In this document: positions 1 to 64,000 of the stretch, one piece after another
Numbering within the stretch: position 1 is the first letter of the stretch
Layout: each line of letters opens with the position of its first letter
Source: SAR116 cluster alpha proteobacterium HIMB100
GTDB lineage: Bacteria > Pseudomonadota > Alphaproteobacteria > Puniceispirillales > Puniceispirillaceae
Direction of reading: 5' to 3'
Length of the DNA stretch: 64,000 nucleotides
Assembly (NCBI GenBank): GCA_000238815.2
Contig: AFXB01000010.1
Location: 1 to 64,000, forward strand
Position numbers and translations under genes: made by a program
Notes under the pieces: model-generated
The model's input: only the letters and a program-made list of their open reading frames with translations
The model's database searches: none
Told to the model about the DNA's origin: nothing

Positions 1-85
1 GATTTTTGTCCTTTGTCGCACAAACTGCCTGTGATCGGGGATAAACATCACCCAGATGCTCACCTAAACACAGGCCGGGTTGATA

Positions 86-170
86 TGGTGGTGGGGGTAG
101 GATTCGAACCTACGTACGCTACGCGGGCAGATTTACAGTCTGCTGCCTTTAACCACTCGGCCACCCCACC
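86..170 (-). tRNA. tRNA-Tyr (anticodon GTA)
   Basis: Read on the minus strand this folds as a class II tRNA with a long variable arm. The acceptor stem is GGTGGGG/CCCCACC, the anticodon loop reads CTGTAAA, the T arm is GTAGG-TTCGAAT-CCTAC, and CCA is encoded at the 3' end. The 85-nt length and variable arm fit tRNA-Tyr. It lies divergently from the methyltransferase gene downstream. Confidence 0.96.
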
Positions 171-298
171 GAAACTCAATTCATCCAAATTTTCATCAGC
201 CATCAGGCTTGCGAAAAAAAGGCGGTTCTGCGAATTAAGAAAGGTCAGCCAAATTGTCAACAGTGAAACACCAAATGCGGTCAAAAAAACCAAAAAAA

Positions 299-1141
299 AT
301 GAAAAATCAGCCTTATTCGTCCTCGAATAGAGCACACACACCCACACAGTCAGATAAACAGCACAAAGCTGAGCTACCTGAGACTGCCATGAAAGCACGT
401 TCAGCTCTGTTGCTTTATGGATATCATCCGGTGGTTGCCGCCCTGGCAAATCCCAACCGGAACTGCATCCGTTTATTTGCCACAGAAGAAGCCGCAGATA
501 GGCTGTCAGCGATTTCTGAGCAGACAATGCCACCTGTTACCTTACTTGCCCGGCCGCAACTGGACCAGATGTTAAAATCCAAGCAGTCAGACAATGTGGT
601 AAGCCCGCATCAGGGGCTTGTCCTGCATACCACACCTTTGGATCAGCCAGATTTGAGCGATCTTCTCCACCAGCTGGATCAAGGGCCAGTTGCCAAGCGC
701 TTTTTGATTTTGGATCAGGTCACCGACCCCCGCAATATTGGGGCGATCCTGCGTTCTGCTCGCGCATTTGGAACAGACGCATTGATTATGACCAGCCGGC
801 ACGCTCCTGATGAAACCGGTGCGCTTGCCAAGGCAGCAGCAGGGGCATTGGAAGATGTTCCGATTGTCCGGGTAAATAATTTGGCCCGCGCGCTGGCAGC
901 GTTAAAAGACAATTTTGTGACTCTGGCCGGCCTTGAAGCAAATGCGCCCACAAATATCAGCGCGTTGGCAACCACACCGCATCTGGGGCTTGTGATGGGC
1001 GCAGAGGGCAGCGGCCTGCGCCGCCTGACGCGTGAAGCCTGTGATGTGATGGCCGCAATTGACATGGCAGCTACGTCCGAAAGCCTGAATGTGTCTGTTG
1101 CCGCAGCAATTGCCCTTTATGCGACGCGATTTCAGGGGTGA
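299..1141 (+). CDS. rlmB: TrmH/SpoU-family rRNA 2'-O-methyltransferase (RlmB-like)
   Basis: Predicted to methylate a guanosine ribose in 23S rRNA using S-adenosylmethionine. The C-terminal half has all three SPOUT motifs in order: 'DPRNIGAILRSARAFG', 'LVMGAEGSGLRRL' and 'SESLNVSVAAAIALY'; these form the knotted AdoMet site. The N-terminal part matches the RNA-binding substrate domain, starting near 'LLLYGYHPVVAAL'. The start is uncertain: TTG 254, ATG 299 and ATG 389 are in frame and none has a strong ribosome binding site. ATG 389 begins closest to the conserved domain. The gene sits between tRNA-Tyr and tRNA-Thr, and the island begins just downstream. RlmB is the likeliest member, but other TrmH paralogues are possible. 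Confidence 0.88.
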   Translation: MKNQPYSSSNRAHTPTQSDKQHKAELPETAMKARSALLLYGYHPVVAALANPNRNCIRLFATEEAADRLSAISEQTMPPVTLLARPQLDQMLKSKQSDNVVSPHQGLVLHTTPLDQPDLSDLLHQLDQGPVAKRFLILDQVTDPRNIGAILRSARAFGTDALIMTSRHAPDETGALAKAAAGALEDVPIVRVNNLARALAALKDNFVTLAGLEANAPTNISALATTPHLGLVMGAEGSGLRRLTREACDVMAAIDMAATSESLNVSVAAAIALYATRFQG

Positions 1142-1188
1142 AATCTGCTTGACACCGATAAAGTGGTGATCTAAACACTCGGACACGT

Positions 1189-1264
1189 GCTGGTGTGGCT
1201 CAATTGGTAGAGCACCCGATTTGTAATCGGGCGGTTGGGAGTTCGAGTCTCTCCACCAGCACCA
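1189..1264 (+). tRNA. tRNA-Thr (anticodon TGT), island attachment site
   Basis: A 76-nt cloverleaf: acceptor GCTGGTG/CACCAGC, D arm GCTC-AATTGGTA-GAGC, anticodon loop TTTGTAA, T arm GGGAG-TTCGAGT-CTCTC, discriminator A and encoded CCA. Its last 16 nt lie inside the first copy of the 18-bp recombination core, so the gene is the chromosomal attachment site of the adjacent island and its 3' end may be supplied by the element. It is intact and should be functional. Confidence 0.96.
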
Positions 1265-1266
1265 TT
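1249..1266 (+). other. Recombination core 1 (in tRNA-Thr 3' end)
   Basis: CTCTCCACCAGCACCATT, identical to cores at 8135-8152 (same orientation) and at 2820-2837 and 9983-10000 (inverted). It covers the 3' side of the T stem, the acceptor stem and CCA of tRNA-Thr. In families of tRNA-targeting tyrosine recombinases the shared identity block contains the crossover, so this is the likely attB/attL core (inference). Confidence 0.8.
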
Positions 1267-1336
1267 TTTCCCCATCAAATGAAGTGCATCTCATTGTTTT
1301 GTAAGCATACGTTATGTTTGCAGGAGATGACTGATG
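1249..1336 (+). repeat. Terminal inverted repeat of unit 1, left copy (88 bp, perfect)
   Basis: Base-for-base reverse complement of 2750-2837. It runs from the tRNA-Thr 3' end through a T-run, presumptive promoter and ribosome binding site, and stops exactly at the ATG of the integrase gene. The next base differs between the two copies. Confidence 0.95.
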
Positions 1337-1352
1337 TACAGAGTGATGTACA
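1332..1352 (+). promoter_or_regulatory. Tandem 12-bp-spaced TGATGTACA sites over the integrase start
   Basis: TGATGTACA occurs at 1332-1340 and 1344-1352, exactly one 12-bp step apart, overlapping the integrase ATG. The same pair occurs at 8022-8042 and, inverted, at 2930-2950. Position next to cores suggests arm-type integrase or accessory-protein binding sites that could also autoregulate the gene (inference). Confidence 0.6.
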
Positions 1353-2482
1353 ATTCCAATTCCCCTCACGTGTCATGCAGGGCTGGTGTTTATTACTATA
1401 CAAGACGAGTTCCCGTTGATGTGAGGCAGTATTATGCCTCCCCTCGCCTATCTTTTAGCCTGAGAACCAAGTCATATGCTGGTGCTGTTCGTGCAGCTCA
1501 GTCTGTGACACAGCGTCTTGAGGATTACTGGCTTGGTTTGCGGCTACAGAACATGGATATTCCAGCTATCCATCTCGTAAGAGGGGATGGTATGGCACAT
1601 GATGCGCCAGTGATGCTGGATGCTGTTGAGAACTATCTCAAGCTGAAGAGTAATGATGACCGCACCTTTATAAGGACGGCGAGGCGCAATGGTGATTATG
1701 TTGCCAAGCTATTAGGCAACAGACCAGTTACATCCTACTCAACAGCTGAGGCTGCACAGTTTCGTGACTGGTGCTTCGACAAAGGCATGGGGCTAAACAC
1801 AGTGAAACGTGTTTTTGCCTCCGTCAGGTCTGTTATAAATCTTAATATCCGTGAATATGGATTACAGGGCGGCAATGCATTCTCCGGCACATACATGCCA
1901 GACTTGAATAATCTATCCCCAAAACGAAAACCCCTCCCATTGGAAATACTGAAACTTGTTCAAAATCAGTGCCGAGAAACTGATGATGAGGTACGTTGGT
2001 TAGCTTTACTTCTAAGTGAGACAGGGATGAGACTTAGTGAAGCTGCTGGGCTTGCAAGAGAAGATATTCACCTCGATAAACAGCTGCCTTATTTGGAGAT
2101 AAAGCCGCACGAATGGAGGCGACTAAAGACAAATTCTAGCCAACGTCGCCTTCCACTAGTAGGTCATTCATTATGGGCCGTCAGGCAAGCTTATATCGCC
2201 AGCAATGGCCCATTTATGTTCCCTAAATATTGTAATGAGAATGGCTGCAAATCTAATTCTGCAAGTGCTGCATTAAACAAGTGGCTGAAGGGTTTGGCAG
2301 GACCAAATTACGTAATTCACTCTTTCCGCCACGCGTTAAGAGACAGACTACGGGCAGTTAACTGCCCTACAGACATGATTGACCAGATAGGTGGATGGAG
2401 ACGAAAGTCAGTGGGAGAGACATATGGAGAGGGTTATAATCTTGAGCAGGTCTATGAATGGCTCAATAAAATCTCACTTTAA
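1334..2482 (+). CDS. Tyrosine recombinase/integrase of unit 1
   Basis: A 382-residue site-specific recombinase expected to integrate or rearrange DNA at the tRNA-Thr core. The catalytic set is complete: Arg233 in 'TGMRLSEAAGL', Lys265 in 'RLKTN', His329/Arg332 in 'HSFRHALRDRLR', Trp355 in 'QIGGW' and nucleophile Tyr364 in 'ETYGEGY'. The N-terminal 100 residues hold an arm-binding-like segment ('GVYYYTRRVP') and a SAM-like core-binding region. The ATG at 1334 follows AGGAG by 7 nt. Its upstream region, including the ATG, is duplicated in inverted orientation ahead of the facing gene at 2752. The 3' end overlaps that gene by 9 nt. It is clearly related to the integrase at 8256-9383. Being AT-richer than the flanking genes, it was probably acquired. 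Confidence 0.95.
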   Translation: MYRVMYNSNSPHVSCRAGVYYYTRRVPVDVRQYYASPRLSFSLRTKSYAGAVRAAQSVTQRLEDYWLGLRLQNMDIPAIHLVRGDGMAHDAPVMLDAVENYLKLKSNDDRTFIRTARRNGDYVAKLLGNRPVTSYSTAEAAQFRDWCFDKGMGLNTVKRVFASVRSVINLNIREYGLQGGNAFSGTYMPDLNNLSPKRKPLPLEILKLVQNQCRETDDEVRWLALLLSETGMRLSEAAGLAREDIHLDKQLPYLEIKPHEWRRLKTNSSQRRLPLVGHSLWAVRQAYIASNGPFMFPKYCNENGCKSNSASAALNKWLKGLAGPNYVIHSFRHALRDRLRAVNCPTDMIDQIGGWRRKSVGETYGEGYNLEQVYEWLNKISL

Positions 2483-2752
2483 TCGCCGTTCCTTCTCACG
2501 CTCTACGCGCAACTGATGGTCAACTTCATCTTCTACAGCTTTTTGCAATCGCTCTTTTTTAGACCTACCAAACATACCTAATATAAACGCATGTAACATC
2601 GCCACTGGAAACAATAAGAAAAGGTAGAATATCACTAGTATTGGGTTATACCGCTCAAATAGCTGACCAATGCCTCTTAATGCCCAATATCCCAGCAGCA
2701 GGATTACAATGAGGATAATACCGGTTAGGAGTGTTGAATCCCCACTCTCCAT
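2474..2752 (-). CDS. Small membrane protein, cargo of unit 1
   Basis: A 92-residue protein I do not recognise. It has two predicted membrane segments (about residues 9-28 and 36-60: 'GIILIVILLLGYWAL' and 'PILVIFYLFLLFPVAML') followed by a highly charged cytoplasmic-looking tail rich in Lys, Arg and Glu. It starts at the ATG that ends the right copy of the 88-bp inverted repeat, so its promoter, ribosome binding site (AGGAG) and start codon are identical to those of the convergent integrase. The two genes overlap tail to tail by 9 nt. It could be an immunity, exclusion or anchoring factor of the element, but nothing in the sequence decides this. Confidence 0.7.
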   Translation of the reverse strand: MESGDSTLLTGIILIVILLLGYWALRGIGQLFERYNPILVIFYLFLLFPVAMLHAFILGMFGRSKKERLQKAVEDEVDHQLRVEREKERRLK

Positions 2753-2837
2753 CAGTCATCTCCTGCAAACATAACGTATGCTTACAAAACAATGAGATGC
2801 ACTTCATTTGATGGGGAAAAATGGTGCTGGTGGAGAG
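2750..2837 (-). repeat. Terminal inverted repeat of unit 1, right copy (88 bp)
   Basis: Perfect inverted copy of 1249-1336. It ends at the ATG (2752-2750) of the 92-residue membrane protein and includes core 2. Confidence 0.95.
2820..2837 (-). other. Recombination core 2 (inverted)
   Basis: Inverted copy of the 18-bp core. It is shared between the right end of unit 1 and the left end of unit 2. On its right side it continues into GTTAAATGCTCTACC instead of tRNA sequence, so identity with the tRNA gene stops at the T-stem. Confidence 0.8.
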
Positions 2838-3166
2838 GTTAAATGCTCTACCCAAGCACCAAGCTGCATCTCTGTGTAAGCTTTATCAATAGGTTACGTT
2901 TGTAGCTACGACTGTCAATAGGCAAGAAATGTACATCAGTTTGTACATCAGTGAATTCCTTAACGGCCCTAGTATGTAATAACTGCCCCACCCCCCTCTG
3001 TCTTTCATTTAACTGCACAGTTACTTATGCATCGCTCAAACCACAGGGTAGGCAGTTCTCTGCACAGATACTTATGTCCAAGGCATAAAATAACCCCCCA
3101 TGCATGGGCCATAGGGGGTGTGCCTGTACTTATTGTCAGGGTCTTACACAGATAGGAGATTTAGAA
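2820..3166 (+). repeat. Terminal inverted repeat of unit 2, left copy (347 bp)
   Basis: Reverse complement of 7806-8152 with matching ends and no net indel. It is non-coding. It contains core 2, an inverted pair of TGATGTACA sites (2930-2950), two direct repeats of CTGCACAG(T/A)TACTTATG (3013-3029 and 3060-3076) that look iteron-like, and a palindromic block ACCCCCC-ATGCATGGGCCAT-AGGGGGT (3093-3119). The repeat stops 1 nt before the stop codon of the gene at 3168. Confidence 0.95.
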
Positions 3167-3167
3167 C

Positions 3168-3746
3168 TTAATTGTGACCATCCTCTTCATAGTTTCTAGA
3201 GCCTGATGGTTTTCTATTCTCATATGCTGCTGTTACTTCCCACTGATGGTGATAATAGAATTCATTGAAGCTTGTGTTTTCTTCAGCTTGACCATGAAAT
3301 TCAAAAAATCCTGCTTTTTGACGATATTTACACAAAGCAGAAATACATGACTTTTCTACATACGAATATACATTTGGCAACTCTCCAGTTTTCCAGTGAA
3401 CTAATACAACAGAAGGGCGGTTATTATACTTTCCTTTTTCTACGCCGTGCCAAAAACACTCATGATATTCATACCGAGTATATTTTTTAGCTTCTCCCCA
3501 TCCGTTATTTCCGCCTTTTTCTCTATGCCATTTTCTGCGAATTATCTGTTTAATCGTAGCACCAGATGAATCAATTTCCACAATTTTTGCCGGCCAGTAG
3601 GAATAACTACTTTCACCCCTTGTGCTTGTTTTGTAACATTCTCTCGCTAGTACCTTGTCATCATCGCTGCTTATACGTTCGTCCGCAAAAGAAGTCGAAA
3701 CAACTGTAAAAATCAGCAAGCAAAAACAGAAGAATTTTATTATCAT
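3168..3746 (-). CDS. Secreted hypothetical protein of unit 2
   Basis: A 192-residue protein of unknown family. Residues 1-21 form a typical signal peptide (positively charged start, 'FFCFCLLIFTVV', cleavage after 'TSFA'). The mature part is rich in Tyr, Trp, Lys and Glu, has several cysteines that could form disulfides, and shows no motif I can name. The ATG follows AGGAGG (in the reverse reading of 3750-3757). Its stop codon lies 1 nt inside the boundary of the 347-bp terminal repeat, mirroring the PLD gene at the opposite end of the unit. Likely exported to the periplasm or beyond. It is separated from the upstream macro-domain gene by a terminator-like hairpin, so it probably has its own promoter. 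Confidence 0.7.
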   Translation of the reverse strand: MIIKFFCFCLLIFTVVSTSFADERISSDDDKVLARECYKTSTRGESSYSYWPAKIVEIDSSGATIKQIIRRKWHREKGGNNGWGEAKKYTRYEYHECFWHGVEKGKYNNRPSVVLVHWKTGELPNVYSYVEKSCISALCKYRQKAGFFEFHGQAEENTSFNEFYYHHQWEVTAAYENRKPSGSRNYEEDGHN

Positions 3747-3914
3747 GAAAACTACCTCCTATGTTTTTTCTGGTGCTTTATTTGGTGCTTGATGGGCTTG
3801 ATATTGGCTAGGTCATCTATTGTATTCAGAAATGTTTTTCATATTATCTCAGTAATGAGCATGTTCTTTTGCAGTACATTTGTAATTACGCTACTCTTCG
3901 CTGAACTTTATTAA

Positions 3915-3934
3915 AATGAGAGTGCTCTCTCATT
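3915..3934 (-). terminator. Hairpin terminator after the macro-domain gene
   Basis: AATGAGAG / CTCTCATT, 8-bp perfect stem with a 4-nt loop, followed on the minus strand by TTAATAAAG. It lies just past the stop codon of the gene ending at 3940 and would end the unit 2 leftward operon. Confidence 0.55.
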
Positions 3935-3939
3935 CTGCT

Positions 3940-4449
3940 CTAAATTTCATGAATGTCTGTTAACGCATCTTCCACTCCATCGCATTGCTGGAAGATGGCC
4001 TTTCTAATTTCCAACCCACCTGCGCCTGTGCCTAAACCAGTCATCCCCAAGCAAACGGCTCCCGCTCGGTGTGCGGCAATAACGCTTCGGTATGCTGCAG
4101 CATAAGATACAGATTCATGGCCTGACAATCCATCTGCTGCAATGCTAACCGTTGGCGCAACAATGAGCCATTTGACACGCTCATCTGCAGTCTGGATAGC
4201 TCTAGCTTCACCCACAGGTATGGGTTTTGCTTCGATGCTTTTTCGCACTCTATACTCAAGTGTGTTCCCGAAGTGTCGGCGTAACGCAGCATCATAGCCT
4301 CCATTCATAATTCCCGCTGTATTTGCTGGGCTTACAACCGCATCAATATCGAAAGCTAATGGTGTACCGTCATGCCATTCAAAAGTTGGATCGTAATCTT
4401 TTAAAGCTTCAATAACTTGCCTATTGTGGTCAGCTATGATCACTCTCAT
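3940..4449 (-). CDS. Macro-domain (ADP-ribose-binding type) protein
   Basis: A 169-residue protein resembling the macro domain, a fold that binds or hydrolyses ADP-ribose and related nucleotides. The supporting segments are 'DAVVSPANTAGIMNGGYDAAL' near residues 39-59 (equivalent to the family's DxIVNAAN...GGG loop) and 'GMTGLGTGAGG' near residue 140 (the phosphate-binding loop). A serine-proline variant replaces the usual NAAN, so activity is uncertain. The ATG at 4449 is preferred over 4482 because AGGAAG precedes it and because 4482 would overlap the upstream gene. It is the last gene of a four-gene leftward operon with a polymerase-like protein. Macro domains occur in NAD/ADP-ribosylation conflict systems, which may be relevant on a mobile element. 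Confidence 0.72.
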   Translation of the reverse strand: MRVIIADHNRQVIEALKDYDPTFEWHDGTPLAFDIDAVVSPANTAGIMNGGYDAALRRHFGNTLEYRVRKSIEAKPIPVGEARAIQTADERVKWLIVAPTVSIAADGLSGHESVSYAAAYRSVIAAHRAGAVCLGMTGLGTGAGGLEIRKAIFQQCDGVEDALTDIHEI

Positions 4450-4462
4450 TGCAACAAACTTC

Positions 4463-5809
4463 CTAGTTGAACATCCACTCATTTTGGCGAAACCATTCTA
4501 AATAATCAACCTGTCCCAAGCCGTCTGGAAATTTTGGCATGCCAGGATGCACTTTACCAATTTGGGCTGTCGTTCTTATTTCACCGCCTGTGATATTAAA
4601 ATAGCTCTCACGCATCGTTTCTTCTAACTCACCTAACGTGTCTCCATATGCATGATGCATAATGAAACTGTCATGGATAGGAAGCACTGGTGCGGATTCT
4701 AAGTTCGCGAAATGTAGCATTACGCCGTCTGCAATTTGACTATCAAGAAACTGCAGCTCTGTCCCTACACCTGAATAGAAAAGGCTCTCTATGGGCTTGT
4801 GAGCGGCAGCAATCGCATCTCTAAGCTCAGCCCAGTTGAATGGACAGCCACTCAAATCCAGTCCCCTTGGAGCGCGTGAGAGGAGATGTGTGGCGTTGAG
4901 CATTGCGTTAAATGCACGCTTAACAATTTCTCTATGTTCTTCTCCAAAGACACATGAATATGCATCTTCTTCCCCTAGATGTTTTCCTACTTTCATGTAA
5001 GCCAGATGAGGGTTCATTTGAGAATAATCGTACTCACAAGTTAGCTTCCAATCTAATGTGATGAAGGGACGGTATTCCTTAGGAACGTTCTGCCACCACC
5101 CACCATAAAAACGCCCGCCACGATCAAACCGACCATCCGTGAAAATGCGCCTTAGATATTTCTGCGTAAAGTTTATTGGCGTTTTGTCATCAGAACATTT
5201 CAATCGTTCATTAAGCTGACTGTATTCAGACTTAGGAATTTCCAAAGCAATTCTGCAACGGCTTAAACACCAATTAATTTTGCTGAGATTAGCTCTCATG
5301 TGATTTGTGTCATCTGTATCAGTATATTGAAGGTTGACCCGCTTCTGGTTGTCCTTTCGCCCTAATATTATGGTTTCCATTTGGGGAAGATGTTTATCCA
5401 GTTTTCCAGAGCACAATGCATTCAAATCACACATCTCAAGCAGTTTTTCCGACGCACTAAAGCGGGTGCGCTCTCCTTTCTGTCTGTCTCTGTCAAGATA
5501 GCCCCGCTTAACTTCCCTTATCAGTCCAGCAGCTTTTAAGCTGCGATAAGCACTGGAGAGTTGAGTGTAGGAAATACCTGGAGGGGAATACCTGTTATTT
5601 GCGCTGTAACTGGATTTATCCAGAGCTAATATACAGGGTATTTCTGGTGATAGATGGGCGTGAGATATTGCATCAGAAATGATGAACTCAATTGCATTCG
5701 TGAATTTATCCAGCGCATCCGCACTCCGCTTCCTTTGTCTGAATTCGGCCTTGAGGCATTTAGCCACACAAACACTGACCAGATTGCTGATATTATTAAT
5801 GTCCTTCAT
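4463..5809 (-). CDS. Putative replication protein with polymerase palm-like motifs
   Basis: A 448-residue protein. Residues about 70-115 look like a winged helix ('ISYTQLSSAYRSLKAAGLIREVKRG'). The C-terminal half contains 'GGRFYGGWWQ' (231-240), 'CEYDYSQMNPHLAY' (259-271), 'REIVKRAFNAMLNA' (293-306) and 'PIHDSFIM' (377-384). The order and character of the last three resemble motifs A (DYSQ), B (K-rich helix) and C (HDS) of family A DNA polymerases and T7-like single-subunit RNA polymerases; this is my reading, not a database result. It could be the replication initiator or polymerase of the unit. The start overlaps the upstream stop as ATGA, indicating translational coupling. The alternative start at 5830 would overlap further and is less likely. 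Confidence 0.65.
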   Translation of the reverse strand: MKDINNISNLVSVCVAKCLKAEFRQRKRSADALDKFTNAIEFIISDAISHAHLSPEIPCILALDKSSYSANNRYSPPGISYTQLSSAYRSLKAAGLIREVKRGYLDRDRQKGERTRFSASEKLLEMCDLNALCSGKLDKHLPQMETIILGRKDNQKRVNLQYTDTDDTNHMRANLSKINWCLSRCRIALEIPKSEYSQLNERLKCSDDKTPINFTQKYLRRIFTDGRFDRGGRFYGGWWQNVPKEYRPFITLDWKLTCEYDYSQMNPHLAYMKVGKHLGEEDAYSCVFGEEHREIVKRAFNAMLNATHLLSRAPRGLDLSGCPFNWAELRDAIAAAHKPIESLFYSGVGTELQFLDSQIADGVMLHFANLESAPVLPIHDSFIMHHAYGDTLGELEETMRESYFNITGGEIRTTAQIGKVHPGMPKFPDGLGQVDYLEWFRQNEWMFN

Positions 5810-6180
5810 GAGCAGCCTCCCTTCGCCCAACGCGGTCTGGGTGGCTTAGAATCAAGACAGCTCTGTAGGCCTTGGGCCTTTAGCCAAGCAGTCCATTCTT
5901 TCCATGGGTTTTGTCTGAACCGCATAGGTTTCTCAGAACAGCTCACAAGCGGCGTAAAAGGCTCATGAGCCATCACATAGGTCTTTGCTTGCTCATAAGT
6001 TTCAAAGTGGTCACAGCGCACTACAGGAAGCTTAATAGAGTTCTTGTAGGTGGTCAGAACCCAGCAACGTCTGCGCTTCGTTAGCTGATGACCTGTAGCG
6101 TCTATGTCTGCCACAGACCCTCTCTTCAGCCTCATCACATACACTCGGTCATCGACAGGTAGTTCAAGTAGCAGAGACAT
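5806..6180 (-). CDS. Small hypothetical protein upstream of the polymerase-like gene
   Basis: A 124-residue basic protein without a motif I recognise. The C-terminal third has a tryptophan-rich stretch ('NPWKEWTAWLKAQGL') and ends in proline, arginine and lysine. Its ATG overlaps the stop of the 59-residue gene (TAATG) and follows GGAGGTGAATA, a good ribosome binding site. Its stop overlaps the next start (ATGA). The double coupling means the three proteins are made together, suggesting a replication or DNA-binding accessory role (inference). Confidence 0.7.
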   Translation of the reverse strand: MSLLLELPVDDRVYVMRLKRGSVADIDATGHQLTKRRRCWVLTTYKNSIKLPVVRCDHFETYEQAKTYVMAHEPFTPLVSCSEKPMRFRQNPWKEWTAWLKAQGLQSCLDSKPPRPRWAKGGCS

Positions 6181-6359
6181 TATTCACCTCCGTTATTTGA
6201 GTTATCGATAACGCCGGTTTGCTTAGCAGAAGAGACTACTTGTCTTACTGTCTTACAAATGAGTTTCGCTGTTCCACCGTGACTTTCTAGCTGGTCCAAA
6301 TGGCCGTCTTGTTCTAAGTCAGCCAAGCACTGCAGGATGATTTTCTCTAATTTTTGCAT
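6180..6359 (-). CDS. 59-residue small protein, first gene of the unit 2 leftward operon
   Basis: A small open reading frame starting ATG 6359 and ending TAA 6180, beginning 'MQKLEKIILQCLADLEQDGH'. It is predicted helical and mildly acidic, ending in 'NSNNGGE'. The ribosome binding site is weak (GAGAGATGTAAC). Support comes from the TAATG overlap with the next start and from the absence of any other use of this stretch. Function unknown; small helical proteins in this position are often regulators (inference). Confidence 0.5.
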   Translation of the reverse strand: MQKLEKIILQCLADLEQDGHLDQLESHGGTAKLICKTVRQVVSSAKQTGVIDNSNNGGE

Positions 6360-6395
6360 GTTACATCTCTCTCGGTTACGGTTTGAGGAGATATG

Positions 6396-6455
6396 GATGG
6401 GTTATGCACTATCCCTAACCCATCTCTTCCCCTTCACTTCGTTCAGGGGGAAGAG
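6396..6455. promoter_or_regulatory. Two adjacent perfect hairpins in the divergent promoter region of unit 2
   Basis: GATGGGTTA (6396-6404) pairs with TAACCCATC (6416-6424), and CTCTTCCCC (6424-6432) pairs with GGGGAAGAG (6447-6455): two perfect 9-bp stems that share a base. They lie between the leftward operon (start 6359) and the rightward PLD gene (start 6489). They could be overlapping operators, leader structures or part of an origin for the polymerase-like protein. Confidence 0.5.
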
Positions 6456-6488
6456 TGGGTAGGGTCTATGCTCGGCAGGGTTTGTTAG

Positions 6489-7805
6489 ATGGATATACTT
6501 GAAGATGCATCCTTGGCTTGGCAGACATTGGCTGTAAGCGGGAACATAGACGATGAAATAATAGTTTTATCACCCTTCATTACTGGCGATCTATTGAGCG
6601 AATTAGTTCAAAGCTCAACAGCATCAAAATTTACTATTGTTACCGCTCTCACTGCACAATCTATTTACAGTGGCGCAGTAGATTTAGCTGTTCTTGAAAG
6701 TCTATTAGAAACAAATTGCTCCCTGCTCTCATGCAAAGGCTTGCATGCCAAATTGATGAAGCGTGGAAGCGCTGTGATCTTGGGTAGTCAGAATTTTACC
6801 ACCGGCGGCATTCATAATCTTGAGTTATCGGTTCAAATGGACGCGCTTGGTTCAAATCAGGACAAGTTAAATAAATTCATAGAGAAGGTGATTTCACAAA
6901 GCGGTGTGATTAACAACAACTTGCTCAGCATATTAAAGCAAGAGTTAGACGTGTTGCATGTTGAACGAGATGAACTAAACGAACATTACGAAAAGATTAA
7001 CGTAATTATCCAAGAGAGCTTTGAAGCTCAATACACAGCTTCTGTAGAAGCAGAAACACCCTCTGATACGGGAATAGTGGTTGAGAGAGCATCGGAAAAA
7101 CACCTCATCACAATGGGTTGGGATGAAGACGCTGAAGTCTCTTGGTTTGAAAGGATGAGCGAAAGACGGGAGTTTGGAACTGGCCCTATATTTCCTAAGT
7201 CAGATCTTACAAAGTTTGTTAGAGAGGACGGCAGTATCTTAAGACTGCTACAGGGGTATTTTTATTTCTGCATAGATACTGAGACTTTGCAGCCCTTCTT
7301 CATGAAGGCTAATAAAACCCGAACTTCGTTTATTGTTACCAATCTGCTGCGTCATATTTCCAATACCCAGCCTCATAAAATTTCTATAACCCTTAGAAAG
7401 CCTACTAGTTCGTTGCCTTGGAATATCAGTTTGCAGATTGGCTTGAACGTAGGTCCTGATGTATCCCATGCACACCTTGTCTCAACATTACTATTTGATG
7501 GGACGAATTTATCCCCATTTTCTTATAGAATTAAATGCTTCGGTCATGATGGTGTAAGAAGTGATGTGACCAAGGCGGATTTCGAACGCTCTCATTCAAA
7601 AATTCCTACTTTTGAGCGAGCTGACATATTAACTGCTATTTTTGAGCCGTTTTATTCTCCATCACAAAAAGAGAAATTGCGACCTGATGACATTTATTCA
7701 GAGGGACGCAATTTTGAGCTTATCGCAAAAGAAATCGACCTTACTGCCAGTGAGGCAAAACATCACAAAAATATTCCCTTTTTGGTAATTAAATGTATCG
7801 ATTAA
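6489..7805 (+). CDS. Phospholipase D-like (HKD) domain protein
   Basis: A 438-residue protein. The N-terminal 120 residues carry one HKD signature: 'LHAKLMKRGSAVILGSQNFT', with His86, Lys88, then Gly-Ser-x-Asn at 99-102 and Glu112. One HKD per chain implies dimerisation to form the active site, as in Nuc/BfiI-type nucleases. Residues about 145-175 look coiled coil ('KQELDVLHVERDELNEHYEKI'). The C-terminal 250 residues are of unknown fold. It is divergent from the polymerase operon, and its stop codon directly abuts the 347-bp terminal repeat (7806). Likely a nuclease or other phosphodiesterase; a role in defence or element maintenance is plausible but unproven. Confidence 0.75.
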   Translation: MDILEDASLAWQTLAVSGNIDDEIIVLSPFITGDLLSELVQSSTASKFTIVTALTAQSIYSGAVDLAVLESLLETNCSLLSCKGLHAKLMKRGSAVILGSQNFTTGGIHNLELSVQMDALGSNQDKLNKFIEKVISQSGVINNNLLSILKQELDVLHVERDELNEHYEKINVIIQESFEAQYTASVEAETPSDTGIVVERASEKHLITMGWDEDAEVSWFERMSERREFGTGPIFPKSDLTKFVREDGSILRLLQGYFYFCIDTETLQPFFMKANKTRTSFIVTNLLRHISNTQPHKISITLRKPTSSLPWNISLQIGLNVGPDVSHAHLVSTLLFDGTNLSPFSYRIKCFGHDGVRSDVTKADFERSHSKIPTFERADILTAIFEPFYSPSQKEKLRPDDIYSEGRNFELIAKEIDLTASEAKHHKNIPFLVIKCID

Positions 7806-8110
7806 TTCTAAATCTCCTATCTGTGTAAGACCCTGACAATAAGTACAGGCACACCCCCTATGGCCCATGCATGGGGGGTTATTTTATGCCTTGGACATAA
7901 GTATCTGTGCAGAGAACTGCCTACCCTGTGGTTTGAGCGATGCATAAGTAACTGTGCAGTTAAATGAAAGACAGAGGGGGGTGGGGCAGTTATTACATAC
8001 TAGGGCCGTTAAGGAATTCACTGATGTACAAACTGATGTACATTTCTTGCCTATTGACAGTCGTAGCTACAAACGTAACCTATTGATAAAGCTTACACAG
8101 AGATGCAGCT

Positions 8111-8150
8111 TGGTGCTTGGGTAGAGCATTTAACCTCTCCACCAGCACCA
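8111..8150 (+). other. tRNA-like remnant or hairpin around core 3
   Basis: TGGTGCT (8111-8117) pairs with AGCACCA (8144-8150) around GGGTAGAGC...CTCTCC. An equivalent 7-bp inverted pair spans core 4 (9985-9991 / 10020-10026). It looks like a collapsed tRNA 3' half or a recombinase core with arms. There is no anticodon arm, so it is not a tRNA gene. Confidence 0.5.
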
Positions 8151-8152
8151 TT
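8135..8152 (+). other. Recombination core 3 (direct with core 1)
   Basis: Same orientation and sequence as core 1 in tRNA-Thr. Recombination between cores 1 and 3 would delete units 1 and 2 as a circle of about 6.9 kb and leave an intact tRNA gene. Confidence 0.8.
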
Positions 8153-8226
8153 CTTCCTTGTATCACTTAATACAACCAATTGAATTGCTTCACTTCATGT
8201 GTCTGCATGGCGATTGGTGTGAAACA
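8135..8226 (+). repeat. Terminal inverted repeat of unit 3, left copy (92 bp)
   Basis: Inverted match of 9909-10000 with a single mismatch (C8206 opposite A9929). It spans core 3 and the leader of the second integrase, ending at the first GAAACA site. Confidence 0.95.
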
Positions 8227-8238
8227 AGATGAGAAACA
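8221..8238 (+). promoter_or_regulatory. Tandem 12-bp-spaced GAAACA sites before the second integrase
   Basis: GAAACA at 8221-8226 and 8233-8238, exactly 12 bp apart, in the position where unit 1 has the TGATGTACA pair. The inverted pair recurs at 10093-10110. Confidence 0.55.
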
Positions 8239-8255
8239 AATATGCCTAAAATCAT

Positions 8256-9383
8256 GTGTTATTACGTGATGGTGTCTTCTATTATGTGAGGCGTGTGCCT
8301 CAAGATTTAGCTGAACATTACAGTGTGAAGAGACTGTGTTTCAGCTTACGAACAAAGTCCTATAAATCAGCTATCCATGCATCTAAGTCTGTATCACAAA
8401 GACTTGAGGACTATTGGCTTGGTTTGAGACTGCAGAAGATAGACATTCCTGCCCTGCAGTTGGTTGAGTCAGATGATGTGTCTGATGACAGTTGTCTAGT
8501 ATCTGAAGCACGTGAGTTGTACCTTCGGCTAAAAGGTGTTGGTAAGGACAGGGTGTTTATCAGAACAGCTACTCGTAATACTGATTATGTCATCAAACTA
8601 TTAGGTGACAGACCAATAGGCTCTTATTCCTCTTTAGAGGCTGCACAGTTCCGTGACTGGTGTTTGAAACAGGGAATGACTGTGAGGACAGTGAAGCGTG
8701 TCTTTGCGTCAATTAGAGCAATAGTAAACCTTGCTATTACTGAACATGGCTATGACTGTTCTAATGCCTTTTCCAAGACATTCTTTCCAGAAGAGGAGAA
8801 TGTAGCCAAGCGGAAACCTAAACCCATTGAAGACATCAGAACCATTCAATCAAAATGTATGGAGATTGATGACGATATGCGTTGGCTGATAGCCCTCATA
8901 TCAGACACTGGCATGAGGCTTGGAGAAGCTGTAGGGCTTCTGAAAGAAGACATTATCCTTGAGCATGATGCACCTCATGTAAGGCTTATACCTCACCCGT
9001 GGAGATGTTTGAAGACAAAGGGTAATCAACGAGACATACCGCTAGTAGGTGCGTCTCTGTGGGCCTGTAAGAGGCCTCTAGAGGCTAATGATGATAGTAT
9101 CTTTGCCTTCCCTAGATACTGCAAGGAGAAGACCGCTAATGCTAACTCAGCCAGTGGTGCATTAAACAAATGGCTCAGCGATTATGTGCCAGAGGGGTGT
9201 GTCATTCATTCTTTCAGACATTCAATGCGAGACAGGCTAAGAGTAGTTTCTTGTCCATCAGATATGATAGACCAGATAGGTGGATGGAGTACCGCTGGTG
9301 CTGGGCAGGGTTATGGTGTGGGATTTCAACTAGCTACAATGTTGGGTTTTCTTAAAGAGATTGCTTCTGACTTTTCCTTCTAA
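8256..9383 (+). CDS. Tyrosine recombinase/integrase of unit 3
   Basis: A 375-residue recombinase clearly homologous to the one at 1334-2482. The catalytic residues are all present: Arg221 ('DTGMRLGEA'), Lys253 ('CLKTK'), His318/Arg321 ('HSFRHSMRDRLR'), Trp344 ('QIGGW') and Tyr353 ('QGYGVGF'). The start is unclear. GTG 8256 gives 'MLLRDGVFYYVRRVP', which matches the usual family beginning, but no ribosome binding site precedes it. An in-frame ATG at 8229 is cut off by TAA at 8247, and ATG 8242 is in another frame. The N-terminus may therefore be slightly damaged or may start at GTG. The 3' end overlaps the facing lipoprotein gene by 32 nt. Being AT-richer than the backbone, it fits the island. 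Confidence 0.9.
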   Translation: MLLRDGVFYYVRRVPQDLAEHYSVKRLCFSLRTKSYKSAIHASKSVSQRLEDYWLGLRLQKIDIPALQLVESDDVSDDSCLVSEARELYLRLKGVGKDRVFIRTATRNTDYVIKLLGDRPIGSYSSLEAAQFRDWCLKQGMTVRTVKRVFASIRAIVNLAITEHGYDCSNAFSKTFFPEEENVAKRKPKPIEDIRTIQSKCMEIDDDMRWLIALISDTGMRLGEAVGLLKEDIILEHDAPHVRLIPHPWRCLKTKGNQRDIPLVGASLWACKRPLEANDDSIFAFPRYCKEKTANANSASGALNKWLSDYVPEGCVIHSFRHSMRDRLRVVSCPSDMIDQIGGWSTAGAGQGYGVGFQLATMLGFLKEIASDFSF

Positions 9384-9888
9384 GCACTTCTTTTCGCAAT
9401 GCTTCGTTTACACGCTTATATGCTGGTTCAACCCAACTGGCATCCCAGAAGTTCATGTAGAATCCTGTATATTCCTCACGTTGAATAACCATCGTACCAC
9501 CATCCACTTTCTGCAGTTCATAATGGTGGTCAAATGTAATGATACCAGTGTACCCGCCAAACTGATTAAGGTGATATGGTGGGTCAAATTTAATAACTTT
9601 TGACTTTATGGTTGCTTGCTTATCTTTTGCTTCAACCACAGTGTTGGTTATTCGGCTTCCTACCTCATACGTTCCAACAGCATTAATAATGACTGGATTC
9701 CAGTTCTTGTAATTTTCAGCATCCGTTATGACCGACCATACTTCAGCTGGTTCTGCCTCAATCATAATCTCAGTATAAACTTCATGATAACCAAGTGACT
9801 TAGAAACAGATTTCATAGCATTACAACCACTTAAAAAAATCAGAGAGGAGATTACTAGTGCTATGTTCTTCAAGATTTTTAAAGTCAT
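9352..9888 (-). CDS. Lipoprotein with SRPBCC/START-like ligand-binding domain, cargo of unit 3
   Basis: A 178-residue protein. Residues 1-22 are a lipoprotein signal with lipobox 'LSGC' (Cys22). Residues about 38-165 look like a polyketide cyclase/SRPBCC domain, a fold with a hydrophobic ligand pocket: 'IEAEPAEVWSVITDAENYKNWNP' followed by 'KVIKFDPPYHLNQFGG' and a long C-terminal helix. Expected to be anchored in the periplasm by lipid. The ATG at 9888 has a weak ribosome binding site (TTAGG); its upstream region is the inverted copy of the integrase leader. It is convergent and overlapping with that integrase. The ligand and its benefit to the element are unknown. Confidence 0.78.
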   Translation of the reverse strand: MTLKILKNIALVISSLIFLSGCNAMKSVSKSLGYHEVYTEIMIEAEPAEVWSVITDAENYKNWNPVIINAVGTYEVGSRITNTVVEAKDKQATIKSKVIKFDPPYHLNQFGGYTGIITFDHHYELQKVDGGTMVIQREEYTGFYMNFWDASWVEPAYKRVNEALRKEVLRRKSQKQSL

Positions 9889-9908
9889 CCTAATAATTCA
9901 CCCGCCCC

Positions 9909-10000
9909 TGTTTCACACCAATCGCCATACAGACACATGAAGTGAAGCAATTCAATTGGTTGTATTAAGTGATACAAGGAAGAATGGTGCTGGTGGAGAG
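9909..10000 (-). repeat. Terminal inverted repeat of unit 3, right copy (92 bp)
   Basis: Inverted copy of 8135-8226, one mismatch. It lies 20 nt upstream of the lipoprotein start codon and ends with core 4. Confidence 0.95.
9983..10000 (-). other. Recombination core 4 (inverted)
   Basis: Inverted 18-bp core, direct with respect to core 2. Beyond it the flank is TAGGTCTGCGCTACAC, different from the flanks of cores 1 and 2/3. Confidence 0.8.
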
Positions 10001-10563
10001 TAGGTCTGCGCTACACTGAAGCACCATTTCCAATTGAATTACAACTATACTCCCAGTTTATGTGATGCACTTGCACTGTCAACACGCACAAATGTTTCTT
10101 AGTTTGTTTCACAGTAGGTGATGCATCTTTAATGTTTGCGAAATCACCCCGACTATCCAGCTTTAAATGACTCATTGCTGGCTGTTTAAGAGTCACTGAG
10201 AGGCTTGTGTGTGTTCAGCTATACCTTACACCTGAACTGCCACACACAGGCTGTATGACTCTTACATGGACACACATAGGGTTGGACATGAACCTCTGGG
10301 GGTATGCACGTAGTTATACTCAGGCTATTACACAGATGGGGTGTCATAAAAATTACTACTGAGTATAGGGAAAGTGAGACATGGCAAGTGTCTTTATACC
10401 TACCTTTAAAATATCACTTAGCTACTTCACTTATCTGTGCATTTAACATGATTACACATCAAGTGACCCACCCCATGCATGGGCCATGGGGGGTGTGTAG
10501 ATATGTATAGTTGGGGTGTTACACAGATGGGGAGGGGAAATGAGCCTATCTGTTGATAAAAAA
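10001..10563. other. Non-coding left flank of a fourth, half-preserved unit
   Basis: No gene is seen. The stretch parallels the unit 2 terminal repeat: AAGCACCA near the core, ACTGTCAA 75 nt from it (74 nt in unit 2), an inverted pair of TGTTTC sites 12 bp apart (10093-10098 and 10105-10110), the block CCCCATGCATGGGCCATGG (10471-10489) and TTACACAGATGGGG twice (near 10325 and 10521). It looks like a diverged homologue of that repeat whose right-hand partner is missing. Confidence 0.6.
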
Positions 10564-10854
10564 CTACTCCATGCCTTCAATGATCATAAGGTCTGTATCC
10601 GAACACTCATCACGAATTGCTTTTGCGGCTTGATATTCATCACTGAAATAGAATTTTTCTGCTTGGGATTTACTCTCAAATTCTATCATCATAACCACAC
10701 CAACAAGATTCCCCTCGTGCCTATCCGCACCTGGACCTTTGGCTAATATTCTGCCGCCAAATTTTTGTATTACAGGCCCTGCCATACCAGAAAATTTCTG
10801 AAACTTTTCTGTGTCTCTTACTCTAATGTTAGCTACTAAATATCCTTTAGGCAT
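10564..10854 (-). CDS. DUF1330-like small protein
   Basis: A 96-residue protein of the DUF1330 type, a dimeric alpha/beta-barrel family of unknown reaction. The signature is the beginning 'MPKGYLVANIRVRDTEKF', then 'GGRILAKGPGADRHEG' and 'VGVVMMIEFESKSQAEKFY'. ATG 10854 follows GGGGGA and gives the usual family start; ATG 10875, which overlaps the upstream stop, is a possible alternative. Last gene of a four-gene operon of small one-domain proteins, probably cytoplasmic. Confidence 0.8.
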   Translation of the reverse strand: MPKGYLVANIRVRDTEKFQKFSGMAGPVIQKFGGRILAKGPGADRHEGNLVGVVMMIEFESKSQAEKFYFSDEYQAAKAIRDECSDTDLMIIEGME

Positions 10855-10867
10855 TGCTATCCCCCGT

Positions 10868-11194
10868 TTAATCATCCGCTAATTTTCGCATATGGTCATA
10901 GCGATATATTTTTCCCTCTTTGATATGGGCAACACCCATGACTATGTTTTGCCTTCCTTCATCGTCAAGTACTGGATGGGTGCCTGCTACGATATCTGCA
11001 TTTTCATACAATGTTTCTGCATCACCATTAATCCTAAAAGAGGTGTTTGCAGTCCATGAAAGCGTTGCATCATGATCCATATCTGATGTGCTCCACACAA
11101 AATCATCTGAGAGTAAATCAGCAAGTTTCTGGATATTTCCTGTTTCTGAGCCAACACGAAACGCATCAACAAAATCTCTCCAACTAATAGACAT
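10868..11194 (-). CDS. SnoaL-like (NTF2-fold) small protein
   Basis: A 108-residue protein resembling SnoaL/DUF4440-type NTF2 folds: 'WRDFVDAFRVGSETGNIQKLADLLSDDFVW' at the N-terminus (the helix and strand before the pocket) and 'HPVLDDEGRQNIVMGVAHIKEGKIYRYDHMR' at the C-terminus. The ATG at 11194 follows GGAGGAATATTC, a strong site, so the longer upstream reading frame is not used. The fold binds small hydrophobic ligands or acts as an isomerase or lyase; no catalytic role can be assigned. Part of the leftward operon from 11898. Confidence 0.68.
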   Translation of the reverse strand: MSISWRDFVDAFRVGSETGNIQKLADLLSDDFVWSTSDMDHDATLSWTANTSFRINGDAETLYENADIVAGTHPVLDDEGRQNIVMGVAHIKEGKIYRYDHMRKLADD

Positions 11195-11264
11195 GAATAT
11201 TCCTCCAAACTTTGCCCTAAATAGTTTGCCATGCATCTCAACGAGCAAACTGACCGAAAGTAAG

Positions 11265-11555
11265 TTACTCCACCAAATCTCCAGTGATTGGAATAGTGTG
11301 ACGGTCTGTTTCATTGTATTCTTGAAGCATATGGCGAACGGTATTTAGATACTCTACTCCTTGCTTTGCATCACTCTCCAGTTGTTCAGCAACTCGCACA
11401 ACTACACTGTAAACTTCATCACCTTTTGTCATAACGAAAGCATCTGAAATTGCTGTTCTTTCCGGCATTGTAATATGGTGTTTAAGTGATTGAACAAATT
11501 CATTGAAATGTTCAGGTTTGGGTCTAAACCGAATTATTGATAATTTTTTCATCAT
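11265..11555 (-). CDS. Small protein, probably a dimeric alpha/beta-barrel (ABM-like)
   Basis: A 96-residue protein beginning 'MMKKLSIIRFRPKPEHFNEF'. The alternation of an initial strand, a long helix ('EFVQSLKHHI') and a strand ('YSVVVRVAEQL') suggests a ferredoxin-like barrel of the antibiotic monooxygenase type, though I see no diagnostic residue. AAGGA precedes ATG 11555/11552. It is in an operon with a GYD-domain protein, a SnoaL-like protein and a DUF1330-like protein. Function unknown. Confidence 0.6.
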   Translation of the reverse strand: MMKKLSIIRFRPKPEHFNEFVQSLKHHITMPERTAISDAFVMTKGDEVYSVVVRVAEQLESDAKQGVEYLNTVRHMLQEYNETDRHTIPITGDLVE

Positions 11556-11574
11556 GGTATCCTTAATATCTGTA

Positions 11575-11898
11575 TCAAGAGCCCGGCTTACGATAAGCAC
11601 CCGACATAGCATTTGCCTTGTGGGCAATGCTGTTCATGTCAATAATCTCAACCATTTCCAGCTTTTCCATTGCGCCAGATGATATTACTAGAAGTTTGAT
11701 AGCAGCCGCTGCTTCAAAATCAGGTGCTTCTGTAATCACAGCAACATCGTATTCTCCACGAAGAAAATGAAGGTCAACGACCTTACCGCCAGCCTTTTCT
11801 ACCATCGCTGACACTGCAGATACCCTGTCATCATCAGGGTTTTGAACAAAGCCACCTAGAGCAGCGGGTGTGTATTTCCCAAGAGCAATAAATTTCAT
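11575..11898 (-). CDS. GYD-domain protein
   Basis: A 107-residue protein with the GYD-family pattern: start 'MKFIALGKYTPAAL', central 'GGKVVDLHFLRGEYDVAVITEAPD', where Gly-Glu-Tyr-Asp replaces the eponymous Gly-Tyr-Asp, and 'EIIDMNSIAHKA' at the end. The family is a ferredoxin-like fold of unknown biochemical role. The ATG follows GAGGAGG by a good spacing. First gene of the four-gene operon; its promoter region carries an inverted repeat (11925-11989). Confidence 0.8.
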   Translation of the reverse strand: MKFIALGKYTPAALGGFVQNPDDDRVSAVSAMVEKAGGKVVDLHFLRGEYDVAVITEAPDFEAAAAIKLLVISSGAMEKLEMVEIIDMNSIAHKANAMSGAYRKPGS

Positions 11899-11915
11899 AA
11901 TTACCTCCTCACTTC

Positions 11916-11989
11916 ATTGCTGAGGTGAACGAGGTTTGTGCTTTAGAATATTGTAATTATTGCTGAGGTAACACAAAGGCCCCGTTCAC
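11916..11989. promoter_or_regulatory. Nested inverted and direct repeats upstream of the GYD operon
   Basis: GTGAACG (11925-11931) pairs with CGTTCAC (11983-11989), and inside it TTTGTG (11935-11940) pairs with CACAAA (11972-11977). The 11-mer ATTGCTGAGGT occurs directly at 11916-11926 and 11959-11969. This is a candidate operator or the remains of a divergent promoter region. The rest of 11899-12152 shows no gene. Confidence 0.4.
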
Positions 11990-12152
11990 TTTTTTAAAGT
12001 GCTTACGAAGCCGTTTAGATAGCTACGGACTCGCAGCTAACTAAAACTATGGCGTATGTGATGCTATTTGTCATGTAACAATTTTATTGAAGCGGAGGTT
12101 ATGCTCATGGTCATCTGTCCAAGTATTATCCTCACCCCTTTGTCGTGGGCGT

Positions 12153-12725
12153 TTATATCTCTCGTCTGTATAGAGAAGCCCGACTGGAGTTTTTACCTGC
12201 TTTGCCAGCTTGTATGAGTGTTTTTGCACCTAGTTTCTTTAGCTTCTTCATTATTGGTCCAACATCGGACTTAGAAAATTTGCATTTGACCGATGCTTCT
12301 TTGACAGGCCACGTAAATGTATCCCATTTAGGATACTCACGCTTAATCTTGCCCCACATAAAATAAAGGTTCTTATTGTCTTCATCCAGAATGGCTGCTT
12401 CAACTCTGTCTAGTTTAAGATGCTTATCCACCTGAGCATCAAGAAATGTCCATATGGTCTTTATCTGACCGTCAGTGAAATCATCTACATTGTGCCCGAC
12501 TAATAGCTGTGTCAGTTGGTCAGTGAACACTTCCTCACTCTTACCTTTATCAGCAATGTATTTGGCTACTTTTCGGGCCTCTTTGAATAACTCAGGATTA
12601 TGAATGAAGTCTTCACCAAGTTTCTCCAGCTGATAGGCGGCTTGTGCTGTGCGCTTTTTTACATCTTTAAGAGCCTTACCTTTTTTTGGGGCTTCAACAG
12701 TGGCTGAAGCGCAAGGTAAAAATCC
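12153..12725 (-). pseudogene. 5'-truncated gene at the right edge of the island
   Basis: An open frame of 190 codons runs from just after a TGA at 12728-12726 to a stop at 12153 with no plausible start in its first 65 codons. The only usable start, GTG 12530, would discard a well-formed helical segment ('TAQAAYQLEKLGEDFI'). The protein is basic, with 'FSKSDVGPIMKKLKKLGAKTLIQ' near the end, reminiscent of a winged helix. I do not recognise the family. Its 5' part overlaps the 3' end of the backbone gene at 12659-12994 in another frame, so a junction probably lies near 12,690. Most likely a fragment left where the right end of the island was lost. Confidence 0.5.
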
Positions 12726-12994
12726 TCAAGAGACGAATATTCTCTTTTCTGTATCTTTCGTTTGATTGCATGATGTTCTTCAGATGCTTTGTCATTAAAA
12801 GGGTCTATCCAGTAAAACTGTCTTTGCTCAAATTTGGGATAGGCATCAGCAATATTCATATGGCTGCCATTGTAATGATCAATCAGGACACCGTTAAAAC
12901 TGACAATGAACAGCAACGCGGACAGGGCCATGCCGACCGGGGCTGGCCAGAATAAAATACGCCCGGCCCTGGCAACTGCGAACCCTGCAAACAT
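12659..12994 (-). CDS. Membrane-anchored hypothetical protein, possibly with an altered C-terminus
   Basis: A 111-residue protein with one or two N-terminal membrane segments ('MFAGFAVARAGRILFWPAPVGMALSALLFIV' region) and a hydrophilic remainder that includes 'NGSHMNIADAYPKFEQRQFYWIDPFNDKASEEHHAIKRKI'. I do not recognise it. It starts 25 nt after the stop of the frameshifted gene, in the same direction, so the two are probably an operon. The last dozen residues overlap the truncated gene frame and may come from the island junction rather than the original gene. Confidence 0.55.
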   Translation of the reverse strand: MFAGFAVARAGRILFWPAPVGMALSALLFIVSFNGVLIDHYNGSHMNIADAYPKFEQRQFYWIDPFNDKASEEHHAIKRKIQKREYSSLEDFYLALQPLLKPQKKVRLLKM

Positions 12995-13018
12995 ATATTC
13001 CAGATTACGATAACTGCC

Positions 13019-13337
13019 TTAAATCACCTTTACCCTGTCTTGTTCTGCGCGAACACGCTCAATAGTGGCCTGGTTAACCGGGGCATCAAGCACAGCGTTA
13101 AGCTGAGCATGATTGCCCTTGTCTCTGACCAAAAGCCCGATGCCTGTACCCACATGAAGTAAGGCCAATGCCAACAGCCCGGCCGCAAAAACCTGAGAAA
13201 AAAAGGGCCACGGAGCAGGGAAAAAAAAGTCCTGCCAAAATGGCCAGCCCCACCCCGGCAATGATCAGAACATACATCTCACTCGCCTCTGAAGCAAAAT
13301 AGGTATCTATCGACGCCTTTGCCGCTTGGACATTCAT
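13019..13337 (-). pseudogene. Membrane protein gene with a frameshift in a T8 run
   Basis: The 5' half (from ATG 13337, after AGGAG) encodes 'MNVQAAKASIDTYFASEASE' and a membrane segment 'VLIIAGVGLAILAG'. The 3' half, in another frame, encodes 'PWPFFSQVFAAGLLALALL' and 'GTGIGLLVRDKGNHAQ'. The frames meet at a run of eight T (minus strand; eight A near 13221-13230 on the plus strand). Removing one T joins them into a protein of about 105 residues with two membrane helices. It is a real inactivation, a sequencing error, or slippage at the run. Function unknown. Confidence 0.6.
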
Positions 13338-13536
13338 TTTCATGCTCCTCATCAGACAGGCTTAAAACTGCAATCTCTGCAAAAAAAACAGGATAGCACA
13401 ACCTTAAATCGTTTCAAATATATATATCCCTTGCTTTGGTAGATAAAAATAGTGGTTACAAAAAGCTGCACACATACTGCTGAGAGACTATCGCAAAACA
13501 GGCAATGTTATGCGATTTCACGCTTATAATCCAGCT

Positions 13537-14682
13537 TCAATCAAGTAAGTTTCTTGCGATTTTTTCGAAGATTTTTGCCCCTATGGGAATCAAATCATCT
13601 GGGAAATCATATTCAGGCTGATGGAGGGCAACATGATTTTCGCCGGGCCCCAGACATAACATGGCGGCCTTTGCGGTCCAGCCGAACGCGCCAAAATCTT
13701 CAGACGCTCGCATTGGCACGCCTTTGTTCCCATGAGGAACAGACAGTGCCTCCATCGCTGTTTCGGCAACCTTTACAGCGTCGGCATGGTTCAGTGACGC
13801 CGCAAAATCATCATGGACGTCAAATGACACATGAAAACCATGATCATGTGCCAAGGCCGTGGTGAGCAAAACAGCGTCTTTATGCAGATCTTCAAGTACA
13901 GGATCGAGGGCTGCTCTCAAGGTGACAAAAATCACAGCCTCACCAGGGGTAATTCCAAAAGTCGGCTCGCCAACACTGACATGCGTTATTGTTGACAGCC
14001 TAAAGGCATCTGTCAGCGTGCCGCCATCACCCAAACCATCGAGTTTCTGCAAAAGTGCGGGAAGTATAGCCAGAGGCGAGTTTGCAAATTCTGGCTCTGC
14101 AGCGTGGCTGGTTCTGCCCTCAAGCTTTATTTTCAGCCCCCGAGAGGCACAATTTATCACCCCCTCTTTTATTCCGACATATCCAAATGGCAAACCTGGT
14201 TCATTATGAATAGCAAACGCCCAGTCAGGTGTCAGTTCAGCAAAGCGTGGATCATGAATAACCGCTTTTGCGCCGCTTCCGTCCTCCTCAGCAGGCTGGA
14301 ACATCAAAATTACACGGCCTGTTCTTGGCCTTTGTCTGGACAGCATACGGGCCAGACCAAACAGCATCGTCATATGACCATCATGGCCACAAAGATGTCC
14401 TTTTCCCGGACTCTCAGACGCCCAGTCCACCCCTGATTTTTCTGCAATGGGAAGCGCGTCGAGTTCGGCGCGAAACAGTACTGTTGGTCCCTCTTCCTCT
14501 CCGGCAAAAACAGCAGCCACGCCCTGCCCGCCAATATGTGAAATCAACCGGTCCGGAGCCAATTTCTTCATCTCAGTCGCAACAAATCTTGCTGTTTGTT
14601 CTTCCTCTCCCGACAGTTCAGGGCGTTTATGCAGATTACGCCGAAGAGATCTTAATTCAGTGATATCTGTGTTTGTAAGCAT
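13537..14682 (-). CDS. M20-family amidohydrolase (hippurate hydrolase/aminoacylase-like)
   Basis: A 381-residue zinc-dependent amidohydrolase expected to cleave N-acyl amino acids or similar amides in the cytoplasm. Metal-site motifs are present: 'GHLCGHDGHMTM' near residue 95, 'MFQPAEEDGSGA' near residue 131 (catalytic Glu-Glu), 'FAIHNEPG' and a C-terminal 'MRASEDFGAF'. The central lid domain is in place ('GRTSHAAEPEFANSPL'). Length is normal for the HipO/YxeP group. Transcribed alone, leftward; the exact substrate cannot be read from the sequence. Confidence 0.92.
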   Translation of the reverse strand: MLTNTDITELRSLRRNLHKRPELSGEEEQTARFVATEMKKLAPDRLISHIGGQGVAAVFAGEEEGPTVLFRAELDALPIAEKSGVDWASESPGKGHLCGHDGHMTMLFGLARMLSRQRPRTGRVILMFQPAEEDGSGAKAVIHDPRFAELTPDWAFAIHNEPGLPFGYVGIKEGVINCASRGLKIKLEGRTSHAAEPEFANSPLAILPALLQKLDGLGDGGTLTDAFRLSTITHVSVGEPTFGITPGEAVIFVTLRAALDPVLEDLHKDAVLLTTALAHDHGFHVSFDVHDDFAASLNHADAVKVAETAMEALSVPHGNKGVPMRASEDFGAFGWTAKAAMLCLGPGENHVALHQPEYDFPDDLIPIGAKIFEKIARNLLD

Positions 14683-14986
14683 AACCGCTCTTGCGTCTGT
14701 TCGGAAAACAGGCCTTTTTCAGCCACTACCCAGGGTCACAATTTATACTGTTGCACCAGTAAACCAGACTATGACACAGACAGACGGCGCAGAAAACCGC
14801 CAAGCGGCAAAATCAAAGTTTAACATTTTGTTATTTTGCAAGGCTGCATCAGCCACAGCACAGGAAACGCAAAAAAACTGTCAGCTGGCAAACAGCCGCT
14901 TGGGCAACCCGTGCCCATTTTGAGCAAAAAAAGCCCCACACATTTCTGTGTAGGGCATATATTTTGCTTAAAGGAGGAACAGCAGG
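14683..14986. other. Intergenic region with a long imperfect hairpin
   Basis: No gene is seen. AGCAAAA...TTTTGCT flanks the near-perfect stem GCCCCACACA/TGTGTAGGGC, giving a hairpin over about 14923-14968, 18 nt upstream of the small open reading frame at 14987. It could be a terminator for a plus-strand transcript or a leader structure. Confidence 0.4.
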
Positions 14987-15118
14987 ATGCTGGGCCGACC
15001 TTTTACTTACTCATCTGACACAACGGCTCAGTGTCCTGTTGTTTTAAAACTTATTGATCCCTGCCATCCAAAATGCACAACAAACCTGTTATCCGTAGCC
15101 AGAGACGACAGGGTCTGA
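14987..15118 (+). CDS. Possible 43-residue small protein
   Basis: ATG 14987 to TGA 15118, preceded by AAGGAGG with 9-nt spacing, one of the strongest ribosome binding sites in the window, and by a hairpin. The product has three cysteines ('AQCPVV', 'DPCHPKC'), which could bind a metal. No family recognised. The alternative is chance, since the frame is short and isolated. Confidence 0.4.
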   Translation: MLGRPFTYSSDTTAQCPVVLKLIDPCHPKCTTNLLSVARDDRV

Positions 15119-15161
15119 TGAGTGTTTTATCTGCACAGTCCCAGCCCATTTTGAGAGCTAA

Positions 15162-15731
15162 TCATAAATTCTTTATTTTCTGCCCTGCCCCGCAGGCATG
15201 CGCAATTTCGTGGCAGCGTTTCTGCCGCGTTTTCTCTGTCTTGGCCGTGCTGAGCCACCGCAAAACATTCCGCCGATAGGACGGCGCGGCGCCCGCCCAC
15301 CAGTCCAAGCCGTTACTGGCTGATAACGCGCCATGCAAATCTTCGGGAAGTTCAAGAGTGTCAATATCTTGTCCTGACAACCATGTGCCATTCGCCTTTG
15401 CCGCATCCACTACAGCAAGACCTGAGGGCTTTAAGCGACCTGACAGGATTAATCTGTCCACTCTCTCGCGATATGTTTTGGTCCATTTCTGTTGTTGACG
15501 CTGACAAATCAGCTGCATTGTGCGCGCCTCATCCAGCGCATAGCGCCTGCCATCAATCCAGCCATAGGCAAGCAAAGCATCCAAAACTTGCTCGCGGCTG
15601 ACATAGCGGGCCAGGTCTGCCTTTTTCCAGGTCACCAACAGATAGGACAGCGACGACTGATGATTCTGGTCCAGCCAGCGCCATAATTCTGCTTCAGTCT
15701 CAACTTGGATTTTTTCCAGATGTAAAACCAT
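15162..15731 (-). CDS. YdeI/OmdA-family protein
   Basis: A 189-residue cytoplasmic protein of the YdeI (bacteriocin-protection, OmdA) family. Characteristic segments: 'ELWRWLDQNHQSSLSYLLVTWKK', 'VSREQVLDALLAYGWIDGRRYALDE', 'QQKWTKTYRERVDRLI' and the C-terminal 'SNGLDWWAGAAPSYRRNVLRWL...KTRQKR'. The biochemical activity of the family is unknown. It ends with a basic tail. Upstream, a GNAT gene runs in the same direction, so the two may be co-transcribed. Confidence 0.85.
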   Translation of the reverse strand: MVLHLEKIQVETEAELWRWLDQNHQSSLSYLLVTWKKADLARYVSREQVLDALLAYGWIDGRRYALDEARTMQLICQRQQQKWTKTYRERVDRLILSGRLKPSGLAVVDAAKANGTWLSGQDIDTLELPEDLHGALSASNGLDWWAGAAPSYRRNVLRWLSTAKTEKTRQKRCHEIAHACGAGQKIKNL

Positions 15732-15781
15732 TAATCCAGCCTAACCATCATTCTGTTCAGTATCTGAAGGAGAGATAAAAT

Positions 15782-16231
15782 TCACCTGTTATATTTAATG
15801 AAAGGGGTCAGATGAGCGACTTTGTCGTAAAGATACCTCGCTTGTTCGTTAAAATCTTGTGTGAGCCAATAGACAGTAGGGCTGTTTCGTCTGTCTGCTT
15901 CAGCATAAACTGCTTCAATTAAAGATTTCCCGATACCCATCCTCCTGACGGTCTGACAGACATATAAATCCTGCAGATAACACACCTCTTCAATTTTCCA
16001 ATTATGGGGGTGAAAGATAAAATGAACCAGCCCCAGAAGCTCATCACCCCTGCTCGCCACCATCGCGTTCTGAGACCTGTTCTGAGGCGATATCAGTCGC
16101 GCGAATGTCATTTCATAAATGATGTCCTCAAGTATCGTTTCATAGAAGGTCAGATAGTCTGTCCAGACGGTTTTCCAGTTCTGAAAATCATCTTCTTGAA
16201 GGGGGCGCACCATTGGTGATGACGGGATCAT
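15782..16231 (-). CDS. GNAT-family N-acetyltransferase
   Basis: A 149-residue acetyl-CoA-dependent acetyltransferase. The order of elements fits GNAT: N-terminal 'MVRPLQEDDFQNWKTVW', strand 'LLGLVHFIFHPHNW', then 'YLQDLYVCQTVRRMGIGKSLIEAVYAEA', which contains the acetyl-CoA pyrophosphate loop R-x-x-G-I-G-x-S, and a C-terminal 'VYWLTQDFNEQARYLYDKVA'. AAAGG precedes the start. The acceptor substrate is unknown. Confidence 0.88.
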   Translation of the reverse strand: MIPSSPMVRPLQEDDFQNWKTVWTDYLTFYETILEDIIYEMTFARLISPQNRSQNAMVASRGDELLGLVHFIFHPHNWKIEEVCYLQDLYVCQTVRRMGIGKSLIEAVYAEADRRNSPTVYWLTQDFNEQARYLYDKVAHLTPFIKYNR

Positions 16232-16315
16232 ATGAACTAACCTTTCTGTTTTGTATCTGATCTGGGCAGGTGGTTCGCCTTACAGGGCCAACATATTGGA
16301 CCCGGCAACGCCGCT

Positions 16316-17017
16316 TTACATGTGACGCGTTACACCGCCATCGGCTCTGATACTCTGCCCTGTGATATAGCTGCTTTCTTCTGTCAGAAGAAAGGCCGCC
16401 GTCTTAGCTTGTTCTTCTGCACGAGCAAGGCGTTTGAACACGGACATATCTGCAAATTTCTGCGGCAAATCCAAACTGTCTGTAAATCCAGGCAACAAAC
16501 AATTCATCCTGATGTTGTCTGCACCATATCGATCAGAATATAATTTTGTGAATGACGATACCCCTACCCGATACACACTTGATGTTGGGAAGGTCAGGCT
16601 CGGCTCAAATGCTGAAAATGTGGTCACATTTAAAATGGCCCCTCCGCCCTGAGCCTGCATAACAGGTGTAACCAATTTTGCCATTCTGATGACCGGCATC
16701 AATACCATTTCATTTGCTTTGACCCAGTCTTCGTCAGCTATGTCGAGCAGGTCTCCTTTTGGTGGCCCGCCAACATGGATAAGAAGGCTGTCGATCCTTC
16801 CGTATGTTTCCATTGTGTGGTGAAAAAGCCGGTCTGTATCTGCGGCATTTTCTGCCTTACCTCTGACAGCTATACCGCCTAGTTCAGAGGCAAGGTTTTC
16901 ACAATTCTCAGACGGAGACATAAGGGCCAGCTTATAATTACGCTTGTGCATTTCTCTGGCAATTGCACCCCCCATACCTTTTCCACCGCCAATCACCACG
17001 CAAATCTTTGCTGTCAT
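16316..17017 (-). CDS. Short-chain dehydrogenase/reductase (FabG-like)
   Basis: A 233-residue NAD(P)-dependent oxidoreductase. The Rossmann motif is 'VVIGGGKGMGGAIAREM' at the start, the segment 'IHVGGPPKGDLLD' stands in the position of the NNAG motif, and 'SSVYRVGVSSFTKLYSD' corresponds to YxxxK but with Tyr-Arg-Val-Gly-Val, so the catalytic lysine is missing. The end 'GQSIRADGGVTRHM' is typical. ATG 17017 follows AGGGAAA and begins right at the dinucleotide fold; the longer frame to 17218 is not needed. Divergent from the acyl-CoA ligase at 17183. Because the lysine is absent, activity may be changed. Confidence 0.85.
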   Translation of the reverse strand: MTAKICVVIGGGKGMGGAIAREMHKRNYKLALMSPSENCENLASELGGIAVRGKAENAADTDRLFHHTMETYGRIDSLLIHVGGPPKGDLLDIADEDWVKANEMVLMPVIRMAKLVTPVMQAQGGGAILNVTTFSAFEPSLTFPTSSVYRVGVSSFTKLYSDRYGADNIRMNCLLPGFTDSLDLPQKFADMSVFKRLARAEEQAKTAAFLLTEESSYITGQSIRADGGVTRHM

Positions 17018-17182
17018 TTTTCCCTCCATCAGCGTCTCAGCCATAACAAGCACCATATCCAGAGATATAGATTTCTTCTGTCGTTTTGTGTCAATTAAGC
17101 AAAAAAATAGCGCAATTTTGAACATTTTTCGCTGAACGCGCTCTATGTTCTTGCAGATACTGAAGAATATGGATGTGACTGA

Positions 17183-18763
17183 ATGTCTGAAAGAATAACC
17201 CTCGGGAACTTGTTTCATGATTGCGCCGCCAGATATGGGGATCGCGTTGCGGTTACTATGGCCCCGTCAGGCACCAGCATTACCTATGCAGAACTGGAAA
17301 CAAAAATAAATCAATTTGCCCATGGCTTTCGCACAGAATTCAGCGAAGCGCGCAATTATGTAGGGATTATGCTGGAAAACAGCATCGAATATCTGATTGC
17401 GTCATATGCCTTAAAAAAACTGAATAAGGTAGAAGTTGCTGTAAACCGGGCCTTCAGAGGGCCATCTCTGGCCCGCATGATTAACCTGACTGAATGTGAT
17501 ATTCTGGTTACCTCATCCTCTCATTTTGACGCCCTCAAGGATATCTATGAGACGCTCACCTCTGTTCAGCAGCTCATTGTGTTGGATGATTGCGAGCAGG
17601 CAAAGCTACTTTTCCTTGATTGGTCAATTGTCCCGTTCCACATGGTTTCTGTCCAAGAGCAGTCTCATATCGCAAGTCCGGCAAAAGATACCGATACGGC
17701 TGTGATTATGTTCACCTCTGGCACAACTGGCACATCAAAGGGCTGTATTTTGTCACACCGTTACGCAGTCAGAACCGCAGAAAATATGATCGCTCCCTAC
17801 CGCCTGACTGAAGCAGACATAAATTATACCCCCTATCCGTTGTCTCATATTGGGCCAGCATTTTATGATATTCTGCCCAGCTGGATGACTGGCGGTTCGG
17901 TCATTCTAAGAGACGGGTTCAGCCTGTCTAATTTCTGGCCGGAGGTCTCAAAATTTGGCGCAACCTGGTTCATGTGCCTTGGGTCAGTTCAGCAATTATT
18001 ATTCAACGCCCCTCACTGTGAGGACGAAAACCATCATCAGGTCACACGCTGTTGGTCGACACCCGCCCCCATTCCAAAAGACGCATTTGAGCAGCGATTT
18101 GGTCTTCATCTGATACCTGGCGGTGGCTATGGATCTACAGATGCGGGTTGGGTTGTGATCCCGCAATGGGACCATCCAGGCGGAATAATTCTTCCTCATT
18201 TTGAGGTCAAAATCATGGATGAAAATGATGATATTCTGCCCGCAGGCGAAGTGGGCGAGATTGTCATTCGGCCGAAAGAAGCAGGGGTTATGTCAGATGG
18301 GTATTTTGGCATGCCGGACAAAACAAATGATTCCAGGCGCAATCTCTGGTTTCACACAGGCGATCTGGGATGGCTTGATGATGACGGATATTTTTACTTC
18401 AGCTGCAGAATAGCCGAGAGAATTCGGGTTCGGGGCGAGATGGTATCTGGATTTGAAGTCGAAGAAGGGGCGCTGTCACATGAGCAGATAGAAGATGCGG
18501 CGGCTATTGGTGTGCCTGCTGAAGTGGGCGAAGAGGATGTCTTTTTATTTGTGACCATAAAGGACGGCTGTACAATTACTGAGGACCAAATCATTACCTT
18601 CTGTAAAACCGTAATGGCAAAATTCATGGTCCCCAAACATGTTGTTATTTTATCGGAAATGCCGCGGACGCCAACGGGCAAGCCAGAAAAAGGCAGACTG
18701 AAACAACTTGCGCATCAGATGTTACAAGATCAGTCGCAAGAACCAGAAACCAAACTGGCTTGA
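17183..18763 (+). CDS. AMP-dependent acyl-CoA synthetase (CaiC-like)
   Basis: A 526-residue class I adenylate-forming enzyme: acid + ATP + CoA gives acyl-CoA through an acyl-adenylate. The phosphate-binding motif is 'IMFTSGTTGTSKGCILSH', the aromatic/acid-site motif 'PGGGYGSTDAG', the hinge motif 'HTGDLGWLDDDGYFYFSCRIAERIRVRG', and the C-terminal lysine motif 'PRTPTGKPEKGRLK'. The family includes crotonobetaine/carnitine-CoA ligase; substrate not certain. Divergent from an SDR gene, with which it shares a promoter region. Confidence 0.9.
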   Translation: MSERITLGNLFHDCAARYGDRVAVTMAPSGTSITYAELETKINQFAHGFRTEFSEARNYVGIMLENSIEYLIASYALKKLNKVEVAVNRAFRGPSLARMINLTECDILVTSSSHFDALKDIYETLTSVQQLIVLDDCEQAKLLFLDWSIVPFHMVSVQEQSHIASPAKDTDTAVIMFTSGTTGTSKGCILSHRYAVRTAENMIAPYRLTEADINYTPYPLSHIGPAFYDILPSWMTGGSVILRDGFSLSNFWPEVSKFGATWFMCLGSVQQLLFNAPHCEDENHHQVTRCWSTPAPIPKDAFEQRFGLHLIPGGGYGSTDAGWVVIPQWDHPGGIILPHFEVKIMDENDDILPAGEVGEIVIRPKEAGVMSDGYFGMPDKTNDSRRNLWFHTGDLGWLDDDGYFYFSCRIAERIRVRGEMVSGFEVEEGALSHEQIEDAAAIGVPAEVGEEDVFLFVTIKDGCTITEDQIITFCKTVMAKFMVPKHVVILSEMPRTPTGKPEKGRLKQLAHQMLQDQSQEPETKLA

Positions 18764-18779
18764 CCTTCAGCGCCTCGCT

Positions 18780-19790
18780 TTACCAGCCTGTCTCATTAAT
18801 CACCCGTTGCGCCAGAGGCGAGTTTTCCGCGATGGTATTCATCGGCAATTCATCCATTTTGAACGTTCCCCATGAAGCCACCTCATCACTCAACTTTGCG
18901 GTTGGGTTAACCGGATATTCAAAATTCACTTCTGTATAGAGTGTCTGCGCGTCTTCAGATGTCAGCCATTCAAGGAACGCTCGGGCCTGCTCTTTTTTCT
19001 TGGACCCTTTGATAATACCAGCTGCTGAGATGTTCACATGCTGGCCTCTGCCATCCTGGTTAAAAAAGGCAAGTTCAATAGCATCAGCCCATTTTTTCTG
19101 TTCGGGCTGATCTTTTGCATATTTCATTTTGCCGAAATAATAGGTGTTCATCAGGGCTACATCACACTCACCACTGAAAATCGCCTTTGCCTGCGCGCGG
19201 TCATTGCCCTGTGGGCGGCGGGCCAGATTATCGACGAAGCCTTGTGTCCAGCTGCGCGCCTCTTCTTCACCATGATGCGCGATAAGAGAGGCCAGAATCG
19301 CCCTGTTATAGACATGACTGCCTTTGCGGGAACATACGCGGCCCTTCCATTTTGGCGTGGCCAGTTCCTCTATCGTGGTAATGGCGTCTTTGCCGACCCG
19401 TTCCTTTGATACCGCGATGATACGGGCCCGCAATGACAGGGCTGTCCATTTATCTTCAGAATCGCGCAAATATGACGGCACCTGCTGATTCAAAGTTGCG
19501 GAGGCCAGCGGGGCGAGCAGGTCTGTATCCGCCAATTCCTTAATCCGGCTGATATCCACGGTCAGGACCAAATCTGCTTTGGTTCGATCACCTTCAGCCT
19601 GCAGACGTGCTGCCAGCCCCTTTGGTGCATAAACAGTTTCAAATGTTACGCCTGTTTTCTCAGTATAGACTTCAAGAATGGGTTCCAGCAGAAACGGTTG
19701 ACGATGGGTATAAATGCCAAGGCTGTCTGCCCAGGCGGCACCGCTGGTGAGTACTGACAGGAACATCATGCCACATATCATTCTGAACAT
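18780..19790 (-). CDS. Periplasmic iron(III)-binding protein of an ABC transporter (FutA/FbpA-like)
   Basis: A 336-residue solute-binding protein. Residues 1-21 are a signal peptide ending 'TSGAAWA'. The mature protein has 'LGIYTHRQPFLLEPILEVYTEKTGV', 'DLVLTVDISRI' and 'ALMNTYYFGKM', where paired tyrosines are typical iron ligands in this family. ATG 19790 follows AAGGAGATAAGTCA. No permease or ATPase genes are adjacent, so they must lie elsewhere. Fur-like boxes lie 120-170 bp upstream, which fits iron repression. Confidence 0.9.
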   Translation of the reverse strand: MFRMICGMMFLSVLTSGAAWADSLGIYTHRQPFLLEPILEVYTEKTGVTFETVYAPKGLAARLQAEGDRTKADLVLTVDISRIKELADTDLLAPLASATLNQQVPSYLRDSEDKWTALSLRARIIAVSKERVGKDAITTIEELATPKWKGRVCSRKGSHVYNRAILASLIAHHGEEEARSWTQGFVDNLARRPQGNDRAQAKAIFSGECDVALMNTYYFGKMKYAKDQPEQKKWADAIELAFFNQDGRGQHVNISAAGIIKGSKKKEQARAFLEWLTSEDAQTLYTEVNFEYPVNPTAKLSDEVASWGTFKMDELPMNTIAENSPLAQRVINETGW

Positions 19791-19910
19791 TGACTTATCT
19801 CCTTGTTTTATTGAAGGTTGTCTTCCCCCCAAACGCAAAATTCATCCGTTCTAAGGCCTGAAATTAACGCTTCAATTTGTATTGAAGTGCTTCATTAATG
19901 TTCGCAAAAT

Positions 19911-19958
19911 GCGAATCATTCTCACATCACTTTTCTGCTTATTGAGAATGATTATCAA
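19911..19958 (-). promoter_or_regulatory. Two Fur/iron-box-like sequences upstream of the iron-binding protein gene
   Basis: GCGAATCATTCTCA at 19911-19924 and TTGAGAATGATTATCAA at 19942-19958. Both resemble Fur boxes (7-1-7 type, GATAAT-like half sites). They lie between the leftward iron-binding protein gene and the rightward cold-shock gene. The remainder of 19791-20216 shows no gene; it probably includes the long 5' leader common in cold-shock genes. Confidence 0.5.
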
Positions 19959-20216
19959 AGTCAACAAAAAGAAGACTGTTTTAGTCCTCTTTTCAAATGA
20001 TGGAAGAAATAGGTAAAATTTTAGCAGGCCAATTCACCGTGCAACGGATATGAGCGGCGATACACAGGCGCAATATCAAAGGTCAGCAGAATATTTTTAT
20101 AGACACTGGCACAGAATGCTTTATTACCTAAGGCAACCTGTTAAGGAACAGGCTGGACGGCCAGAATTTCTTTTTGGATTTGACGCTATCCTCACTATAA
20201 ACCAAAAGGAATTGAC

Positions 20217-20423
20217 ATGAGCTCAGGCAAAGTAAAATGGTTCAACGCAACTAAGGGCTACGGCTTTATCGAACCTGATGAGCAGGGCAATGATGTTTTT
20301 GTTCACATCTCAGCTGTTCAGGCCGCAGGCATGGATGGTCTGAATGAAGGCCAGCAGATTTCATATGAGCTGGAAACAGGCAAAAACGGCAAAACATCTG
20401 CTGTAAACCTGAAGGCTGAATAA
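20217..20423 (+). CDS. cspA: Cold-shock protein (CspA family)
   Basis: A 68-residue single cold-shock domain binding single-stranded nucleic acid as an RNA chaperone. RNP1 is 'KGYGFIEPD' and RNP2 is 'DVFVHISAV'. Length is standard. The ribosome binding site is AAAAGGAATTGAC. It is followed by a GC-rich terminator at 20475-20504 and is monocistronic. Which paralogue it is cannot be told. Confidence 0.95.
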
Positions 20424-20474
20424 CCCGCCGAAAGGCCGGGCAGCCGCCAGCCCTTCATAACTCACCTTATTAGA

Positions 20475-20504
20475 GGCCGCGCCGCAACAGCCGCGCGGTC
20501 TTTT
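20475..20504 (+). terminator. Rho-independent terminator of the cold-shock gene
   Basis: Stem GGCCGCGC/GCGCGGTC with a 10-nt loop, followed by TTTT (20501-20504). Confidence 0.7.
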
Positions 20505-20648
20505 GCTGTCTGAACTGTTAAAATCTGTTCATCAGACCGGCACCTTCATAAGGGCATATTGCCAAGTCATCACTTTATGCACGCCTTCCGTATAAGCAGA
20601 CGACGCCCGCCCCCGATTCAGGGAGCGGCAGAACAGCAGGAGGCAGCC

Positions 20649-21323
20649 ATGCATAATTTACTTTTTGGATCAATCGGTGTTTTGACAGAAACATCAGAGC
20701 TGCAGAGACAAGCTTTGAACCAGGCGTTTGGTGAATATGACACTGGCCTGAATTGGAATATTGCCACATATTGCCAGCATCTGGCCCATCCGGGCGGCTA
20801 TATGCGGCTGTTATCAGCAGGGCTGGATGCAGAAACCGCACGAAAGGTTCATAACCGCAAACAGGATATCTTTGCGGACTTGGTCAGCTCTGGCCTGACA
20901 CCACGGCCTGGCATTGTGCAGCTGATTGAAGATTGTCATACAGATGGCGTCCGCCTTGGCTTTGTTACCACGACAACGCCGCAAACATTGGAGCTGATCC
21001 GAGATGGGTTGAAATCACATATTGATTTCAGCCGATTCGCAATCCTCACGGACAAATCAAGTGTCTCTTCAGAAAAACCCCATCCTGAGGTTTATCTGCA
21101 CGCCTTACACAGGCTGTCGGCAAGCACGCAAAATTGTCTGGCTATTGAAGATACAAAAGCCAACCAGCAGGCCGCGCTGAGCGCAGGACTTCCTTGTCTG
21201 CTCTATCCCGGGGCGTACGCAGTTGTCAGCCCAGATACAAAGACCAGCAGCTATCTCAGCTTTGCTGATTGCAAGACTGTCGCTGCCCGTCCGGCTGTGC
21301 CTCTTGACCAGCAGGTTGCTTGA
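20649..21323 (+). CDS. HAD-superfamily hydrolase (phosphoglycolate phosphatase-like)
   Basis: A 224-residue HAD subfamily I hydrolase. Motif II is the 'LGFVTTTTPQTLEL' segment, motif III 'SEKPHPEVYLHAL' and motif IV 'CLAIEDTKANQQAALSAGL'. The N-terminal motif I that normally reads DxDG is 'LLFGSIGVL' here, so the nucleophile aspartate is replaced and activity may be lost or altered. ATG 20649 follows CAGGAGG, which is why it is preferred to the longer frame at 20559. Cytoplasmic, single gene. Confidence 0.82.
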   Translation: MHNLLFGSIGVLTETSELQRQALNQAFGEYDTGLNWNIATYCQHLAHPGGYMRLLSAGLDAETARKVHNRKQDIFADLVSSGLTPRPGIVQLIEDCHTDGVRLGFVTTTTPQTLELIRDGLKSHIDFSRFAILTDKSSVSSEKPHPEVYLHALHRLSASTQNCLAIEDTKANQQAALSAGLPCLLYPGAYAVVSPDTKTSSYLSFADCKTVAARPAVPLDQQVA

Positions 21324-21410
21324 TTCTCGCCTTTAGACCCCGCATCAGCACCAGCTCTGAACAAAGATAAGGACAAAGCGGTATTTGTCCTTATCCAAGC
21401 CCGCCTTATA

Positions 21411-21803
21411 TCAGGCAAGCCAAAATGTGCGCATATGCCAACTGGCCAAACCCAGCAAGGGGAAAAGGGTGAGTACGGTTCCGCCAACCCGCAAAAACAA
21501 ATTCCGCTTCAACAGGGCAAAGCACACCCCATGCATCACCCGCCCGGTTGCAAAGCTGGCCGCATAAGCATGCAGACCAAAAGACGTCATATTCAAACTT
21601 TCCGCCAGATATAACAAAATCAGAAACAAAGGGGTGTATTCAGCAAAATTGCCATGCGCCCGAATGGCCCGATCAAGCGTCTCTGACTGATCTTTCCCAA
21701 AGCTGAGTGCAGCAAAAACAGGATTGCCGCGCAGCCCGATAACACGCACAGACAACAAAATGAACATCAGACATAGTAAGGATGCGTACAAAGCGGTGAG
21801 CAT
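21411..21803 (-). CDS. MAPEG-family membrane protein
   Basis: A 130-residue inner-membrane protein with four predicted helices. The MAPEG signature is 'RAIRAHGNFAEYTPLFLILLYLAE' near residue 46, followed by 'ASFATGRVMHGVCFALL'. Eukaryotic relatives are glutathione-dependent transferases; bacterial members of this size (YecN type) have unproven activity. Isolated gene, leftward. Confidence 0.88.
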   Translation of the reverse strand: MLTALYASLLCLMFILLSVRVIGLRGNPVFAALSFGKDQSETLDRAIRAHGNFAEYTPLFLILLYLAESLNMTSFGLHAYAASFATGRVMHGVCFALLKRNLFLRVGGTVLTLFPLLGLASWHMRTFWLA

Positions 21804-21909
21804 AGGCCGGTCTCTCTTTTCGTTTGGATAAAAAATGATACTTATCTGAGGTTGTACACAAGCAAATGCTGTTTGTTATGACAAGCGCTCTTTCCTGTTC
21901 ACCATCTCA

Positions 21910-22695
21910 ATGCTAGCATTAGCGCACCTTATTAAGGATCTTTGGCTGAGCGTCATGTCTGCTGTTACAAATCCTGCACCCACCGCACGAGTTCTGATTA
22001 TTGGTTCTGGGCCCAACGCTGTTCAGGTGCGTAACTGGTCACTTTCCTCTTTTGACCATATTGTTGTGATCAACAATGCCTGGCAGGTCACCAGCGACTG
22101 GGATGAGTTAATTTATCCGCATGATTTTCCGGCCTCACGCCTGCCGGCTGAACTGAAATCAGGGCAAAGACTGATTGACGAAACTGCTTTTGTGCCCGCC
22201 CAAAATCATCATGGAGGATTTGTTTATGCTGGCGCTACCATGGCCTTTACCGCCGCCTACTGGGCATTGCATGAACACAGTCCTGCACAAATGTGTTTCA
22301 TCGGCTGTGATATGTATTACCCAGATACCGGCCCCACACATTTTTATGGCACAGGGCAGCCAGACCCTTTACGTGCTGATATCTCTCTTACCTCTCTTGA
22401 GGGTAGTTCAGCGCGTTTTTTATGCCTGGCTGCCCGGCAAGGCTGTGCAGCGCTTAATTTATCTGACGGACCGTCCCGCCTGATTTTTCCCCGCCTGCAA
22501 ATTGAACAGCTGCATGATGCTGTTCGATTGACAGAATATGATGAAGCCCTTGTCGAGGCATGCCTGAAGACAGAACGAGATTTGGGTTATTTTGTTGCAG
22601 ATGGGCGATACTGGCGGGTTGCTGACCAGTTCGATCCTGAACAGCTGAAACAGCTGAATGAGAAATGGCTGAAGGCCGCCAGACCACAGATGTAA
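21910..22695 (+). CDS. Hypothetical protein with a nucleotide-binding-like N-terminus
   Basis: A protein of 261 residues if ATG 21910 is used, or 246 from ATG 21955. Neither start has a good ribosome binding site. The segment 'ARVLIIGSGPNAVQVRNW' followed by 'FDHIVVINNAW' resembles the beginning of GT42 sialyltransferase-like and DUF115-like folds, where the Gly-x-Gly-Pro loop binds a sugar nucleotide. Later it has 'GATMAFTAAYWALHE' and 'CFIGCDMYYPDTGPTHFYGTG', which could form the rest of the pocket. I do not assign a function. Not in an operon with the downstream synthetase because of a spacer of about 105 bp. Confidence 0.65.
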   Translation: MLALAHLIKDLWLSVMSAVTNPAPTARVLIIGSGPNAVQVRNWSLSSFDHIVVINNAWQVTSDWDELIYPHDFPASRLPAELKSGQRLIDETAFVPAQNHHGGFVYAGATMAFTAAYWALHEHSPAQMCFIGCDMYYPDTGPTHFYGTGQPDPLRADISLTSLEGSSARFLCLAARQGCAALNLSDGPSRLIFPRLQIEQLHDAVRLTEYDEALVEACLKTERDLGYFVADGRYWRVADQFDPEQLKQLNEKWLKAARPQM

Positions 22696-22801
22696 AAAAA
22701 ACCATTAATCATCTTGCAAGCTGTTTTAGGTTTTGTACACTAAACTCTACTAACGGCAAGCTGGACCAACCAGCGTCAAAAAAAATTTGAGGGAGGACAT
22801 C

Positions 22802-24766
22802 GTGGCCGCAGCTGAGACCAGCGCAGCCAGACGGGATACTGTGCCGCGTCTGCTGGCGTTTAACGCAAAACATTACGCTGACAAGCCTGCCTACCGAGAA
22901 AAGGAATTCGGTATTTGGCAAAGCTGGAGCTGGGCTGAGGCCGCCGCGGAAGTCAACAAACTGGCCCTGGGTTTGCTTAATTTAGGGATCTCTCCTGGTG
23001 ACCATGTGGCGTTATTGGGGCGTAACCGGCCTTATTTTTACTGGGCGATGATGGCAGCACAAACAAATGGTGCAGTGCCAGTTCCGGTTTATCAGGATTC
23101 GGTTGCTGATGAAATTGCCTATGTCCTCGCGCATTGTTCTGCCCGCTACATTTTTGCTGAGGATCAAGAGCAGGTTGATAAAATCCTCGATATTCAGGGC
23201 CGTCTGCCAGAGCTGAAAGCCATCATTTATCTTGATGATGGCGGCATGCGCAAATATGACCGCACCCGCCTGCATGATTACCGCCAGGTTCAGAAAGCAG
23301 GTGATGAGGCGAGCGACAAACACAGACAGGAACTGGCAAAAAGAGAGGCAGCACAAACAGGAACAGACACTTGTGCAATGCTGTACACGTCTGGCACCAC
23401 AGGGCAGCCGAAAGGTGTTGTGCTGTCAAATGACAACATCATTAAAACAGCAGAGGCCTCATCGGAGTTTGACCACCTCAGCGTCAATGATTCTGTATTG
23501 GCATATCTGCCGATGGCCTGGGTTGGTGACTTCATTTTCTCTATGGGGCAGGCGATGTGGACCGGCTTTTGTGTGTGCTGCCCTGAGAGCACAGAGACAA
23601 TGCAGCATGATTTGCGTGAAATCGGACCAAGCTATTTCTTTGCCCCACCGCGTTATTTTGAAGGTGTGCTGACCAATGTTATGATCCGGATGGAAGATGC
23701 AGGCAAAATGAAGCAGGCTCTGTTCCATCATTTTATGGACCATGCACAAAAAGTAGGTGGTGCCCTGCTTGATGGCAGGTCTGTCAGTGGCATTGACAGG
23801 CTGAAGTATGGGCTGGGCCGGTTGCTTGTATATGGTCCGTTATTAAACACGCTTGGCCTCAGCAACGTGCGGGTGGGATATACCGCGGGTGAGGCAATCG
23901 GACCGGAGATTTTTAGTTTTTATCGTGCACTGGGCATCAATTTAAAACAGCTTTACGGCCAGACAGAAGCCAGCGTGTTTATCACCCAACAGCCAGATGG
24001 GCAGGTGCGCGCTGATACTGTTGGCGTGCCCTCACCTGGTGTTGAAATCAAAATTTCTGATGATGGCGAGGTGTTCTATCGCTCGCCAGGGACATTTGTT
24101 GAATATTACAAAAACCCCAAAAGCACAAAAGAGACCAAAGATAAAGAGGGTTGGGTGGCGACCGGAGATGCAGGGTTCATTGAAAAAGACACAGGTCATC
24201 TGCGCATCATCGACAGGGCCAAAGATGTCGGCAAAATGAAAGATGGCCGTCTGTTTGCCCCGAAATATGTGGAAAATAAGCTGAAATTCTACCCCAGCAT
24301 TTTAGAAGCCGTTGTGTTCGGGGCTGAACGTGATATGTGCACAGCCTTTATCAATATTGATCTGCAGGCGGTAGGGAACTGGGCTGAACGGAATAACATT
24401 GCTTATTCATCCTATCAGGAGCTGGCCGGCAACCCGGAAGTGTATCAAATGATCCAGGCACATATTGATGAAGTGAACCGGGATGTGGCCGCAGATGAGA
24501 TGCTGTCAGGATGTCAGATTCACCGATTCCTGGTGCTGCATAAAGAGCTGGATGCAGATGATGGCGAGCTGACACGCACACGCAAAGTCCGCCGCCGCGT
24601 CATTCAAGATAAGTTCAAAGATCTGATCGATGCGCTATATGGCGGCAAATCAGAGATTTTCACAAAAACAGAAGTGACATATGAAGATGGCAGCACAGGG
24701 TCAATTTCAGCGACGCTGAGAATAGCTGATGCTGTTGTCGTCTCAGATCAGGAGAGCGCCGCATGA
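22802..24766 (+). CDS. Long AMP-dependent acyl-CoA synthetase (FadD/FAA1-like)
   Basis: A 654-residue adenylate-forming ligase of the long-chain fatty acid type: 'CAMLYTSGTTGQPKGVVLS' (P-loop), 'VGYTAGEAIGPEIFSFYRALGINLKQLYGQTEAS' (acid pocket and A5 motif) and 'GWVATGDAGFIEKDTGHLRIIDRAKDVGKMKDGRLFAPKYVEN' (hinge). GTG 22802 follows GGGAGGACATC and is preferred. The stop overlaps the next start (ATGA), tying it to the liv transporter genes, so it probably activates the acid that the transporter brings in. Similar synthetase-plus-liv clusters occur in other alphaproteobacteria. Confidence 0.92.
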   Translation: MAAAETSAARRDTVPRLLAFNAKHYADKPAYREKEFGIWQSWSWAEAAAEVNKLALGLLNLGISPGDHVALLGRNRPYFYWAMMAAQTNGAVPVPVYQDSVADEIAYVLAHCSARYIFAEDQEQVDKILDIQGRLPELKAIIYLDDGGMRKYDRTRLHDYRQVQKAGDEASDKHRQELAKREAAQTGTDTCAMLYTSGTTGQPKGVVLSNDNIIKTAEASSEFDHLSVNDSVLAYLPMAWVGDFIFSMGQAMWTGFCVCCPESTETMQHDLREIGPSYFFAPPRYFEGVLTNVMIRMEDAGKMKQALFHHFMDHAQKVGGALLDGRSVSGIDRLKYGLGRLLVYGPLLNTLGLSNVRVGYTAGEAIGPEIFSFYRALGINLKQLYGQTEASVFITQQPDGQVRADTVGVPSPGVEIKISDDGEVFYRSPGTFVEYYKNPKSTKETKDKEGWVATGDAGFIEKDTGHLRIIDRAKDVGKMKDGRLFAPKYVENKLKFYPSILEAVVFGAERDMCTAFINIDLQAVGNWAERNNIAYSSYQELAGNPEVYQMIQAHIDEVNRDVAADEMLSGCQIHRFLVLHKELDADDGELTRTRKVRRRVIQDKFKDLIDALYGGKSEIFTKTEVTYEDGSTGSISATLRIADAVVVSDQESAA

Positions 24767-25587
24767 GCCAGACATCTGCGACAGACAGCTATGTAACCGC
24801 TGATGGGCGCACCATTGGCGGCGCGGTTATGGAAATGCAGAATATCACATTGCGATTTGGCGGTGTGACAGCTATCCAAGATATTTCCTTTGACATCCGC
24901 GAAGGGGAAATACGGGCTATTATTGGGCCGAATGGCGCGGGTAAATCCTCCATGCTGAATGTCATCAATGGGTTTTACCACCCGCAAGAAGGCAAGGTGA
25001 TTTATAAAGGTGCAGAACGCAAACCGCTAAAACCTTATGAGATTGCTCACCAAGGCATCGCCCGGACCTTTCAGAACATTGCGCTGTTTAAGGGTATGTC
25101 CACATTGGACAACATCATGACCGGACGCCTGACTCATATGAAAACAGGTATGTTTTCACAGGCATTATGGTGGGGACGGGCACAAAAAGAAGAAGTAGAA
25201 AACCGCGCTTTAGTTGAACGCGTTATCGATTTCCTCGAAATTCAGAGCATCCGAAAAGTTCCTGTCGGCCGCCTGCCTTATGGGTTACAAAAGCGGGTAG
25301 AGCTGGGGCGGGCACTGGCTGCTGAACCGTCCCTGCTTCTGCTGGACGAACCAATGGCCGGAATGAATGTCGAAGAAAAAGAAGATATGTCCCGCTTTAT
25401 TCTGGATGTGAATGAGGAATTCGGGACCACGATTGCGCTGATTGAACATGATATGAGCGTGGTTATGGATCTGGCCGACCGTGTTGTGGTGATGGATTAC
25501 GGCAAGAAAATCGGTGATGGCACACCTGAGGAGGTGCGCAGCAATCAGGCTGTGATTGATGCCTATCTGGGGGTATCACATGACTAA
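24763..25587 (+). CDS. livG: Branched-chain-type ABC transporter ATP-binding protein (LivG-like)
   Basis: A 274-residue ATPase. Walker A is 'GPNGAGKSSMLN', the signature-region equivalent is 'LPYGLQKRVELGRALA', Walker B 'LLLLDEPMAGMN', and the H-loop 'LIEHDMSVV'. The insertion 'FQNIALFKGMSTLDNIMTGR' is typical of LivG. The start overlaps the preceding stop. Together with the permeases and LivF it powers uptake of branched-chain amino acids or, given the ligases, an organic acid. Confidence 0.93.
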   Translation: MSQTSATDSYVTADGRTIGGAVMEMQNITLRFGGVTAIQDISFDIREGEIRAIIGPNGAGKSSMLNVINGFYHPQEGKVIYKGAERKPLKPYEIAHQGIARTFQNIALFKGMSTLDNIMTGRLTHMKTGMFSQALWWGRAQKEEVENRALVERVIDFLEIQSIRKVPVGRLPYGLQKRVELGRALAAEPSLLLLDEPMAGMNVEEKEDMSRFILDVNEEFGTTIALIEHDMSVVMDLADRVVVMDYGKKIGDGTPEEVRSNQAVIDAYLGVSHD

Positions 25588-25630
25588 TATGACAAAACCG
25601 ATGCGACGGTCTTAACGGAGAGGAAAGATC

Positions 25631-26629
25631 ATGCCAGCAGATTTTTATTATGGCGTTGAAGTGTTTCTGAACGGGTTGATGGCCGGGGTGATGTATTCTC
25701 TGGTGGCGCTCGGATTCGTTCTGATTTTTAAAGCCTCAGGCATTTTTAATTACGCACAAGGCATCATGGCATTATTTGCGGCCATGACTCTGGTTGGCTT
25801 TCAGGAAGGTCAAATCCCGTTTGCCCATCTGATTAATGCCGTGTTCGGGACTGAAGTGCATCATTTCGGATGGACCATACCCGCATTTTTTGCGATCCTG
25901 TTTGCTTTGGGTGTAATGTTGTTATTCGCCTTTCTTGTCGAAAAATTGATCCTCAAACATCTGGTGAATCAGGAACCGATCATTCTGTTTATGGCGACAA
26001 TCGGCCTTGCCTATTTTATGGAAGGATTCGGTGATTTGATGTGGGGGTCAAACGTCAAAAAGCTGGATATCGGCATTCCGCAAGGGGGCAATTTCTGGAT
26101 TGAAGAGAACACAGCCTTCCTTGGCGGCGAAGATTTCTATGGCTTTTATCTTGATACGCTGGATATCTATGCCACTGTGATTGCTGCTGTTCTGGTGGTT
26201 TCGCTGGTGCTGTTTTCCCAATATACAAAAACCGGCCGGGCCTTGCGTGCAGTAGCTGATGACCATCAGGCAGCCTTGTCGGTCGGCATTTCATTGCGCG
26301 GTATCTGGGTAATTGTCTGGGGTATTGCAGGCTTCGTGGCCCTGGTTGCGGGGATCATGTGGGGGTCCAAATCAGGCGTTCAATTCTCGTTATCCCTAAT
26401 TGCGCTGAAAGCTTTGCCTGTGCTGATGCTGGGCGGCTTCACGTCTATTCCGGGGGCAATTATAGGCGGATTGATCATCGGGGTTGGCGAAAAGATGTTT
26501 GAATTTCTGATCGGCGCGCCTTTGCTGGGCGGGGCTACGGAAAATTGGTTTGCCTATATGCTGGCTCTTGTATTTCTGGTGTTCAGACCACAAGGCCTGT
26601 TTGGCGAAAAGATTATTGAGAGGGTGTAG
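25631..26629 (+). CDS. livH: Branched-chain-type ABC transporter permease (LivH-like)
   Basis: A 332-residue inner-membrane protein with about eight hydrophobic helices. Family segments: 'NGLMAGVMYSLVALGFVLIFKASGIFNYAQGIMALFAA' at the start, 'GRALRAVADDHQAALSVGI' (the cytoplasmic loop that contacts the ATPase) and 'ALPVLMLGGFTSIPGAIIGGLIIGV' near the end. The start follows GGAGAGGAAAGATC. The stop is 6 nt before livM. Confidence 0.93.
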   Translation: MPADFYYGVEVFLNGLMAGVMYSLVALGFVLIFKASGIFNYAQGIMALFAAMTLVGFQEGQIPFAHLINAVFGTEVHHFGWTIPAFFAILFALGVMLLFAFLVEKLILKHLVNQEPIILFMATIGLAYFMEGFGDLMWGSNVKKLDIGIPQGGNFWIEENTAFLGGEDFYGFYLDTLDIYATVIAAVLVVSLVLFSQYTKTGRALRAVADDHQAALSVGISLRGIWVIVWGIAGFVALVAGIMWGSKSGVQFSLSLIALKALPVLMLGGFTSIPGAIIGGLIIGVGEKMFEFLIGAPLLGGATENWFAYMLALVFLVFRPQGLFGEKIIERV

Positions 26630-26635
26630 ACAGTC

Positions 26636-27712
26636 ATGCTTTATCGTGAAGTTGGTGAATTTAAAACATCCTACGCTGCTGATCAGCAGACCTTTCCCAT
26701 TGGGTTTGACAAAATTGCCTATTTTGTGGCGCTGGCATTTGCCTTTCTGGTGGTGCCGTTCCTGATCAATGATTACTGGGCAAATGCTATTCTGCTGCCG
26801 TTTCTGATTTTCGGCATTGCCGCGATAGGGCTGAACATTCTGACTGGTTATTGTGGTCAGGTGTCGCTGGGGTCTGGTGGTTTTATGGCTGTTGGGGCTT
26901 ATGCCTGTTATAAACTGATGACAGGCTTTCCTGAGATGAATTTGATCATCTGCATTCTGCTGTCAGGTGGGGTGACGGCTATGGTGGGAATCTTGTTTGG
27001 CCTGCCCAGCCTGAGAATTAAGGGCTTCTATCTGGCTGTTGCAACTCTGGCGGCACAGTTCTTTCTGGTCTGGCTGTTTAACAAGGTTGGCTGGTTTTAT
27101 AACTATTCAGCTTCTGGCCAGATTAATGCGCCGGAACGTGAATTTTTAGGCATCATCATCTCTGGGCCGAATTCATCACCTGAAGCTGTTTATCTGGTGT
27201 GCCTGTCATTCCTGACTGTTCTCGCCCTTGTTGCCCGTAATCTGACACGCGGGTCGTTTGGACGGAAATGGATGGCCATTCGTGATATGGATATCGCTGC
27301 CGAAATTATCGGGGTGAACCCGTTGATGGCCAAGCTGACGGCCTTTGGTGTGTCGTCATTTTATGTGGGCATTGCCGGGGCTTTGTTATTCTCTGTCTAT
27401 CTGGGGGCTGTTGAGGTTGGTGAAGTGTTCGGCATCCAGAAATCATTCCTGGTCTTGTTTATGATCATCATTGGCGGACTGGGCTCTATTTTCGGGTCTC
27501 TGGCCGGGGCAGCCTTTCTGGTTTTGATGCCAGTTGTACTGAAAAATGTGATGGTTGGCTCGTTAGGCTGGCCGGTAGATATTGCGGCCCATTTTGAGTT
27601 TTTGATTGTGGGCTCACTGATTGTCTTTTTCCTTATTGTGGAACCGCATGGCTTTGCCATGTTATGGCGCATCATCAAGGAAAAGCTGAGGCTCTGGCCA
27701 TTTCCGCATTAA
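26636..27712 (+). CDS. livM: Branched-chain-type ABC transporter permease (LivM-like)
   Basis: A 358-residue membrane protein, the second permease. Markers are 'AAIGLNILTGYCGQVSLGSGGFMAVGAYA', 'LPSLRIKGFYLAVATLAAQ', 'WMAIRDMDIAAEIIGVNPLMAKL' (coupling loop) and 'GGLGSIFGSLAGAAFL'. Expected to form the channel with LivH. It starts 6 nt after the livH stop. The N-terminal segment before the first helix is longer than in many relatives. Confidence 0.93.
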   Translation: MLYREVGEFKTSYAADQQTFPIGFDKIAYFVALAFAFLVVPFLINDYWANAILLPFLIFGIAAIGLNILTGYCGQVSLGSGGFMAVGAYACYKLMTGFPEMNLIICILLSGGVTAMVGILFGLPSLRIKGFYLAVATLAAQFFLVWLFNKVGWFYNYSASGQINAPEREFLGIIISGPNSSPEAVYLVCLSFLTVLALVARNLTRGSFGRKWMAIRDMDIAAEIIGVNPLMAKLTAFGVSSFYVGIAGALLFSVYLGAVEVGEVFGIQKSFLVLFMIIIGGLGSIFGSLAGAAFLVLMPVVLKNVMVGSLGWPVDIAAHFEFLIVGSLIVFFLIVEPHGFAMLWRIIKEKLRLWPFPH

Positions 27713-27809
27713 TGGTCTGAAGCAGGTCAGCGGGCTGTTCTTACTTGACGGCAAGCTGGCAATATACTGGAATTAAAATAAAAGAACTTGAGTTCAAACG
27801 GAGGAAATC

Positions 27810-29096
27810 ATGAAGCTCAAATCACTTATTGTCGGCGCGGCGACGGCCCTGACCATGGTCAGCCCGGCCCTTGCTGATCTGACATTTCCAAATCTGACTT
27901 ACCGCACAGGTCCTTATGCTGTTAACGGCATTCCCTATGCTGACGGCTATGCCGACTACATGACCCTGCTGAATCAGCGTGATGGCGGCATCGGCGGTGA
28001 AATGATTAACTATATTGAGTGTGAAACACAGTACAACACCGAAAAGGGTGTTGAGTGTTATGAAAACACAAAGGGCGAAGGCTCGCTGGTGTATCAGCCG
28101 ATGTCAACAGGCATCACTTACCAGCTGATCCCGAAAGCTACCGCAGACGGCATTCCCATTCTGTCTATGGGCTATGGGCGCACATCAGCTGCAAATGGTA
28201 AGGTGTTCAGCCATGTATTTAACTACCCGGCCAATTACTGGGTTGGGGCGTCTGCTGTAATTAACCATATTCTGTCTCTGAATAATGGCGATATTAAAGG
28301 TAAGAAAATCGCGCTTGTCTATCACAACTCTGCTTATGGCAAAGAGCCTATCCGGACGCTGCAGGAGCTGGAAAAAAAGCATGGATTCAAGCTGTCTTTG
28401 TTGCCTGTTGACCACCCTGGTCAGGAACAAAAATCACAGTGGCTGCAGATCCGCCGTGAAAAGCCTGATTATGTCACCATGTGGGGCTGGGGTGTAATGA
28501 ACCCAACCGCAATTCAGGAAGCTGCAAATATTCGTTACCCAATGGAAAATTTCATCGGCGTATGGTGGTCAGGCTCAGAAGGTGATGTTCTGCCCGCAGG
28601 TGAAGCAGCCAATGGTTATAAGTCACTGGCCATGCATAACACCGGTTCAGACTTCCCGATCTATGCGGACCTGAAAAAGCATGTTTATGACAAAGGCATG
28701 GCTGCAGGTGACGGGTCTTCTTCAGGACAGGTTCTGTATAACCGCGGACTATATGCAGCGATGCTGGCAACAGAAGCGGCCCGCCTGGCCCAGAAGATGT
28801 CTGGAAAGTCAGATATCTCACCAGCAGATATGCGTGATGCGATGGAAGCATTCTCGATTGATGAAGCACGCATGGCGTCGCTTGGTCTGCCTAACTTTGC
28901 ACCAAGCTTCAGCGTATCTTGTGAAAATCACGGTGGCCCAGGCCTTGCCGCGATCCAGCAGTGGGATGCCAAGGCCAAGAAATGGTCAATGATCTCTGAC
29001 TTCATCGAAACAGATGGTGAAGTGATCAATGCCCTGATTGCTGAAGATTCAGCCGCCTATGCTGCTGAAAATAAAATTTCTGAGCGGTGTGGCTAA
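27810..29096 (+). CDS. Periplasmic substrate-binding protein of the Liv-type transporter
   Basis: A 428-residue type I periplasmic binding protein with a signal peptide ending at 'SPALA' (about residue 22). The mature part has 'RTGPYAVNGIPYADGYADYMTLLNQRDGGIGG', 'KKIALVYHNSAYGKEPIRTLQEL' and 'PDYVTMWGWGVMNPTAIQEAANI'. This is the longer variant of the family (LivK-like but about 50 residues bigger), the sort often found with acyl-CoA ligases rather than amino-acid uptake. GGAGG precedes ATG 27810. Its gene is followed by a strong hairpin before livF, which may raise the amount of binding protein relative to the ATPase. Confidence 0.9.
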   Translation: MKLKSLIVGAATALTMVSPALADLTFPNLTYRTGPYAVNGIPYADGYADYMTLLNQRDGGIGGEMINYIECETQYNTEKGVECYENTKGEGSLVYQPMSTGITYQLIPKATADGIPILSMGYGRTSAANGKVFSHVFNYPANYWVGASAVINHILSLNNGDIKGKKIALVYHNSAYGKEPIRTLQELEKKHGFKLSLLPVDHPGQEQKSQWLQIRREKPDYVTMWGWGVMNPTAIQEAANIRYPMENFIGVWWSGSEGDVLPAGEAANGYKSLAMHNTGSDFPIYADLKKHVYDKGMAAGDGSSSGQVLYNRGLYAAMLATEAARLAQKMSGKSDISPADMRDAMEAFSIDEARMASLGLPNFAPSFSVSCENHGGPGLAAIQQWDAKAKKWSMISDFIETDGEVINALIAEDSAAYAAENKISERCG

Positions 29097-29110
29097 ACAC
29101 TGATCATAAG

Positions 29111-29148
29111 CCAGCCCCTTCACAGCTGTGGGGGCTGGTGATTTTTTT
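29111..29148 (+). terminator. Internal terminator or mRNA-stabilising hairpin between the binding-protein gene and livF
   Basis: CCAGCCCC (29111-29118) pairs with GGGGCTGG (29131-29138), followed by TGATTTTTTT. A strong rho-independent terminator shape in the middle of a transporter operon, so it is likely a partial terminator. Confidence 0.75.
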
Positions 29149-29196
29149 GATTTATTGATTTGAAAATTCGACATAATCGCAGATACAGAGGCACAG

Positions 29197-30021
29197 ATGC
29201 TGGATACAGTTCAAACAGATGAAAAGCTGCTGGATGTCAATAATATTGAAGTGATCTATAATCACGTGATCCTGGTGTTGAAAGGGGTATCCTTATCTGT
29301 ACCAAAAGGCGGCATTACCGCCCTTCTTGGCGGCAATGGTGCTGGCAAAACAACAACTTTGAAAGCTATTTCCAACCTGCTACATTCGGAGCGAGGTGAA
29401 GTCACCAAAGGCTCTATTTTATATCGGGGCAAACCGGTTGCTGATCTGAATCCTGCCGCGCTGGTGAAATCAGGCGTTATACAAGTCATGGAAGGCCGGC
29501 ATTGTTTTGAACATCTGACAGTGGAAGAAAATCTGTTGACCGGCAGCTATACCCGTTCGGTCAGCCGTGCTGATATCGCCCGCGATCTGGACATGGTCTA
29601 TACCTATTTTCCGCGCCTGAAAGAAAGACGCAAATCACAGGCAGGCTATACCTCAGGGGGTGAGCAGCAGATGTGTGCAATTGGCCGGGCGTTGATGTCC
29701 CGCCCGGAAACCGTGCTGTTGGACGAGCCGTCAATGGGCCTTGCGCCGCAATTGGTTGAAGAAATTTTTGGCATCGTCAAAGCCTTAAACGAAAAAGAAG
29801 GGGTGTCCTTTCTGCTGGCAGAACAGAACACAAATGTAGCCCTTCGCTTTGCACATTATGGCTATATTCTGGAGTCAGGCCGTGTGGTGATGGATGGTCC
29901 TGCAGCTGAGCTGCGTGAAAATCCAGATGTGAAAGAATTTTATCTGGGCATGTCTGATGATGGGCGGAAATCATTTCGCGAGGTACGATCTTACCGCCGC
30001 CGGAAGAGATGGCTCAGCTGA
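29197..30021 (+). CDS. livF: Branched-chain-type ABC transporter ATP-binding protein (LivF-like)
   Basis: A 274-residue ATPase: Walker A 'GGNGAGKTTTLK', signature 'TSGGEQQMCAIGRALM', Walker B 'TVLLDEPSMGLA' and 'LLAEQNTN'. This is the LivF pattern (Glu-Gln-Asn in the H-loop position instead of His). A C-terminal Arg-rich tail extends beyond the usual end. It overlaps the PaaK-like start (TGATG). Confidence 0.93.
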   Translation: MLDTVQTDEKLLDVNNIEVIYNHVILVLKGVSLSVPKGGITALLGGNGAGKTTTLKAISNLLHSERGEVTKGSILYRGKPVADLNPAALVKSGVIQVMEGRHCFEHLTVEENLLTGSYTRSVSRADIARDLDMVYTYFPRLKERRKSQAGYTSGGEQQMCAIGRALMSRPETVLLDEPSMGLAPQLVEEIFGIVKALNEKEGVSFLLAEQNTNVALRFAHYGYILESGRVVMDGPAAELRENPDVKEFYLGMSDDGRKSFREVRSYRRRKRWLS

Positions 30022-31247
30022 TGTCGGGCTTTTACGACGACCTTGAGCGGCGATCAGAAGACGAAAGAGATGCTGCACTTGCCCGTGATTTGCCGCGCCT
30101 GATTGAGCTGGCGAAGACAAAAACTGCGCATTATCAAGGCATCCTTGCTGAAATTGACCCTGACCGCATTACCAGCCGAGCTGCGCTGGCCAGCTTGCCT
30201 GTGTTGCGCAAATCAAGCCTGTTGCAGCACACTGGCGCACCTCTGGCTGTAAAGACGGTTGTGCCACACCATTTCGCAGAGACACACCAGATTTTCCAGT
30301 CTCCCGGACCAATCTACGAAATTGGGATGAGAGGAACTGACTGGTGGCGGTTTGGCAGGGCCCTGGCCCCGATCGGTATTGGCAAAGTCGATATTGTACA
30401 GAATTGTTTTTCCTATCATTTCACGCCTGCAGGAATGATGTTTGAATCTGCAGCGGCAGCGGTTGGTGCGACTGTTGTGCCTGCTGGTACAGGTCAGACC
30501 GAGCTGCAGGCACAAGCCATTTCCAGCCTGGCTGTCACCGCTTATGCCGGCACACCTGATTATCTGAAGGCCATTTTGGAAAAAGGTGAAGAGCTGGGCC
30601 TTGATATGACATCTGTGACCAAGGCTTGTGTCAGCGGCGGACCTTTGTTTCCGGCCTTACGCGAAGAATATGACCGCCGGGGTATTTTATGTCGGCAATG
30701 TTATGGCACCGCAGATGTAGGACATGTGGCGTTCGAATCTATTGAAACGGATGGCCTGATCCTGGATGAAGGTGTGGTGGTTGAGATTGTTCGCCCCGGC
30801 ACAGGTGACCCGGTTCCTGATGGCGAGATTGGTGAGGTTGTTGTCACCACACTGAACCCGGACTTTCCGATGATCCGCTTTGCTACTGGTGATTTGTCAG
30901 CGATTATGCCAGGCCAGAGCATTTGCGGGCGGACCAACCGGCGGATAGTCGGCTGGCGCGGCCGGGCAGATCAGGCGACAAAAGTAAAGGGTATGTTTGT
31001 CCGCCCAGAACAAGTCGCCCAGCTGGCGGCCCGCTTTGATGAAATTGCACGCGTGCGTGTCACAGTTACGCATGATGGGTCTCAAGATCAGATGACGGTT
31101 CAAATCGAAGGTGCTGCAGAAGCAGAACCGGCCTATACAGAGGCTGTTCGCGATATTCTGAAGCTGCGGGGCACAATAGAGGTAGTCGCACGAGACAGCC
31201 TGCCAAATGATGGCAAGGTTATCGACGATCAGCGCACACCAGGCTGA
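30021..31247 (+). CDS. Phenylacetate-CoA ligase-like enzyme (PaaK family)
   Basis: A 408-residue AMP-forming ligase of the PaaK group, shorter than FadD types: 'FAETHQIFQSPGPIYEIGMRG' at the position of the usual SSGTTG loop, where the P-loop is degenerate, then 'CVSGGPLFPALREEYDRRG', 'CRQCYGTADVGHVAFE' (A5), 'MIRFATGDLSAI' and 'GWRGRADQATKVKGMFVRP' (hinge and lysine region). The altered P-loop suggests a different or weak adenylation, but the rest is intact. Start ATG 30021 (TGATG overlap with livF) is preferred over 30009. Clustering with the Liv-type transporter suggests activation of an aromatic or branched acid. Confidence 0.85.
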   Translation: MSGFYDDLERRSEDERDAALARDLPRLIELAKTKTAHYQGILAEIDPDRITSRAALASLPVLRKSSLLQHTGAPLAVKTVVPHHFAETHQIFQSPGPIYEIGMRGTDWWRFGRALAPIGIGKVDIVQNCFSYHFTPAGMMFESAAAAVGATVVPAGTGQTELQAQAISSLAVTAYAGTPDYLKAILEKGEELGLDMTSVTKACVSGGPLFPALREEYDRRGILCRQCYGTADVGHVAFESIETDGLILDEGVVVEIVRPGTGDPVPDGEIGEVVVTTLNPDFPMIRFATGDLSAIMPGQSICGRTNRRIVGWRGRADQATKVKGMFVRPEQVAQLAARFDEIARVRVTVTHDGSQDQMTVQIEGAAEAEPAYTEAVRDILKLRGTIEVVARDSLPNDGKVIDDQRTPG

Positions 31248-31329
31248 TCATTGCGTTGATGTTCTGGTGTTCTGTGAGGCAGATGCTAGACTGGCCCAGT
31301 TCTAAGCCAAATATTTTAGGAGGAACACA

Positions 31330-32481
31330 ATGATGGACTTCGCTCTGTCTGAAGAACAGCAGTCTGTATTTGATATGACGCACGACTTTGCCGATCAGAT
31401 GATCGCTCCGCATGCTGTCAACTGGGATCAGACAGAAGAGATGCCAAAGGATGTCCTGCGTGAAGCAGCTCAATTGGGACTTGCCGCGATTTATGTTCCG
31501 GAAGAGCATGGTGGGTCTGGCCTTAGCCGTCTGGACGCAACCTTAATTTTTGAGGCTCTGGCGATGGCCTGCCCCAGTGTATCCAGCTTTTTATCTATTC
31601 ATAATATGGTGGCATGGATGGTCTCATCTTTTGGCGATGAAGACCTGCGCGCCCGCTATCTGTCTGATTTGTGTTCAATGCAGAAAATTGGTTCATATTG
31701 TCTGACTGAACCTGGCTCTGGTTCTGACGCAGCGGCGCTGAAAACAAAGGCAGAACGGACCAATGAAGGCTGGCAGGTGACCGGCACGAAATCATTTATT
31801 TCAGGGGGGAATTATTCTGATCTGTATATTGTGATGTGCCGGACTGGTGAGGAAAGTCCAAAAGGCATTTCTGCTTTGATTATTGACAGTGATTCACAAG
31901 GGCTGTCTTTTGGCGCTCCAGAAAAGAAGATGGGGTGGCGTGGCCAGCCAACCGCGCAAGTCATCATGGATAACTGTGCTGTGCCCTCAGCCAACCTGCT
32001 GGGGGGCGAAGGTCAGGGCTTCACCTATGCCATGAAAGGGCTGGATGGCGGCCGCCTGAATATTGCCGCAGCGGCGCTTGGCGGGGCCCAATCTGCCTAT
32101 AACAAAGCCCTTGCCTATTCAAAAGATCGAACCGCATTCGGCAAATCCATCGATCAATTCCAGTCACTTCAGTTCAAGCTGGCAGATATGCACACCCAGC
32201 TTGAAGCGTCACGGGTATTTTTGCGGCAGGCGGCCTGGAAGTTGGACAACGGCGCAGCTGATGCCACCCGGGCCTGTGCAATGGCAAAACAATTTGTGAC
32301 AGACACTTGTTTCGATGTGGCCAATCAGGCGCTACAGATTCATGGCGGCTACGGCTATCTGGCAGATTATGGCCTTGAAAAAATTGTCCGTGATTTGAGG
32401 GTTCATCAGATTCTGGAAGGCACTAACGAGATTATGCGTGTGATTATCAGCCGATCACTGCTGACGGAGCGGGACAAATGA
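31330..32481 (+). CDS. Acyl-CoA dehydrogenase, probably isobutyryl-CoA dehydrogenase
   Basis: A 383-residue FAD flavoprotein that makes an alpha-beta double bond in an acyl-CoA. Motifs: 'QKIGSYCLTEPGSGSDAAAL' (FAD/substrate loop), 'WQVTGTKSFISGG', 'DRTAFGKSIDQFQSLQFKLADM', 'IHGGYGYLADYGLEKIVRDLRVHQILEGTNEIMR', which carries the conserved Glu region. The start has AGGAGGAACACA. The following genes are 3-hydroxyisobutyryl-CoA hydrolase and 3-hydroxyisobutyrate dehydrogenase, so isobutyryl-CoA (valine breakdown) is the probable substrate. The stop overlaps the next start. Confidence 0.92.
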   Translation: MMDFALSEEQQSVFDMTHDFADQMIAPHAVNWDQTEEMPKDVLREAAQLGLAAIYVPEEHGGSGLSRLDATLIFEALAMACPSVSSFLSIHNMVAWMVSSFGDEDLRARYLSDLCSMQKIGSYCLTEPGSGSDAAALKTKAERTNEGWQVTGTKSFISGGNYSDLYIVMCRTGEESPKGISALIIDSDSQGLSFGAPEKKMGWRGQPTAQVIMDNCAVPSANLLGGEGQGFTYAMKGLDGGRLNIAAAALGGAQSAYNKALAYSKDRTAFGKSIDQFQSLQFKLADMHTQLEASRVFLRQAAWKLDNGAADATRACAMAKQFVTDTCFDVANQALQIHGGYGYLADYGLEKIVRDLRVHQILEGTNEIMRVIISRSLLTERDK

Positions 32482-33521
32482 GCCACATTGACTGCAGAAT
32501 TGAAAATACCACTGGCCGGGTGACCTTGCGGCGGCCCGAGGCATTGAATGCCCTGACACATGAGATGTGTGAGCAGCTTGAGGCTGCATTGCTGGACTGG
32601 CGTGATAACGAAAATGTCACCCAGGTGATTGTTGATGCCGAAGGGGAAAAAGCGTTTTGTGCAGGCGGCGACATCGCTAAATTATATCATAAAGGTCTGG
32701 CTGGCGACTTTGACGAAGTACAGGCGTTTTGGCGAGAGGAATACAGGCTGAACAGCCTGATTAACCATTACCCGAAGCCTTATATTGCATTTCTGCAAGG
32801 CTTTGTGATGGGCGGCGGGGTTGGCATTTCCTGTCACGGCAGTCACCGCATTGTGGAGGAGACCACAAAAATGGCAATGCCGGAATGTGCCATTGGCCTG
32901 GTTCCGGATGTTGGCGGCAGCTATCTCCTGGCCAGAGCCCCGGGACTGAGCGGACAGTTTTTAGGCATTACAGGCTACAGGATGACAGCTGCTGATGCGA
33001 TTTGGGCCGGATTTGCGGACAGCTTTATCCCGCACGATCGCTGGGCTGACGCCATCACTATGCTGACCGACCAAGGCACGCCTGATGCCATAGACAGCCT
33101 CACAAAGGGTGCTGGTGAGAGCCAATTGACCACTTGGCAGACTGATATTGATAGCTTGTTTACAGAATTCAATCCTGACCAGCTCACAGCAGCCCTCACC
33201 AGCCGGACAGATGATCTGGCGGCACACATCAACCGGGCTCTTGGCCATAATGCACCTTTATCAATGATAGCTGTTGATGCCATGCTGCTCAGGCTGGGGC
33301 GGAACTGCAGCTTTGCAGAAGCCTTGGAAATGGAATATCGTTTCACCAGCCGCGCAATGCAAAAAGCAGAATTTCTGGAAGGTACCCGGGCGATGCTGAT
33401 CGACAAGGACAGACAGCCGGACTGGCAATTCAAACAGGCCAGTGATATTCCGCCAGGTCTGGTTGATGAACTTCTGGCGCCAACGGCATATACTGACGCC
33501 TTTTTGAATACAGGAGAGTGA
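32478..33521 (+). CDS. 3-hydroxyisobutyryl-CoA hydrolase (crotonase family)
   Basis: A 347-residue member of the crotonase superfamily, longer than ordinary hydratases and matching the hydrolase group. Segments: 'AFCAGGDIAKLYHKG' near residue 60, 'FLQGFVMGGGVGISCHGSHRIVEE' (oxyanion hole), 'PECAIGLVPDVGGSYLLAR' with the catalytic Glu/Asp, and a C-terminal helical extension. It would release 3-hydroxyisobutyrate from its CoA ester. ATGA overlap with the dehydrogenase gene before it. Confidence 0.9.
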   Translation: MSHIDCRIENTTGRVTLRRPEALNALTHEMCEQLEAALLDWRDNENVTQVIVDAEGEKAFCAGGDIAKLYHKGLAGDFDEVQAFWREEYRLNSLINHYPKPYIAFLQGFVMGGGVGISCHGSHRIVEETTKMAMPECAIGLVPDVGGSYLLARAPGLSGQFLGITGYRMTAADAIWAGFADSFIPHDRWADAITMLTDQGTPDAIDSLTKGAGESQLTTWQTDIDSLFTEFNPDQLTAALTSRTDDLAAHINRALGHNAPLSMIAVDAMLLRLGRNCSFAEALEMEYRFTSRAMQKAEFLEGTRAMLIDKDRQPDWQFKQASDIPPGLVDELLAPTAYTDAFLNTGE

Positions 33522-33523
33522 GC

Positions 33524-34396
33524 ATGAAAATCGGCTTTATCGGACTTGGTAATATGGGCGCGCCTATGGCCGCTAATCTGGTCAAAGCCGGGCATGAGGT
33601 AAATGGCTTTGATGTCATGTCCGCTGACGTTGAAGGTGTTAATATATGCAGCGATGCTGCATCTTGTGCTGCCGGGTGTGAAGTGGTGATCACTATGCTG
33701 CCGAATGGCGCGATTCTGCAGGCGGTTGCCGATGAGATCAGACACGTCATGACGTCAGGGTCAGTTTTGCTGGATTGTTCAACTGTGGATGTGGATACCG
33801 CAAAATCTGTAGCCACACAAATGGCGGATGCCGGAATTGATATGCTGGATGCCCCTGTTTCCGGCGGTATTAGCGGTGCGGCAGCTGGTACGTTAACATT
33901 CATGGTCGGGGGCACAGATGCGGCTTATCACACCGCCCTGCCCTTATTTGATGTGATGGGCAATAAAGCGGTTCATGTTGGCACAACCGGGGCCGGACAA
34001 GCCGTAAAAATCTGTAACAACATGATTTTGGGCGTAACCATGATCGCGACGTGTGAATCCATCGCATTGGGAGACAAGCTGGGGCTGGACAGACAAAAGC
34101 TGTTTGACGTGTTAAGCACTTCATCAGGGGCAAGTTGGACGGTAAACAGCTATTTTCCTGCCCCTGGTGTGGGCCCGGCCAGCCCCGCAGATAACGACTA
34201 CAAACCCGGTTTCGCAGCAGAATTGATGGTCAAAGATTTAGGCTTATCACAACAAGCTGCAGAAGCTGTTGATGCGGACACCCCGATGGGGGCATATGCG
34301 CTGGCTTTATATAAACAATTTGTAAGCGATGAAGATGGCGAAGGGCGCGATTTTTCAGCTATGCTACCACGGTTTGAAACCCGTTCGCGTTCCTGA
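33524..34396 (+). CDS. mmsB: 3-hydroxyisobutyrate dehydrogenase (MmsB-like)
   Basis: A 290-residue NAD-dependent beta-hydroxyacid dehydrogenase that oxidises 3-hydroxyisobutyrate to methylmalonate semialdehyde. '[17 protein letters not shown]' is the NAD-binding fold; '[22 protein letters not shown]' is the substrate loop; '[15 protein letters not shown]' holds the catalytic lysine. ATG 33524 follows AGGAG by 7 nt; GTG 33518 is an alternative that overlaps the preceding stop. Valine pathway role is shared with its two predecessors. The next enzyme, methylmalonate-semialdehyde dehydrogenase, is not seen here. Confidence 0.92.
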
Positions 34397-34418
34397 CAAA
34401 ACAACCACCAAGGCAAAC

Positions 34419-35204
34419 ATGATGACAGAACAGATATTTGAAACAATCCGAGTCAGCCGGCATGGCCGTGTGGCTCTGGTTGAGCTGAACAGGCCTGATG
34501 CGTTAAATGCGCTGAACAGCCAGATGACAGATGAGGTCACCAGTTACCTTGCCAGCCTTGATGATGATACAGATACAGGCTGTTTTGTTCTGACCGGTAA
34601 TGGCAAAGCATTTGCTGCTGGCGCAGATATCAAAGAGATGGCGGCCAAGTCCTATATGGATACATTTTATGAAAATATGTTTGCCAAATGGGAAAAAGTT
34701 GCCCAGCTGCGTACGCCAAAAATTGCAGCTGTGAACGGATTTGCGCTGGGTGGCGGGTGTGAATTGGCAATGATGTGCGATATCCTGTTTGCAGGTGAAT
34801 CTGCCAAATTCGGACAACCAGAAATCAAATTAGGGGTTATGCCAGGCATGGGTGGATCGCAACGTCTGACCCGCGCTGTTGGCAAGGCAAAGGCAATGGA
34901 TTTAATCCTGACAGGCCGGATGATGGATGCTGAAGAGGCTGAACGTGCGGGTCTGATTGCCCGGATTTTCTCTGATGACAGCCTGATAGAAGAGACCCTG
35001 AAAGTGGCAGAGACCATTGCTGAATTTGGCCCGGCCAGTGCCATGCTTGCGCGTGAGGCTGTAGCCCGGGCGGACGAGATAAGCCTGACAGAAGGGCTGT
35101 TGTTTGAACGGCGGGTGTTTCATTCCTTGTTTGCAACCAGAGATCAGAAAGAAGGCATGGCCGCCTTTACAGAAAAGCGGCCAGCCCGTTTCACCGGTGA
35201 ATAA
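34419..35204 (+). CDS. Enoyl-CoA hydratase
   Basis: A 261-residue crotonase-family hydratase: '[16 protein letters not shown]' near residue 60, '[23 protein letters not shown]' (oxyanion hole), '[22 protein letters not shown]' with both catalytic Glu positions. Adds water to a 2-enoyl-CoA. ATG 34419 after AAGG is chosen. It lies 22 nt after mmsB and, with the acyl-CoA dehydrogenase, thiolase and SDR, makes a near-complete beta-oxidation-like set. Confidence 0.92.
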
Positions 35205-35233
35205 CGGCTACAAATACTCGAAAGGTAGAGATA

Positions 35234-36415
35234 ATGTCTGAAGATGTGTTTGTAACCGCAGCCGCCCGGACCGCCATGGGCGGCTTTCAGGGCGCACTCA
35301 GCCCGTTAACCGCCCCTGAAATAGGCGGGGTCGCAATTGCTGCGGCACTTGCCCGGCAACAGGCTGACCCTGAGGGTATAGATGATGTGATTATGGGCTG
35401 CGTGTTACCAGCAGGTCTGGGACAGGCCCCTGCCCGCCAGGCCAGCTTTGCAGGCGGGCTGCCCCAATCTGTGCCCTGTACCACTGTTAATAAAATGTGC
35501 GGCTCTGGCCTGAAAGCAGTGATGCTGGGCTATGATCAGATTAAGTCAGGCGGAGCAGAGATGATTATTGCCGGAGGTATGGAGAGCATGTCTAACGCGC
35601 CCTATCTGGCAGCGAAGGCCAGAGGCGGTGCACGTCTGGGCCATCAAGGCTTGAATGACCATATGTTTCTGGACGGCCTGGAAGATGCTTATGACAAAGG
35701 CAAACTGATGGGCAGTTTTGCTGAAGACTGTGCTGAATATTATCAATTTTCGCGCGAAGCTCAGGATGACTATGCCCTGCGCTCTCTGCGCCGTGCTCAA
35801 GAGGCACAACAGGCGGACATATTCGCTGCTGAGATTTGTCCGGCAGCCGTGAAGACCCGCAAAGGCAGCGTAACTGTCACTATGGACGAGCAACCAGGAT
35901 TGGCGTCTCCTGAAAAAATTCCGCATCTGAAACCTGCCTTCCGGGATGGCGGCACGGTTACCGCAGCTAATTCATCTTCAATTTCTGATGGTGCGGCCGC
36001 CCTCGGGCTGGCCAGCGGCCAAGCGGCAAAGAGATATAATCTGCCTGTGCGGGCAAGAGTTTGCGGGCATGCCGGATTTGCTCATGAACCAGGCTGGTTT
36101 ACAACCGCACCTGTATATGCAGCCAGAAAGCTGGTCAGCAAGCTGGGCTGGAAAACAGCTGATGTTGATCTGTGGGAGGTGAACGAAGCCTTTGCTGTGG
36201 TAGCAATGGCTTTTATTCGTGAGTTAGCGCTTAACCCTGAGCAGGTCAATATCCATGGCGGGGCCTGTGCCCTTGGCCACCCGATTGGTGCATCAGGGGC
36301 CCGTATTCTGGTCAGTTTGTTAAATGCGCTTGACCAGACCGGTGGCAAAAAGGGAATTGCAGCTATCTGTCTTGGCGGTGGTGAAGGGATTGCCATCGCG
36401 GTGGAGGTGTCATGA
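35234..36415 (+). CDS. Acetyl-CoA acetyltransferase (thiolase)
   Basis: A 393-residue thiolase II: nucleophile cysteine in 'VNKMCGSGLKAVMLG', 'NEAFAVVAMAF', 'GGACALGHPIGASGARI' (His) and 'CLGGGEGIAIAVE' (second Cys). Joins or cleaves acyl groups on CoA. The start has AGGTAGAGATA. The stop overlaps the SDR start. A role in ketoacyl-CoA cleavage fits the cluster; polyhydroxybutyrate synthesis is the alternative. Confidence 0.92.
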   Translation: MSEDVFVTAAARTAMGGFQGALSPLTAPEIGGVAIAAALARQQADPEGIDDVIMGCVLPAGLGQAPARQASFAGGLPQSVPCTTVNKMCGSGLKAVMLGYDQIKSGGAEMIIAGGMESMSNAPYLAAKARGGARLGHQGLNDHMFLDGLEDAYDKGKLMGSFAEDCAEYYQFSREAQDDYALRSLRRAQEAQQADIFAAEICPAAVKTRKGSVTVTMDEQPGLASPEKIPHLKPAFRDGGTVTAANSSSISDGAAALGLASGQAAKRYNLPVRARVCGHAGFAHEPGWFTTAPVYAARKLVSKLGWKTADVDLWEVNEAFAVVAMAFIRELALNPEQVNIHGGACALGHPIGASGARILVSLLNALDQTGGKKGIAAICLGGGEGIAIAVEVS

Positions 36416-37179
36416 AACTGACTGAACACGTATCGGCCGTGGTTACAGGCGGCGCATCCGGACTAGGCGAAGCGGTTGTCCGGCACCTGCGCAGTAAGGG
36501 TGTAAAGACAGCATTGTTTGACATGGATGACATCCGGGGCCAGCAAGTTGCTGCTGACACTGGCAGTGTTTTCATCAACGTAGATGTAAGCGATGCAACC
36601 TCTGTGCGTCATGGCTTCGAAGAAGCGAGACAACAACAAGCCCAAGAACGGCTGGTGGTCAATTGTGCAGGCATTGCCCCGGCCATGAAAACTGTTTCAC
36701 GCGGAACTGCACATGACCCGGATATATTTGCCAAGGTAATCAATATCAATCTTATTGGAAGCTTTCATGTTGCCAGCATTGGCGCAGAAGGCATGGCTGG
36801 CGCAGAGCCGCTATCCGCGGACGGTGAACGCGGCGTGATTATTAATACCGCATCTGTTGCCGCATTTGATGGCCAGATTGGCCAGAGCGCCTATGCTGCA
36901 TCCAAAGCTGCGGTGGCAGGCATGACACTGCCCATGGCAAGAGACCTGGCCGATAAGGGAATCAGAGTTGTCTCTGTTGCGCCAGGTATTTTCGGCACAC
37001 CGATGTTAACTGCCTTTCCTCAAAAGGTTCAGGATGCGCTGGCGGCACAAATTCCGTTTCCAGCCCGACTGGGCAAGCCAGAGGAATTTGCAGCACTGGT
37101 TAGTCACATTGCTGAAAACGAAATGCTGAATGGCGAGACCATCCGCCTTGACGGGGCTATTCGTATGCCGCCACGCTAA
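36412..37179 (+). CDS. Short-chain dehydrogenase, 3-hydroxyacyl-CoA dehydrogenase type II-like
   Basis: A 255-residue SDR: '[18 protein letters not shown]' (NAD fold), '[10 protein letters not shown]' (NAG), '[15 protein letters not shown]' (Tyr-x-x-x-Lys), '[14 protein letters not shown]' and the C-terminal '[16 protein letters not shown]' typical of the HSD17B10/FadB2-like group that oxidises 3-hydroxy-2-methylacyl-CoA and related substrates. ATGA overlap with the thiolase. Completes the pathway between the hydratase and the thiolase. Confidence 0.9.
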
Positions 37180-37187
37180 CAGGACTG

Positions 37188-37649
37188 TCAAGACCTGTTT
37201 TCAGGTCGCCACCCCTGTGGCATCTCGACCATGGCGAGCGATGATGACATTTTCGCCACTAAAATCGCCCCCTCCTCTGAGAGGCTGAACGCTTCAGCCT
37301 CACAGAAACTGACCCGTTTGCCGGGTTTCAGAACCCGTCCCACAAACCGAACCATATCTGTATTGGCTGGCCGGAAGAAAGACGTTTTAAACTCTATGGA
37401 TAAGACTTCAGCAGAAGCAGCCGATAAAGAAAGTGCAGCAAACCCGCAGGCACTATCAAGCCCGGCTGTCAGCACCCCGCCATGCACAAACCCTTGCTGC
37501 TGCAACAAATTTTCGGATTTTTCCAGCTGCATGATGATCTCGCCAGGCTGCACACTCAGCAGTTCAATTTGTAACGTTTTCATTGCTGACTGCGCCGCAA
37601 AACTTGCCCTGACGCGGGCTTCAAACTCAGGGTCTCTTGGCTCAACCAT
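37188..37649 (-). CDS. PaaI-like hotdog thioesterase
   Basis: A 153-residue hotdog-fold acyl-CoA thioesterase. The PaaI signature is present: 'QQGFVHGGVLTAGLDSACGFAALSL' (the HGG loop and catalytic Asp region) followed by 'VLSIEFKTSFFRPA'. Antiparallel to the catabolic operon, ending 8 nt from its last gene. It may release CoA from dead-end intermediates. Substrate unknown. Confidence 0.88.
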   Translation of the reverse strand: MVEPRDPEFEARVRASFAAQSAMKTLQIELLSVQPGEIIMQLEKSENLLQQQGFVHGGVLTAGLDSACGFAALSLSAASAEVLSIEFKTSFFRPANTDMVRFVGRVLKPGKRVSFCEAEAFSLSEEGAILVAKMSSSLAMVEMPQGWRPENRS

Positions 37650-37740
37650 CTATCTGCTCTTCGCCTGTTTCATTTGCGCTTCAACAGCTGACCTCTATAG
37701 TGCTAGCATCGAGCTAAAACTATAAAAAGGAAATGCTGTT

Positions 37741-38328
37741 ATGACCAGCCCTGACATCAGCCGCTTTCCGGTCCCTGAGGTGAATAATCTGCCAGATGAT
37801 GTGAAGCAGATCATTACAGATGTTCAGGAAAAGGCCGGTTTTATCCCGAATGTGTTTCTGACATTGGCGCATCGGCCTGATGAGCTGCGCGCCTTCTGGG
37901 CCTATCATGAAGCACTTATGCGCCGCGAATCCGGCCTTAGTAAAGCTGAACGTGAAATGATTGTGGTAGCCACCTCTGCTGCCAATAGCTGTCTTTATTG
38001 TGTGGTCGCTCATGGCGCAATCCTGCGCATCTATGAAAAGTCGACACAAATTTCAGACCAGATTGCAACAAATTTCAGAAAAGCCGATATCACAGACAGA
38101 CAAAAAGCCATGCTGATCTTTGCAGAAAAAGTGGCGCTTCAGTCTGAACGCATTGGTGAGGACGATTTTGAGACGCTGCACGGATATGGCTTTTCTGATG
38201 AGGACATCTGGGATATTGGCGCAATTACATCCCTGTTTGCTTTGTCAAACCGCATGGCAAGCCTGACGTCTATGCGGCCGAATGATGACTTTTATGCAAT
38301 GGGACGCAGCTTTGCGGACAAATCATGA
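37741..38328 (+). CDS. AhpD/carboxymuconolactone decarboxylase-family peroxidase-like protein
   Basis: A 195-residue helical protein with the redox CxxC in 'NSCLYCVVAHGAIL' near residues 82-95, as in peroxidase-related AhpD-like proteins. 'DVQEKAGFIPNVFLTLAHRP' and 'LSKAEREMIVVATSAAN' precede it and 'MLIFAEKVALQSERI' follows, all typical of the group. Likely reduces or detoxifies peroxides, or senses them. AAAAGG precedes the ATG, and the stop overlaps the next gene's start. Confidence 0.87.
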   Translation: MTSPDISRFPVPEVNNLPDDVKQIITDVQEKAGFIPNVFLTLAHRPDELRAFWAYHEALMRRESGLSKAEREMIVVATSAANSCLYCVVAHGAILRIYEKSTQISDQIATNFRKADITDRQKAMLIFAEKVALQSERIGEDDFETLHGYGFSDEDIWDIGAITSLFALSNRMASLTSMRPNDDFYAMGRSFADKS

Positions 38329-38789
38329 ACATGAAAGGCCCTGTTATCGCGCCGCTTGATTTGACGCCGTCAACTGATCCACGGATTGATGAGCTGAACA
38401 AAATTGGCTTTAATCACCTGATTGACCTTAGCCTGGTAAGATGGTCAGAAGATGACTGTCTGGTCCGGCTCCAGCTTAGCCCACAACATCTGAATCCAGC
38501 TGGCCTTGTTCATGGCGGCGTATTTTCGACTATGCTGGATGTTGTGCTGGCTATGACCGGCAGCTACAGCCCGCCACCATTGGCACTCATGCCCGGGCTG
38601 ACCCTGAACCTGAATACCCAATTCATCAGCGCGGCAACAGCAGAGGACAAAGACGTCTTTGCCACCGCCCGCAAAACAGGCGGCGGGCGTTCGGTCTTTT
38701 TTGCATCAGGAGAAGTTGTGGCCGCGGACGGCCGCCTTTTGGCAAGCGCGACAGGTACATTCAAGCCTGGGCGGCAACCTTCATCATGA
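38325..38789 (+). CDS. PaaI-like hotdog thioesterase (second copy)
   Basis: A 154-residue hotdog protein: 'LNPAGLVHGGVFSTMLDVVLAMTG' (HGG loop) and 'LNLNTQFISAATAEDKDVFATARKTGGGRS'. Expected thioesterase on an acyl-CoA. It starts at an ATGA overlap with the AhpD-like gene, so the two are co-translated. Different in sequence from the thioesterase at 37188-37649. Its 3' end overlaps the small gene at 38784 by 6 nt. Confidence 0.88.
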   Translation: MNMKGPVIAPLDLTPSTDPRIDELNKIGFNHLIDLSLVRWSEDDCLVRLQLSPQHLNPAGLVHGGVFSTMLDVVLAMTGSYSPPPLALMPGLTLNLNTQFISAATAEDKDVFATARKTGGGRSVFFASGEVVAADGRLLASATGTFKPGRQPSS

Positions 38790-39047
38790 GCTGAGTTTCT
38801 GATGTGTGCGCGACTGGCAATCTTCCAGAAGACTGAGTTCACGCTTCAGATATGAACGCAAACCCAGCGGTCCGGCATCATGCCAGACCTGACGCACAGT
38901 TTCATGAAACATGCCTTCTGAAATCTCATCTGTGGCAAGGATAAACTGGAACAGGCTGGATGAAAAACGGGCCTGCAACTGACCGTCAAAATCATACAAA
39001 ATTTTGGCAACCAGAGCTTCGTTCATATCCAGGACCTGATTTGTCAT
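38784..39047 (-). CDS. Hypothetical 87-residue protein
   Basis: A small acidic helical protein, unrecognised, with 'KILYDFDGQLQARFSSSLFQFIL' and 'FHETVRQVWHDAGPLGLRSYL'. ATG 39047 is preceded by AAGGAAATAGGAAC. It overlaps the convergent thioesterase tail by 6 nt. Nothing in its context points to a function. Confidence 0.6.
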   Translation of the reverse strand: MTNQVLDMNEALVAKILYDFDGQLQARFSSSLFQFILATDEISEGMFHETVRQVWHDAGPLGLRSYLKRELSLLEDCQSRTHQKLSS

Positions 39048-39202
39048 GTTCCTATTTCCTTGTCATGTAAAAGGGTTTCAGTGATGTGATGCCTGAAACT
39101 TACAAGAACCATACCAGTTTCGCAGTTGCTCAAAATTTTTTAAGTAATATGTGAGATAAAATTCTCTGCGGCCTTACAGACGGTGTGAATTCTTACAAAA
39201 AT

Positions 39203-40294
39203 TCAACGCATTAAGTTTCTGACCTGATTATTTTTTTGAGACAACACCCGTGTGATGCCGTCAAATACAATTTCCTGATGCTTGTAATCCTCTGTTTTAC
39301 TGTAGGCGCCGTCTTCAAGCATCTGACGCACCAATTCAGTAAAGGGACAGCTGCGCACTTTTTTACCGTTTATGACCTGCATCCATTGTCCGGCAATATC
39401 AATTTTACAGCTGCCGAACCTGTCTGTCTTTATTTCGGATAAGGACACAATAGAGGTCCGCACCCCCATCCGGCTCAACACCTTACCTGCGACATCATAA
39501 TCAAACCCCTGAATGCCATATAAGCGTGCATCAGAGGTCAGGATGACGGTTTCCTGACCGCTATCAACACCCTGTAAGGATTTCGGAACAAACACATAAA
39601 TCTGCCTGACATTGCTGTCGATCGCCCCACCCATTGATGAAAATGCCAGTAACGCCATTTCAGACATGGAATTCAGAGAAATATCTTCTTCCTCAGCCAG
39701 AAACTGACTACGCAAGGTCAGCGGCAACATGTTATTCACTACATCTAAATTCAGCGCTAAATCATTCGCCAGAATGCCAACAATCTGGTCAAAATTCAAA
39801 GTTGTTGGCGTGAGCTGAGATGTAGCAAATTGTGTGATCGCTTCGTTATTTGTTCTGATTCCCAGTTCAATCAGCCCCATAATCTGGTTGAACTGCGCTG
39901 TAAAGGAACCAACCAGGCGGCTGCGATACATATTAACCTTGCTGCAATCTGGGCCAAGGACGGTGATTTTGCTTTCGAAATTTTCCAACGCAGTAGGATT
40001 GTTTTCTGTCACAGAGGCAAAGCGTTCCATCGAAATAGTCACTTCTGGAAAGTCTTTTAATTCTGCAAAATAATGCCGCGATTTCTGAATAAACACGTCA
40101 TTCTCTGACAAAATGGTGTTCCCGTTCCGGTCAAGTGGCGGGATATAAGACTGCACAGGTGCATTAATCAGTGAAAAAAACTGGTTCGGGTCTGTTTCCT
40201 GACAGGTTTCAACACCCTGAGCCTGCCCCTTATCAACAGCCATAAGCAGACATAAAAAAAATGCGCACATTATTTTGAATATTGCTTTGGACAT
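39203..40294 (-). CDS. Secreted hypothetical protein
   Basis: A 363-residue protein with an N-terminal signal peptide ('IFKIMCAFFLCLLMAVDKGQAQG', cleavage likely after 'GQA'). The mature protein has no recognised domain; it is mainly polar and alpha-beta, with a few cysteines ('VETCQETDPNQFF', 'LGPDCSKVN', 'GSCKID'). Expected periplasmic or secreted. No gene neighbour suggests a role. The 155-bp gap to 39047 shows nothing. Confidence 0.7.
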   Translation of the reverse strand: MSKAIFKIMCAFFLCLLMAVDKGQAQGVETCQETDPNQFFSLINAPVQSYIPPLDRNGNTILSENDVFIQKSRHYFAELKDFPEVTISMERFASVTENNPTALENFESKITVLGPDCSKVNMYRSRLVGSFTAQFNQIMGLIELGIRTNNEAITQFATSQLTPTTLNFDQIVGILANDLALNLDVVNNMLPLTLRSQFLAEEEDISLNSMSEMALLAFSSMGGAIDSNVRQIYVFVPKSLQGVDSGQETVILTSDARLYGIQGFDYDVAGKVLSRMGVRTSIVSLSEIKTDRFGSCKIDIAGQWMQVINGKKVRSCPFTELVRQMLEDGAYSKTEDYKHQEIVFDGITRVLSQKNNQVRNLMR

Positions 40295-40671
40295 ACTTAC
40301 TGACCTGCCAGACCTCTGCTTCTTCTTTGGCAGTTATACGACAGGATTGCCAGAATTTATAGTCTGGGAACACAGGCTTAACAGAGCGCCGATATGCGCC
40401 GTTACTCTGTTTGTTATGTTGCAGGATTTATTTAAAATACAGTCTACCCTTGGGGGTTCTTCCGGTCAGGGTGGCGCGTTTTTGCCACCACGTGAGCAGA
40501 ACATGTCAGAGCAGGCTGATGAGGATATCGATTTCGGGCTGGCGGGACCAGACCCTGATTGCCGGATATTCTTGACGCACGGCGTCACAACCATGGTTTG
40601 GCTCAAGTCACATCATTTATTATTCACCTCTTAATTTGTGTTTGTTTGAAATAATCTGGATCATCCTTTAG
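40295..40671. other. Intergenic region with one small hairpin
   Basis: No convincing gene. GGTGGC (40470-40475) pairs with GCCACC (40484-40489) around a short loop; it is not followed by a T tract on either side. Confidence 0.3.
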
Positions 40672-41337
40672 ATGTTAGCCCATACCCGCATAAGACCGTT
40701 TCTGTTTGCCCTGCTTGGCCTTGTGCTGTTCACTGGCTGTGCGGTGCAGGGGTCTGTTCGGCTGGATCCAAAAGACGCTGAAGCCCCTGTCTATGAGAGT
40801 AAAGTTATCGTCAGCGAGGATCTTGACCCGCCAGCTGCTCTGTCGCCGCCGGCGCCCGTTGAGCCGGTTGAACAAGAAGAGCCTGTTGAGACAGATGTTC
40901 AGGCAGACATTGCAGAAGAGCAGCCTGAGCCTGAGCCTGTTCCCCTGACCCGTGAAGAGCTGATAGATAAGCTCACTCAGCCAATCTATTTCGCCCTTGA
41001 TGAAGCCCGGCTATCAACAGCGCAAACCGAACAGCTTGAGCAATTGGCTGCATTTCTGTTGGCGGAAGAAAACAGCCAGCTGAATTTACGTATTGAAGGG
41101 CATTGTGATGACAGAGGGACCAGAGAATATAACTTTGCCCTTGGTGCCAGACGGGCAGCAGTCATTGCCAAAAACTTAACAGATGCTGGCGTGCCGAAAG
41201 ACCGGCTGAAAACAATTTCTTATGGGAAAGAACGGCTGGCCTATAGCGGCGTATCTGAATTCGCCAGAACACGCAACCGGCGCGGTGAATTGATTTTAAA
41301 ACCGGTTTTTGAAGCGCCTGTGTCACAGCAGAAATAA
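40672..41337 (+). CDS. OmpA/Pal-like peptidoglycan-associated lipoprotein
   Basis: A 221-residue outer-membrane lipoprotein. Lipobox 'LFTGC' (Cys near residue 23) follows the signal peptide. Residues about 40-95 are an acidic, proline-rich linker, and the C-terminal 110 residues form an OmpA_C domain: 'YFALDEARLSTAQTEQLEQLAAFL', 'LRIEGHCDDRGTREYNFALGARRA' (peptidoglycan-binding signature) and 'YGKERLAYSGVSEFARTRNRRGELI'. No tol genes are adjacent, so it is more likely a Pal-like paralogue than the Tol-Pal protein itself. Confidence 0.88.
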   Translation: MLAHTRIRPFLFALLGLVLFTGCAVQGSVRLDPKDAEAPVYESKVIVSEDLDPPAALSPPAPVEPVEQEEPVETDVQADIAEEQPEPEPVPLTREELIDKLTQPIYFALDEARLSTAQTEQLEQLAAFLLAEENSQLNLRIEGHCDDRGTREYNFALGARRAAVIAKNLTDAGVPKDRLKTISYGKERLAYSGVSEFARTRNRRGELILKPVFEAPVSQQK

Positions 41338-41357
41338 GCCAAAAGCGCTGCCAGAGG

Positions 41358-42224
41358 TTAGCGTAAACGCAGCATCAAAAGATTGCCCGCTAGCACAAGA
41401 CCGATACCAGCAACCGATAAGATCGTCCAGCCATAGCCTTCAAAGAATGTCGAGATAAGCAAGGCAAACACAGGGAAAATCACAGTGGCATAACCTGCTC
41501 GGCCAGCACCAATGCGCCCAACAAGAGTCAGATAGCACGCAAAAGCAACAACAGAAGAAAACACTGCCAGCCAGACCAGCCCGGTCAGATAGGCAGGCGC
41601 AACATCAATGATGAACGGATTACCCAAAACAACAGCATAGATGCTGAGCACACCGCAGCCATAAACCATACCCCAGCTGTTCGCGCTCATAACCGGTACA
41701 TTTTGTTTCTGCAATGAAGCGGAGACCAGATTGCCAGCGCAGAAAAATAAAGTACCCAATACACATAACAACAAAGCAGGCAATGCGGCCGCAGATAGCC
41801 GCAATTCAGGCAAAAAGATCAGAACAATTCCGCCAAGTCCAATTACAGAAGCCAGCAACTGGCGAAAAGGGGGAACTGAACGGGTCAGACAAGCCAGCAT
41901 CAAAATATTCAACAAGGACGCCGTTGAGAAGACAACTGCAAGTAATCCAGAGGCCAAATGCGGGCTGGCATAATAAAACAGTGTAAAATTTGTGCTGAAC
42001 AGCAGCAGCCCTAATGCAGCAAAACGCAGATGGACACGCACCGGAAAATCCAGCCGCAACCCCTGCAGACGCGCAATCAGAAAACATAAGGCTGCGGCAA
42101 TAACAAATCGCCAGAAGACAGATACTTCAGGAGCAACAAGGCCAACCTGCCCTTTTAAGGGCAGCCAGCTTGTCGACCAGCCAAAAATCACACATGCATA
42201 TAAAAGATAGTCGCGCGGGCTCAT
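41358..42224 (-). CDS. EamA-type DMT superfamily transporter
   Basis: A 288-residue inner-membrane protein with about ten hydrophobic helices arranged as two EamA repeats; 'CVIFGWSTSWLPLKGQVG' and 'SVFWRFVIAAALCFLIARLQG' are in the first. Likely exports a metabolite or amino acid. Substrate unknown. Convergent with the Pal-like gene (20-bp gap). Confidence 0.88.
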   Translation of the reverse strand: MSPRDYLLYACVIFGWSTSWLPLKGQVGLVAPEVSVFWRFVIAAALCFLIARLQGLRLDFPVRVHLRFAALGLLLFSTNFTLFYYASPHLASGLLAVVFSTASLLNILMLACLTRSVPPFRQLLASVIGLGGIVLIFLPELRLSAAALPALLLCVLGTLFFCAGNLVSASLQKQNVPVMSANSWGMVYGCGVLSIYAVVLGNPFIIDVAPAYLTGLVWLAVFSSVVAFACYLTLVGRIGAGRAGYATVIFPVFALLISTFFEGYGWTILSVAGIGLVLAGNLLMLRLR

Positions 42225-42277
42225 CGCGCCGGTCTATCACAGCCTGTGTCGAATGAATACTAAAATGCGCGCACCCA

Positions 42278-43291
42278 TCAGCAATATCGTTCCGGCCCTA
42301 TCCATTGTGCTTGTGAATATCTGTCCCCATGAGCCCAGCCTACGGGGAGAATTTGTTCAATTTCTGCAAGCATCTGTTCTGTTAATGTGATGTCTCGTGC
42401 AGCGGCCAGTTCATTTAAGTGCGTGACTGAACGTGTGCCCGGGATAGGCAAAATATGATCACCCTGTGCCAGCAGCCAGGCGATCGCCAGACTGGCGGCG
42501 GCCCAACCATGATCTGCTGCATATGCCCGAAACGGAGCTGTGAGCGCAATATTTTTATCATAATTAGGTTGCAGGAACCGCGGGTTTCCTTTGAGAAAAT
42601 CAAGCGTTTGCGCAACCTCAAAGCTGATCGGGCGGTCAGTTAGCAGCGTGCGGCCAACCGGACTGAACGCAACCAAAGTCGTGCCTAATTCTGCACAGGC
42701 CTGAGAAAGACCAAGCTCTGGTGCGCGGGTGGATAACGAATATTCAGACTGCACCGCGGCGACATGATGAACTTTATCTGCCCGACGCAAAGAAGATGGT
42801 GCGATTTCCGAAAACCCTATTGTCTTTATTTTCCCCTTTTCCACAAGGCGCGCCAGGGTACCCGCTACATCTTCAATCGGCAGTTCGGGCTGGCGGCGAT
42901 GCACATAAAACAAATCCACATGCTCAACCCCCATGCGCGACAGGCTCTTATCCAGCTCTGTCTCCAGATGTTCGGCTGAATTATTGAATGACCGCGCACC
43001 CGTATCCGAATCACGGCAGATTGCAGCTTTGGTTGCAATATGAAAAAACTCTGTGGCCTGTTTGCCCTGTTTAGCTAAAAATTGGCCGATCCGCTGTTCA
43101 GATACACCCATACCATAGACATTTGAGGTATCAATATGATCCAGACCTAAATCGAGCGCGGCGGTAAGAATGGCATCTGCCTGATCATCATCACAAGGTC
43201 CATAGAAATTTGAAAAAGACATCGCCCCAATACCAACAGATGCCACCTCTCTGTCCTGTTTGCCTATCTTCCGCGTTTTCATATTCATCAT
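42278..43291 (-). CDS. Aldo/keto reductase
   Basis: A 337-residue NADPH-dependent oxidoreductase of the aldo/keto reductase family. 'VGIGAMSFSNFYG' begins the barrel, 'LDHIDTSNVYGMGVSEQRIGQFL' holds the catalytic Asp/Tyr, 'LFYVHRRQPELPIEDVAGTLARLV' and 'GFSEIAPSSLRRA' follow; the C-terminal 'ILPIPGTRSVTHLNEL' is the cofactor loop. Start 43291 has AAGGA. Separate from its neighbours. The physiological carbonyl substrate is unknown. Confidence 0.9.
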   Translation of the reverse strand: MMNMKTRKIGKQDREVASVGIGAMSFSNFYGPCDDDQADAILTAALDLGLDHIDTSNVYGMGVSEQRIGQFLAKQGKQATEFFHIATKAAICRDSDTGARSFNNSAEHLETELDKSLSRMGVEHVDLFYVHRRQPELPIEDVAGTLARLVEKGKIKTIGFSEIAPSSLRRADKVHHVAAVQSEYSLSTRAPELGLSQACAELGTTLVAFSPVGRTLLTDRPISFEVAQTLDFLKGNPRFLQPNYDKNIALTAPFRAYAADHGWAAASLAIAWLLAQGDHILPIPGTRSVTHLNELAAARDITLTEQMLAEIEQILPVGWAHGDRYSQAQWIGPERYC

Positions 43292-43411
43292 TCATGTCCT
43301 TTTGATATACACTGTTCACCCAGTACGCTCGGCACGGTTCATCTATGCTTGTCTGTCAGAGCCGTACTGACAAGATGATTTTTTACATTTTTACAGACAG
43401 GATACTGCTCA

Positions 43412-43963
43412 ATGTCAAACCATATCGCGCTTATCGTCGCTCTTGACCAGGAACTGCCTTCAGAAGGGCTGGCTGACTGGACAATCATTTACACAGGGGT
43501 CGGAAAGGTAAATGCGGCGATTTCCCTGATGACAGCCCTTACGGATTGCAAACCGGATCTGCTGATCAATTATGGAACGGCTGGTGCTGTCACATCTGGC
43601 TTATCTGGCATTGTTGAGGTCGGCAAATCTGTTCAATATGACATGGATGTACGCCCGCTTGGCCTTGATTTGGGCGTCACCCCTTTTGAAGATCACTCAT
43701 TTTCTTATTCCCTGTCTGACAGTCCGTTGATTTGTGGCACAGCCGATCGGTTTGCGACCAGCCCGCCTGATATCCCCTGTGATCTGGTCGATATGGAGCT
43801 GTACGCATTGGCGAAAATTGCAGATCAGAAAGGCATTCCGCTGCGATCCTTTAAATTTATCTCAGATGGCGCAGATACCAGCGCAGATACAGACTGGAAA
43901 AACAGCCTGCCAGATGCCGCCACAGCGTTCCTCACACTCCAGGAAAACCTTTTGGATCTTTAA
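43412..43963 (+). CDS. 5'-methylthioadenosine/S-adenosylhomocysteine nucleosidase-like (PNP family)
   Basis: A 183-residue purine nucleoside phosphorylase-fold protein: 'ALIVALDQELP', 'TGVGKVNAAISLMTAL', 'LINYGTAGAV' and 'DLVDMELYALAKIADQKGIP' with the C-terminal acidic residue 'FISDGADT'. This is the Mtn pattern, but shorter than typical Mtn (about 230 residues). It may cleave the N-glycosidic bond of methylthioadenosine, S-adenosylhomocysteine or a related nucleoside. Confidence 0.85.
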   Translation: MSNHIALIVALDQELPSEGLADWTIIYTGVGKVNAAISLMTALTDCKPDLLINYGTAGAVTSGLSGIVEVGKSVQYDMDVRPLGLDLGVTPFEDHSFSYSLSDSPLICGTADRFATSPPDIPCDLVDMELYALAKIADQKGIPLRSFKFISDGADTSADTDWKNSLPDAATAFLTLQENLLDL

Positions 43964-44359
43964 GAAAGGGTAAAATTTTTGGCAGCGCTTCTCATATAGT
44001 GGAAAGTTCAGAGAAAATTGCGGGAAAGCAGATCTCAACAAGTCCACATTTCGTCAACCCGCGTATAGTAGGTGTGTCCCTTGGTTGAGTAATCCTAGCC
44101 GGTCCCAACTCATCGGGGGACACCCCTTCTTGAAAACCTGCTTCCCCGCCTCAGCGTAACACAAATTTTACTCAGCGTGCATTTTTTTGACGAAAAGCTG
44201 AGTCCGTCACGGAAGTTACGCGGTCAGCTGAGGCCTAATAGCTGTATGCAGTGCGTTAGTGCAGAGGCAAAGAAACCCGGTTGCCTGATTAAAAAAGGCA
44301 ATGCAATAACGACGGCCAGAACAAGTGCGGCCCAGACAAGCCACAATCGTTTGTCCTGC
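43964..44359. other. Intergenic region with a structured repeat
   Basis: No gene seen. The strongest element is a stem with bulges: GGTGTGTCCC (44071-44080) pairs with GGGGACACC (44116-44124), with an inner TGAGT/ACTCA pairing. It is listed separately below. The last part (44300-44359) shows no feature. Confidence 0.3.
44071..44126 (+). ncRNA. Candidate structured RNA or hairpin element
   Basis: Outer stem of 9 pairs with a one-base bulge and an inner 5-bp stem (TGAGT 44086-44090 / ACTCA 44108-44112). It does not match any RNA family I know. It could be a hairpin terminator for the nucleosidase gene, a regulatory leader or a small inverted-repeat element. Confidence 0.3.
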
Positions 44360-44761
44360 TCAGTCACGCGGTTCCGCTTCAAGCGCATGTGCTTTCAGGT
44401 CTGCGAGCGTAACAACCGCCAGGCAGGCTTCATTGGTGGCGGCAAGGTGAACTTTTGGTGCAGCTCCTGCGCGTCTGGCTTGTTCCCATCTTGCGGCACA
44501 TAAACACCAGCTGTCCCCTGCTTTCAATCCGGGGAAATTATATTCAGGGCGCGGGGTCATCAGATCATTACCTGCTGCTTTGCTGAAATGAAGGAAATCA
44601 TCTGTCATCACCGCACAAATTGTATGGCTTCCCATATCTTCTGGTCCGGTATGACAACAACCGTCCCGGAAAAACCCGGTTAACGGCCTGACCGAACAAG
44701 GGATGAGCGCGCCACCAAGTACATTTTTCTGTCGGCCACTGCCAAAACTCTCGCCGTCCAT
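44360..44761 (-). CDS. DUF2237-family protein
   Basis: A 133-residue protein with the DUF2237 pattern: 'QKNVLGGALIPCSVRPLTGFFRDGCCHTGPEDMGSHTICAVMTDDFL' followed by 'GLKAGDSWCLCAARWEQARRAGAAPKVHLAATNEACL'. The several conserved cysteines may bind metal. Cytoplasmic, of unknown biochemical function. Isolated leftward gene. Confidence 0.85.
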   Translation of the reverse strand: MDGESFGSGRQKNVLGGALIPCSVRPLTGFFRDGCCHTGPEDMGSHTICAVMTDDFLHFSKAAGNDLMTPRPEYNFPGLKAGDSWCLCAARWEQARRAGAAPKVHLAATNEACLAVVTLADLKAHALEAEPRD

Positions 44762-44799
44762 AGCTTTTTTTGCCCCTTATGTTCGTTCAAGCGAAAGCC

Positions 44800-45495
44800 T
44801 CAGCTGCCGAGCCGGGTCATTTCTGTCTCTATTGCCTCTTCTAACTTGGTCATGAATTCCCCACGCGGCAAGCCCCCGGCCAGACGAGGCAGAAAACAAA
44901 CAGAAATCAGACCAGGGCGTTTAATGAACCCATTACGCGCCCAGAACCGGCCTGAGTTCAACGCCACAGGAGCAACATCTAGTCCGGTTGCCTGATACAA
45001 GGCGAATACACCAATTTGATAAGGGGCAGACTGACCAGAAGCCACACGCGTGCCTTGCGGAAAAATCAACACTGAACGACCAGTAGCCGCAGCCGCAACC
45101 GCCTGCTGACGCATCATTTTCAGAGCCGCCATCCCGGCTTTGCGATCTACCGCGATGCAGCCAGAACGCTTGAAAAACCAGCCCAAAAGAGGCAGGCGAA
45201 GCAGTTCACGCTTTAATACAATCACTGGCGCATCCAGCTCCCAATATAAAATCAGCGTTTCCCAGGCTGACTGATGTTTTACCGCATAAACGACCTGGCG
45301 GTCCTTATGTGGGTCACCGGTGAGCTGATGACGCAGCCCGGCAATCACAAGGAGTTTGGCTGTATAGCTGCCCCAGAACTTGCCCGCGGCCCGGGCCCAG
45401 TCCGCGCGCAGCAGACACGGGATCAGCACAACCGCTAAGATGGCGGTACTGATATAGAACAGAATATTGAATATGAACGATCTGATGAGTATCAT
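44800..45495 (-). CDS. plsC: 1-acyl-sn-glycerol-3-phosphate acyltransferase (PlsC)
   Basis: A 231-residue membrane-bound acyltransferase that turns lysophosphatidic acid into phosphatidic acid. Motifs: 'AVKHQSAWETLILY' (NHQSxxD-type, here His-Gln-Ser-Ala-Trp-Glu, so Glu replaces Asp), 'LPLLGWFFKRSGCIAVDRK', 'LIFPQGTRVA' (FPEGTR-type, with Gln for Glu). One N-terminal membrane helix. ATG 45495 begins at the hydrophobic helix; the TTG at 45531 is less likely. The two substitutions keep the general pattern but are worth noting. Confidence 0.9.
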   Translation of the reverse strand: MILIRSFIFNILFYISTAILAVVLIPCLLRADWARAAGKFWGSYTAKLLVIAGLRHQLTGDPHKDRQVVYAVKHQSAWETLILYWELDAPVIVLKRELLRLPLLGWFFKRSGCIAVDRKAGMAALKMMRQQAVAAAATGRSVLIFPQGTRVASGQSAPYQIGVFALYQATGLDVAPVALNSGRFWARNGFIKRPGLISVCFLPRLAGGLPRGEFMTKLEEAIETEMTRLGS

Positions 45496-45563
45496 AGCTT
45501 CATTACTATAGCGGATGGTCGCCTCGCTCAAGCAAAAGCAGCCTGACCAGGAAGAAGATCAAG

Positions 45564-45911
45564 ATGACATCTCCAGAGCCAGATAGCTGGCAAGCCACTG
45601 CCAGCCAGCTGTTGATGAAGATAATCGCGGATAAACGCCAGATAACCTATAATCAGCTGGCTGTAGCAGCAGGGTTGTCTGGCCCGCATCGCATTCACAG
45701 GCTGATCAGCTGGTTGGAGAAGACCATGGCAGAGGATCAGCGCTGCGGACGCCCGTTCAGAGCAGCAGTTGTGATTTCCAAGGCCAGGGATGGCCTGCCC
45801 GCGCCGGGCTTTTTTTTATGTGCTGAACAGCTCGGCATGTCTCTGAATGCCCCGGATCGCAAGACAGCATATAACGCTCATCTCGACCAGCTTTATCAAC
45901 TTCTGGCATAG
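45564..45911 (+). CDS. Small protein with a winged-helix-like N-terminus
   Basis: A 115-residue protein. 'ITYNQLAVAAGLSGPHRIHRLISWLEKTMAEDQRCGRPFRAAVV' resembles the DNA-binding half of alkyltransferase-like proteins, followed by 'GLPAPGFFLCAEQLG'. No catalytic Pro-Cys-His is present, so it is not a methyltransferase. Unknown function; the closest reading is a small regulator. Divergent from plsC. The ribosome binding site is AGGAAG. Confidence 0.6.
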   Translation: MTSPEPDSWQATASQLLMKIIADKRQITYNQLAVAAGLSGPHRIHRLISWLEKTMAEDQRCGRPFRAAVVISKARDGLPAPGFFLCAEQLGMSLNAPDRKTAYNAHLDQLYQLLA

Positions 45912-45945
45912 CCGGCGATCCTGAACAGCTGTAAAAAACAGCCTT

Positions 45946-46185
45946 CTACGCGCACTTACCACCTTTGATGATATGATAAATGAAATAGCTATCCACTTCG
46001 TCTGAACGCGCCAAATTATGGCCTTCAGCTTCACAAAAATGAGACATATCAAGCGGAGAGGCAGGATCATCTGCTAGGAATTCTGCTGTCTGTCCAGCTG
46101 TCAGTTGTGACAGCGCCCGCCTGGCCTTCAGCACAGGCAACGGGCATTTTAATCCACGATAATCAAATGACGGGATTTGTGTCAT
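45946..46185 (-). CDS. tusA: TusA/SirA-family sulfur carrier
   Basis: A 79-residue small protein: 'FDYRGLKCPLPVLKARRALSQL' with the CPxP motif whose cysteine carries persulfide sulfur, for tRNA thiolation or sulfur transfer. ATG 46185 is chosen since it begins just before the domain. It overlaps no other gene; the djlA/terB-like gene starts divergently at 46299. Confidence 0.88.
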   Translation of the reverse strand: MTQIPSFDYRGLKCPLPVLKARRALSQLTAGQTAEFLADDPASPLDMSHFCEAEGHNLARSDEVDSYFIYHIIKGGKCA

Positions 46186-46298
46186 TTTGCTAAACTCGCT
46201 ATAACCGGCTAAATGTGACATTACGCTCCTGCCGCAGTATAATGACGGTTGTGGCCGCCCGGCAATCTGCTTTTCCACGTTGAGGGGATTTCACCAAT

Positions 46299-47027
46299 AT
46301 GACAATTTGGGGACTGATCATTGGTGGGGTAACCGGATTTGCCTTTGGCGGGCCGATAGGCGCGCTGTTGGGCGCGGCCGCTGGTTCGCTTGCCGGCCAG
46401 CAACTGCGTCAACATCTGGACCCAGATGAGTCCAAAAAAGTAGCCTTTACTGTTGCCGTTATTGCGCTGTCTGCAAAAATGGCCCGCGCTGATGGCATCG
46501 TCACCGCTGCTGAGATCAACAGCTTTCGCTCGCGCGTTCAAATCCCTGAAAAAGACCTGCACAGGGTTGGCCAGTTCTGGGATCTGGCCAGGCAGACACA
46601 AGATGGGTTCGAAGCCTATGCCCGACAAACGGCCAGCCTGTTCGGGCCAAAATCAGCCATACTCGAACAGCTTTTAGACCTGTTATTCACAATTGCCCGT
46701 TCAGACGGGCAGATAACCGCACCAGAATGGGCCTATCTGCAACAGGTGGCCACTATCTTCGGATATGATGAGGCAGAATTCTCCCGCTTGTCTGACATTT
46801 ATTCAGGCGAAAACCCGCCTCCGCATCTGATTTTAGGGGTATCAGAAAACGCCAGCCTTCACGATATTCGCACAGCCTGGCGGACCCTGGCGGCAGCACA
46901 TCACCCTGACAAGTTGATTGCCGCCGGCATGCCCGAAGAATTCATTCAAGCTGCCACAGACAGGCTGGCTCGCATCAACCACGCCTATGACACCTTGTCT
47001 AGACAAATGAACAGCAGACCCGCATAA
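46299..47027 (+). CDS. TerB/DjlA-like protein with C-terminal J domain
   Basis: A 242-residue protein: N-terminal glycine-rich membrane segment ('GLIIGGVTGFAFGGPIGALLGAAAG'), a TerB-like helical domain (residues about 45-150: 'VIALSAKMARADGIVTAAEINSF'), and a C-terminal J domain (about 175-240) with the 'HHPDK' motif that stimulates DnaK. This is the DjlA layout, an inner-membrane cochaperone. The stop is 45 nt before the ABC-F gene. Confidence 0.88.
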   Translation: MTIWGLIIGGVTGFAFGGPIGALLGAAAGSLAGQQLRQHLDPDESKKVAFTVAVIALSAKMARADGIVTAAEINSFRSRVQIPEKDLHRVGQFWDLARQTQDGFEAYARQTASLFGPKSAILEQLLDLLFTIARSDGQITAPEWAYLQQVATIFGYDEAEFSRLSDIYSGENPPPHLILGVSENASLHDIRTAWRTLAAAHHPDKLIAAGMPEEFIQAATDRLARINHAYDTLSRQMNSRPA

Positions 47028-47071
47028 CAAGCATGGCTGGCTTTATAACAGATGAAGGTTAAGGACACGCC

Positions 47072-48946
47072 ATGGCCCCGCCATTATTATCAGTTTCTGA
47101 TTTAGGCCTGAATCTGGGAGACAGGTGGCTGTTGCGGCATGTTGATCTGGCGGTCAGTGCAGGGGACAGGCTGGCCTTTGTTGGCCGCAACGGTGCAGGA
47201 AAATCAAGCTTGATGAAGCTGATTGCAGGTCAAACCGAGCCTGATGAGGGCAGCCGCTGGTGCGCGCCTTACAGCTCAGTCGCCTATCTGCCTCAGAATC
47301 CGACCTTTCGCGGCAGCATGTCCTTATCCTCTTATGTTCTCGACGGGCTAGATGATGGCCCTGAATTAAGCGTTGAAGACAGGCGAAAACAAACCCACAA
47401 GGCTGAAGCTGTTTTGGGCCGTTTAGGCCTTGATGGCGGACAATTGACCGATCAGTTATCGGGCGGAGAGCGCAGACGTGTTTCTCTTGCAAAAGCCCTG
47501 ATCACAGATCCTGATGTTCTGCTTTTGGATGAGCCCACAAACCATCTTGATTTACCAACCATTGAATGGCTCGAAGCCATGCTGAAGGCCCGTAAAGGCG
47601 GGCTCATTCTGATCAGCCACGATCGCGCGTTTTTGCGTGCACTTGGGAATGGCATTTTATGGCTGAACCACGGAACATTACGTCGGCGGCAAGGCGCATT
47701 TGATGAATTTGAAGACTGGTCAGAGGAAATTCTGGCCGATGAGGCCGTGCGCTTGCATAAGCTGGACAAGAAAATTGCCGAAGAGACCCGCTGGTCGCAC
47801 CAGGGCATCAGTGCGCGGCGGAAACGTAACCAGGGGCGCCTGCGTGAGTTACAAGTCCTGCGCTCAGAGCGTGCCCGCCAGGCCCCTGCGCAAATCAAAC
47901 AAATGAACATTGCTCATGTAAAGGCAGAGACAGGTGGCCAGGTTGTTTTGGAGGCCCGCGACATCAGCCTTGCTGTCGGCAGCCCTGATCTGAACCAGCG
48001 CCAACTTGTCAGTCATTTCAATTTGAAAATCCTGCGCGGAGACAGGCTGGGGCTGGTTGGCCCCAACGGAGCAGGGAAGTCAACATTGGTCAAAACCTTA
48101 CTTGGCGAGCAAGACCCTGATACAGGCCATGTCAAATCCGGCTATGGGCTGATCCCTGGTTATTTTGATCAAAACCGGGCTTTGCTCAACCAACAGGCCA
48201 GCCCCTGGACCATCCTATGCCCGGATGGCGGTGACACCGTGAACATCTCTGGCAAGCCACGCCATGTCACAAGCTATCTACGTGATTTCTTATTTGATGA
48301 TTTCAAAATGACACAGAAAGTCTCCACCTTATCTGGGGGAGAACAGAACCGGCTGATGCTGGCCTTTATTTTTGCCCAGCCGCATAATTTTCTGGTTCTG
48401 GACGAACCGACCAATGATCTGGATATGGAAACCATTGATTTGCTTCAGGAAGTCGTCAGCGATTATGATGGCACGGTTCTGATTGTCAGCCATGATCGCG
48501 ATTTTCTTGACCGTACGGTTACTGGCCTGCTGGCGTTTGAGGATAGCGGGCGTGTGGTTGCCCATGCGGGCGGCTATTCTGACTATCTGGAGCGCCGCCG
48601 CAAGCAACAAGACAAACAAACAAATACAGGACCAGGCCAGAACAAGTCCCGCAAAAACAACACATCACGACACAAGCAAGCAGAACAACCGGCTGTGCGT
48701 GAACAAACCAAACTGAGCTATAAACAAGCCTATCTGCTGGAAAAACTACCGCAACAGATTGCCGAGCTTCAGGATAAGATTGACGCCGCTGATACCCGCC
48801 TGTCTGACATGACATTTTATGCTGACAGCCCCGATGGCTATCAATCTTTAGCTGAACAGACAAAACAAGATAAAGAGCAGCTGAACAAAATGGAAGATGA
48901 CTGGCTGGCGTTAGAACTGTTGAGAGAAGAGCTCAGCAGCAGCTGA
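47072..48946 (+). CDS. ABC-F ATPase (Uup-like)
   Basis: A 624-residue protein with two ATP-binding domains: Walker A 'GRNGAGKSSLMK' and 'GPNGAGKSTLVK', signatures 'LSGGERRRVSLAKAL' and 'LSGGEQNRLMLAFIF', Walker B 'VLLLDEPTNHLD' and 'FLVLDEPTNDLD', joined by a charged linker and followed by a C-terminal coiled coil (about residues 520-624, 'EKLPQQIAELQDKIDAADTRL'). Layout matches Uup, a ribosome-associated factor. No membrane domain. RNase P RNA follows. Confidence 0.93.
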   Translation: MAPPLLSVSDLGLNLGDRWLLRHVDLAVSAGDRLAFVGRNGAGKSSLMKLIAGQTEPDEGSRWCAPYSSVAYLPQNPTFRGSMSLSSYVLDGLDDGPELSVEDRRKQTHKAEAVLGRLGLDGGQLTDQLSGGERRRVSLAKALITDPDVLLLDEPTNHLDLPTIEWLEAMLKARKGGLILISHDRAFLRALGNGILWLNHGTLRRRQGAFDEFEDWSEEILADEAVRLHKLDKKIAEETRWSHQGISARRKRNQGRLRELQVLRSERARQAPAQIKQMNIAHVKAETGGQVVLEARDISLAVGSPDLNQRQLVSHFNLKILRGDRLGLVGPNGAGKSTLVKTLLGEQDPDTGHVKSGYGLIPGYFDQNRALLNQQASPWTILCPDGGDTVNISGKPRHVTSYLRDFLFDDFKMTQKVSTLSGGEQNRLMLAFIFAQPHNFLVLDEPTNDLDMETIDLLQEVVSDYDGTVLIVSHDRDFLDRTVTGLLAFEDSGRVVAHAGGYSDYLERRRKQQDKQTNTGPGQNKSRKNNTSRHKQAEQPAVREQTKLSYKQAYLLEKLPQQIAELQDKIDAADTRLSDMTFYADSPDGYQSLAEQTKQDKEQLNKMEDDWLALELLREELSSS

Positions 48947-48985
48947 ATTGACTTCCCTCTCACAAACAGGCAAAACTCTGTCTCG

Positions 48986-49377
48986 GAGCAGATGACCGGG
49001 TGGCTGCTGCTGGCCTGGAGCTGGCAGAGGAAAGTCCGGGCTTCACAGGATCAGGATGCTGGATAACGTCCAGCGGGGGCGACCCCAGGGAAAGTGCCAC
49101 AGAAAACAAACCGCCAGACCTTGTGTCTGGTAAGGGTGAAAAGGGGCGGTAAGAGCGCACCGCAGGGCTGGTGACAGGCCTGGCAGGGTAAACCCCATCC
49201 GAAGCAAGACCATGTAGGGGCATAGCTGTTTGATCAGCACTGGTGATCCTGCCAGAGATGTCCGGGTAGGTTGCAAGAGGTGTCTGGTAACAGGCATCCC
49301 AGATGAATAGCCATCATCTGTGTTGCCCTGCTGAGGGCACCACAGAGACAGAACCCGGCTTACAGGTTATCTGTTCC
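48986..49377 (+). ncRNA. rnpB: RNase P RNA (type A)
   Basis: The RNA component of the tRNA 5'-processing enzyme. Conserved segments are present: GAGGAAAGTCCGGGC near 49027-49041 (start of P4) and ACAGAACCCGGCTTA near 49349-49363 (its partner). The first and last parts pair over about 12 bp (GAGCAGATGACC near the 5' end with GGTTATCTGTTC near the 3' end) to form P1. Length of about 390 nt is normal. Confidence 0.93.
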
Positions 49378-49834
49378 GTTCCTGTTTCGCGCACTGAATT
49401 CAGCAGATATGCGCAAACCGGTCAGCAATGCCATAATTCTGCCTTAATAGCTCATTAATGTTTAATACCGCCGAAGAACGTGAGGTGACATGACAAGCTC
49501 ATGACCTTATGCCAGCAGAGACTTTGTCTCAGATATGCAGACCGTTTCCCCCAAAAACCAAAAGTTTCTGCTGGCAATCTTCTTTGCTCCCCTCGACCAA
49601 ATATTGCTGATACCGGTAAGAGGCTGTCTTTCCTTCTGGTTTTGACACAGTAAGACTGCAGAAACTGGACACGCAGAACCCCTGCAAAAGTTAACAATTT
49701 CTTAACCCAAAAAAGAACATATCATGAACATATATATGAAAAAATATATATTTGAATATGTTAAGACATTTTATTGAAGTCATATCTCATAAACAATTGA
49801 ATTTACACCATTTTTCCATATTTTACCGTCAATT
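49378..49834. other. Intergenic region between RNase P RNA and the MraZ operator
   Basis: No gene is supported. It contains the paired GCCAGCAGA...TCTGCTGGC element (49511-49575) and, near 49716-49762, an AT-rich imperfect palindrome (AACATAT...ATATGTT with CATATATATG inside), which could be part of the dcw promoter. Confidence 0.4.
49511..49575 (+). ncRNA. Candidate structured element upstream of mraZ
   Basis: GCCAGCAGA (49511-49519) pairs perfectly with TCTGCTGGC (49567-49575) over 9 bp; just inside, GAGAC/GTCTC forms an alternative short hairpin. Not an RNA family I recognise. It may be a leader hairpin or a small RNA. Confidence 0.35.
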
Positions 49835-49879
49835 CCCATTGACCACCATAAATTCCCATGATATCCCATAAGAACCCAT
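49835..49879 (+). promoter_or_regulatory. MraZ operator (five CCCAT repeats, 10-bp period)
   Basis: CCCAT at 49835, 49855, 49865 and 49875 and the near match ACCAT at 49845, exactly 10 bp apart. On the other strand this is ATGGG, the direct-repeat target bound by MraZ upstream of dcw operons. It lies 104 bp before the mraZ start, so the cluster is probably autoregulated by MraZ. Confidence 0.75.
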
Positions 49880-49982
49880 AACTGATCAGATGGGGTGGGC
49901 TGCAAGAGATTTCCGCAGTGCCAATGAAAAAACTGGCAGCTTTTTGAAGAGATTTCGAGCTGCACTTAAACGGAGCGAGTCA

Positions 49983-50450
49983 GTGGATTTATTTTTATCC
50001 ACATACGAAAATAAACTGGATGCCAAGGGCAGGGTCTCCGTTCCTGCACCTTATCGTTCAGTTTTAGAACGTAACCGCAGCCCGCTTTACATCTATAAAT
50101 CTCTGACTCTGCCCTGCCTTGAAGGGTGCGGGCCAGAACGCATATCTCAAATCGTTGATGCCATAGATGATATGGACAGCCTGTCAAAAGAAGCTGAAGT
50201 CCTGCAGACCATGCTGTTCAGCGCCCAGGAAATGAAAATTGATTCAGATGGGCGGATGTTGTTGCCAGCTGAATTTGTTGAATTTGCTGAGCTTGACGGC
50301 GTTGCGCTATTTGCAGGGATCGGCCGGTCGTTCCAAATCTGGCGACCAGACCGGCATCAGCAGCGCGAACTTGAGTCCCGTGAACAGGCCAGCGAGCGAG
50401 GGGTTCCCCGGCTGACCTTGGGCCGGCGGGGCGGCCAGGGAGACAGGTGA
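49983..50450 (+). CDS. mraZ: Transcriptional regulator MraZ
   Basis: A 155-residue AbrB-fold DNA-binding protein, first gene of the dcw cluster. Two SpoVT/AbrB-like halves: 'FLSTYENKLDAKGRVSVPAPYRSVL' and 'AQEMKIDSDGRMLLPAEFVEFAEL', each containing the D-x-x-GR motif. Represses its own operon at the CCCAT repeats upstream (known in other bacteria). GTG 49983 is chosen because the domain begins there; ATG 49890 would place 31 unrelated residues in front. The stop overlaps rsmH. Confidence 0.92.
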   Translation: MDLFLSTYENKLDAKGRVSVPAPYRSVLERNRSPLYIYKSLTLPCLEGCGPERISQIVDAIDDMDSLSKEAEVLQTMLFSAQEMKIDSDGRMLLPAEFVEFAELDGVALFAGIGRSFQIWRPDRHQQRELESREQASERGVPRLTLGRRGGQGDR

Positions 50451-51424
50451 TGAGAGAAGCCAGCTTACACATTCCTGTGATGCTGGATGAGGTCACCGCG
50501 GCTCTGAACCCTGATGCGGGCAAAACCCTGATTGACGCCACGTTCGGCAATGGGGGATATTCTCATCATTTCCTGACAACAGCTGGCTGCCGCGTGGCCG
50601 CGATTGACCGCGACCCTGAAGCAATTGCGCGCGGACAGGCCATGGTGAACGCATTTGAAGGCCGTTTCAGCTTGTTTGAGGGGCCGTTTTCAACAATCAG
50701 GCAGCTGGTTAAAGACAGCGAATTTGAACAGGTTGACGGTATTGTGTTTGACCTCGGCGTATGTTCAACCCAGCTTGACGAGGCAGAGCGCGGCTTTTCA
50801 TTCCGTCAGGACGGTCCGCTGGATATGCGGATGACGCCTGTTGGCGAGAACGCATGCGATGTGGTGAACGGATATAGCGAAGCTGACATCGCTGACATTC
50901 TGTGGCGATATGGCGAAGAACGGGCTTCGCGCCGGATTGCCCGTGCCATAACCAAAGCCAGGGCCAGCTGTCCGATTGAACGGACCGGCCAGCTTGCAGA
51001 TATCATTCACTCTGTCATGCCGCGCCCGAAGCCCGGCCAGCCAGACAGCGCCACTCGGTCATTTCAGGCCTTACGGATTCACGTTAATCGCGAGCTGGAT
51101 GAATTAGAAACCGCGCTGGAGGCCTGCGAACATCTGCTGAAGCCAGACGGTATATTGGTGGTGGTCAGCTTTCATTCTCTGGAAGATCGGATTGTAAAGC
51201 ACTTCATGGCCGGAAAAAGTGGTCGGAAAGCCCGCCCCTCACGCCATCGCCCTGAGCTTGAGGCAGAGACGCCGCCTGTCTACGCGCTGATGACCCGCAA
51301 AGCTGTTCTGCCCTCTGCAGATGAAGAACGATATAACCCCCGGGCACGGTCTGCACGTTTGCGTGTGGCCAAACGAACGCACGCCCCCTCTTCACAAACA
51401 GTCGCACAAGGAGCAGGAGCATGA
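50450..51424 (+). CDS. rsmH: 16S rRNA (cytosine1402-N4)-methyltransferase RsmH
   Basis: A 324-residue AdoMet-dependent enzyme that methylates C1402 of 16S rRNA. Motifs: 'HIPVMLDEVTAALNP', 'DATFGNGGYSHHFL' (AdoMet site), 'FDLGVCSTQLDEAERGFSFRQDGPLDMRM' (signature) and 'SFHSLEDRIVKHF'. ATG 50450 after AGGGAG with 7-nt spacing; GTG 50447 is an alternative. Overlaps mraZ and ftsL by a few nucleotides, so translation is coupled. Confidence 0.95.
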   Translation: MREASLHIPVMLDEVTAALNPDAGKTLIDATFGNGGYSHHFLTTAGCRVAAIDRDPEAIARGQAMVNAFEGRFSLFEGPFSTIRQLVKDSEFEQVDGIVFDLGVCSTQLDEAERGFSFRQDGPLDMRMTPVGENACDVVNGYSEADIADILWRYGEERASRRIARAITKARASCPIERTGQLADIIHSVMPRPKPGQPDSATRSFQALRIHVNRELDELETALEACEHLLKPDGILVVVSFHSLEDRIVKHFMAGKSGRKARPSRHRPELEAETPPVYALMTRKAVLPSADEERYNPRARSARLRVAKRTHAPSSQTVAQGAGA

Positions 51425-51729
51425 TCAGGCTAATCCTCATTTTCTGTCTTGTGCTGGGGGGAAGCGGCACGGTTTTGTATATGACCAAACAGTCCGTTGA
51501 CAGCCGCTATGATGAATTGCGCGAGCTTCGCAAAGAAATTTCAAGAGCTGAAGAACGGGCCGCCATTTTAGAAGCAGAATGGGCATATGTCAGCCGTCCT
51601 GACCGGATATTGAGCCTGTCAGGCGGGCTGTTATCTATGCGGCCAATCACCGCCGACAGAATTTTGCCGCTTGAAGCAATTCCAATGCGACGGGACGACC
51701 AACAGCCCAAACCGGAGGCTGCAGAATGA
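51421..51729 (+). CDS. ftsL: Cell division protein FtsL
   Basis: A 102-residue single-pass membrane protein with a short N-terminal hydrophobic helix ('LILIFCLVLGGSGTVLYM') and a coiled-coil periplasmic part ('SRYDELRELRKEISRAEERAAILEAEW'). Position between rsmH and ftsI and length fit FtsL, which bridges FtsB/FtsQ at the division site. The sequence itself is poorly conserved, so the call rests on topology and context. Confidence 0.85.
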   Translation: MIRLILIFCLVLGGSGTVLYMTKQSVDSRYDELRELRKEISRAEERAAILEAEWAYVSRPDRILSLSGGLLSMRPITADRILPLEAIPMRRDDQQPKPEAAE

Positions 51730-53474
51730 CCCGGTTGCCCGATCAACATCCACAAGCAGAATCTGACCAAACCTTACTGGGCGGGTTATGGTCACGGTTC
51801 TGGCCGTCACGTCTGGCCCCTGAACAGGCACGTAACACTGCCCAGATGCGCCTTATATTTGCTGGCGCGCTGGCCATCACATGTTTTGCAGGCATTGGGG
51901 CAAAGGCCTTCCATCTGGCAACTGTGAGCGCTCAAGGCGACACTGAGGTACACGTCCGGCTTGCTGGCGCAGACCGGGGCGCAATATATGATCGTAACGG
52001 GCGTGTTCTGGCCCAGACCGTGCCGGTGATGACCCTGCATGTTGATCCAAAACAAGTGCTTGATCCTTATGAAGTTGCAGAAAAACTCTCAGCTGTGCTG
52101 CCAGAACTGACAAAACAGGATATTCTGGCGGCTTTGTCCCGGAAGACGCGTTATGTTGAGCTGAACCGGAAAATTACCCCGCGCCGACATGCAGCCATTC
52201 TGGGGCTGGGCTTGCCTGGTATATTTATCACCCCTTCAAATCTGCGCACCTATCCAAATGGCGCTGAAGCAGCCCATATTTTAGGTCAGGTGAACCGAGA
52301 CGGGCTGGGCATCGCTGGCATTGAAAAAAGCATGCAGGCCACCTTGTCATCTGGACGCGATGTCACCTTATCTGTTGACTTGGGTGTTCAGGCTGTAGTC
52401 AGACGCGCATTAGCTGAGCAGATCAAAACATTTGAAGCTCTTGGCGGGACCGGATTGGTCAGCAATATCAAGACAGGCGAAGTGGTTGCTATTGTCTCTC
52501 TGCCTGATTATGACCCGAACCAATATGCAGTTGCTGAACAGAAAGCCTTATTCAACCAGGCCACAAAGGGCGTGTTTGAAATGGGCAGTATTTTCAAAGT
52601 GCTGAACACTGCTATCGCACTTGAGGCCGGATCAGCACAACTCTCATCAAGCTATGATGTGACGCGGCCGCTGAGAATTGGCGGCTTTCCAATACGCGAC
52701 TATCATCCTTATGACAGATTCCTCAATTTGTCGGAGGTGTTGGTCTATTCCTCTAATATCGGCTCCGCCCGTATTGCTGAGGAAATCGGCCCTGAGGTAC
52801 AGCGGGGCTACATGGAAAAGCTTGGCCTGTTGGGTCGGCCCGCTCTGGAACTGACCGAGACAGCGCGCCCGCTCTACCCGTCATCATGGGGGCGCCTATC
52901 CTCTTACACCATCAGCTTTGGGCATGGTATTTCGGTCAGCCCTGTTCATGTAATGGGGGCCATTGGGGCCGCCGCAGGTGATGGGGAATTCATCGCCCCG
53001 ACCTTACTGAAGCGCAGCCCTGGTGAAGTCATTGAACGGGTCCGAATATTTTCGTCACAGACTACGCGAAAGGTTCGCTCTATGATGCGTCTTGTCGTCT
53101 CTCATAAAGATGGCACTGCCAATTTTGCAGAGGCCCCCGGCTATCTGGTTGGAGCCAAGACGGGTACTGCTGAAAAGGTGAAAGGCAAACGTTATGACAA
53201 GCGGGCAAACCTTGTCTCGGTCGTCGCCGCCTTTCCCATTCATGATCCAGAATATCTGGTGTTCGTGATGGTGGATGAGCCCCAGCCGCAGAAACATTCC
53301 CATGGCTATGCCACAGCCGGATGGGTCGCAGCCCCTGTTATTGCCGATATTGTAAACCGGATAGCGCCTATTCTGAATGTTCATCCTGTTGACATAAATC
53401 AGCCCGAAATTCGCCGGAATCTAGAGCCAGATCTGCGTATAGGAGGAAAAGGAGCTATTCGTGCGTCTTACTGA
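51726..53474 (+). CDS. ftsI: Peptidoglycan transpeptidase FtsI (PBP3)
   Basis: A 582-residue septal transpeptidase. One membrane helix at about residues 43-63, a pedestal domain with 'RGAIYDRNGRVLAQT' near 84, and a C-terminal penicillin-binding domain with Ser288-x-x-Lys291 ('MGSIFKVLN'), Ser-Ser-Asn at 342-344 and Lys-Thr-Gly at 478-480 ('GAKTGTAEKV'). Target of beta-lactams. Starts at the ATGA overlap with ftsL and its end overlaps murE by 14 nt. Confidence 0.95.
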   Translation: MTRLPDQHPQAESDQTLLGGLWSRFWPSRLAPEQARNTAQMRLIFAGALAITCFAGIGAKAFHLATVSAQGDTEVHVRLAGADRGAIYDRNGRVLAQTVPVMTLHVDPKQVLDPYEVAEKLSAVLPELTKQDILAALSRKTRYVELNRKITPRRHAAILGLGLPGIFITPSNLRTYPNGAEAAHILGQVNRDGLGIAGIEKSMQATLSSGRDVTLSVDLGVQAVVRRALAEQIKTFEALGGTGLVSNIKTGEVVAIVSLPDYDPNQYAVAEQKALFNQATKGVFEMGSIFKVLNTAIALEAGSAQLSSSYDVTRPLRIGGFPIRDYHPYDRFLNLSEVLVYSSNIGSARIAEEIGPEVQRGYMEKLGLLGRPALELTETARPLYPSSWGRLSSYTISFGHGISVSPVHVMGAIGAAAGDGEFIAPTLLKRSPGEVIERVRIFSSQTTRKVRSMMRLVVSHKDGTANFAEAPGYLVGAKTGTAEKVKGKRYDKRANLVSVVAAFPIHDPEYLVFVMVDEPQPQKHSHGYATAGWVAAPVIADIVNRIAPILNVHPVDINQPEIRRNLEPDLRIGGKGAIRASY

Positions 53475-54957
53475 TCTGTTGACACAAATCCCAGGCCTGA
53501 CCTTATGCAGCGGCTCAGCAGAAAAAACAGTGACCCATGTCACAGCTGACAGCCGTGCTGCTCAAGCTGGTGGATTGTTTGTTGCCGTCGCCGGCCACAA
53601 GACAGATGGACACGATTTTATTAATGATGCCATTGAAAACGGAGCTGACGTCATTGTCACAGAGGGCCGTCCGGCCGATGTTCCGGCACATATCTGTGTT
53701 TTGACCAGCAAGGACATCCGGGCTGATTATGCCCATCTTGCGGCCAAATTCTACCCTGCCCGACCAGCAATCCTGACCGGCGTGACCGGAACCAACGGCA
53801 AAACATCTGTTTGCGAATATTTGCGGCAAATCTGGTCAAGGGCAACCTGGCCATCAGCAGCTGTCGGCACTCTGGGCGTGGCCAGTGATATTGAAGCGCT
53901 GAACAGCACGTCTGCCCAATTGACCACCCCGCCATCTGAACAGCTATTCTGCTTGCTGCATAATTTACGAAAAGGCGGGGTGACCCATGCCGCCTTTGAG
54001 GCGTCCAGCCATGGCCTTGACCAGATGCGCCTGCATAAACTGGCTGTCAATGTCGCGGTATTCACCAACCTCAGCCGCGATCATCTTGACTGGCATGGAG
54101 ATATGGACAGTTATTTTGCAGCAAAAGCAAAGCTGTTTTTTGACAATCTTCTTGATGGCGGGACGGCGGTAATCAACATTGATGATGCGTGGGGTCAGCG
54201 CCTGTATAACGAACTTCAATCGCGCAATATCGTTCTGTGGTCTGTTGGTGTTCACGACAATGCTGACTTCCAGATTATGTCCACACAAAGCCAGCATTTT
54301 GGTCTTGATCTGCAGATTAAAGCCGCAGGTCAGCTATTCAGATATCCGCTGGCTCTTTCGGGTGAGTTTCAGGCCATAAATGCGGTTACCGCGGCGGCCG
54401 CCGCCCATGCTTCAGGCATGCCGTTACAGGATTCATTTGGCGCCCTGCCCTATCTGCTGCCTGTGCGCGGACGCATGCAACCCATTCATGGTCATCCTGA
54501 TGGCGCGCGTGTGATTATTGATTTTGCCCACACGCCTGATGCTTTGGAAGGCGCATTAAAAGCTCTGCGGTCAGGCACATCTGGCCAGCTGAATCTGGTG
54601 TTTGGCTGTGGCGGTGACAGGGATAAGGGCAAACGTGCAGAAATGGGCAAAATTGCCGCTGCCTATGCAGATAAACTCTATGTCACGGACGATAACCCTC
54701 GCACCGAACCGCCTGCCACTATCCGCAACGACATTTTGAAGGGCTGCCCGAACGCACAGGATATTGCGCCACGGGATAAAGCAATTCAATTGGCCATTTC
54801 AGAATTGCATAGCGAAGATACGCTGCTGATTGCGGGCAAAGGCCATGAGACCAGTCAGACAATTGGTACTGAAGTTCTGCCGTTTGATGATGCCAGCATT
54901 GCCCGTCATGCGCTGATAAACCTGACAGGCAACAGCCTCACCTCAGGAGGTCTGTAA
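53461..54957 (+). CDS. murE: UDP-MurNAc-L-Ala-D-Glu:meso-diaminopimelate ligase MurE
   Basis: A 498-residue cytoplasmic ATP-dependent ligase adding the third residue of the stem peptide. P-loop 'GVTGTNGKTSVCEYL' near 105, 'HLDWHGDMDSYFAAKAKLF' and 'TDDNPRTEPP', where Asp-Asn-Pro-Arg is the known specificity motif for meso-diaminopimelate, not lysine. GTG 53461 follows AGGAGG, but with 15-nt spacing, and GGAG closer; a start inside ftsI is normal for this cluster. Stop and murF start overlap by 1 nt. Confidence 0.95.
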   Translation: MRLTDLLTQIPGLTLCSGSAEKTVTHVTADSRAAQAGGLFVAVAGHKTDGHDFINDAIENGADVIVTEGRPADVPAHICVLTSKDIRADYAHLAAKFYPARPAILTGVTGTNGKTSVCEYLRQIWSRATWPSAAVGTLGVASDIEALNSTSAQLTTPPSEQLFCLLHNLRKGGVTHAAFEASSHGLDQMRLHKLAVNVAVFTNLSRDHLDWHGDMDSYFAAKAKLFFDNLLDGGTAVINIDDAWGQRLYNELQSRNIVLWSVGVHDNADFQIMSTQSQHFGLDLQIKAAGQLFRYPLALSGEFQAINAVTAAAAAHASGMPLQDSFGALPYLLPVRGRMQPIHGHPDGARVIIDFAHTPDALEGALKALRSGTSGQLNLVFGCGGDRDKGKRAEMGKIAAAYADKLYVTDDNPRTEPPATIRNDILKGCPNAQDIAPRDKAIQLAISELHSEDTLLIAGKGHETSQTIGTEVLPFDDASIARHALINLTGNSLTSGGL

Positions 54958-56414
54958 TGCTGTCTCATTTGTCTCCAACGCGTCTTGCTGAACTGTGCAA
55001 CGGTCACTGGCATCACAGCACCGCCTTGCCTGCGTCATTCACATCAGCCCAGATTGACAGCCGGATGATGGGACAAGATGAGCTGTTTATCGCCTTCAAA
55101 GGAGAGACAACTGACGGCCACCGGTTTGTGTCTGACCTGGACCGCGATCTTGGCCAGGCAGCGATTGTGGAACACCCCGATCAAGACGCAGCTGCCGCTC
55201 AGCTTTGTGTCAGTGACAGTCTGCAGGCACTGCAGTCAATTTCCAGAGAAGTCTCCGCTTTGACAGGCGCCGTCAAATTCGCCGTTACAGGTTCTGTAGG
55301 CAAAACAGGCACCAAAGACATGTTAAGCCGGATGCTGGCAGGATTTGGTCGCACCCACGCTACAAAGGGAAATTATAACAATCACATAGGCGCCCCTCTC
55401 ACTTTGGCACAAATGCCTGAAGATACTGAATTTTTAGCATGTGAGCTCGGCATGAACCATGCTGGCGAGCTGACTGAACTGGCGCAAATCGTCAAACCGT
55501 CAGTCGCAGCAATCACGTGTATTGCCGACAGCCATATTGGTCATTTTACCTCGCTTGAGCAAATCGCTGATGCCAAGGCCGAATTATTCACAGGGCTTAC
55601 TGAAGATGGCATCGCAATTTTGCCACGTGATGACATATTCTACCCCCGCCTTGCTGCCGCAGCAAAAGCAGCAGGAGCACGGCAAATCATCAGCTTCGGC
55701 ACACATGCCGAAAGCAATTTTCGTCTTCTTGACTGCACAAAGAAGGATAACGGGCTGATGGTCACAATTGACTATCCCGTTATGAGCAAGGGCACACAAC
55801 GCAAAACCCTCAGCTTTGAGCTGGGGATGACCGCCCGCCATTGGGCAATGAATGCGGTTTGTGGTTTGGCCATGTGCTCTGCGGCAGGCCTTGATTGCGA
55901 ATTAGCGGCTGCTCAATTAGCTGAATGCACAGACCTGCCCGGGCGCGGCAAAACCTATGATCTTATCGTCTCTGACCATCAGCTAAGCCTGATCGACGAC
56001 AGCTATAACGCTGGACCTGCATCAATGAAAGCCGCATTGGCCGGCTTAAGAGAAATGCCCGGCCATAGGGCGGCCATTCTGTCAGATATGCTGGAGCTTG
56101 GTGGTTCTGCTCAACAAGCACATATCCAGCTTGCCGAGCACATCACCGCAAGCGGCATTCACAAACTGATCGCAATCGGCCCGAACATGACTGCTATGAC
56201 GGCCTGTCTGCCTGCCGATATTTCTTGTCAATGCTATCAGACCAGCACAGATGCGCTTGCAGAGCTGGATGAAGCCATTCAACAACTTGCCGCTGAAGCA
56301 GATTATGTGCTCATCAAAGGCTCACATGGTTCTGGTGCACATCTGATGAGCCAACATCTGATCACAAGCTATACCGGTCATCAGCCACAACAGGAGATAA
56401 GCCATGCTTCCTGA
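54957..56414 (+). CDS. murF: UDP-MurNAc-tripeptide:D-Ala-D-Ala ligase MurF
   Basis: A 485-residue ligase adding D-Ala-D-Ala. P-loop '[13 protein letters not shown]' near 113, '[30 protein letters not shown]', and '[17 protein letters not shown]' (MurF signature). Starts on the last base of murE's stop. Overlaps mraY by 11 nt. The Gly-Ser-Val-Gly-Lys-Thr P-loop is the usual MurF form. Confidence 0.95.
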
Positions 56415-57492
56415 TCTGCTTCTGGCGTTTGCTGATGATTACAAAATTCTGAACCTGTTCAGATATATTACCTTCAGGACTGGTGGTGCGACAATTACCG
56501 CACTGATTATATCACTGATGTTTGGCGAGAGGTTTATCCGCTGGCTGAAATCGCATCAGGCTGAAGGCCAGCCGATCCGTGCAGATGGGCCGGAAACGCA
56601 TATTCTGACGAAGGCTGGAACACCGACAATGGGCGGTCTGCTGATTCTGGCCAGCTTCATTATCTCCACCCTGTTGTGGGTACCTCTGTCAAACCAGTAT
56701 TTATGGCCGGTTCTGCTGATTGCCACCAGCTTTGGTCTGATCGGGGCAACTGATGATTGGCTGAAGCTGAAGAAGCGGTCAAGTGACGGGATGAGCGGTC
56801 GCCAAAAGCTGTTTTTCCAGATGACAGCGGCGTTAGTAGCCAGCCTGATTTTCATTCAGCTTTCGCCTGACAGCTTGCGTTATGGTGTGGCGGTTCCTTT
56901 TTTCAAAGACACGCTGCTTTATTTGGGCATTTTATATGTGCCGTTTGCGATGCTGGTCATTGTTGGTGCCTCAAACGCCGTGAATCTCACTGACGGGCTG
57001 GACGGGCTGGCGATTGTACCGGTGATCATTGTGGCCATGTGTTTTGGCTTAATTGCTTATCTCAGCGGAAACATCCAATTTGCCAATTACCTGCAAATTC
57101 ACTATGTGCCGGGCACAGGCGATCTGGCCACGTTATTGGGTGCTCTAATCGGGGCCGGGCTTGGCTTTTTGTGGTTTAACGCCCCACCCGCCAAAGTCTT
57201 TATGGGTGACACAGGCTCACTTGCCTTAGGTGGCTCACTCGGAGCGGTATCAGTTGCCACACGGCATGAGTTGGTTTTGGCAATCGCAGGCGGGTTGTTT
57301 GTGCTTGAAACTGTATCTGTAATTTTGCAGGTGGCGTCATTCAAGCTGACCGGTAAACGGATTTTTCTGATGGCCCCCCTGCACCATCATTTTGAAAAGA
57401 AGGGCTGGCCTGAAAGCACCATCGTCATCCGTTTCTGGATCATCTCTGTTGTGCTGGCCTTGATCAGCCTGTCTACGTTGAAACTGAGGTAG
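56404..57492 (+). CDS. mraY: Phospho-MurNAc-pentapeptide translocase MraY
   Basis: A 362-residue membrane enzyme with about ten helices that transfers phospho-MurNAc-pentapeptide to undecaprenyl phosphate, giving lipid I. Motifs: '[17 protein letters not shown]', 'GATDDWLKL' (Asp-Asp), '[18 protein letters not shown]', '[12 protein letters not shown]' and '[15 protein letters not shown]'. All conserved acidic and His residues are present. Confidence 0.96.
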
Positions 57493-57494
57493 GG

Positions 57495-58853
57495 ATGATG
57501 ACGAATATACCTCAACAACAGCCATTAACTTCAATTGCTATCCTTGGCCTTGGCAGATCTGGCCGTGCAGTTCTTGATAAGGCCCGGGCCCTGGACATAG
57601 CAGTTATCTGTTATGATGACAGCAACGCAGAAAATAAATCGGAAATCATCCTTCAGACACCTGAAGACTGGCCGTGGGACAAGCTGGATGCTGTGGTGAT
57701 CAGCCCTGGCATCCCGCATGAATTCCCGGTGCCTCATCCAGCCGTGCATTTGGCCAATCATCATAATGTTGCGGTCATCAGTGAGGTTGAGTTTGCGCTT
57801 CGCACAAGCCCGCAGGGACGCTGGGTTGCGATCACCGGCACAAACGGAAAATCAACAACCACTGCGCTCACTGGCCATATCCTTCGTCAGGCAGGAAAAA
57901 CAGCGGTAATCGGCGGCAATATTGGTGCGCCAGTGACCAGCCTGCCTGAACAAACAGAAGACAGCATTGCGGTTATAGAATTATCTTCTTATCAGCTAGA
58001 GACCACACCATCACTTCGTGCAGCCGTTCGTGTGATCCTCAATATCACACCAGATCATCTCGACAGACATGGAGGCTGGGACGGATATGTAAGCGCTAAA
58101 CAGGCCATTCTGGACAGCGCGACAAAAGACGAGCTGGTGATTTTAGGTCCTGGACAGCCCCTTGACGACATCGCCGCCGATCAGCAGCACAAAACCCGTA
58201 TTATCAGACTGGATGATGATTGTCTGGCAGAGGAAGACCGCCAGAAGGCACAGGCTGGCAATCCGGCGTTACAAGGGGGACACAACCAACAAAATTGTGC
58301 CGCAGCCCGCCTGATCTGCCGTGAATTGGGGCTGACCGATACACAAATTAATGACGGTATCAGCAGTTTTTCTGGTTTGGCACATCGCCTACAACCCGCT
58401 GGACGAATTGAAAAAATCCAGTTCATTAATGATTCAAAAGCCACAAATGGTGAGGCTGCCGCCAAAGCGCTGGCCAGCTTTACCCGCATCCATTGGTGTG
58501 CAGGCGGGATTGCCAAGGAAGATGGGCTGTCCGCATGCGAGGCATTCTTTGCTCATGTTCAGCATGCCTATTTCTACGGCGAATCTGCACCAGAATTTGA
58601 ACAAGCGGTTGCCGGCAAAATAAACTCCAGCTGCTATGACAATCTGGAAAAGGCGGTAGAAGCCGCAGTTCATTCTGCAGCTCAAACCCCGACAGATGAA
58701 CAAGTCATTCTGCTCTCTCCAGCAGCTGCTTCATTTGATCAATTCACCAGCTTTGAGGCGCGCGGTGACGCATTTTGCCAGATAGCCGAACAACAGATCG
58801 CACAGCTGCACGCCAAGCATCCAACACCAGAAAAGGTAGCGGGCCATGTTTGA
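57495..58853 (+). CDS. murD: UDP-MurNAc-L-alanine:D-glutamate ligase MurD
   Basis: A 452-residue ligase adding D-Glu. 'AILGLGRSGRAVLDKARAL' binds the UDP part, 'AITGTNGKSTTTALTGHIL' is the P-loop near 113, 'NITPDHLDRHGGWDGYVSAKQAIL' and 'FINDSKATNGEAAAKAL' follow. ATG 57495 or 57498 (Met-Met); starts 2 nt after mraY. Overlaps ftsW by 8 nt. Confidence 0.95.
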   Translation: MMTNIPQQQPLTSIAILGLGRSGRAVLDKARALDIAVICYDDSNAENKSEIILQTPEDWPWDKLDAVVISPGIPHEFPVPHPAVHLANHHNVAVISEVEFALRTSPQGRWVAITGTNGKSTTTALTGHILRQAGKTAVIGGNIGAPVTSLPEQTEDSIAVIELSSYQLETTPSLRAAVRVILNITPDHLDRHGGWDGYVSAKQAILDSATKDELVILGPGQPLDDIAADQQHKTRIIRLDDDCLAEEDRQKAQAGNPALQGGHNQQNCAAARLICRELGLTDTQINDGISSFSGLAHRLQPAGRIEKIQFINDSKATNGEAAAKALASFTRIHWCAGGIAKEDGLSACEAFFAHVQHAYFYGESAPEFEQAVAGKINSSCYDNLEKAVEAAVHSAAQTPTDEQVILLSPAAASFDQFTSFEARGDAFCQIAEQQIAQLHAKHPTPEKVAGHV

Positions 58854-59982
58854 CAGAACAGACAGATCCCGCATTGGCGTATGGTGGTGGACAGTTGATA
58901 AAATGATGCTGGCCAGTATATTTTTGTTGATGGTTTTGGGGGCTGTTCTGGTCATGGCTGCCAGCCCGCCTGTGGCCAGCCGCATCGGCTTGCCCGAACA
59001 GCATTTTGTCTGGAAACAGTTGATCTTCCTGGTGCCCGCCACTGTGATTATGCTGATCACCTCAATTCTGGGCCCACGAACCATCCGTGCTCTATGTCTG
59101 CTGGGGCTGGTCATCGTCAGTGGCTTAATGGCAGCCACTTTGATTATTGGCCCAGAGGTGAAAGGGGCGACCAGATGGCTGACCATTGGCGGCTTCCGGC
59201 TGCAGCCGTCTGAATTTATCAAACCATTATTTGCGGTAAGTTGCGCATGGCTGCTGGGGCTGTGGCGTGAACAAGAGGTATTTCCTGGCTGGGTATGGGC
59301 CTCACTGCTGGCAGGATGTGTGGTGACCTTATTAATCCTGCAACCAGATATCGGGATGACCAGTGTGGTCGTTCTGACCTTCGGCTTTCAGTTATTTTTG
59401 GCCGGGCTTCCGTTATTGCTGGTCTTTGCGGCCATTGGTCTTGCTCCCCTGGCAGGATGGATCGCCTATTCGCAACTTGATCATGTGCGCCTGCGTGTTG
59501 ATAAATTCTTAGAAGGTGGCAGTCTGCAAACTGAACGGTCAATCCAGTCCTTTGCAGAAGGCGGCTGGTTTGGTGTTGGCCCGGGGGACGGCACTGTCAA
59601 ACAATATCTTCCCGATGCGCATGCTGACTTCATCTTCTCTGTTGCTGCAGAGGAATATGGGTTGCTGGCCTGTTTGCTCTTAATCGGGGTCTATAGCTTT
59701 GTTGTAATCCGCGGATATGCTCAATCTCTTGGCCGCCCGGATTTATTCACCATTCTGGCGGTATCGGGCCTGGCCACACAATTTGGCGTACAAGCCGCCA
59801 TTCATATGGCATCCTCAGTCGATATGATCCCCACCAAAGGCATGACCCTGCCCCTTATCAGCTATGGCGGATCATCGCTGATGGCCAGTGGCCTGACCCT
59901 CGGCCTCATCCTTGCCCTCACCAGAAAAAGCACACATATGCCGTCACCTTCATATGACCGCCAGCTTGGGGAGGCTGCGTGA
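58846..59982 (+). CDS. ftsW: Peptidoglycan glycosyltransferase FtsW
   Basis: A 378-residue SEDS-family membrane protein with about ten helices, polymerising lipid II at the septum with FtsI. Segments: 'GATRWLTIGGFRLQPSEFIKPLFAV', 'LQPDIGMTSVVVLTFGFQLFLAG', 'GPGDGTVKQYLPDAHADFIFSVAAEEYGL' (catalytic loop with Asp) and 'PTKGMTLPLISYGGSSL'. The order next to murD and murG is standard. Confidence 0.95.
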   Translation: MFDRTDRSRIGVWWWTVDKMMLASIFLLMVLGAVLVMAASPPVASRIGLPEQHFVWKQLIFLVPATVIMLITSILGPRTIRALCLLGLVIVSGLMAATLIIGPEVKGATRWLTIGGFRLQPSEFIKPLFAVSCAWLLGLWREQEVFPGWVWASLLAGCVVTLLILQPDIGMTSVVVLTFGFQLFLAGLPLLLVFAAIGLAPLAGWIAYSQLDHVRLRVDKFLEGGSLQTERSIQSFAEGGWFGVGPGDGTVKQYLPDAHADFIFSVAAEEYGLLACLLLIGVYSFVVIRGYAQSLGRPDLFTILAVSGLATQFGVQAAIHMASSVDMIPTKGMTLPLISYGGSSLMASGLTLGLILALTRKSTHMPSPSYDRQLGEAA

Positions 59983-61097
59983 TGTCCCGCTCAGCAAACC
60001 ATATCACAGGGCGTATCTGGCTGGCAGCTGGCGGAACAGGCGGACATGTGTTTCCGGCCATCCATACCGCACATGCCCTGATGGCTGATGGATTTGAAGT
60101 GATGATGGTTACTGACAGGCGAGGCAAACGGCTTCTGCCAGCTGAGTTGCCACAGGCTGTAATCGCTGCTGCCTCTCCATTTGCTGGCTCGCCCTTCAGC
60201 CGGATAGTTGCTCTCATGAAATTATCCGCCGGGTTTGTTCAGTGCCTTGCCTTGCTATTACACAAACGGCCTGTTGCTGTTGTGGGTTTTGGCGGCTATC
60301 CGGCGGCAGGCCCCACGCTGGCCGCATGGCTGCTTGGTGTACCTGTCTGGCTGCATGAACAGAACGCGGTGATGGGACGCACCAACCAGATGTTGTCCAA
60401 GCTTGTTCATCAGGTCTTTACCAGCTGGCCAGAAACAAAGGGGCTGCCTGCTTCTGCCCGCCATCTATATACCGGACTGCCCGTGGCCGAAGCCTTTACC
60501 AATTTGCCTGAATATGCCCAGAATAAAGTATATAAAGAGCTTCATCTGGCGGTGTTTGGTGGCTCATTAGGTGCGCGCCTGTTCGCAGATATTATTCCGC
60601 AAGCTGTTGGCAAATTACCAGCTCAGCTGAAACAGTCTCTGCGTGTCAGCCAGCAAGCCCGGGAAGACCAGATACCGGCCCTTCAAGCGATCTATACAGA
60701 CCAGAACATAACCGCAGATATCCGCCCGTTCTTTGCTGATGTCCCCGGGGTGATGGCTTCAGCTGATCTGGTAATCAGCCGCGCAGGGGCATCTACTGTC
60801 GCTGAACTGGCGGCTGCAGGCCGGCCTTCTCTTCTGATCCCCTTTGCAGGGGCACTTGACGGTCATCAACGCGCGAATGCTGACCAGCTTGTCCGTATCG
60901 GCGGTGCTGTATGTGTAGATGAACAGGACGCATCATCTGCGCATCTGGCAAAGCTGTTAACAGAGCTGCTTGGCGCGGATGAGCCCCGCCAGAAACAAGC
61001 ACTTTCAGCCCGCAAAATTGCCCGCCCTGACGCAGCTGCACAAATATGCAGCGTTCTCAAACAGCATTTTTCCAGCCCATCACGGGAGGCCGCATGA
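59982..61097 (+). CDS. murG: UDP-GlcNAc:lipid I N-acetylglucosaminyltransferase MurG
   Basis: A 371-residue peripheral membrane GT28 enzyme making lipid II. '[20 protein letters not shown]' binds lipid I, '[39 protein letters not shown]', '[19 protein letters not shown]' and '[24 protein letters not shown]' (UDP-GlcNAc). ATG 59982 overlaps the ftsW stop (TGATG); GTG 59979 is possible. Confidence 0.95.
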
Positions 61098-62539
61098 CTG
61101 CGCTGCCCTTATCCATAGGCATCATTCACTTTACCGGTATTGGTGGTATCGGCATGAGTGGTATTGCTGAAATCCTGCATGAGCTGGGTTATCAGGTCCA
61201 GGGCAGTGATCTGAGCGAAAATGCCAATGTTGCGCGCCTGCGCTCACGCGGCATAAAGGTGAAGACGCCGCAACGGGCCGACAATCTGAAAGATGTTTCG
61301 ATTGTTGTGATTTCCACGGCGATTAAAGATGACAATATTGAGCTGATTGAAGCCCGCCGCCAGTTTCTGCCTGTGGTACATCGTTCTGAAATGTTGGGCG
61401 AGCTGATGCGTCTGCGCTGGTCAGTTGCGGTTGCGGGCACTCATGGCAAAACGACAACCACGTCGTTGGTGGCGACGTTATTTGATTCTGCCTGCCTGGA
61501 TCCAACCGTTGTCAATGGCGGCATTATCTCCAGCTGGGGCAGCAATGCCCGCCTGGGTGCAGGTGACTGGATGGTGGTTGAAGCAGATGAAAGCGATGGC
61601 TCTTTCTCGCGTCTGAAACCGACTGTGGCGATTGTAACCAATATTGATCCTGAACATCTGGATCATCACGGCTCATTTGAAAATCTGGAACAGGCCTTTG
61701 CCAATTTCATCTCCTCGATTCCGTTTTATGGTTTTGCAACCTTATGCATTGATCATCCGGCGGTTCAGCGGCTGTTGCCTACTATTTCAGATCGGCGGGT
61801 GATTACTTACGGGTTGTCTACTAACGCCGATATCAGAGCGGCCAATTTGCGGCATGAAAATGACCGCATGATTTTTGATGTGCTGATTTCAGACAGGCTG
61901 GGCATGAACACCAGCCGGATTGAAGATGTCATCTTCCCGATGCTGGGCGAACATAATGTCCAAAATTGTCTGGCTGCTTTGTCTGTTTGTCTTGAAATGG
62001 GCCTCGATATTGACCTGATCCGATCAGGACTTGCTCAATTCAAGGGAGTCGGCAGACGCTTTGATATCAAAGGTGAAGCTGGTGGCATTACAGTAATTGA
62101 CGATTATGGCCATCATCCGGTTGAAATTAAAGCCGCACTGGATGCAGGCAGAATGTATTGCGGTGAAAACAAGCTGATTGCTGTGGTTCAGCCCCATCGC
62201 TATAGCCGCTTGCGGGATCTGTTCTCAGACTTCTGTGCCTGTTTCAATGAAGCAGATCACGTCATTGTTGCTGATGTATATGCTGCCGGCGAAGCCCCAC
62301 TTGAAGGCTTTGAAAAAGACCAGCTGGCTGAAGGATTGCGGGCTTATGGGCACCGTTCCGCTCATGTTCTGGATGCACCAGAAGACCTGGCAAAGACCAT
62401 TCTGCCCTACGCGGAATCAGGTGATTTGGTGATGTGTCTGGGAGCGGGATCGATCACGCAATGGGCTGCTGATCTGCCAGCGAATCTGAAGCGTCTGCAA
62501 TCAGGCGACCTGACTTCTGAACAAGCGGAGGGGTCATGA
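61094..62539 (+). CDS. murC: UDP-N-acetylmuramate:L-alanine ligase MurC
   Basis: A 481-residue ligase adding the first stem-peptide residue, L-Ala. '[30 protein letters not shown]' (UDP fold), P-loop '[16 protein letters not shown]' near 117, '[18 protein letters not shown]' and '[16 protein letters not shown]'. ATG 61094 forms an ATGA overlap with murG; the longer frame to 61046 is not needed. The stop overlaps murB. Confidence 0.95.
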
Positions 62540-63474
62540 TGTTGTCTGCCGATAAATTTACAGGAGTGAACGGACAGCTGCAGCCGATGGCTGAACTGGC
62601 TGGACTGACCTGGATGCGGGTTGGTGGCCCTGCCGATTGGCTGTTCACCCCTGCTGATATCAGCGACCTGCAGAATTTCCTGCGTCAATGTCCAGAAGAT
62701 GTGCCGATAACCTGTTTAGGTGCTGGCTCAAACTCACTAATTCGTGATGGGGGCATGGATGGTATTGTGATTCACCTTGCAGCTCATCTGACCAAAATCA
62801 CCCATACAGACAACGAAATTTATGCGGAAGCTGGATGCGCCGATAGCGAGGTTGCGCGCTATGCCGCAAAACAGAACTTAACTGGTCTTGAATTTCTGGT
62901 GTCCATTCCCGGAACAATTGGCGGCGGCATCGTTATGAATGCTGGCTGTTACGGCACCGAATTCAAAGATGTGTTGATTGAAGGAGAGGGGCTGACCCAT
63001 CAGGGTGAGCAGGTCAATTTCAGCGCTGCTGATCTGCAGCTATCCTATCGCCGCAGCCAGCTGCCCGCAGATATCATTTTAACATCTGCCCGGTTCCGCG
63101 CCGAACCGGGTGATAATGCTGTGATCCGCCAAACCATGAAGCAAATGCTGGCCAACCGGGCTGCCAGTCAACCCGTAGGTGTGCGCACAGGCGGCTCGAC
63201 CTTCGCCAATCCTGATGGGGGTAAAGCCTGGCAACAGATCGATGCTGCTGGCTGTCGCGGCCTGCAAAGAGGCGGGGCGAGTGTTTCAGAAAAACATTGT
63301 AATTTTCTGATTAATCAGGGCACAGCCACCGCGGCGGATATTGAAGAATTAGGTGAAGAGGTCCGGGCCGCTGTTGCCGCACATTCCGGCACAAAGCTCA
63401 GATGGGAAATCAGACGGATGGGCCGACCGCTCAGCAAGCAAAACGCAAATGGAGGTGCAGATGGCCGCACATGA
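62536..63474 (+). CDS. murB: UDP-N-acetylenolpyruvoylglucosamine reductase MurB
   Basis: A 312-residue FAD enzyme that reduces UDP-GlcNAc-enolpyruvate to UDP-MurNAc. '[21 protein letters not shown]' (FAD), '[26 protein letters not shown]', '[10 protein letters not shown]' with the catalytic serine region, and '[28 protein letters not shown]'. Start ATG 62536 or 62539 (both in ATGATG). Overlaps the ddl start by 14 nt. Confidence 0.95.
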
Positions 63475-64000
63475 TCGCCGTGTTGCTGTTCTGATGGGCG
63501 GCTGGACTTCAGAAGCCGCTGTCAGCCGTGTTTCCGCGAGCTTCTGCAGCAAGGCAGCACGTCTGGCTGGCTGGGACACGGTGGATGTGGAGCTCGATCG
63601 GGATCTGATGGAAAAGCTTGACGACATCCAGCCAGACCGCGTGTTCAATGCTTTGCATGGGCAGATAGGTGAAGATGGTTCTGTTCAGGGCCTTTTGAAC
63701 ATTCTGAACATCCCTTACACGCATAGCGGTGTTTTGGCCTCTTCGATGGCAATGGATAAAATCAGCTCTCGCCTGATTTTCAGCTCTGTCGGCATTTCTG
63801 TGCCGTCTTTGCTGGCGCTTCAAGAAGACAGCCATGTTCAGCCAGCCGATTTTACCGGTGATTATGTGATCAAACCACGTAATGACGGCTCGAGCGTTGG
63901 AGTTGTGATTGTCAAAGACGGCCAGCCTGCCCCGGAACGCAGCCGCTGGGATGCCAGCACCCAATTGATTGCTGAAGAATATATCCCGGGCCGAGAGCTG
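63461..64000 (+). CDS. ddl: D-alanine:D-alanine ligase Ddl (partial, cut by window edge)
   Basis: The first 180 codons of an ATP-grasp ligase making D-Ala-D-Ala for MurF. 'VAVLMGGWTSEAAVSRVSASF' (start of the family, with Trp-Thr in place of the usual Arg-Ser of 'GGRSAEREVS'), 'VFNALHGQIGEDGSVQGLLNILNIPYTHSGVLASSMAMDK', and 'YVIKPRNDGSSVGVV' (ATP-binding loop). GGAGG sits 5 nt before ATG 63461. The frame is open to the window end; the remaining part, with the metal ligands, is not visible. Confidence 0.93.
   Translation, partial: MAAHDRRVAVLMGGWTSEAAVSRVSASFCSKAARLAGWDTVDVELDRDLMEKLDDIQPDRVFNALHGQIGEDGSVQGLLNILNIPYTHSGVLASSMAMDKISSRLIFSSVGISVPSLLALQEDSHVQPADFTGDYVIKPRNDGSSVGVVIVKDGQPAPERSRWDASTQLIAEEYIPGREL

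Follow-up and report, generated by a model that had tools for sequence, protein, structure and literature searches.

A tRNA-targeting integrative element of SAR116 bacteria with an inverted internal attachment-like site and cargo found in both orientations

Layout of the locus

Whether a chain of tRNA-derived repeats is made of several elements or of one is the question raised by the window (the whole stretch of 64,000 nucleotides analysed here), where an 18-bp core (CTCTCCACCAGCACCATT) occurs without mismatch at 1249 (+), 2820 (-), 8135 (+) and 9983 (-). No further match was found in the window when up to three mismatches were allowed (shuffled sequences gave a mean of 0.07), nor elsewhere in the 2.46-Mb genome at one mismatch or less. 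Since ARAGORN places a tRNA-Thr(UGU) gene at 1189-1264, the core consists of the last 16 nt of this tRNA followed by TT. Adjacent cores are joined by inverted arms which, core included, are 88 bp long and perfect in the first unit, U1 (1249-1336/2750-2837), 347 bp and perfect in the second, U2 (2820-3166/7806-8152), and 92 bp with one mismatch in the third (8135-8226/9909-10000). A sequence-only reading of this DNA had described four identical cores in alternating orientation, arms of these same lengths and a tyrosine recombinase in units 1 and 3. The window scan bore out the cores, the arm figures were the same, and DUF6538 and Phage_integrase domains were found in both recombinases.

That reading had also taken the chain for three units, each bounded by terminal inverted repeats (TIRs). 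The layout is real, but the units are not separate: what repeats is core 1-U1-core 2-U2-core 3, and unit 3 corresponds to the integrase-bearing half of another such element. The chain consists of one complete integrative element (E1, cores 1 to 3, 1249-8152), whose direct cores 1 and 3 enclose the integrase unit U1, the inverted core 2 and the cargo unit U2 in that order, and after it the integrase end of a second one (E2). Because the arms of U1 and U2 come together at core 2, this core lies inside a 417-bp stretch identical to the predicted core 1-core 3 circle junction (418 positions compared; the one difference is at the outer end). The features of E1 are as follows.

1189..1264, +, tRNA-Thr(UGU), the attB gene, its 3' end being core 1 (ARAGORN)
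1249..1266, +, core 1, attL (core scan)
1249..1336, +, U1 arm a, integrase-proximal, 88 bp with core (perfect inverted copy at 2750-2837)
1329..1350, +, tandem candidate arm-type sites GACTGATGTA / GAGTGATGTA, 12 bp apart (putative function)
1334..2482, +, tyrosine recombinase, DUF6538 + Phage_integrase, 382 aa (ORF and Pfam)
2474..2752, -, 92-aa ORF starting at the inner end of arm a', no Pfam match over the curated cut-off
2750..2837, -, U1 arm a', distal (arm comparison)
2820..2837, -, core 2, inverted internal attP-like site (core scan, arm comparison)
2820..3166, -, left U2 arm b, 347 bp with core (perfect inverted copy at 7806-8152)
2932..2953, -, pair of candidate arm-type sites, left arm b (motif scan)
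3168..3746, -, cargo ORF, 192 aa, no function assigned
3940..4482, -, macro-domain protein (PF01661, 6.5e-10)
4463..5830, -, small polymerase-like protein (phrog_4756; weak fold match to the palm of family-A polymerases or single-subunit RNAP)
5806..6180, -, 124-aa ORF, beside the polymerase-like gene also in L047 and L052
6489..7805, +, PLD-like protein, weak (PF13091, 0.016, under the cut-off)
7806..8152, +, right U2 arm b (arm comparison)
8019..8040, +, candidate arm-type sites CACTGATGTA / AACTGATGTA in right arm b (motif scan)
8135..8152, +, core 3, attR of E1 and start of E2 (core scan)

The polymerase-like protein had no sequence match in the PDB. Its Foldseek matches were weak, with none at E <= 0.001, and the first 21 were family-A DNA polymerases or mitochondrial RNA polymerases.

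The window holds the following part of E2.

8135..8226, +, E2 arm a, 92 bp (one mismatch with 9909-10000)
8256..9383, +, tyrosine recombinase, 375 aa (ORF and Pfam, DUF6538 + Phage_integrase)
9352..9888, -, U1 cargo, polyketide-cyclase-like protein (PF10604, 1e-14)
9983..10000, -, core 4, the internal core of E2 (core scan)
10001..10540, no strand assigned, presumed b-type arm, extent approximate (similarity to the E1 arm shown for 10280-10340 and 10471-10531)

Positions 10471-10531 are 80% complementary to 7816-7876 of the U2 arm, as if a U2-type arm came after core 4. No inverted partner of the presumed arm (10001-10540) was found among the longest 25 of 37 repeat pairs in 9900-64000, and four core fragments searched in the window for the far core of E2 gave no further copy. 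Excision between cores 2 and 4, which the earlier reading had predicted, is without support here.

Recurrence of the layout and an empty site

Many SAR116 bacteria, and some Alphaproteobacteria besides them, have elements of this family; a search of relatives, as the reading had proposed, found the same layout with different cargo and at different tRNAs. Both arm pairs are carried by 12 elements of 4.1-18.1 kb, with U1 arms of 57-102 bp (91-100% identity) and U2 arms of 153-437 bp (95-100%). The core at core 2 is kept in all 12, ten were recovered by the core scan as well, and five lie in single-contig genomes (G013c, G020b, G020c, G061a, G061b). In most listed elements a single integrase gene lies between cores 1 and 2, L044 having two and L054 an interrupted one. 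When we considered the integrases directly behind a tRNA, a U1 repeat was present in 55 of 75 (at 50 bp or more in 52), and in none of 207 chromosomal control pieces. There was no U1 repeat over threshold at the other 20, 11 of which are on short contigs; a decayed 57-bp repeat (82.5%) was seen at one tRNA-linked integrase, G020e. In viral contigs the window integrase used as a lone query gave no match, and a profile search gave 22 loci, four of which were inspected: L272 has a perfect 84-bp U1 repeat and L275 has none, as do L273 and L274, which are not judgeable since the contig stops beside the gene.

A thirteenth element was found in Ruegeria sp. TM1040, which we take to be a cultured strain, on a megaplasmid recorded as complete. 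Its cores are at 17926 (+), 19252 (-) and 30679 (+), its arms measure 85 and 1148 bp (both 100%), and a type I restriction-modification system lies within the putatively invertible half. Tritonibacter mobilis A3R06 has the natural empty site, to which both flanks match with a 17-bp core overlap. Integration in this homologue is thus exact from core 1 to core 3, which supports as the mobile unit the stretch that the earlier reading had expected to excise between these cores. In the window's own genus no empty site could be shown in seven other genomes, because the rlmB-like and amidohydrolase neighbours have distant or no matches there.

Orientation of the two halves

Inversion had been predicted for every unit. 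For U2 the prediction agrees with what is seen among relatives, where the genes occur both ways round, but U1 lies one way. Out of 109 integrases, 75 point away from the adjacent tRNA, one points toward it and 33 have no close tRNA; the exception, L241, the only one whose 3' end is faced by a tRNA (about 1 kb past the gene), has no inverted repeat and is counted. U1 genes after the integrase gave 27 pairs in the same orientation and 1 in the opposite one, whereas homologous U2 gene pairs, compared relative to the integrase, gave 63 and 57. General shuffling contributes to the latter figures, since the pairs are non-independent, repeated small genes are recounted and U2 was counted to as much as 8 kb beyond core 2 where core 3 is absent. 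Relatives with direct cores only gave 14 same and 0 opposite pairs at 30% identity or more (15 pairs in total, all same); a direct end core was found in five elements, and this control consists of the three that yielded gene pairs (G075d, G108 and G132), every one at tRNA-Gly(GCC), G013a and G083 having given none.

The polymerase-like gene, taken relative to the integrase, is on the plus side in six and on the minus side in six of the inverted-site elements above 80 bits (a fragment in G115a, minus, 56 bits, falls under this line and was excluded). All six rows labelled 'noIR' are plus; four were used (G132, G075d, G108, L269), L044 being left out as an inverted-site element whose label comes from its second integrase, and L061 as starting at a contig edge. 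G061a and G008b have mirror-image arrangements of a block of Prim-Pol, AAA_25 and a small protein, which lies 0.79 kb from core 2 in one and 0.86 kb from core 3 in the other. In the comparison of G061b with L056, orientation is kept in three genes and reversed in the polymerase-like gene, so that some reversal is not of whole units. Contig ends near core 2 were disregarded as evidence of flipping, because repeats by themselves break assemblies. Since U2 genes lie both ways round in elements with the inverted site and one way in direct-core-only relatives, U2 probably flips, as judged by comparison among relatives rather than within one population.

Candidate arm-type sites

In 53 of 76 loci the U1 repeat has two similar 10-mers, spaced 12 bp apart, at its inner end (30 of 1520 shuffles), the remaining 23 loci having no clear pair. 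The second 10-mer is missing from the distal copy in 50 of the 53, and both are kept there in 3; the distal arm copy of E1 likewise lacks the second of the tandem sites at 1329..1350. Arm b has the motif again in 14 elements out of 17 (expectation 0.03-0.12 per arm, the pair having been chosen as the best self-match), and none was found there in G020b, G061a and G008a. These motifs presumably bind the integrase.

A proposed mechanism and its alternatives

We consider it fairly probable that this is a mobile element which integrates and has two attachment sites in inverted orientation, recombination between which turns U2. The integrase would join attB, the tRNA 3' end, to an attP adjoining its own start codon, the integrating form being a putative circle of U1 (integrase) and U2 (cargo). 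Such a circle would carry a second, inverted and almost identical attP-like site (b-core-a'), and the integrated form would therefore be core 1 (attL)-U1-core 2-U2-core 3 (attR). Recombination between the inverted sites, presumably by the integrase rather than RecA, would turn U2 relative to U1, so that the element, like the yeast 2-micron plasmid, would exist as two isomers. In most cases the second site is without the last integrase-proximal candidate arm-type site and so could be an inversion partner instead of an integration site; if it is unfit for integration, this would explain why the integrase faces away from the tRNA.

It is possible, though we think it unlikely, that RecA inverts U2 through arms of 150-1150 bp, long enough for it, and that the integrase works only at cores 1 and 3, U1 staying static because arms of 57-102 bp are too short. 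Long, near-identical U2 arms set against short U1 arms would predict just the fixed U1 and mixed U2 orientations observed, and near-perfect arm identity within elements implies homologous exchange. However, RecA has no need of the core that is kept at core 2 in all 12 two-arm-pair elements, nor of the candidate arm-type pair at which the U1 repeat stops in many unrelated elements. Laboratory cassette exchange uses inverted lox sites, and a natural counterpart, in which a resident element and an incoming one trade entire cargo units through the integrase and flipping is a by-product, seems to us rather improbable. It would fit related species that share, at the same tRNA, the integrase and arms and differ after the integrase and inside U2. 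Nevertheless, for ten pairs at tRNA-Arg(UCG) the integrase identity (90-95%) does not track that of the chromosome (81-96%), which suggests that elements move whole, together with their integrase, and the comparison of elements showed no pair with a whole U2 in common under different integrases, only few-gene blocks.

For the CTX phage, a folded single strand has been proposed as the duplex att site, and one strand of the circle could here pair across b-core-a (417 bp). Such a single-stranded stage is nonetheless very unlikely to be what the arms are for, as they are much longer than folding requires, the scans of window proteins named neither a rolling-circle Rep nor a relaxase, and such a stage would not predict U2 genes lying both ways. 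Three independent TIR elements in a row, with a tyrosine recombinase moving each, would account for the inverted ends of every unit, but in the window U2 has no recombinase (Pfam scan), U1 and U2 are missing together from the empty site and they recur as a pair, which makes this reading highly improbable. The window's genome is in 10 contigs and contigs of relatives often stop soon after the integrase unit, as might be expected if the inverted repeats were an assembly artefact; we find this scarcely credible, given the same layout in the single-contig genomes G013, G020 and G061 and on the TM1040 megaplasmid.

If the element does turn U2 by its paired inverted sites, integrase-driven flipping behind a replication fork could start double rolling circle replication and amplify the element before transfer, as in the 2-micron plasmid. 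The fork might come from an origin of its own (through the polymerase-like or Prim-Pol/helicase genes of U2) or be a host fork diverted while the element is integrated. We offer this use of flipping as a tentative idea, itself unlikely to be the right one.

In the usual view, the circle of a tRNA-integrated island has a single attP and the order is fixed; in this family a second, inverted site is kept, and cargo genes occur both ways round. If the integrase is the agent, one enzyme would serve integration, excision and programmed inversion, bacteria would have reached the 2-micron layout independently, and the function of flipping could be approached genetically. The idea is testable in a cultured strain through the copy in TM1040, which has a type I restriction-modification system in the half that would invert and a relative with the empty site. 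The layout also offers a reason for assembly breaks at such sites.

Comparison with known systems

A tRNA element with paired inverted sites was not found in the literature searched. Among inversion systems, the shufflon recombinase Rci is a tyrosine recombinase working on inverted sites, and we know of no site that it or PsrA has in common with a tRNA attB. The likeness to PsrA is again that of a tyrosine recombinase working on inverted sites, as far as its published summary goes (PMC7096588). SE elements, in the portion of their description drawn on here, have inverted ends and two tyrosine recombinase genes, intA and intB, but their end repeats are imperfect and 13-19 bp long, they have a four-gene core, generate no empty site and are reported from Gammaproteobacteria (PMC10214605). 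The present elements have arms of 57-1148 bp, a natural empty site and mostly one integrase gene, and so differ from SE elements as described there. Tycheposons share the tyrosine recombinase, tRNA border, cargo and aquatic bacterial hosts; the parts of their description considered here mention no inverted internal site (PMC10872708).

Classical tRNA islands and IMEs with a lambda-type integrase are closer: the tRNA 3' end as attB, a tyrosine recombinase beside one att at one end, direct cores 1 and 3 and a precise empty site are all found here. Unlike them, the element has inside it a third, inverted, attP-like core with long arms, so that its circle, instead of a single attP, would carry the inverted 417-bp second copy predicted from sequence; this layout is seen in 13 elements.

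The 2-micron plasmid of yeast has, in the passages of the account cited, 599-bp repeats with FRT, isomers in equal amounts and double rolling circle replication (PMC3147054). The element differs in being bacterial, in integrating at tRNA genes and in its sites, which are longer, have candidate arm-type motifs and are usually unequal. Nevertheless, the inferred circle has the geometry of the Flp/FRT system, with two unique regions parted by identical inverted repeats that contain the site of the element's own tyrosine recombinase, and both orientations of U2, which would correspond to the two isomers, occur among relatives.

Anatomy of the chain

The sequence-only reading had described four copies of an 18-bp core derived from tRNA-Thr, together with three pairs of inverted repeats, and we recovered all of them at the positions it gave. 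No further copy of the core was found elsewhere in the genome when up to one mismatch was allowed. Core 1 forms the end of the tRNA-Thr gene. The integrase unit U1 (1249-2837) is 3' of each of its two cores and the cargo unit U2 (2820-8152) is 5' of each of its own, towards the tRNA; with this placement a circle formed by joining core 1 to the directly repeated core 3 would carry two inverted copies of one composite segment. That segment, made of 329 bp of U2 arm (b), the 18 bp core and 70 bp of U1 arm (a), is identical over its 417 bp.

Core 3 begins a second element, E2, with arms of its own and an integrase that has 55% identity to the first. Sequence resembling a U2 arm follows core 4, and no fifth core was found in the window. 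In our reading of the chain, E1 is complete and was inserted at the tRNA ahead of a truncated E2, and we infer that E2 is the older of the two.

The tRNA-Tyr/tRNA-Thr pair is adjoined by a gene for a SpoU-type (RlmB-like) methyltransferase (254-1141); in the other seven genomes of the genus its matches are distant where there are any. Elsewhere in the window, a strong local AT skew (0.357) occurs at 41001-42000, with opposite skew at 26001-28000.

Recurrence in related genomes

With a cut-off of E 1e-60, integrase matches were found in 75 of the 292 genomes searched, almost all from the same order. A scan of GTDB species genomes gave 359 relatives; among the best 80 of these, 47 are labelled SAR116 cluster and the rest comprise unplaced Alphaproteobacteria, 'Candidatus Puniceispirillum' and some MAGs with other labels. 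Judging by these labels, the window probably comes from a SAR116 relative. Beyond the order the family is rarer, with matches at E 1e-40 in 12 of 386 genomes sampled across the class, and seven of the 12 belong to other families of the class. Eight loci from these class-level genomes were inspected: the U1 repeat is present in six (L363-L368), L369 has none and L370 stops at the contig end. At L364 (genome G328), an 86-bp perfect inverted repeat bounds an integrase unit behind a tRNA-SeC gene.

The collected loci hold 109 distinct integrase genes. A tRNA lies directly upstream in 75 and beyond the 3' end in one, and 33 have none close by; the targets include Thr, Leu, Arg, Phe, Gly and Asn tRNAs among others, and SeC at one locus. 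The U1 inverted repeat is present in 55 of the 75 tRNA-linked cases (57-102 bp in 51 of them, median identity 100%), absent in nine despite at least 6 kb downstream, and the other 11 are on short contigs. Inverted repeats of at least 50 bp accompanied 52 of the 75, against none of 207 control chromosomal pieces from the same loci. Both arm pairs were found in 12 elements, ten of which were also recovered by the core scan; five are in single-contig genomes (G013c, G020b, G020c, G061a and G061b). Many loci with a core 2 have no core 3 in reach, because of contig ends or decay.

The genome of the window holds a second such element at tRNA-Leu(GAG) (L044, G000:C5:1-20000), with two integrases and a PLD-like gene within U1 and a third integrase unit from core 3 on. 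A distant integrase and a polymerase-like gene lie behind tRNA-Gly (L045, G000:C10:704000-722000), where no second core was found; this locus adjoins several large direct repeats that have diverged, one of them 934 bp long at 84%. In G108, G132, G075d and G083, members of the same integrase family sit at tRNA-Gly(GCC) and show only direct cores, a layout that may be either ancestral or secondarily reduced.

The Ruegeria element and its empty site

The megaplasmid of Ruegeria sp. TM1040 (NC_008043.1, a complete record) carries a DUF6538 integrase, 38.6% identical, behind tRNA-Phe. Its cores lie at the following positions of the locus, L362:

17926 (+), first core
19252 (-), second core, inverted
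30679 (+), third core

The arms, of 85 bp in U1 and 1148 bp in U2, are each 100% identical. The U2 arm, which is repeated around a type I restriction-modification system (L362:19252-30695), contains one complete BRO-family gene, so that one protein accession appears in the annotation on both sides of that system, facing opposite ways. Plasmid p2 of Tritonibacter mobilis A3R06 carries the empty site. The left flank of the TM1040 element, through the end of core 1, matches there at 80.9% identity and the right flank, beginning with core 3, at 84.4%; on the plasmid the two are contiguous and share the 17-bp core as their overlap. Thus cores 1 and 3 delimit the mobile unit, and the inverted core 2 arrived with it.

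Cargo

U2 of E1 encodes a protein with a macro domain and another with weak similarity to PLD, besides a polymerase-like protein of 455 aa. The gene for the last (4463-5830, minus strand) belongs to a compact family, phrog_4756, and its product had no Pfam match. Matches occur in 38 of 101 related genomes, its own counted, and phages of Vibrio, Pseudoalteromonas and Shewanella give distant ones. Five residues are invariant among 33 aligned sequences (D268, R300, K304, H386 and D387), and we take them to resemble motifs A, B and C of family-A polymerases. All PDB matches of the structural model (mean pLDDT 80) are weak: family-A DNA polymerases or mitochondrial RNA polymerases take the first 21 places, and those after them include winged-helix regulators such as PerR and CodY. 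Cargo of other elements includes a Prim-Pol with a helicase. At L156, a locus with four ORFs, no replication gene was recognised in a Pfam scan that covered one U2 ORF.

Orientation of the two units

In 75 cases the integrase points away from the tRNA next to it, and in one toward it; in a smaller set (n = 71) the counts were 52 away, none toward and 19 without a tRNA. Genes following the integrase in U1 kept their orientation in 27 comparisons and were opposite in one. In U2 the picture differs. Among inverted-site elements above 80 bits the polymerase-like gene is '+' relative to the integrase in six and '-' in six; where no U1 repeat was detected, it is '+' in all four elements that could be used. 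Homologous U2 gene pairs were in the same or opposite orientation in 45 and 36 cases at 30-50% identity, 9 and 10 at 50-75%, and 9 and 11 at 75% or more, while pairs from three direct-core-only relatives were 14 and 0. Fisher tests gave p of about 3e-4 or less, although the gene pairs are non-independent.

Whole blocks are also reversed. Prim-Pol, an AAA_25 helicase and a small protein form a block reversed whole between elements G061a and G008b, at a near-equal distance to the nearest core, and another three-gene block (82-92% identity) is reversed whole between G115a and L223. A counter-example is provided by G061b and L056, where a three-gene block keeps its orientation and the adjoining polymerase-like gene is reversed.

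Two sites that are usually unequal

The integrase-side copy of the U1 repeat has, at its inner end, a pair of similar 10-mers 12 bp apart in 53 of 76 loci (at least 8 of 10 matches; 30 of 1520 shuffled regions pass). The distal repeat copy of these 53 has the first 10-mer only in 32, neither in 18 and both in three. When arm b of 17 elements was scanned with the best 10-mer pair of each, one or two matches appeared in 14; most of these share the strand and lie 71-113 bp away from the core, with one extra at 10 bp; the scan gave no match in G020b, G061a and G008a. These candidate motifs look, by sequence, like lambda-type arm sites, and the integrase-proximal site would then be the sole complete attP in most elements.

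Mechanism and comparison with known systems

Integration at cores 1 and 3 is supported by the anatomy and one empty site, and the element carries a second att-like site in inverted orientation. Comparison of relatives supports the view that U2 has, in the course of evolution, changed its orientation with respect to U1, and the integrase would be the agent. The purpose may be amplification, cassette exchange or none at all; since replication genes may not be universal among the elements, the amplification reading is limited. In ten pairs at tRNA-Arg(UCG), integrase identity was 90-95% whether that of the upstream chromosome was 81% or 96%, and with such steadiness the elements seem to move horizontally.

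A literature search, mostly of papers outside subscription, found no description of the paired-inverted-site layout, and an earlier one may exist. The nearest known geometry is that of the 2-micron plasmid (PMC3147054).
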